From the IMG/VR virus record IMGVR_UViG_3300044630_003285, positions 1 through 21,472 of that record: a DNA stretch of 21,472 bases. The stretch is one strand, 5' to 3'. Positions 1 to 21,472 of the stretch are shown here, piece after piece. Both the position numbers and the translations under genes were made by a program. This stretch comes from a virus. Numbering within the stretch: the first letter of the stretch is position 1; each line of letters begins with the position of its first letter. The notes under the pieces are model-generated. The model made no database searches. It was not told where the DNA came from and was given only the letters and a program-made list of their open reading frames with translations.

Positions 1-1
1 A

Positions 2-3000
2 GTTAATTTACCAGCGGCAACATTTATAGCAAGTGGTTCGGCAACTGCATCTTTTCAAGAAGGTGATTTATTGGTTAATACAAATACTAGAATTCAAGGT
101 AATTTAATAGTTGATGAATCTATTTTTGCTGACCAAATTATTGTAAATATAGTTTCATCTTCGATAATATTTTCATCTGGTTCAAATATATTTGGTAATA
201 CAGACGAAAATATACAACAATTTACAGGATCTGTAAGAATACAGAGTGAATTAATTGGTAACAATATTACCGGTTCATCATTTACTGGTTCATTTACTGG
301 TTCTTTCTTTGGAGATGGTAGAGATATATTTAACCTACCTCAAGCAACAAAATTATCAACAGGCTCAATAACCGCATCGGTAACACCTGATTTTGGATTT
401 AAAGTAGAATCGGTAGATAGTGGTTCACAATTTACAGGTAGTGTTGCTATAACTGGTAGCCTAAGAATAACAGCAACATCGGGTTCATTGATATTAGAAT
501 CTTCATCGGTATATTATGGCGAAGGTACTTATTTAAGAAATATTCCAAGAAATGCGTTATCAGATGATGCTTTAATATCTACTGAAATTAAATCTGGATC
601 GGTAACCGCATCAGTATCACCTGATAGGGGGTTTGTTGTAAAATCATTAGAATTTGGCGCATATTTTAGTGGTAGTATCACTTCAAGTGGAAATATTCAA
701 GTTCAAAGCGGCTCGTTCTTTAGTGGTAGTGGTCAGGGATTATTTAATATTCCACTATCTGCTTTAAATATAGATTCATTAGTAGCGACAAGAATAGCTT
801 CCGGTTCAGTAACCGCATCCGTATCTCCGGATTTTGGATTCAGAGTAATATCAACTGAAAGTGGTTCTCAATTTACAGGTAGCTTATTTGTAAGTGGGGC
901 AAGGGGCATTGAAATCGTATCGGGTTCATCTTATTCTGGTAGTGGTGCTAGGTTATTTGATATACCTGTATCGGCTTTGAAAGATTTAGACCTTAGTAGA
1001 ATTAAATCTGGGTCCGTAACTGCATCAATTTCTCCAGATAAAGGATTTGTTGTAAATACATTTTCCACATTTAGTGGAAGTATGATAATTACTGCATCGG
1101 CTACATACTACCCATCAGAATCAATTGAAACGGTATTTGATGTAACCACCGATGGTGTTTTATCATACAATTTTACAGGCGCTGCAGTTGGTCCAAATCC
1201 AACACTAACATTGGTTAGAGGTATAACTTATGTTTTTAATTTAAATGTAAGTGGACATCCTTTTCAAATAAAAACATCAAAAGTATCCGGTACCGGTAAT
1301 TTGTATAATGATGGTGTAACTAATAATGGAACGCAGGTTGGAACTCTATTATTTACAGTGCCGCTAAACGCACCAAATACACTTTATTACAACGACCAAT
1401 TTTTATCGGCTTTATCAGGAACTATTAATATAGTAGATGCGTTATTGCAAAAAGATGGGGGAGTATTAATTTCGGGCAGTTTGCATGTAAGTGAGGTTAT
1501 TAGAGCAAGAGAATTTACCGGTTCTTTTAGTGGTTCATTTTTTCAAGGTGATGGAGGTGGGTTATTCAATATCCCATTCTCAGCATTTACCGGTGATTCT
1601 TCTAGAATTGCTAGTGGTAGTGTTACCGCATCCGTATCTCCGGATTTTGGGTTTATAGTTGTATCTACTGAAAAGGGTTCTCAATTTACTGGAAGCATAT
1701 CCGTATCAGGTTCAATTGATGTAGTTAATATTACGGCAGTCTCTATGAGTGCGTTTGAAGTTAGTGGTTCATTTAAAGGAGATGGTAGTAGATTAACAAA
1801 TATAAATGTACCACCTCAAGTAGCAACACAAATAGTATCTGGATCCGTAACTGCATCTGTTTCTCCTGATTCTGGATTTATTGTAACATCAGTTGATTTT
1901 GGGTCCACTATAATAGGAAATACGGTAATTAGTGGTAGTTTAATTGTAAGTGGTGCTAGAGGTATAGAAATCGTATCTGGTTCATCTTATTCTGGTAGTG
2001 GTGAAAGATTATTCAATATACCTAGAGCAGCTTTAACTCCGGACGCATTATTATCTACCGAAATTAAAAGTGGTAGCGTAACTGCATCAGTATCGCCTGA
2101 TTTTGGGTTTAGAGTAATTTCGGTTGAAAGCGGTTCTCAATTTACGGGTTCTTTATTCGTAAGTGGTTCTAGAGGTATAGAACTTGCATCCGGTTCATCT
2201 TATTCTGGTAGTGGTGCTAGATTATTTGATATACCACTATCTGCATTAGCTGATTTAGACCTTTCAAAAATATTTAGTGGGTCTGCAACGGCATCAATTT
2301 CTCCTGATAGAGGGTTTGAAGTATTTGCGGCAACATCTAACTTTTCTGGTTCAGTATCGGCATCCGTATTTAGTGGTAGTGGTGCGGGGTTATTTGATAT
2401 TCCATTCTCAGCTTTATCAGAAGAATTAAAAAGAATAGCAAGTGGTAGTGTAACTGCATCGGTATCTCCAAATGAAGGATTTAAAGTAGAATCTTTAGAA
2501 AGTGGTTCACAATTTACTGGTTCTTTATTTGTAACCGGTGGATATATTAGAGTTGAAACAGGTTCATTCTTTAGTGGTAGTGGTGCCGGATTAAATAATA
2601 TTCCTCGTTCGGCATTAACCTTAGACGCATTAATATCTACTGAAATTAAAAGTGGTAGTGTAACTGCTTCGGTTAGTCCTGATGAAGGATTCAAAGTAAT
2701 TTCTGTACAAAGTGGTTCACAATTTAGTGGTAGTTTATTTGTAAGTGGTGGATATATTAGAGTAGAGACAGGTTCATTCTTTAGTGGTAGTGGTGCTGGA
2801 TTATCTGATATTCCGGAATCAGCATTATCATTTAAAATTAATAGAATCGCAAGTGGTAGTGTAACGGCATCTATTTCTCCTGATTATGGATTAAGAGTAA
2901 ATACATTCTCTACAATTAGTGGAAGTTTTATAGTATCATCATCGGCAAGAGAATTGGCATATTATGATATAGATACTGTATTTAATGTGACAAATGCTGG

Positions 3001-6000
3001 AAGTAGTGCGTATAATATAAGTAATAGATTAGTAAGTGGTTCAAACCCAACTTTAACTTTAGTTAGAAATGTAGAATATGTATTTAATGTAAATGCTTCT
3101 GGACATCCATTTTGGATTAAAGAAGTTAGTAGTACTGGTACTAATAATTCGTATGATTATTGGGTAACTAATAACGGCGACGATGTTGGTGTTATAACAT
3201 TTTTAGTTTCTGGAAGTGCACCTAATACATTATATTATAATTGCCAATTACATGGTTCAATGGCGGGTACTATTAACGTAGTTGATGCATTATACGTTCC
3301 AGCTGAAATAAAATTAATTGGTGATACAAAAGTAATTGGAGCAGTAACTGCATCAGTATTTAGTGGTAGTGGTAAAGGATTATTTGATATTCCTTTCTCA
3401 AACATTACTGGTGATGCGGTAAGAATCGCTAGTGGTAGTGTAACTGCATCGGTAGCACCTAATTTTGGATTCAGAGTAGCATCATTTGTAAGTGGTTCTG
3501 ATTTTAGTGGAAGTATTAGAATTGATTCGTCATCTTTCATTTATTCGGAAGGTACGTTTTTAAGAAATATTCCACGTTCGGCATTAACCGAAGATGCATT
3601 AGCCTCATCTGAAATCAAATCGGGTTCAGTAACAGCATCGGTATCACCGGTATTTGGATTCGTAGTAACAACGCCGTTTACATCATCGGTAAGTGAAAGT
3701 TTCTTTTTTACACAAATAGCATCTCAATTTACGGGTTCAATATCCGTATCTGGTAGTTTATTTGTAAATGATACAAGCGGAGGACTATTTATAAATTCAT
3801 CATCATTTATATTTGCCGATGGAACATATCTTAGAAATATTCCTCGTTCAGCATTAACCGAAGATGCATTATTATCATCATTTATTGCATCTGGTTCGGT
3901 AACAGCATCGGTAAGTCCTGATTTTGGGTTTAAAGTAATAGCAACTGATATATTTAGTGGTTCTATTTTTGGTTCACAATTTACCGGAAGTGTTGATGTT
4001 AGTGGTAGCGTTAGAGCGTTTACATTCATTGGAGATGGTTCTCAATTAACAAATGTACAAGCAGCAGCATCTCCATTGATAGCAAGTGGTTCGGCAACAG
4101 CATCAGTAGCAAGTGGAGAGAGATTTATAGTAACAACCGGTGCAACTGGAAGTGGAGTAGATACTCAATTTGGTTCTCAATTTACCGGAAGCGTTGACAT
4201 TAGTGGTAGTATTAAGGCTCAATTTATATTGGGAGATGGTACTTTTATAACAAATGTACAAGCAGCAGCTGCACCATTCATTGGTAGTGGTTCTGCAACA
4301 GCATCGGTAGCAAGTGGAAATACATTTGTAGTAACAACTGGAGCTACTGGCTCAGCTATCGGTTCTAGATTTACTGGTTCAATTGATGTTAGTGGTAGTA
4401 TTAGGGCATTCAATTTTGTAGGAGATGGTTCTCAATTAACAAATGTACAAGCATCAGCAGCACCTTTGATAGCAAGTGGTTCGGCAACGGCGTCTGTACA
4501 AAGTGGAATACAATTTGTTGTTACAACCAAAGGTAACTTTTCACCAGTTGGTTCAAATTCTGGTTCTTATTATGGTTCTGTATTTACTGGTTCTGTAATT
4601 ATTAGTGGGTCAATATCAGCATCTCGTTATGATGGAGATGGTGGCGGATTATTTAATATACCAGCATCAGCATTAGAAGATTTGCAATTAGATAGAATAC
4701 AATCTGGTTCTGGTAGAGCAATAATAGATCCAGAACAATTAGATGTAAATGTACCAATAACAGCGGCACTTTATATAGGTGATGGTGGTGGATTATTTAA
4801 CATTCCTGCAAATGCATTGCAAGACCTTAAATTGGATAGAATTATATCCGGTTCGGTTGAAGGCGTGATTTCTCCAAACAAAGGATTGGAAGTAAATACA
4901 AATGTAAGAATATTTTCCGGTTCATTGACTGTAAGTGGAAGTATATTTGTAAGTGGAGGAAATGTAATAGCAGCATCTGGTTCTTCATTCATTGGAGATG
5001 GTAGCGGATTAAGAAATATCAATATTGCTAATTTGGCATTTGAAACTTCTCTATTACAATCTGGATCTGTAACCGCCGAAATTTCTCCAAATTTAGGATT
5101 GGTTGTAAATACCTCAGCATCTATACAGGGTGATTTGAACGTATTGAATAAAATATTGGTAAATAATATTACAGCAAGTAATGTTATTAAATCTCAATTA
5201 TTTACCGGTTCATTCTTAGGTACATATAATTTCCAAGGAGTAGGACCAACTGCATCAGCAGAATATGATATTTTAAGATTTAATCCAACACAAGGATATT
5301 TCATACCACAACCTGAAACTTCATTAACCGAAACGGTATCATTCAATAATGTAAGTACATTAACAATCGTACACAATTTAGGAATTAGATATCCAATGGT
5401 TCAGGTTTACGCCACCGGTTCGGAAGACCAAATTTTACCTGGCACAATAAAATCAATTGATGATGATACTATTCAAATTCTATTTAGTGGATTGACTAGT
5501 GGGCATGTTGTAATTGGTAGTGGTGGTTCTTTAATTAATGGTAGTATAAATGGTGATAGAGTATTTGGTGAAGTGTTATCCGCATCATATGCGAGAAGGG
5601 CAACACTTGCAGATGCTGTGACTGGATTTGATTCGGCATCATTGGTATCGTTATCTGCATCTTTGGCAAACGCAAATGCATATGTAAGAAATGACCAAAC
5701 GGCATCAATGGCCGTATTTAGTGCGGTAAGTTCATCTTACGCATTAACAGCATCATACGCATTAAACGCATCGCAAGGCGGAGGAACTGAATTGCGTATA
5801 TATCAAACAAGTTCATTAGTAAAAGCACAGGTAGGAAAAATTCATTTTACTGGCTCTGGTGTTGATGTAGTAGCATCTGGTTCGGATGGTGTATTGGTAA
5901 CTATTTTAGGTGGTGGTGGCGCTGGTGCTTCTGCTCAAACTGCATCTTATATTCTTTCGGAAGATGTAGATGGTCCATTAGGAATGAATAGTGTACAATT

Positions 6001-9000
6001 TGCAGTATCAGCACTTACCGCATCGTTTGCGTTAACTACACCAACATCTGATACATCTTCATTCTTACAAATTAACACAGACCAAACAATAAATGCATCG
6101 TTAGTAATTAGTGCTAGTTTAGGTGTAAGTGGTAGTTTCTTTCTAGGTAATTTAACATCTGGTTCATCAGAAGATGTTGTTGTTTGGAATAGTACAACAA
6201 AACGATTAGAAAGAAGAAATATAGCAGCGGCAGTGGGTTCATCTGGAACATCTGGTACATCAGGAACTTCAGGTGAAAGTGGTTCTTCAGGAACATCAGG
6301 TACAAGTGGAACAAGTGGTTCTTCAGGAACATCAGGTACAAGCGGTATCGATGGAACATCGGGTACATCCGGAACAAGTGGTACATCCGGTACAAGTGGC
6401 ACTTCGGGTACTTCTGGTACAAGTGGTAGTGATGGTTCTTCTGGAACATCGGGAACTTCCGGCACAAGCGGAACGTCTGGAACATCAGGAACTTCTGGTA
6501 GTTCTGGAACAAGCGGTACAAGTGGCACGAGTGGTACATCTGGTACATCTGGTACATCTGGTACATCAGGTAGTTCCGGCACAAGTGGTACTTCCGGTAC
6601 AAGAGGAACGTCTGGAACATCAGGAACTTCTGGAACATCAGGAACTTCTGGAACATCTGGTAGTAGTGGTACATCCGGTTCAACCGGCTCAGCTGGTTCA
6701 TCGGGTACATCAGGAACTTCTGGTACATCTGGAACAAGTGGAACTTCAGGAACTTCAGGAACTTCAGGTAGTGTGGGTACTTCTGGTACTTCTGGAACTA
6801 GCGGTACAAGTGGCACGAGTGGGACATCAGGAAGTGATGGAACATCGGGAACGTCTGGTTCAAGTGGAAGTGGTGGAACATCGGGTACTTCCGGAACGTC
6901 TGGTAGTGGTGGTGAAAGCGGCTCATCTGGTACATCCGGTAGTGGAGGTTCTTCAGGAACATCAGGTACATCAGGTATAAGTGGTTCAAATGGAACATCG
7001 GGAACTTCAGGTACTTCAGGTACATCTGGTTCTACTGGTGAAGCGGGTTCATCCGGAACATCGGGCACAAGTGGTTCATCAGGAACGTCAGGTTCAACCG
7101 GTTCATCGGGAACCTCTGGTACTTCTGGCTCATCTGGTACTTCCGGTACAAGTGGTAGTGATGGTACATCCGGTAGCTCAGGCACATCAGGCACATCAGG
7201 AACATCTGGTACTTCCGGTACAAGTGGTAGTGATGGAACATCGGGTACTTCGGGAACTTCTGGAACATCTGGCTCATCAGGAACTTCTGGAACATCTGGA
7301 ACATCTGGTACATCAGGAACTTCAGGAACTTCGGGTAGTGATGGTTCATCAGGAACTTCTGGAACATCTGGCACTTCTGGTACTTCTGGTACCGAAGGTT
7401 CAGCAGGAACATCAGGAACTTCAGGTATAGATGGAACTTCTGGCACATCGGGTTCAAGTGGTACTTCTGGTAGTGATGGAACTTCTGGTACATCAGGTAC
7501 TTCAGGAGAAAGTGGTTCATCGGGAACAAGTGGAATAAGTGGTTCATCAGGAACTTCGGGTACCTCTGGTTCAGATGGTACATCAGGAACATCGGGAACT
7601 TCGGGTACATCAGGTATAAGTGGTTCGGATGGAACTTCGGGTACCTCTGGAATTGACGGGTCATCCGGAACAAGTGGAATAGATGGTACATCAGGAACTT
7701 CGGGAACATCCGGTTCAGATGGAACTTCAGGAACATCAGGAACTTCAGGAACATCAGGATTAGATGGAACATTCTTCGGTTCATCAGGTACATCTGGTAC
7801 TTCAGGAACATCAGGTACTAGTGGGTTGGATGGTAGCAGTGGAACTTCAGGTACCTCAGGCACATCAGGATTAGATGGAACTTTATTTGGAAGTAGTGGA
7901 ACTTCTGGAACTTCAGGCATAGATGGAACTTCTGGTACATCTGGAACTTCTGGTACATCAGGAACTAGTGGAATTGATGGCTCATCCGGAACATCTGGAT
8001 TAAATGGCACATTCTTTGGTAGTAGTGGAACATCAGGTGAAAGTGGAACTTCGGGTACATCCGGAGAAAGTGGTTCATCGGGAACAAGTGGAACTTCTGG
8101 TACATCAGGATTAGATGGAACTTTATTTGGAAGTAGTGGTACTTCGGGAGAAAGTGGTACTTCAGGAACTTCAGGTACTTCAGGAGAAAGCGGTTCATCG
8201 GGAACTTCAGGTACTTCGGGAACATCGGGATTAGATGGAACTTTATTTGGAAGTAGTGGTACATCCGGAGAAAGTGGAACTTCTGGTACATCAGGAGAAA
8301 GTGGAACTTCTGGAACTTCTGGCACAAGCGGAACATCAGGATTAGATGGAACTTTATTTGGTTCATCAGGAACTTCGGGAACAAGTGGTACATCAGGTAC
8401 TTCAGGAGAAAGCGGTTCATCGGGTACTTCCGGTACAAGTGGAACATCAGGATTAGATGGAACTTTATTTGGAAGTAGTGGAACATCGGGTACATCTGGA
8501 ACATCAGGCACTAGTGGATTGGATGGTAGTAGTGGAAGTTCAGGTACCTCAGGCACATCAGGATTAGATGGAACTTTATTTGGTTCATCGGGAACTTCAG
8601 GAACATCTGGTGAAAGTGGCACGAGTGGAACATCAGGAACTTCAGGAACATCAGGAACTTCAGGAACGTCAGGATTAGATGGAACTTTATTTGGAAGTAG
8701 TGGAACATCAGGAACTTCGGGTACTTCAGGTACAAGTGGAGTTTCCGGTTCATCAGGAACAAGTGGAACTTCAGGAACATCAGGATTAGATGGAACTTTA
8801 TTTGGAAGTAGTGGTACATCAGGTACATCGGGAACAAGTGGAATAAGTGGTTCATCTGGTACATCTGGAACTTCCGGTACAAGCGGAACATCCGGACTAG
8901 ATGGAACTTTATTTGGAAGTAGCGGTACATCAGGAATAAGTGGAACTTCTGGCACATCTGGCTCATCTGGAACTTCTGGTACATCTGGAACAAGCGGAAC

Positions 9001-9874
9001 ATCCGGATTGGATGGGACTCTATTTGGTTCATCTGGAACAAGCGGAACATCTGGAGCAATGGGGTCAACGGGTTCTTCCGGAGAAAATGGTTCATCAGGA
9101 ACATCGGGTACATCGGCACCTGGATTTTCATCAGGTACTTCTGGTACTTCTGGCACTTCTGGTTCTACCGGAAGTAGTGGTACATCCTTTTTTGGAGTTA
9201 CATCCGGAACTTCTGGTACATCCGGAACAAGTGGAATTGATGGTTCATCGGGAACATCCGCACCCGGATTCAGTTCGGGTACATCAGGTACAACGGGTTC
9301 ATCCGGAACATCGGCACCTGGTATAACATCTGGAACATCCGGAAGTGGTGGTTCTTCGGGAACATCTGGATTATTATTATTAACAGGTACAACTAATGAT
9401 GGATTACTAACATATACAAACGCACCTGCAGGCGCTAACGTAGAATCTAATATAACTTTTGATGGGTCTACATTAACAATAGTTGGTAATACAAATCAGA
9501 CAGGTGATATTACATTAACTGGAGGATTGGATGCTAGTACATATTTAGAAGCAACTGCGTATAGAGAAATTTATAGTGATTTAGCAACTGGTGGAAGTGT
9601 TGCAATAGATTGTTCAACTGCAAATAATTTTAGAAGACAATTTAACGCAACGGCCACAGTAACATTCACTAACGCACCTGCTTCTAAGGCATTTGGATTT
9701 ACATTATTGACTGTAAATGCGGGGGCGTATGTGATTACATGGCCAGCATCGGTTAATTGGGCAGGTGGTATTCAACCCGTATTAACATCATCCGGTGAAG
9801 ATGTGTTAGTGTTTTATACATTTGATGGTGGTACAAATTGGTATGGATTTACAATAGCAAAAAATTTAAGTTAA
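2..9874 (+). CDS. Giant modular tail fibre 1, collagen-like (5' partial)
   Basis: This is probably a virion fibre for host attachment. The frame is open to the left edge, and the first codons (IASGSATAS...) already match the internal repeat, so the gene starts upstream; the TTG at 71 is not a real start. At least 3,290 residues are visible. Domains in order: about 21 Ser/Gly-rich beta modules (2-5240) with two inserted cupredoxin-like domains (1118-1441, 2963-3289); an 'HNLG.RYP.VQVY' domain common in phage tail proteins (about 5342-5515); an Ala/Ser-rich stretch (5576-6235); a Gly-X-Y tract (6236-9370); and a C-terminal domain (9371-9871) with ITWPASVNWAGG and DGGTNWYGF, a frequent phage fibre ending. 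There is no signal peptide or membrane segment in the visible part. The stop is 4 bases before the next start. The fibre assignment is from domain recognition; its place on the virion is inferred. Confidence 0.9.
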   Translation, partial: VNLPAATFIASGSATASFQEGDLLVNTNTRIQGNLIVDESIFADQIIVNIVSSSIIFSSGSNIFGNTDENIQQFTGSVRIQSELIGNNITGSSFTGSFTGSFFGDGRDIFNLPQATKLSTGSITASVTPDFGFKVESVDSGSQFTGSVAITGSLRITATSGSLILESSSVYYGEGTYLRNIPRNALSDDALISTEIKSGSVTASVSPDRGFVVKSLEFGAYFSGSITSSGNIQVQSGSFFSGSGQGLFNIPLSALNIDSLVATRIASGSVTASVSPDFGFRVISTESGSQFTGSLFVSGARGIEIVSGSSYSGSGARLFDIPVSALKDLDLSRIKSGSVTASISPDKGFVVNTFSTFSGSMIITASATYYPSESIETVFDVTTDGVLSYNFTGAAVGPNPTLTLVRGITYVFNLNVSGHPFQIKTSKVSGTGNLYNDGVTNNGTQVGTLLFTVPLNAPNTLYYNDQFLSALSGTINIVDALLQKDGGVLISGSLHVSEVIRAREFTGSFSGSFFQGDGGGLFNIPFSAFTGDSSRIASGSVTASVSPDFGFIVVSTEKGSQFTGSISVSGSIDVVNITAVSMSAFEVSGSFKGDGSRLTNINVPPQVATQIVSGSVTASVSPDSGFIVTSVDFGSTIIGNTVISGSLIVSGARGIEIVSGSSYSGSGERLFNIPRAALTPDALLSTEIKSGSVTASVSPDFGFRVISVESGSQFTGSLFVSGSRGIELASGSSYSGSGARLFDIPLSALADLDLSKIFSGSATASISPDRGFEVFAATSNFSGSVSASVFSGSGAGLFDIPFSALSEELKRIASGSVTASVSPNEGFKVESLESGSQFTGSLFVTGGYIRVETGSFFSGSGAGLNNIPRSALTLDALISTEIKSGSVTASVSPDEGFKVISVQSGSQFSGSLFVSGGYIRVETGSFFSGSGAGLSDIPESALSFKINRIASGSVTASISPDYGLRVNTFSTISGSFIVSSSARELAYYDIDTVFNVTNAGSSAYNISNRLVSGSNPTLTLVRNVEYVFNVNASGHPFWIKEVSSTGTNNSYDYWVTNNGDDVGVITFLVSGSAPNTLYYNCQLHGSMAGTINVVDALYVPAEIKLIGDTKVIGAVTASVFSGSGKGLFDIPFSNITGDAVRIASGSVTASVAPNFGFRVASFVSGSDFSGSIRIDSSSFIYSEGTFLRNIPRSALTEDALASSEIKSGSVTASVSPVFGFVVTTPFTSSVSESFFFTQIASQFTGSISVSGSLFVNDTSGGLFINSSSFIFADGTYLRNIPRSALTEDALLSSFIASGSVTASVSPDFGFKVIATDIFSGSIFGSQFTGSVDVSGSVRAFTFIGDGSQLTNVQAAASPLIASGSATASVASGERFIVTTGATGSGVDTQFGSQFTGSVDISGSIKAQFILGDGTFITNVQAAAAPFIGSGSATASVASGNTFVVTTGATGSAIGSRFTGSIDVSGSIRAFNFVGDGSQLTNVQASAAPLIASGSATASVQSGIQFVVTTKGNFSPVGSNSGSYYGSVFTGSVIISGSISASRYDGDGGGLFNIPASALEDLQLDRIQSGSGRAIIDPEQLDVNVPITAALYIGDGGGLFNIPANALQDLKLDRIISGSVEGVISPNKGLEVNTNVRIFSGSLTVSGSIFVSGGNVIAASGSSFIGDGSGLRNINIANLAFETSLLQSGSVTAEISPNLGLVVNTSASIQGDLNVLNKILVNNITASNVIKSQLFTGSFLGTYNFQGVGPTASAEYDILRFNPTQGYFIPQPETSLTETVSFNNVSTLTIVHNLGIRYPMVQVYATGSEDQILPGTIKSIDDDTIQILFSGLTSGHVVIGSGGSLINGSINGDRVFGEVLSASYARRATLADAVTGFDSASLVSLSASLANANAYVRNDQTASMAVFSAVSSSYALTASYALNASQGGGTELRIYQTSSLVKAQVGKIHFTGSGVDVVASGSDGVLVTILGGGGAGASAQTASYILSEDVDGPLGMNSVQFAVSALTASFALTTPTSDTSSFLQINTDQTINASLVISASLGVSGSFFLGNLTSGSSEDVVVWNSTTKRLERRNIAAAVGSSGTSGTSGTSGESGSSGTSGTSGTSGSSGTSGTSGIDGTSGTSGTSGTSGTSGTSGTSGTSGSDGSSGTSGTSGTSGTSGTSGTSGSSGTSGTSGTSGTSGTSGTSGTSGSSGTSGTSGTRGTSGTSGTSGTSGTSGTSGSSGTSGSTGSAGSSGTSGTSGTSGTSGTSGTSGTSGSVGTSGTSGTSGTSGTSGTSGSDGTSGTSGSSGSGGTSGTSGTSGSGGESGSSGTSGSGGSSGTSGTSGISGSNGTSGTSGTSGTSGSTGEAGSSGTSGTSGSSGTSGSTGSSGTSGTSGSSGTSGTSGSDGTSGSSGTSGTSGTSGTSGTSGSDGTSGTSGTSGTSGSSGTSGTSGTSGTSGTSGTSGSDGSSGTSGTSGTSGTSGTEGSAGTSGTSGIDGTSGTSGSSGTSGSDGTSGTSGTSGESGSSGTSGISGSSGTSGTSGSDGTSGTSGTSGTSGISGSDGTSGTSGIDGSSGTSGIDGTSGTSGTSGSDGTSGTSGTSGTSGLDGTFFGSSGTSGTSGTSGTSGLDGSSGTSGTSGTSGLDGTLFGSSGTSGTSGIDGTSGTSGTSGTSGTSGIDGSSGTSGLNGTFFGSSGTSGESGTSGTSGESGSSGTSGTSGTSGLDGTLFGSSGTSGESGTSGTSGTSGESGSSGTSGTSGTSGLDGTLFGSSGTSGESGTSGTSGESGTSGTSGTSGTSGLDGTLFGSSGTSGTSGTSGTSGESGSSGTSGTSGTSGLDGTLFGSSGTSGTSGTSGTSGLDGSSGSSGTSGTSGLDGTLFGSSGTSGTSGESGTSGTSGTSGTSGTSGTSGLDGTLFGSSGTSGTSGTSGTSGVSGSSGTSGTSGTSGLDGTLFGSSGTSGTSGTSGISGSSGTSGTSGTSGTSGLDGTLFGSSGTSGISGTSGTSGSSGTSGTSGTSGTSGLDGTLFGSSGTSGTSGAMGSTGSSGENGSSGTSGTSAPGFSSGTSGTSGTSGSTGSSGTSFFGVTSGTSGTSGTSGIDGSSGTSAPGFSSGTSGTTGSSGTSAPGITSGTSGSGGSSGTSGLLLLTGTTNDGLLTYTNAPAGANVESNITFDGSTLTIVGNTNQTGDITLTGGLDASTYLEATAYREIYSDLATGGSVAIDCSTANNFRRQFNATATVTFTNAPASKAFGFTLLTVNAGAYVITWPASVNWAGGIQPVLTSSGEDVLVFYTFDGGTNWYGFTIAKNLS
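1118..1441 (+). other. Cupredoxin-like domain 1 of fibre 1, copper ligands lost
   Basis: About 108 residues sit inside the fourth repeat module. They contain NPTLTLVRGITYVFNLN, SGHPFQIKT and NTLYYNDQFLSALSGTINIV. The pattern parallels the second domain at 2963-3289. The first histidine (codon 1256-1258) is kept. The positions that are Cys, His and Met in domain 2 are Asp (1394-1396), Leu (1403-1405) and Leu (1412-1414) here. The fold is assigned by motif recognition. Copper binding is not expected, so this copy is probably structural or a binding domain. Confidence 0.65.
2963..3289 (+). other. Cupredoxin-like domain 2 of fibre 1, copper ligands intact
   Basis: About 109 residues are inserted in the eleventh repeat module. 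They contain NPTLTLVRNVEYVFNVN, SGHPFWIK and LYYNCQLHGSMAGTINVV. The ligand set expected of a type-1 copper site is present: His (3104-3106), Cys (3242-3244), His (3251-3253) and Met (3260-3262), with the last three spaced C-x2-H-x2-M. This matches the order in small blue copper proteins, though the His-Met spacing is shorter than in plastocyanin. The fold and copper binding are inferred from motifs. Confidence 0.7.
7757..9034 (+). repeat. 12-copy 111-base (37-residue) super-repeat marked by GLDGTLFGSS
   Basis: Twelve copies of GL(D/N)GT(L/F)FGSS begin at 7757, 7868, 7997, 8108, 8228, 8339, 8450, 8561, 8672, 8783, 8894 and 9005. Nine of the eleven spacings are exactly 111 bases; the other two are 129 and 120, longer by whole triplets. 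Each marker carries one extra Phe between Gly-X-Y triplets, so 37 residues equals 12 triplets plus one. The first 23 bases of the marker are identical in eight copies (7868 and 8108 to 8783). The two outermost copies at each end (7757 and 8894/9005), and 7997, differ. Confidence 0.95.
9116..9331 (+). repeat. Four periodic six-residue interruptions at the end of the fibre 1 Gly tract
   Basis: Four hexapeptides replace Gly-X-Y triplets: APGFSS (9116-9133), FFGVTS (9188-9205), APGFSS (9260-9277) and APGITS (9314-9331). They start 72, 72 and 54 bases apart. Each has glycine in its third position instead of its first, and the GTS register then resumes. They hold the only prolines of the tract. Confidence 0.88.
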
Positions 9875-9878
9875 TATT

Positions 9879-10781
9879 ATGGGAATAGCAAGAAGACTAG
9901 CAGAATCAGATTCAACACAAGCATTTCCATTTGTGTTTCAAATTACAACAACATCGGCTAATACTATATTTACATGCCCAATCACCGATTATGGTGGGCT
10001 TACTCCACAATTAAATATAAATTGGGGAGATAGTAGTTCATCGCCTTTAATTACGTCATCTTCATCACCAAATAGAATTCATACATATGTTTCAGCTGGT
10101 ACATATACAATTACTATTAGTGGATTTATGCCAGGTTTTCAAGTAAATAATAACGTAGGAATAAGAAGTTTAATAACAAGTATTACACAATTTGGTACAG
10201 TAGGATTAAGAACATTAAATTTTTATGGGTGTATAAATATAACTTCTATACCAAGTAGTGCATCATTAAGTGCAGTTGGTGGATATGATGGTTTAAATGA
10301 AATATTAAGTTTTTCAAATTTTATGAATGGTACATCTATAACATCCATACCCGCTGATATATTTGATTTTTCACCTAATGTAACATCATTTGCTAGTGCA
10401 TTTGCAACAATTAATACAATATCAACTGTACCAACTGGATTATTTGATACTGCGGTAAATGTATCATCTTTTGCATCCTGTTTCTTTGCGTGTGCGAGTT
10501 TAACTTCCGTACCATCAACTTTATTTGACCTAAATATCAATGTAACAAGCTTCTCTGGTACATTTAGAAATTGTAGAGCATTAACAAATGTATTACAATT
10601 TACATTTAATACAGCGGTAACAACATTCTCACAAGTTTATAATATGAGTTCAACTTCAAATGCTTTAGTAGGTACTGCTCCTGAATTATGGAATAGAGTA
10701 CCAACACCTGCTGGAACTGATGCATTTAGAAATTGCACCGGTTTAACAAACTTCGCATCAATACCACCAACATTTACTTAA
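9879..10781 (+). CDS. PKD-like plus BspA-type LRR (DUF285) protein, putative phage adhesin
   Basis: The protein has 300 residues. Residues about 16-85 look like a PKD-type beta-sandwich, with INWGDSSSS followed by HTYVSAGTYTITISG. From about residue 86 there are irregular leucine-rich-like repeats of the BspA/DUF285 type, with units such as SITSIPADIFDFSPNVTSF, TVPTGLFDTAVNVSSF and LTSVPSTLFDLNINVTSF about 24 residues apart. Cys residues fall in repeat turns (FASCFFACASL, FRNCRAL, FRNCTGL). There is no signal peptide, which fits an intracellularly assembled virion protein. It starts 4 bases after fibre 1 with no Shine-Dalgarno sequence and ends 1 base before the chaperone-like gene. That position suggests a fibre tip or receptor-binding subunit. 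The domain calls are by motif; the adhesin role is inferred from context. Confidence 0.8.
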   Translation: MGIARRLAESDSTQAFPFVFQITTTSANTIFTCPITDYGGLTPQLNINWGDSSSSPLITSSSSPNRIHTYVSAGTYTITISGFMPGFQVNNNVGIRSLITSITQFGTVGLRTLNFYGCINITSIPSSASLSAVGGYDGLNEILSFSNFMNGTSITSIPADIFDFSPNVTSFASAFATINTISTVPTGLFDTAVNVSSFASCFFACASLTSVPSTLFDLNINVTSFSGTFRNCRALTNVLQFTFNTAVTTFSQVYNMSSTSNALVGTAPELWNRVPTPAGTDAFRNCTGLTNFASIPPTFT

Positions 10782-10782
10782 T

Positions 10783-11226
10783 ATGTATTTACGAATTATA
10801 AATAATGAAATCAGTTATCCTTATACAATTAAGGATTTAAAAGCTGCGCATAGAAATATTACATTCCCAAATGAAATTGGAGAAGAAACTATGACTCAAT
10901 TTGGTTTATATGAAGTTGAACAAACTCCAAAACCAAATGATTACACAAAAAATATTACCGAAGGAACGCCAATATTAGTGGATGGTGTATATTATCAAAA
11001 TTGGGTTCAAGTAAATGCATCCGAAAGTGAAATAGATTACAGATTAGAAAATCAATGGTTTGTTGTTAGAGAAATTCGAAACGAATTATTATCAGAGTGC
11101 GATTGGACGCAATTATCGGATATTCCATCCGAAACAAAAGTAATTTGGTCTGAATACAGACAATCTTTAAGAGATATCACATCTCAAACTAATCCATTTA
11201 ATATAACTTGGCCGGTTAAACCTTAA
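10783..11226 (+). CDS. Tail fibre assembly chaperone-like protein
   Basis: The protein has 147 residues. The N-terminal part (about 12-52: YPYTIKDLKAAHRNITFP then MTQFGLYEVE) and the C-terminal part (about 95-147: VREIRNELLSECDWTQLSD, WSEYRQSLRDITSQ, NPFNITWPVKP) match the pattern of phage tail assembly chaperones, as I recall the Phage_tail_APC family. These proteins help fold or attach tail fibres and are usually coded next to the fibre. Here the gene begins one base after the PKD/DUF285 protein's stop and lies between the two giant fibres, so its client could be either fibre or the adhesin. It is acidic and soluble with no membrane segment. The family call is firm; the client is unknown. 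Confidence 0.85.
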   Translation: MYLRIINNEISYPYTIKDLKAAHRNITFPNEIGEETMTQFGLYEVEQTPKPNDYTKNITEGTPILVDGVYYQNWVQVNASESEIDYRLENQWFVVREIRNELLSECDWTQLSDIPSETKVIWSEYRQSLRDITSQTNPFNITWPVKP

Positions 11227-11237
11227 AAGGGAAAATA

Positions 11238-11249
11238 TTTATATTTATA
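11238..11249 (+). promoter_or_regulatory. Candidate promoter element TTTATATTTATA
   Basis: This 12-base AT-only sequence lies in the 50-base gap after the chaperone gene, ending 27 bases before the start at 11277. The same 12 bases occur upstream of the sheath gene at 20143-20154, in one of the few other gaps. It contains TATTTATA, the reverse complement of the T4 late-promoter box TATAAATA. In such AT-rich DNA a chance match is possible, so this is only a candidate. Confidence 0.35.
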
Positions 11250-11276
11250 CCTATAACAAAAAGCATATAGATATAG

Positions 11277-11543
11277 ATGATTATACATAGTCCAATATTT
11301 TCGGGTTCAATTACACAGGCATTATCTGCTTACGCAAATTTAAGTGGCTCATTTACTGGCTCTTTTAAAGGAACTATTGATGTTCAACAGGCATCATTTG
11401 ATAATCTTATTGTAAACAATAGTTTGGCAGTAAGTGGCTCTATAAGAATGACTGGTTCAATGAATTTAACAGATGGTGGATATTTAGTAGATGGAGTTGA
11501 TGTATTGGATTCGTCTATTGCATTTGCAATAGCATTAGGATAA
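11277..11543 (+). CDS. Small stand-alone fibre module (88 residues)
   Basis: The 88-residue product resembles one module of the giant fibres. It contains NLSGSFTGSFKGTIDVQQASF, then NSLAVSGSIRMTGSMNLTDGGYLVDGVDV, matching the FTGSFTGSF and VSGSIxxTGS blocks of fibre 1. An in-frame TAG sits directly before the ATG, so this start is the only one possible. It lies 13 bases before the 11557 gene, with an all-A/T leader between them. It could be a small structural or adaptor protein that joins the fibres, or a relic of a longer fibre. Its function is unknown; only the similarity is seen. Confidence 0.75.
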   Translation: MIIHSPIFSGSITQALSAYANLSGSFTGSFKGTIDVQQASFDNLIVNNSLAVSGSIRMTGSMNLTDGGYLVDGVDVLDSSIAFAIALG

Positions 11544-11556
11544 AAAAAATAAAAAA

Positions 11557-11889
11557 ATGGCAAACGCATTTAAAAATAGTATAACGGGTTCAATTGGAAC
11601 ATCAGGTGTTAAAGTTTACGAAACTCCTGTTAATACATCTACAACTGTAATTGGTGTTGGTGTAGCGAATGTAAACACAAATAATATTTCAGTTAGTGTG
11701 ATGGTTAGAGATAACTCCGCAAATAAAGTTGTATATGTTGTGAAAGATTCACTAATTTTACCTGGTAGTTCTAACATATTGGTTGGTGGTGAGCAAAAAT
11801 TAGTTTTAGAAGCTGGAGATTTTCTTTCAGTAACCTCATCATTAGCTAACTCTGCGGATGTAATTGTTTCAGTATTGGAGATAACATAA
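11557..11889 (+). CDS. Conserved small phage structural-type protein (110 residues)
   Basis: The protein begins MANAFKNSITGSIGTSGVKVYETP and ends with LEAGDFLSVTSSLANSADVIVSVLEIT. From memory, this pattern (MANAFKN..., a middle VKD..., then VVGG.QK.VLE.GD..., and the ending ADVIVSVLEIT) recurs in small proteins coded among tail genes of many marine phages. It is probably an all-beta virion protein. There is no signal peptide or membrane helix. The leader is pure A/T (TAAAAAAAATAAAAAA) with no Shine-Dalgarno sequence, and 12 bases separate it from fibre 2. The role is not known; virion association is inferred from context. Confidence 0.8.
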   Translation: MANAFKNSITGSIGTSGVKVYETPVNTSTTVIGVGVANVNTNNISVSVMVRDNSANKVVYVVKDSLILPGSSNILVGGEQKLVLEAGDFLSVTSSLANSADVIVSVLEIT

Positions 11890-11901
11890 AAGTTTTAATG
11901 A

Positions 11902-14900
11902 ATGGAATATTTAGGCGGTAACCCTAATGGTTTAAATCAACAAACTAAAGATAAAATTTCTTTATTTGTAAGCGGGAGTAGAATAGCTAATTTCTCATCT
12001 CAATCGGTAGATGTAGTTGGTAATTTTAGTGCATCTAAGATTCAAACTGATGAAATTGATTCTTTTGGTAATAATCCGCTTCAAATAAACACAAATACAC
12101 AAATTAGTGGTTCGATTAATATTTCATCATCAATATCCGCATCTTTATTTAGAGGCGATGGTGGTGGTTTATTTAATATAAGTGCCGCATCTATTGGTGA
12201 TTTAGATAGATTAAAATCTGGTTCGGCAACTGCAATAATTTCTCCAAATAAAGGACTAATAGTTAATACTGACTTAACAGTAGCAGGTACAATAAATGCA
12301 ACTGAATTAAAAGTAATTTATATTTCATCATCTATAATTTATTCATCTGGTTCAAATAAATTTGGTGACTCTCAACTCGATAAACAAGAATTCACAGGAA
12401 GTGTTGGGATAACAGGTTCACTATCATTTGGAGATGGTTCATTGCAACAAGATGGTAGTACAAATGAAGTTTTAGTTTATAATTCATCAACTGGTAAAAT
12501 TGGTATAAAAACCGCAGCGGCAACTTCCGGTACATCAGGAACTTCCGGTACATCTGGTACTTCGGGTACAAGTGGAACATCTGGTACATCTGGTACTTCG
12601 GGTACAAGTGGAACATCTGGATTAGATGGTTCTTCGGGAACATCAGGAACTTCTGGTACATCCGGCACTTCAGGAACATCAGGAACTTCCGGAACATCTG
12701 GAACATCTGGTTCTTCCGGAACATCGGGAACATCAGGCAGTAGTGGAACTTCTGGTACAAGTGGTTCATCAGGAACATCTGGTACTTCTGGTTCTACTGG
12801 TAGTAGTGGTACAACCGGGTCATCTGGTACTTCTGGTTCATCCGGAACAAGTGGCACGCGTGGAACATCAGGAACTTCTGGAATAAGTGGTTCATCTGGA
12901 ACATCGGGATCAAGAGGTACATCGGGAACTTCTGGAATAAGTGGAACATCAGGAACAACAGGCTCAGCCGGTACATCTGGTATAAGTGGTAGTAGTGGTA
13001 CATCTGGCTCTGGAGGAACTTCGGGAACTTCGGGAACATCTGGAATAACGGGAGCAGGTGGTGGAACTGGTTCGGCCGGTTCTGCAGGAACTTCCGGTAC
13101 ATCAGGAACTTCCGGAACATCGGGAATAACTGGAGCTGGCGGAACTGCAGGTTCATCGGGAACATCAGGCACATCTGGTACATCGGGAACAAGAGGAACT
13201 TCTGGAACTTCGGGAGTAAGTGGAGCTGGTGGTGGTAGTGGTTCAGCGGGTACGTCAGGTTCATCGGGAACTTCGGGAACTTCTGGAACATCAGGAACTT
13301 CTGGAACATCTGGAAGCAGTGGTTCATCGGGTACTTCAGGTACTTCTGGATTAGGGGGTTCATCAGGAACTTCCGGTACATCTGGAACTTCTGGTACAAG
13401 TGGAGCACAAGGTTCTTCGGGAACATCGGGAACTTCTGGTACAAGTGGTTCGGCAGGAACTTCTGGAACTTCTGGTAGTGGAACTTCTGGTACATCGGGA
13501 ACATCAGGAATAAGTGGAACATCTGGTACATCTGGAATAAGTGGTACATCGGGAACATCTGGTACAAGTGGAAGTGCCGGTACATCTGGAATAAGTGGTA
13601 CATCGGGAACTTCTGGCACAAGTGGAACTAGAGGAACATCTGGTACATCTGGAATAAGTGGAACTTCTGGAACTTCAGGAAGTAGTGGTACATCAGGTTC
13701 ATCTGGAACAAGTGGAACTCGAGGAACATCGGGAACATCAGGAATATCTGGCACATCGGGAACTTCTGGTTCAAGCGGTACATCGGGAACATCTGGCACA
13801 AGCGGTACTAGAGGTACATCTGGCACAAGTGGAAGTAGTGGTACATCGGGTTCTTCTGGCACAAGTGGAAGTAGTGGTACATCAGGTTCTGCTGGTACAT
13901 CCGGATTATTGGCATTAACTGGTACAACTGATAATGGTGTAATTACTTTAAACGGAAGTGCACCAAACGGGACAGTAGAATCAAATTTAACTTTCAATGG
14001 TACTCTATTAACAGTAACTGGTAACGCTACAATTACTGGTGACCTTACTGTAAGTGGTACTACAACATATATTAATACAACAACTTTAAATGTAGGTGAT
14101 AACATCATTACATTAAATGCAGATATTGGAGCATCAACGGCACCAACTGAAAATGCCGGCATAGAAATTAAGAGAGGTAATGCGGCAACAAAACAATTCA
14201 TTTGGAATGAAAGTACGGATAGATGGTCATTTGATGATACTATAAACGTATCAGGTAATGTAGTTCTTAGTGGTACAATTGATACTGGAATAGGTGCAAC
14301 TGAGGTTTATTTAATGGACCAAAACGTAAGAACTACCGATGCTGTAACATTTGCAACCGTTAATACCGGACAAGGTGCTAATGAATTATATGCAATGGAC
14401 CAAAATGTTCGTACAACGGACGCAGTAACATTTGCAACTGTAAATACTGGACAAGGTGCAAATGAATTGTACGCAATGGACCAGGCGGTTCGTACAACCG
14501 ATGCTGTAACATTTGCAACCGTAAATACCGGACAGGGGGCTACGGAAGTTCATTTAATGAATCAAAATCTTAGAACAACCGATTCACCTACATTTGTAAA
14601 CGTAACATCAAACTTAAGTGGTATAGCAACATCGGCTAATCTACTAAACGCATTGGCTAACTATGGTTGGAATGCAGCAACCTTACCAACTTCATTTGGA
14701 CAAGGTATAACAAACGCATTTGTTTCATCGGCAGAAGGATTTCCAAATTATGGTTCTGTAATGATGATGAGAACATATGCTGGTGGTGGTGGTTCATTAC
14801 AATTATATACACCATATAGTTCTGTTTATGGTGGTACTAGATTACAAGCTCGTTTTGGTGATTATGGTGTAAGTAGTGGTAACTCTTGGACTGCATGGAG

Positions 14901-17900
14901 ATTGATATTAGATAGTGTAAGTGACCCTTATGCATATAATATGAATCAGTATGTGAGAACAACTGATAATGTAACATTCAATCAGGTAATATCTTCAACT
15001 GGAGTTTATGCGGCCGGTACATCTGGATTTTATAGTACAACATATGCTGGTAATGTTAGAAATCCAATTTGGAGATTTGGAAATGCCGATGGATATGGTA
15101 TAAGTTACTTCCAAGGAAATGCTGGAGCTTATAGTAACTTAGATACCATTGGTATTCATATGGGAACAGCAACAGCTGCAGGTTCTCAATGGCAGTTCAA
15201 TCAAGCAGATAATTCATTTAGGTCATCAGGTCCAATATACTTTACAAACTATCTTTATGGTAATAGTAAGCAAGCATTAGATACAACTGATTCTTATTTA
15301 AGATTAAACCAAGCTAATCAATTTAGTAGTGGTACTTATACCCCATATAACTTTAGAGCAGATGGTACAATTTATGTAGGTGGTACATCATACTATATTA
15401 ATAGTAGTACATCTCGCTTAAATGCACTCGAAACATCAGATAGAGTTGTAATTGGCGGAAACTTTAGCAATCAAGCATATAGTTCGGTAGCTTCTACTAG
15501 ATTACATTTTGGTGGAGGTGATAGTGATGCAAATTCAAATTATTACATAGGTACTAACTTAGAAAACTTTGGAGGTAATTATACTAAGTTAGATTTAAGA
15601 TGGCACACTGGTATTCGTATGGGTGCACAAGCTGGCTATGGTGGGGTTAGGATATTTGATTCAGAAGATTTAGGAACTAGATTATTTTCAGTTGGTGAAG
15701 GTGATACGCATGTAAGGGTAACAAATAATTTATATGTTGCAAACAATTTATTTTTTACCAACTATCTTTATGGTAATAACAAACAAGCACTAGACACAAC
15801 CGATGGTTGGTTGAGATTAAACCAGGCTAATCAATTTAGTAATGGTACTTATACTCCGTATGTATTAAGAACGGATGGTGGATTTGAATCATATGGTTCA
15901 ACAAGATTAAGAAATAATTATAGTAGTGGAGCAACCATTATATTAGATTTAGATAACGCATCTCATTATGGTTTAATAGATTTTAGAGAAAATAATTCAC
16001 ATAAAGGATTTTTTGGATTAGGTGGTACATCACAATCATTTGGAACATATGCAGCATATACCGCAGATGGTTTCAGTTGGAATCACGATGGCGCTGGTAA
16101 AATGATTATTTCCAATAGAGGTGCATCAAAAAGAATTGATTTAAATACAGGAACTGAAGGTAATTCCAATTTTACTACATTAAGAATGACAAATCAGGAT
16201 GTTTTTATAACTCCTGATTCCAATACCGGTAATTTACGTTCACCACTTTTTTATATTCAAAATGATACAACTTATTTATGGAATAGTAATAGAATAGTAG
16301 TAAACCAAGTAACATTCCCTTATAGAGAATGGGATTTTGGTTGGGGAGCACATGGTACTGGAAGTGGTACACAACCAATGTCATTTAGAATGTGGGATAA
16401 CTACACTCAAGGTGGAGCACCATCTTCATATGGTACATTGATTGAATATTATGGGTTGGTAGGTCACCAACATGACCAATTTTATTTCTATCAGGGTGAA
16501 ATTCTTCATAGATACGGGTGGTATGGTACTACAAACTGGCAAAGTGGATGGAGAGCAATGTTGCATGCTGGAAACTATTCTGGATACGCAATTCCTGTTT
16601 CTGGTGGTATAAATATGACCGGTTCTTATGGTTTGAATGATAATAGATTATACCTAAGAACTAATGGTGATACAAACCACTTTTTATGGAATGCAGCCGA
16701 TGATTGGGAAGAATTGGTATTTTATTCTGGAACTGGATTTAGAATAGCAGGTAGTAATGGTGGTAACTATGCACAAATAACCACATCAGGTATCAACGCC
16801 ACAAATATGACCATTGGTGGTGCACAGGTTTGGTATAATAGTGGTGGCTGGATGGCCGATTTCGCTTCTTATGGATTTACTAGACATTGGGGCATTAATG
16901 TTTCTGGTGGAGAGTTTGTTACTTTATATGCAAGTGGACAAGTATCTACATTAATTGATGGTAGTTATTTTGCTGGGGAAAATAATGGATTCTTCTCATT
17001 GAATGGTTCTAATCAATACACATCAAGAGTAGGTTTCTCTAATAGTGGTGGTGGTGTTGCAAACTTCAACGCACCAATCCGAATCAATACAAACAATAAC
17101 ATTTATTTAGATTACAACTACGGACAATCTATTGTGGGGGTTTATACATCTACTAGATACCAGGGTGTATTCGCAATGGGTGATTCATATAAATTGGCAA
17201 TTGATGGTTCATCTCCTGGTTCTTTATATGGTTTAGCTTGGTCACATCCAAACGCTGGAGGACAAGCATCATTGGGTTTAAATGACCACGGCTTGTTGGT
17301 AATGAACTATGGTACTACATTTGCGGGAATTTCTTCTAGAATTTGGGCAAGAGACCAAATGAACGCACCAATTTACTATGATAGAAATACTGCATTTTAT
17401 TTGGATGGTGATTCTAATTCTAGATTAAATCACGGAAGATTTGTTGGTTCATCTGGATATTATTCATTATTATTAGGACCTGATACATTGGCAACGAATG
17501 GTTCGACTTCAGTATATCCTGATGGTGATAGATATGGATTGGTATTGAATGCACCATATTATCCACATCTTTATATTAATTCATACGCAGATAGTGGTAA
17601 TACAACGCATGGTGGTGTTTTATCATTCACTGGTATTAAAACTGCCGGCGGATTTAGAAGATGGGGCATTGGTATTGCAAACCGAAACCCGGATGAAATG
17701 AGTTTTGGATGGTATGACAACAACTATAACCCACATTATGGTGTGGGAATTAACTGGTCATATCCAGCATCTGTTTGGGTTGATACTGGTAATAATTGGT
17801 ATGCTAGAGGTTCAATGAGAGCACCAATATTCTATGACCAAAATGATACTGGAAGGTATATGGACCCCAACGGACAATCATATATTGTTAATTTATGTGT

Positions 17901-19158
17901 TGGTCAAAACAATTACTCACACGCATATCCTGGCGTTCTTCAAGTAGGTAGTACATCTTATAACTATAACTTCTTAAATGGTAGTTGGGCAGGTGCAATT
18001 ACAACTGGTATATTAGCAAACTGCGCAGATGAATGGGAATTTGCTGTTCATGATAGTGGTACTAGGGTAGCATCGGCATTTATATTCCAAAGTGGACCTA
18101 ATAGATTCCTAATGGGTAGAGGTCTGTATTGGGGTACATCTTATGTTGAAGCTGCTGAATCTTCTAGAGCACCTATATTCTATGATTCAAATAATACATC
18201 ATATTATTGTGACCCAACCGGATATTCTCAATTAAGTTCTGGTGAAGCTAACAACTATTGGAGAGCAGCAAGATATGATATGACTGGAGTTGGTGGTAAC
18301 TCTGGGCAAGGAGCACATGCATATTCTATCTTCCAAGAAGGTGGTGGATGGGGTTATCCTTATCCGGATTTAAGAATTGCATATCATACCGGTATTAAAA
18401 TGGGAGCTAATGCTGGTTCGTATGAAGGTATTAGAATTTACGATGATTACCCAATGAGTAGCCTGTTAATACAATTAAGTGGTTCATCAAATTATTCATT
18501 CTGGTATACTTGGCAGAGATTGGACGGTTATCATGGAATTTATTCTTACCTAAACTCTGCACACTTCTATCCAAATAACTCAACTTATGGAACATGGAGA
18601 GTTGATGGTAGTAGAAATGGATATGGTGGTATATTATTTGATGTAGGTAATACACCGGTTGTAATGTTTGATGGAGGTGGTAATGGTGGTATTTATTATC
18701 AATCTGGTAGATGGATGTTCTATCATTATTTCCCATACAATTGTGTAGGTGTAAACACATCTTCAACATCACCTTCGTATGGTATGTATGTTAGTAGGGG
18801 TATCTACGCTACTGAAAACATTGTGGCGTATTCCGATAGACGTGCAAAAGAAAATATAGAAACAATAGATTCTGCATTAGATAAAGTTTTACAATTAAGA
18901 GGAGTTTACTATAATAGAATTGATGATGTAGATAAGAAAAGACAAGTTGGGGTAATTGCACAAGAAGTTGAAGAAGTATTACCTGAAGTAGTAACTTATT
19001 GTGGTGTTAATGATGAGTATGGAGTTGCATATGGTAATCTGGCTGGTATACTAATTGAAGCAGTTAAGGAACAAAATAAAATAATAGAAAAACAATCAGA
19101 CGAAATTAAAGAATTAAAAGAAATTTTAAATAATTTAATACTTAATATTAAAGGATAA
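11902..19158 (+). CDS. Giant modular tail fibre 2 with collagen-like tract and S74 chaperone
   Basis: The protein has 2,418 residues and is complete. Order: N-terminal region with one copy of the fibre 1 module (SGSATAIISPNKGL, near 12213) and SSSIIYSSGSNKFG; Gly-X-Y tract, residues 210-668; post-collagen module (GLLALTGTTDNG...); a block INTTTLNVGDNIITLN...ENAGIEIKRG typical of phage fibres (from residue about 724); four tandem 27-residue units (795-902); a pyocin-knob-like domain (about 912-1010); a fifth 27-residue unit; several repeats with FYDxNDTxYYxDPxG-type motifs (16228, 17818, 18166) and a second knob-like segment (about 16387-16610); and a C-terminal Peptidase_S74 domain (from Ser2311) with a coiled-coil tail. 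It is a likely receptor-binding fibre that trimerises. The start at 11902 follows AAAAGTTTTAATGA with no Shine-Dalgarno sequence; the ATG at 11898 is out of frame and soon stops. Confidence 0.92.
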   Translation: MEYLGGNPNGLNQQTKDKISLFVSGSRIANFSSQSVDVVGNFSASKIQTDEIDSFGNNPLQINTNTQISGSINISSSISASLFRGDGGGLFNISAASIGDLDRLKSGSATAIISPNKGLIVNTDLTVAGTINATELKVIYISSSIIYSSGSNKFGDSQLDKQEFTGSVGITGSLSFGDGSLQQDGSTNEVLVYNSSTGKIGIKTAAATSGTSGTSGTSGTSGTSGTSGTSGTSGTSGTSGLDGSSGTSGTSGTSGTSGTSGTSGTSGTSGSSGTSGTSGSSGTSGTSGSSGTSGTSGSTGSSGTTGSSGTSGSSGTSGTRGTSGTSGISGSSGTSGSRGTSGTSGISGTSGTTGSAGTSGISGSSGTSGSGGTSGTSGTSGITGAGGGTGSAGSAGTSGTSGTSGTSGITGAGGTAGSSGTSGTSGTSGTRGTSGTSGVSGAGGGSGSAGTSGSSGTSGTSGTSGTSGTSGSSGSSGTSGTSGLGGSSGTSGTSGTSGTSGAQGSSGTSGTSGTSGSAGTSGTSGSGTSGTSGTSGISGTSGTSGISGTSGTSGTSGSAGTSGISGTSGTSGTSGTRGTSGTSGISGTSGTSGSSGTSGSSGTSGTRGTSGTSGISGTSGTSGSSGTSGTSGTSGTRGTSGTSGSSGTSGSSGTSGSSGTSGSAGTSGLLALTGTTDNGVITLNGSAPNGTVESNLTFNGTLLTVTGNATITGDLTVSGTTTYINTTTLNVGDNIITLNADIGASTAPTENAGIEIKRGNAATKQFIWNESTDRWSFDDTINVSGNVVLSGTIDTGIGATEVYLMDQNVRTTDAVTFATVNTGQGANELYAMDQNVRTTDAVTFATVNTGQGANELYAMDQAVRTTDAVTFATVNTGQGATEVHLMNQNLRTTDSPTFVNVTSNLSGIATSANLLNALANYGWNAATLPTSFGQGITNAFVSSAEGFPNYGSVMMMRTYAGGGGSLQLYTPYSSVYGGTRLQARFGDYGVSSGNSWTAWRLILDSVSDPYAYNMNQYVRTTDNVTFNQVISSTGVYAAGTSGFYSTTYAGNVRNPIWRFGNADGYGISYFQGNAGAYSNLDTIGIHMGTATAAGSQWQFNQADNSFRSSGPIYFTNYLYGNSKQALDTTDSYLRLNQANQFSSGTYTPYNFRADGTIYVGGTSYYINSSTSRLNALETSDRVVIGGNFSNQAYSSVASTRLHFGGGDSDANSNYYIGTNLENFGGNYTKLDLRWHTGIRMGAQAGYGGVRIFDSEDLGTRLFSVGEGDTHVRVTNNLYVANNLFFTNYLYGNNKQALDTTDGWLRLNQANQFSNGTYTPYVLRTDGGFESYGSTRLRNNYSSGATIILDLDNASHYGLIDFRENNSHKGFFGLGGTSQSFGTYAAYTADGFSWNHDGAGKMIISNRGASKRIDLNTGTEGNSNFTTLRMTNQDVFITPDSNTGNLRSPLFYIQNDTTYLWNSNRIVVNQVTFPYREWDFGWGAHGTGSGTQPMSFRMWDNYTQGGAPSSYGTLIEYYGLVGHQHDQFYFYQGEILHRYGWYGTTNWQSGWRAMLHAGNYSGYAIPVSGGINMTGSYGLNDNRLYLRTNGDTNHFLWNAADDWEELVFYSGTGFRIAGSNGGNYAQITTSGINATNMTIGGAQVWYNSGGWMADFASYGFTRHWGINVSGGEFVTLYASGQVSTLIDGSYFAGENNGFFSLNGSNQYTSRVGFSNSGGGVANFNAPIRINTNNNIYLDYNYGQSIVGVYTSTRYQGVFAMGDSYKLAIDGSSPGSLYGLAWSHPNAGGQASLGLNDHGLLVMNYGTTFAGISSRIWARDQMNAPIYYDRNTAFYLDGDSNSRLNHGRFVGSSGYYSLLLGPDTLATNGSTSVYPDGDRYGLVLNAPYYPHLYINSYADSGNTTHGGVLSFTGIKTAGGFRRWGIGIANRNPDEMSFGWYDNNYNPHYGVGINWSYPASVWVDTGNNWYARGSMRAPIFYDQNDTGRYMDPNGQSYIVNLCVGQNNYSHAYPGVLQVGSTSYNYNFLNGSWAGAITTGILANCADEWEFAVHDSGTRVASAFIFQSGPNRFLMGRGLYWGTSYVEAAESSRAPIFYDSNNTSYYCDPTGYSQLSSGEANNYWRAARYDMTGVGGNSGQGAHAYSIFQEGGGWGYPYPDLRIAYHTGIKMGANAGSYEGIRIYDDYPMSSLLIQLSGSSNYSFWYTWQRLDGYHGIYSYLNSAHFYPNNSTYGTWRVDGSRNGYGGILFDVGNTPVVMFDGGGNGGIYYQSGRWMFYHYFPYNCVGVNTSSTSPSYGMYVSRGIYATENIVAYSDRRAKENIETIDSALDKVLQLRGVYYNRIDDVDKKRQVGVIAQEVEEVLPEVVTYCGVNDEYGVAYGNLAGILIEAVKEQNKIIEKQSDEIKELKEILNNLILNIKG
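12529..13905 (+). repeat. Collagen-like Gly-X-Y tract of fibre 2
   Basis: The tract has 459 codons of Gly-X-Y, mostly GTS with GSS, GIS, GSA, GAG and GTR variants. It has six Arg and only one Asp, no Glu and no Lys, the reverse of the fibre 1 tract. It lacks the GLDGTLFG super-repeat and has no proline. One triplet is short: codons 13474-13479 encode Gly-Ser followed directly by Gly, which slips the register by one residue. Synonymous codons are mixed, as in fibre 1. Confidence 0.93.
14284..14607 (+). repeat. Four tandem 81-base (27-residue) fibre repeats
   Basis: The unit contains TGQGANELYAMDQNVRTTDA followed by VTFATVN. The central Met codon of each unit falls at 14314, 14395, 14476 and 14557, exactly 81 bases apart. 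The fourth copy is diverged (EVHLMNQNLRTTDSPTFVNV). A fifth diverged copy (14911-14991, NMNQYVRTTDNVTFNQV) follows after the knob-like domain. Motifs of the type 'RTTDSPTF' are common in phage fibres. Confidence 0.92.
15241..15363 (+). repeat. Fibre 2 direct repeat, copy A
   Basis: This segment encodes FTNYLYGNSKQALDTTDSYL, then RLNQANQFSSGTYTPY. The same segment recurs 513 bases (171 codons) downstream at 15754, differing mainly at third positions and a few residues. It marks a repeat in the distal shaft of fibre 2. Confidence 0.85.
15754..15876 (+). repeat. Fibre 2 direct repeat, copy B
   Basis: This is the second copy of the segment at 15241, encoding FTNYLYGNNKQALDTTDGWL, then RLNQANQFSNGTYTPY. 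It keeps the reading frame and the order of the surrounding modules. Confidence 0.85.
18823..19155 (+). other. Peptidase_S74 intramolecular chaperone domain of fibre 2
   Basis: The domain starts at YSDRRAKENIETIDSALDKV and includes GVIAQEVEEVLPEVV and AYGNLAGILIEAVKEQN, then a Lys/Glu/Leu-rich coiled coil. In studied members (endosialidase type) a Ser-Lys dyad spaced five apart cleaves the chain just before the Ser. Here these are Ser2311 (codon 18832-18834) and Lys2316. Cleavage would release a 108-residue chaperone after the trimer folds. The residues are seen; activity is inferred from the family. Confidence 0.9.
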
Positions 19159-19162
19159 TAAT

Positions 19163-19594
19163 ATGGCACTAATTAAAGATTACGAATTACCAGGAACTGG
19201 TGTAGTTATACCAAATTCATATCATGTAGTTACAAATGTTGCAATTGAGAAAAGAACATCAAATGTACCTGCACCTCCAGACCCAACAAGACCAGATGGT
19301 GTAACTTTTGGTGCAAATCAAATAGGAAACGAAGTTTATTGGAAAGCTGGATATGTTGCAGAAGCATCGGTAACTATATGGAAAGATAAAGCTGCAAGAG
19401 AAGCAGATGCAAAACCAATTGGGTTTATTGGAAGAAACCCATCAGATAATAAATATGGTGTATCTATTGGAACTGAAGGAATGGACCATCATTGCCGTTT
19501 CTTTTTACAAGTTCCATCTGAATTAAATCATATAGAACAAGCATACAAACATTTATTAACTACTGATTATTATAGTGGTTCGTTAGAAGATTAA
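19163..19594 (+). CDS. Conserved phage protein of unknown function (143 residues)
   Basis: The protein begins MALIKDYELPGTGVVIPNSYHVV, has a central block YWKAGYVAEASVTIWKDKAAREA, and ends with ELNHIEQAYKHLL...YYSGSLED. From memory, proteins with this 'ALIKDYELPGTG...PNAYHVI...KAGY' plan sit near tail genes in marine phages, but I do not know a function. It is soluble, with no membrane segment. The start is 4 bases after fibre 2's stop. AAAGGA about 7 bases upstream is the only start here with anything like a Shine-Dalgarno sequence. A virion or tail-assembly role is inferred from position only. Confidence 0.8.
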   Translation: MALIKDYELPGTGVVIPNSYHVVTNVAIEKRTSNVPAPPDPTRPDGVTFGANQIGNEVYWKAGYVAEASVTIWKDKAAREADAKPIGFIGRNPSDNKYGVSIGTEGMDHHCRFFLQVPSELNHIEQAYKHLLTTDYYSGSLED

Positions 19595-19632
19595 AATAAA
19601 AAAGTTTAATATTTATTAAAAATAAACACATT

Positions 19633-20037
19633 ATGGGATTTACATACGAATGGAAATTAACAGGATTAAAAAAACAAAACACAGTTGATTTAACTGATGT
19701 TATTGTTGGTACGAATTGGAAAATAACGGCAACCGATGAAGATGGTAATTCCGGGACATTTAATGGTGCAACTCCGTTTACGGTTGAAGATTTAAACGCA
19801 GATGGTTTTGTAGATTATCGTGATTTAACCGAAGAATTGGTTATAGGATGGGTTAAAAATTATGTAAGTGGTTCGGCTCCATCGAATTATATGTCTCACA
19901 TCAATCAACAAATACAAAAACAAATAGATACTGTTAAATTTGCGACATTAGATGTTGGCGCAGCGGATATGCCGTGGTCACCTACATCCGGTAGTGCAAC
20001 AACACCATCACCGGAAATTGCAGCAACAAATCCATAA
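19633..20037 (+). CDS. Conserved phage protein of unknown function (134 residues)
   Basis: The protein begins MGFTYEWKLTGLKKQNTVDL and continues TNWKITATDEDGNSGTFNGATPF, then LTEELVIGWVKNYV and HINQQIQKQI, ending in a Ser/Thr/Pro-rich tail. From memory, this 'FTYEWK...DEDGNSGTF.GATPF...LTEE.V..WV...' plan is shared by small proteins near structural genes of cyanophages and other marine phages. No function is known to me. The start follows AAAAATAAACACATT with no Shine-Dalgarno sequence. It is the last gene before the 175-base gap and the sheath. Confidence 0.8.
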   Translation: MGFTYEWKLTGLKKQNTVDLTDVIVGTNWKITATDEDGNSGTFNGATPFTVEDLNADGFVDYRDLTEELVIGWVKNYVSGSAPSNYMSHINQQIQKQIDTVKFATLDVGAADMPWSPTSGSATTPSPEIAATNP

Positions 20038-20212
20038 TGATTTCGTATCTTTATTATTAAATGTCCAACGCATTAATTTATAAACAAAATTATAGTTTGT
20101 AATATCGATTCTTAATAATTAATTTGTGTTTTGAATATTTTGTTTATATTTATATGAGTATTACTGTAAGTTATTACTAATACAAACTTAAAATACAAAT
20201 CGAAGAAATAAA
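20038..20212. other. Non-coding gap upstream of the tail sheath gene
   Basis: These 175 bases of very AT-rich DNA are the longest gap in the window. They contain the candidate element at 20143-20154 and a weak 6-base inverted repeat (TAAGTT 20167-20172, AACTTA 20185-20190). No GC-rich stem followed by a T run was seen, so there is no clear terminator. It is most likely the sheath gene's promoter region. Confidence 0.6.
20143..20154 (+). promoter_or_regulatory. Candidate promoter element TTTATATTTATA (sheath)
   Basis: This is an exact 12-base match to 11238-11249, ending 58 bases before the sheath start. The flanks (GAATATTTTG... and ...TGAGTATT) also carry partial TATTT boxes. It may mark a late promoter, since it lies in the one large gap before a highly expressed structural gene. 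AT richness makes a chance match possible. Confidence 0.4.
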
Positions 20213-21472
20213 ATGGCAGAAAGAATCGTATCACCTGGCGTATTCACAAGAGAAAATGACCTATCCTTCTTAGCTCAAGGAGTGGGAGAAATTGGAGCAG
20301 CATTTATAGGACCTTTTAAACAAGGACCTGCATTCGTTCCAACAATCGTAAGAACGCAATCAGAATTTGAAGATATCTTCGGAACACCTGATGGAACTTA
20401 TTATACAGAATATGCAGTACAAAATTATTTAAGAGAAGCTGGACAAGCAACAATCGTAAGAGTTGCCGGAATTGGTGGTTACTCACAGGCAGCACCTTTG
20501 GGTATATTGGCATCCGGTTCTCAAGGCAACAAACTAGTTGGAGTTTTATATTCAACTAATTTTGGCGATGAGGGTGTTGGATTTTTAAACGCTTCTACTA
20601 ACATTACAAGTAGTGCATCGGTATCCGGTTCATTTGTAATATCAGGACTAATTGGTTCTGGTTCTGCAGCAACTAGTATATCAGCATCAATTTTTCAAGA
20701 AGCTACAAACGATATTTCTGACGTATTTGGTGAATCTCCATTTGGTGCTAAAGCAGCTTATGGATATTTGTATTTTGAAAGTTCATCATTAGGATTTAAA
20801 AATGATAGTACTCCACATGGTGTACAAATATACGAAGTTAACCTACCAACACAGGTGTATGGTGATGCTAGTGAAGCAGAAACTCCAATCGTAGTATCTC
20901 AATTAATTAGTGGTGAAAGATATAATTTATTTAAATTCGAAACAATAGGACATGGTACATTATATAATACTAAATTTAAAGTTGGTATTTCTAATGTAAA
21001 AGCAGCTGGTGAAGATGGTTCAACTGACTATTCAACATTTACTGTAACTATTCGTTCATACGGTGATACTGATAAGAGAAAGAGTGTAGTTGAAACATAT
21101 AATAACGTAAACTTAGACCCTGCATCTCCTAACTATATAGCCAGAAGAATTGGTGATAGAAAGTTAACAATTGATTCTAATGGAAAATTAACCGAAACTG
21201 GTGATTACTCAAATAAATCAAACAATGTAAGAGTAGTTGTACAAGACGCTAATTCTAATATCTTAGGACCAGGTTCTTATCCAATATCAGCAGCACCATT
21301 TGGACACGCAGCATATGTGAATCCAATTAAAACAAATTCTACAATAGAAGCAAATTGGGTGCCTGCCGTAAATTACCAAACAGGTTCAGCAAATAACACA
21401 TCATCATCTCCGGTTTATTTTTCTGGATTTGATTTTGAAGATGCATATAAAGCAATAGATAACAACCAATAT
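20213..21472 (+). CDS. Tail sheath protein, T4 gp18-like (3' partial)
   Basis: The frame is open from ATG 20213 to the right edge, 420 codons with no stop. The start MAERIVSPGVFTRENDLSFL and the following GEIGAAFIGPFKQGPAFVPT and EDIFGT match T4-type contractile tail sheath proteins. NLDPASPNYIARRIGD (about residues 300-315) is also typical. Sheath subunits polymerise around the tail tube and contract to drive it through the host envelope. T4-type sheaths are usually 650-700 residues, so roughly a third is missing. Residues about 126-165 hold a Ser/Gly/Ala-rich insert (SSASVSGSFVISG...) like the fibre modules. The leader AATCGAAGAAATAAA lacks a clear Shine-Dalgarno sequence. Confidence 0.93.
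   Translation, partial: MAERIVSPGVFTRENDLSFLAQGVGEIGAAFIGPFKQGPAFVPTIVRTQSEFEDIFGTPDGTYYTEYAVQNYLREAGQATIVRVAGIGGYSQAAPLGILASGSQGNKLVGVLYSTNFGDEGVGFLNASTNITSSASVSGSFVISGLIGSGSAATSISASIFQEATNDISDVFGESPFGAKAAYGYLYFESSSLGFKNDSTPHGVQIYEVNLPTQVYGDASEAETPIVVSQLISGERYNLFKFETIGHGTLYNTKFKVGISNVKAAGEDGSTDYSTFTVTIRSYGDTDKRKSVVETYNNVNLDPASPNYIARRIGDRKLTIDSNGKLTETGDYSNKSNNVRVVVQDANSNILGPGSYPISAAPFGHAAYVNPIKTNSTIEANWVPAVNYQTGSANNTSSSPVYFSGFDFEDAYKAIDNNQY

Follow-up and report, generated by a model that had tools for sequence, protein, structure and literature searches.

Predicted cupredoxin-fold inserts, one with a putative copper site, in a tail fibre of an uncultured T4-like aquatic phage

Introduction

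Amicyanin, plastocyanin, pseudoazurin and rusticyanin are periplasmic electron carriers of the cupredoxin fold, amicyanin being the partner of methylamine dehydrogenase. The type-1 copper site is defined in sequence as H...C-x2-4-H-x2-4-M/Q/L, and in amicyanin the last three ligands are spaced C-x2-H-x2-M. Bacteriophage tail fibres are usually trimers. The nearest idea in the literature to the one developed below is that of iron on phage fibres, the Ferrojan Horse hypothesis, with iron HxH motifs published for the fibre of an Alteromonas phage (PMC11705849). Structural proteins without an assigned function were reported in proteomic work on the phages S-PM2 and Syn9 (PMC2984593). A literature search, with most subscription journals outside its reach, found no paper tying a cupredoxin to phage fibres or baseplates. 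The cupredoxin fold is known; its setting in a phage fibre is apparently new.

The fibre described here is encoded in a window of 21,472 nucleotides, the whole stretch of DNA that was analysed, belonging to virus record IMGVR_UViG_3300044630_003285. The record is incomplete, and its source is an uncultured T4-like aquatic phage. The best explanation of the locus, and a probable one, is that two cupredoxin domains have been inserted in a T4-like tail fibre, the second of which (D2) would be copper-capable and displayed for attachment or stability, while the first (D1) would retain the fold without the site.

Gene Setting and Paired Inserts

The fibre 1 open reading frame (Table 1) is laid out, from N- to C-terminus, as beta modules, a long SGTSGTSG collagen-like region and a tail-fibre domain, and its PHROG tail-fibre matches fall on the C-terminal part. 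It is followed by further tail genes, among them that for the tail sheath, the nearest relatives of which (~38% identity) come from Microcystis and Flavobacterium phages and do not fix the host. Megablast of the whole window returned a short repeat match and nothing else. Around both insertion points the fibre modules are spaced at 55-77 residues, and the spacing rises to 202 at D1 and 193 at D2. Because a module grows to ~200 residues at these two places, the domains, each ~108-113 residues long, are regarded as inserts in an otherwise regular shaft. Ordinary fibre modules lie between them, and both are located in the N-terminal shaft modules, away from the C-terminal tip.

A sequence-only reading of this DNA had proposed that beta modules of fibre 1 hold two homologous inserts, one with a full copper ligand set and one without, and these observations were borne out. 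The two inserts are 56% identical in an alignment that spans both over their full length, and their global alignment score is 293 against 21 +/- 7 (maximum 63) for 500 shuffles. The four D2 ligand codons are all in the frame of the ORF and encode His, Cys, His and Met as claimed, and D1 has the first His alone, with Asp, Leu and Leu at the other three positions. Amino acids of these kinds are rare in residues 1-1900 of the fibre 1 ORF, where there are 6 His, 4 Met and a single Cys, itself a ligand of D2, so that the full set cannot be put down to chance scatter. The identical D2 sequence (100%) occurs in a second contig (L001), which ends before its D1 region; the exact D1 variant, HDLL, is carried by no other contig among the viral contigs searched. 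An assembly or frameshift artefact was considered as the origin of D1 and rejected, the frame being open throughout and 28/30 of the other conserved positions intact.

Table 1. Features of the fibre gene, its tail-gene setting and the two inserts (positions in the window)
Feature	Positions	Strand	Description	Basis
Fibre 1 ORF	2..9874	+	3290 aa, open at 5' end	ORF call, PHROG, modules
D1	1118..1441	+	cupredoxin-fold domain (predicted), degenerate ligands His/Asp/Leu/Leu	AF2 pLDDT 94.9, Foldseek
D1 His	1256..1258	+	single ligand position retained	
D1 Asp	1394..1396	+	at Cys position	
D1 Leu	1403..1405	+	at second His position	
D1 Leu	1412..1414	+	at Met position	
D2	2951..3289	+	cupredoxin-fold domain (predicted), complete H...C-x2-H-x2-M	AF2 pLDDT 94.9, Foldseek
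D2 ligand 1, His	3104..3106	+	CAT, in GHPFWIK motif	98% conserved, 99 viral copies
D2 ligand 2, Cys	3242..3244	+	TGC, sole Cys of first 1900 residues	
D2 ligand 3, His	3251..3253	+	CAT	
D2 ligand 4 (axial), Met	3260..3262	+	ATG	
Tail fibre assembly chaperone-like gene	10783..11226	+	Phage_tail_APC; marks tail-gene setting	
Tail sheath gene, start	20213..21472	+	marks contractile-tailed phage	

Predicted Fold

The AlphaFold2 (AF2) prediction for D2 used 65 aligned relatives, whose sequences were all translations of fetched loci, and that for D1 used a parallel alignment. The two models have the same mean pLDDT (Table 1) and the same pTM (0.87). When each was compared with the PDB by Foldseek, all 50 of the 50 matches listed were cupredoxins or cupredoxin-containing proteins. 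These include AcoP, which is the best match for D2 (E 4.2e-5), rusticyanin, Cu nitrite reductase, plastocyanin, CueO, laccases, bilirubin oxidase and other multicopper oxidases, a caa3 oxidase chain and the cupredoxin-fold protein SufI. TM-scores to these solved structures are moderate (~0.45-0.6, with rmsd ~5 A). Cyanophage tail proteins modelled in BFVD share the fold, at TM ~0.8-0.9. According to the models, D1 and D2 share a Greek-key beta sandwich of cupredoxin type. The proposal of this fold for both copies had been exposed to the prediction of some other fold, and the AF2 and Foldseek results left it standing.

Beta sandwiches are common in fibres, and an Ig-like sandwich with incidental His, Cys, His and Met could in principle imitate a copper protein. 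Chance convergence of this kind is scarcely credible given that every Foldseek match listed is a cupredoxin, that relatives of the domain match curated copper-protein models, and that the ligands are conserved and lost together (both described below).

Relation to Copper-Protein Families

Neither D1 nor D2 itself matches PF00127, TIGR02657 or similar models, D2 has no match in Pfam or NCBIfam, and the matches of a PDB search with the single D2 sequence are at noise level. Other family members do match TIGR02657 (amicyanin, 1.2e-7), PF00127 (Copper-bind, 1.2e-6) and TIGR02656 (plastocyanin, 2.3e-6), as well as TIGR03095 and TIGR02375. A PDB search with the family profile has Cu nitrite reductase at the top (E 6.5e-4), and returns plastocyanin, amicyanin, pseudoazurin and rusticyanin with weak E-values. 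Cys, His and Met are in register in the profile alignment to amicyanin, and the first His is off register by 1-2 residues in the alignments to plastocyanin and amicyanin. In an alignment to pseudoazurin (E 0.0056), one relative, found in an archaeal bin, has GH...C..H in register and Met against Met, although pseudoazurins have two nearby Met residues, so the Met matched is ambiguous. The At5g54830-like domain PF25489 is matched by 32 of 65 family members (best 5.4e-7), with D1 and the singly shown members scoring below the curated cut-off; its setting is a plant membrane protein.

D2 has the predicted fold of amicyanin, plastocyanin, pseudoazurin and rusticyanin and the ligand spacing of amicyanin. 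Whereas those proteins act in the periplasm, D2 is a phage-fibre insert paired with the metal-less D1; being encoded in a fibre among tail genes, it is not an amicyanin in function. The context of the first His also differs, with GHPF[WY]IK in the phage family as opposed to H-N in amicyanin-type proteins. The phage motif is nearer the HPFHxH motif of multicopper oxidases, which have an HPF-x-I/L stretch after the equivalent His (compare GHPFWIK in D2). The sequence of D2 agrees with the pattern that defines a type-1 copper site, and the domain would probably be able to bind copper. D1 has the predicted cupredoxin fold and, with His, Asp, Leu and Leu, stands outside the type-1 copper proteins. 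The identity of the ligands alone leaves the metal undecided, and in vitro cupredoxins can accept Zn or Hg, so that the site might instead be a structural clip around some other soft metal, such as Zn or Fe. This is unlikely, as H...C-x2-H-x2-M in a cupredoxin fold is typical of type-1 copper proteins and the curated models that relatives match are those of copper proteins.

Ligand Conservation and Site Loss

The complete set of His, Cys, His and Met (HCHM) is present in 94 of 99 distinct viral domains and 57 of 59 distinct bacterial domains, figures that are biased upward because some search patterns overlapped the ligands. Less biased controls gave HCHM in all 17 of the named phages picked by whole-domain tblastn, and in 72/79 copies from scans seeded with ligand-less copies. 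In total HCHM is kept in >90% of distinct copies, down to ~38% identity. A single Cys per domain is found in 94/99 viral copies and none in the remaining 5; with at most one Cys per viral copy, a disulphide within the domain is excluded. One bacterial copy is HCHQ, with Gln at the axial position, a known type-1 variant found in stellacyanin.

Eleven distinct degenerate ligand states occur in the viral copies, and Cys and the second His have been lost together in all but one of them (10/11, the exception being HAHM). Of 30 further positions that are strongly conserved, degenerate copies retain 24-28, compared with 1-2 of the 4 ligands; the pooled Fisher value for this difference (1e-6) overstates independence, as the copies are related and were chosen for Cys loss. 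Site loss recurs in phage copies while the fold stays. Among the fibres of the first two scans, those with a degenerate slot 1 all retain an intact domain elsewhere, in slot 2 or slot 3; several of the degenerate loci from the last scan are too short to be judged for a second intact copy.

Such recurrence suits a metal-free scaffold, in which the cupredoxin fold serves as an adhesion or spacer domain and Cys, His, His and Met are inherited residues, perhaps never loaded with copper in the virion. That some degenerate slot-1 variants are shared by several contigs, and that virions assemble in a copper-poor cytoplasm, fit the same explanation. Useless residues should drift, however, and both the retention of HCHM across divergent copies and the intact copy beside degenerate slot 1 in the first two scans argue against it; a metal-free scaffold is possible, though doubtful.

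Duplication and Loss

Related fibres contain two or three copies in similar slots, the first two ~600 residues apart. Across many phages, copies in slot 1 group largely apart from those in slot 2, and the slot labels of two-copy fibres undergo 4 changes on the trees, from which the duplication is judged to be old. On a tree with the ligand columns masked, D1 of the window pairs with the D1 of contig L008 (support 99/96); as this nearest relative is still intact, the loss of ligands from the window's D1 is recent. The suggestion that duplication was followed by loss is thus supported by the grouping of slots and the pairing of D1 with L008, and can be refined to an old duplication and a recent D1 loss.

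On the ligand-masked tree, the five degenerate copies that came from the first scans require three changes, and two or more losses among them are reasonable but not certain. A single loss event for all five was not adopted on account of those three changes, although an AU test does not reject a single clade of the five (p 0.325).

Relatives in Phages and Bacteria

The domain is no oddity of a single fibre. Searches by tblastn found it in 337 phage records, mostly of cyanophages and often in a baseplate or tail-fibre connector of gp9/10 type, with matches also in Prochlorococcus podoviruses and one actinobacterial lake phage, and IMG/VR holds hundreds more copies on viral contigs. Bacterial copies, mostly from Bacteroidota, belong to short lipoproteins or follow CHRD domains; a plasmid collection yielded zero relatives. 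The domain is widespread and yet apparently unrecognised in phage fibres.

A homologous domain with HCHM (E 9.2e-24) is found in PHROG 677, the cyanophage baseplate wedge tail fiber connector (gp9/gp10-like; syn9, P-SSM4, S-SM1). In these proteins the domain occurs once, at the C-terminus after a T4 gp9/10 N-terminal domain (PF07880), whereas fibre 1 has two inserts in its long fibre modules. Fibre 1 matches the C-terminal domain alone (profile 306-410 of 412) and is not a PHROG 677 protein. The tail fibre-like proteins of P-SSM2 and P-SSM5 carry a domain 51-54% identical, also with HCHM and with collagen-like repeats in the same protein, but the family profile finds one copy in each and the architecture differs from that of fibre 1. 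The bacterial lipoproteins have domains 35-55% identical, again with HCHM, either as small single-domain proteins or C-terminal after CHRD; they are cellular surface proteins, in contrast to fibre 1, which is part of the virion.

A Putative Copper Module on the Fibre

Free copper in the cytoplasm is vanishingly low and tightly buffered. Because of this buffering, any loading of D2 would follow release: the fibre would exit the host cytoplasm as an apo-protein, and D2 would take up copper outside the cell. If the fibre is trimeric, three copies of a rigid beta-sandwich would lie beside its shaft, and copper-loaded D2 may act as an attachment or stabilising module, with D1-type copies as metal-free scaffold or contact domains. 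Chances that D2 binds copper in the virion appear about even, and a contribution of the copper to attachment is put forward tentatively, as something rather less likely to hold. The moderate TM-scores, the lack of a family match for D2, the shift of the first His in some profile alignments and the recurrent metal-less copies count against a copper reading; the recurrence of metal-less copies shows that the fold is of use even where the site is gone.

In other proteins type-1 sites transfer electrons, and the bacterial relatives are surface lipoproteins; D2 might accordingly be imagined to pass or accept electrons at the cell surface, or to scavenge copper or oxidants. A redox partner domain was not found in the fibre or in the window, and the site has been repeatedly lost in slot 1, which leave a redox role very unlikely. 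As no redox partner is apparent, contact with the host surface is likelier than electron transfer.

A special case of the attachment role is a copper Trojan horse, in which copper on the fibre would be recognised by an outer-membrane copper-uptake receptor of the host. Display of the domain on a fibre, the mostly aquatic phages among its relatives and the parallel with iron on the Alteromonas phage fibre (PMC11705849) speak for it. Ferrojan-type fibres and D2 both place metal ligands on a fibre, but ligand chemistry and fold differ, and the HxH motif is absent from residues 1-1900 of the fibre 1 ORF. D1 and D2 sit in the shaft and not at the tip, and a buried type-1 site presents copper poorly, so that this special case is improbable.

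Significance for Aquatic Phages

A broader and speculative extension of the preferred reading, in which D2 is a putative copper module, would be that copper-loaded type-1 sites are exposed on the fibres and baseplates of tailed phages in lakes and oceans, that the copper state acts in attachment or triggering, and that metal-less paralogues arise repeatedly as contact domains; as a whole it is more likely wrong than right. If the site holds copper, each fibre or baseplate in abundant aquatic phages, well-studied cyanophage isolates among them, would contain several atoms of the metal, giving these virions a cofactor that goes further than the iron examples in the literature. Phage attachment or stability would then be linked to copper, a metal both scarce and toxic in water. 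Even without metal, a family so far labelled as hypothetical protein or fibre connector is identified as having a predicted cupredoxin fold, and phages are seen to have turned metal sites into plain scaffolds repeatedly.

Other copies of the cupredoxin-like domain and further features of the window

Copies of the cupredoxin-like domain are distributed among several kinds of viral and bacterial proteins. The large cyanophage structural protein (T4-GC 399) adjoining gp9/10, the baseplate wedge and tail-fibre connector, contains one more copy, very divergent and apparently unannotated so far, which keeps H...C-x2-H-x2-M. Further ligand-degenerate copies, with DNQM, NSDV, MDNA, SSYM, and YSFM at the four copper-ligand positions, occur at L304, L335, L344-L346, L283, and L294; these metal-less copies belong to other viral genes. 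Among the BFVD matches, the fold is also shared (TM ~0.65-0.73) by small proteins labelled 'beta-sandwich proteins' from environmental genomes of Pithovirus and Marseillevirus.

Features by position
Feature	Location	Description
T4-GC 399 protein	L209 6322-10485; also L215, L221, L222, L223	contains divergent copy
HCHQ copy	L097 4004-4297	small, lipoprotein-like; Gln in place of axial Met
Second fibre	window 11902-19158	2418 aa; collagen-like repeats, C-terminal Peptidase_S74 (endosialidase chaperone) domain

Within the window, long Pro/Val/Asp-rich ORFs on the minus strand (5947-9156 and 12477-14201) are not genes; they mirror the repeats that encode SGTSGTSG.

The L097 copy resembles stellacyanin-type sites in its axial Gln. 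A single cupredoxin-like domain also lies at the end of Bacteroidota lipoproteins (L084-L107 and others; Flavobacterium, Marivirga, Polaribacter), preceded by CHRD repeats in several and by DUF7282 repeats in one; these lipoproteins are possibly surface copper proteins.

Follow-up and report, generated by a model that had tools for sequence, protein, structure and literature searches.

The fibre gene examined here encodes, as read from its sequence, a (Gly-Thr/Ser-Ser)n shaft that is essentially proline-free and of regulated total length. In the corresponding fibre family the distal 40% of this shaft, beside a C-terminal domain (CT), carries 7-15 copies of the motif [DN]-G-T-(F/L/Y/M)-F-G-S-S (the marker), one every ~12-14 triplets. 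The explanation that we favour, with modest confidence, is that of a proline-free trimeric collagen-like shaft in which in-register hydrophobic joints segment the distal part and help to lock the register; the structure and function of these joints are what we infer from the arrangement. Collagen-like phage fibres and interrupted collagens are already known, and it is the conserved periodic +1 hydrophobic motif that sets this fibre family apart.

The fibre gene and its genomic context

The window (the whole stretch of 21,472 nucleotides that was analysed) starts within the tail-fibre ORF, which is open at its 5' edge and covers positions 2-9874 (+ strand, frame +2). Its N-terminal part (2..6235, +) contains ~20 beta-type repeats (GSVTASVSPDFGF...GSQFTGS) and two inserted domains that belong to phrog_677, a baseplate-wedge/tail-fibre connector family (E=2.4e-41); by tblastn this part matches cyanophage fibres. 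The phrog_677 copies lie at ~1118-1410 and 2918-3290 and the family is one of Synechococcus/Prochlorococcus phages; a domain that looks like it also interrupts the GTS arrays of two other loci (L015 and L017). According to the triplet parse, the N-terminal part is followed by a Gly-X-Y array of 1045 residues (6236-9370, +), which is covered by the Pfam domain Collagen (PF01391, E=3.6e-106), has GTS or GSS in three quarters of its triplets and consists of: a proximal rod, a marker part and four 9-residue cassettes. In the rod (6236..7756, +), glycine recurs at every third residue over ~169 uninterrupted triplets ahead of the first marker (mainly GTS/GSS, without markers), which makes the array collagen-like. 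The distal cassettes (9107..9331, +) each swap out two glycines while the frame is kept: GTSAPGFSS (9107-9133, +), GTSFFGVTS (9179-9205, +), GTSAPGFSS (9251-9277, +) and GTSAPGITS (9305-9331, +); the prolines of the array in the window are found only within them. In many related arrays, kindred cassettes (GTNAPGFSS, GTTPPNFTS) occupy positions 0.89-0.98 of the array length and form the sole proline-bearing part. The gene ends with the beta-rich CT (9371..9874, +), the diagnostic partner of marker arrays according to the structure prediction, the Foldseek search and the CT scan described below.

The genes that follow include: an ORF of 300 aa (9879..10781, +; phrog_9915, weak PKD/LRR matches), possibly encoding a fibre-associated protein, the gene for a tail fibre assembly chaperone (10783..11226, +; Phage_tail_APC, PF16778, E=4.4e-16), and the gene for a second long fibre with a C-terminal Peptidase_S74 domain (11902..19158, +), which provided a natural control: its (GTS)n array (12529-13905) holds no markers and a single -1 break. 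A tail sheath protein is likewise encoded downstream, the nearest relatives of which are those of an uncultured phage of 484 kb and of Microcystis phage Mel-JY01 (~38% identity). The setting (phrog_677 N part, APC chaperone, Peptidase_S74 fibre, sheath) is one of tail and tail-fibre genes and, because of the sheath gene, the source virus can be classed as a contractile-tailed phage. An antisense ORF (5947-9156, -; 1069 aa, VPDVPEVP...) was rejected as a gene, since reversed GGN ACN TCN codons give no stops in its frame.

Twelve one-residue interruptions in the window

The array in the window contains twelve markers, all on the + strand and confined to its distal 40%: GLDGTFFGSS at 7757..7786 (marker 1), GLNGTFFGSS at 7997..8026 (marker 3), and GLDGTLFGSS at 7868..7897, 8108..8137, 8228..8257, 8339..8368, 8450..8479, 8561..8590, 8672..8701, 8783..8812, 8894..8923 and 9005..9034 (markers 2 and 4 to 12). 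TFF thus replaces TLF in 2/12 (7757, 7997) and GLN replaces GLD in 1/12 (7997). Each marker is a G3G interruption (GTLF-G), with three residues between glycines and hence +1 to the triplet frame; there is no compensating break between markers and the frame advances by one at every marker. A previous sequence-only reading of this DNA had described twelve GLDGTLFGSS-type markers with spacings of 111, 129, 111, 120 and seven times 111 bases, and these positions and spacings proved exact. The array around the markers turned out larger than in that reading, which mentioned neither their confinement to the distal 40% nor the four cassettes. The triplet parse likewise bore out the one extra residue per marker beyond the Gly-X-Y frame, uncompensated in the window, and with it the notion of a quasi-regular, conserved interruption that adds one residue per unit and spaces hydrophobic residues regularly. 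When the inner ten markers were placed at random within the same span, none of 500,000 placements was as even as the real one (smallest spread 7 triplets, observed 2).

Conservation of the marker in related viruses

A scan of a viral collection with a degenerate marker pattern recovered at least 120 stretches. The clustered matches listed comprise at least 55 arrays, each with no fewer than three markers, and 487 intervals, of which 88.5% span 34-46 residues (modes 37, 40 and 43); the range among the matches listed is 31-52 residues. These arrays were pooled with those from the CT scan into 64 non-redundant viral arrays (among the matches listed), whose 581 intervals measure 12.98 ± 1.31 triplets, with a CV of 0.10 vs 1.0 for a memoryless process. 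The phenomenon evidently reaches beyond this contig, and the earlier reading understated its reach. The relatives did not support the proposal that the exact 111-base period is a functional feature, as their intervals vary over 31-52 residues (mostly 37/40/43) and about a quarter of them hold a cancelling -1 break; irregular spacing in related phages, which that reading itself had named as a refutation, thus counts against the strict super-repeat, while a looser joint every ~13 triplets was strongly supported. The joint is a mark of this family, which is present in dozens of further viruses; they keep its rough spacing and not the exact one, and the strict 111-base spacing, with its seven unbroken 111s, is a lineage trait.

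The -1 breaks, which cancel the +1 shift, were found in ~1/4 of the intervals of the marker-selected set: never in intervals of 1 mod 3, always one in those of 0 mod 3, and two in those of 2 mod 3. They read GA, GL, GI or GV and in some lineages lie 5-8 triplets past the marker, near mid-interval. Because they undo the shift in some intervals, the marker, rather than the net frame shift, is the conserved element. Another type of element, an in-frame Gly-to-Ala/Ser change of six residues (GTSATS type), clusters at 0.09-0.24 of the relatives' arrays, in the proximal rod.

In a control scan of plain (GTS)n arrays any marker was present in 2/94 clusters only, and GTS arrays therefore do not carry the marker as a rule. 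Since many (GTS)n arrays, including that of the second fibre, are without markers, these are not required for a rod of this kind, a point against the favoured explanation. Viral contigs often contain very long GTS arrays that lack markers (e.g. L206, with 770 GxSG steps, and window positions 12529-13905). The marker or GTS pattern was absent in the nearest named phages tested (candidates: Microcystis Mel-JY01, LR756508, Roseobacter CRP-603, and further Limnohabitans DC31, P-SSM2 and Flavobacterium immuto), and no isolate carrying the marker was found in our searches. In genome contigs the pattern gave seven single matches in unrelated bacteria and archaea, which were taken as chance; the array as tblastn query gave no match, the query probably being masked as low complexity. 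A description of the motif was not found in the open-access PMC literature and could still exist elsewhere.

Nearly all complete marker arrays close with one and the same C-terminal domain of ~112 residues, the CT. An alignment of the CT alone is blind to the marker and its use as query therefore removes the circularity of a motif-based search. In the best 80 of the 222 loci thus recovered (30 clusters), markers were present in 30/30 CT-bearing clusters. The 29 full-length arrays among these best 80 of 222 loci contain 302 one-residue interruptions, of which 302/302 follow D/N, 295/302 read GT[FYLM]F and all are located at 0.46-0.98 of the array. The frame-breaking G3G interruptions, 12 in the window and 302 in the 29 relatives (same best 80 of 222 loci), are a feature shared with the interrupted collagens (C1q, MBL, type IV). 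AlphaFold2 predicted the CT as a beta-rich domain in which most of the last ~100 residues have a pLDDT above 90, and Foldseek found the predicted fold to resemble many viral fibre ends; a significant PDB match to it was not found.

Total shaft length

The summed shaft (rod, marker span and tail) measures 1053 ± 39 residues over 26 clusters when the outlier L314 is left out, where independent parts would give a spread of 99 (P < 5e-5, shared ancestry ignored). With the outlier (1353 residues) included, the spread is 68 vs 108 (P = 0.00035, shared ancestry likewise ignored). Such near-constancy points to a control of fibre length. Fully extended, at 0.286 nm per residue, the shaft would measure ~300 nm. 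The three parts vary and anti-correlate, while their sum is nearly constant, in the window (6236-9370) and the arrays L253-L330.

Presumed trimer geometry and proposed mechanism

Over 7644 rod triplets of the fibre family, proline occupies ~0.02% of the X/Y positions, and the canonical stabilisation of collagen is thus lacking. With so little proline, a triple helix of the usual collagen type is expected to be weak here, which speaks against the favoured explanation, and other polyproline-II/polyglycine-II packings are possible. AlphaFold2 on a single chain was uninformative for the marker array (pLDDT 28), and a PDB sequence search matched collagens by composition only. Glycines per cross-section were counted along the real sequence in a model of a staggered homotrimer. 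Each marker cost a single level without glycine, after which the packing was normal again. The sequence-only reading had suggested a one-residue stagger along the fibre, which the level count led us to reject: as every chain of a homotrimer carries the same insertion, the offset between chains is unaltered past each marker and nothing accumulates in the model.

The same model was used to displace one chain, with the marker-free rod and the second fibre as controls. A slip by 3 residues leaves the rod at 1.8 defects per 100 levels (1.8 before) and raises the marker part from 2.8 to 8.5, and a displacement by one 37-residue unit costs the marker part next to nothing but the rod 65 per 100 levels. 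Rod and markers thus jointly penalise every slip tested, since the former slip hits the markers and the latter the rod. The penalty is arithmetic on the sequence; the fibre may use it during folding.

In the mechanism that we propose, three identical chains would run in register with a one-residue stagger, so that their three extra residues and aromatic side chains would come together in one short cross-section at every marker. This would create a local hydrophobic joint with the chains in register, similar to a coiled-coil stutter or stammer, beyond which the triple helix would resume with normal stagger. Over the distal ~110-120 nm the joints would act as bendable points between stiff segments of ~10-12 nm each. 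They could also serve as keys for the register: a GTS rod without features could shift by whole triplets without penalty, and the non-triplet markers would make slipped registers costly while the helix zips from the CT. What would matter, then, is that joints are present, what their sequence and approximate pitch are and how long the shaft is as a whole; the exact unit length would be uncritical. In MBL a GQG interruption was measured to bend the collagen helix by up to 85 degrees, and the same paper reports a kink from an extra residue in C1q (PMC9898670); because interruptions of the same size have these effects a hinge at the markers is reasonable by analogy. That the motif is nearly invariant favours a specifically packed joint over an arbitrary flexible linker.

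Comparison with known fibres and collagens

The prophage protein EPclA of E. coli O157:H7 is a trimeric collagen-like side-tail protein with a C-terminal trimerisation domain (PMC3368898). It shares with the present fibre a Gly-X-Y domain in a phage tail protein, the trimer being seen for EPclA and presumed here, but its recombinant chain is of 47 kDa, whereas the shaft described here has ~1045 residues, is almost pure GTS/GSS, free of proline and provided with a conserved periodic +1 motif. The collagen stalks of C1q and MBL are alike in that their triplet frame is broken, by one residue or by a G1G element, with a bend as the result (PMC9898670). They have a single break per chain, whereas 7-15 identical breaks with a hydrophobic motif and a near-regular pitch occur here in a presumed homotrimer. 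C1q is a heterotrimer. Type IV and other non-fibrillar collagens have many interruptions along a long triple helix as well; these vary in length and sequence, whereas here one sequence lies behind the +1 breaks (GT[FYLM]F in 295/302, best 80 of 222 loci). Phage fibre proteins that are glycine-rich without a proline-dependent helix are S16 gp38 and Pam3 gp24 (PMC9608196), in which short strands are folded into a tip, in contrast to the strictly triplet-periodic, much longer shaft with a separate C-terminal beta domain found here. The upper fibre gp68 of Staphylococcus phage 80alpha has a predicted collagen-like stretch too (PMC7048315), but of only ~30 residues, unlike the long shaft here.

The family offers hundreds of aligned natural examples of a triple helix that tolerates, and apparently uses, a one-residue insertion, and lets one ask how proline-free repetitive Gly-X-Y chains reach register and fixed length. 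Should the joints function in this way, they would be ready-made elements for the design of segmented collagen-like materials, and the marker would be a sequence signature for a widespread group of uncultured aquatic phages. We put forward only tentatively the wider idea that in proline-free viral collagen-like shafts a dedicated, conserved hydrophobic non-triplet motif, repeated at a near-constant pitch, acts both as register key and as joint, in a shaft whose total length would be actively kept constant; such a segmented molecular ruler is not known to have been described for any collagen.

Alternative explanations and sequence evolution

The markers could be passive hinges only, i.e. flexible interruptions of the usual kind, like those of type IV collagen, C1q or MBL, in which the sequence is of minor importance and the spacing sets the flexibility. 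Triple helices do bend at interruptions (PMC9898670), the marker spacing is kept only approximately and other interruption types are also present (-1, Gly-to-Ala, 9-residue), but generic hinges would drift in sequence, whereas [DN]GT[FYLM]F was retained in 295/302 cases of the marker-blind CT scan (best 80 of 222 loci), and the motif is restricted to the distal half; we regard this explanation as rather unlikely. It is more doubtful still that the ~12-triplet segments are strands of an intrachain polyglycine-II sandwich with the D/N-G marker as turn. Models for such a folded-back bundle exist in Salmonella S16 gp38, Pam3 gp24 and the snow-flea antifreeze protein, D/N-G favours turns, the segments are of similar length (CV 0.10) and without proline, and glycine-rich strand lattices are known in phages (PMC9608196). 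However, the number of markers is even in 18 arrays and odd in 11, which would swap the side at which the CT exits, segments of 36 residues far exceed known PGII strands, and an uninterrupted 507-residue rod of the same composition precedes them. We give equally little credence to repeated binding sites, by which surface aromatic patches would dock the fibre on the phage tail, a partner protein or host glycans. The conserved motif, its near-regular spacing and its position beside the distal domain would suit such a role, but no partner is known and the spacing jitters between neighbours. Moreover, the rise is ~0.286 nm per residue and a phage tail ring measures ~4 nm, so that 37 residues would span ~10.6 nm, which is no multiple of the ring.

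Finally, the pattern could be a mutational by-product, in which slippage and unequal crossing-over copied a chance interruption and the spacing is without function. Intervals of one array do resemble each other in length a little more than those of different arrays (P = 0.0006), equal neighbours are somewhat over-represented (P = 0.015) and arrays turn over faster than their flanks: in the comparison with L254 the flanks are 88% identical and the array only ~70-74%, nearly every interval differs (mostly 40) and the total length is 1036 vs 1051 despite these changes. The filler codons, however, are not homogenised, their identity being 0.454 at an offset of 37 residues, 0.326 at 74 and ~0.35 elsewhere. 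As they are hardly more alike at 37 than at other offsets, a recent tandem DNA duplication (minisatellite) was rejected as source of the 111-base pitch. Marker codons have an identity of 0.62 within arrays vs 0.565 between them, and with so slight a difference a function of the marker at the DNA level was rejected too. Protein changes are strongly under-represented in the marker region, which differs from that of L253 (98.8% identity to the window along 12.3 kb) by 8 synonymous changes and 1 non-synonymous one. Together with the occurrence of the same motif and pitch in all CT-bearing clusters (best 80 of 222 loci), this speaks against a by-product; the marker-blind scan already largely refutes it and we consider it very improbable. 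The only indel between the window and L253 comprises 9 bases; it falls within the marker region, where it shortens an interval of 40 residues to 37. The Ser-Ser codons after each marker of the window (7757-9034) come as linked pairs, AGT AGT or TCA TCA/TCN, which suggests that short blocks have been exchanged between units.
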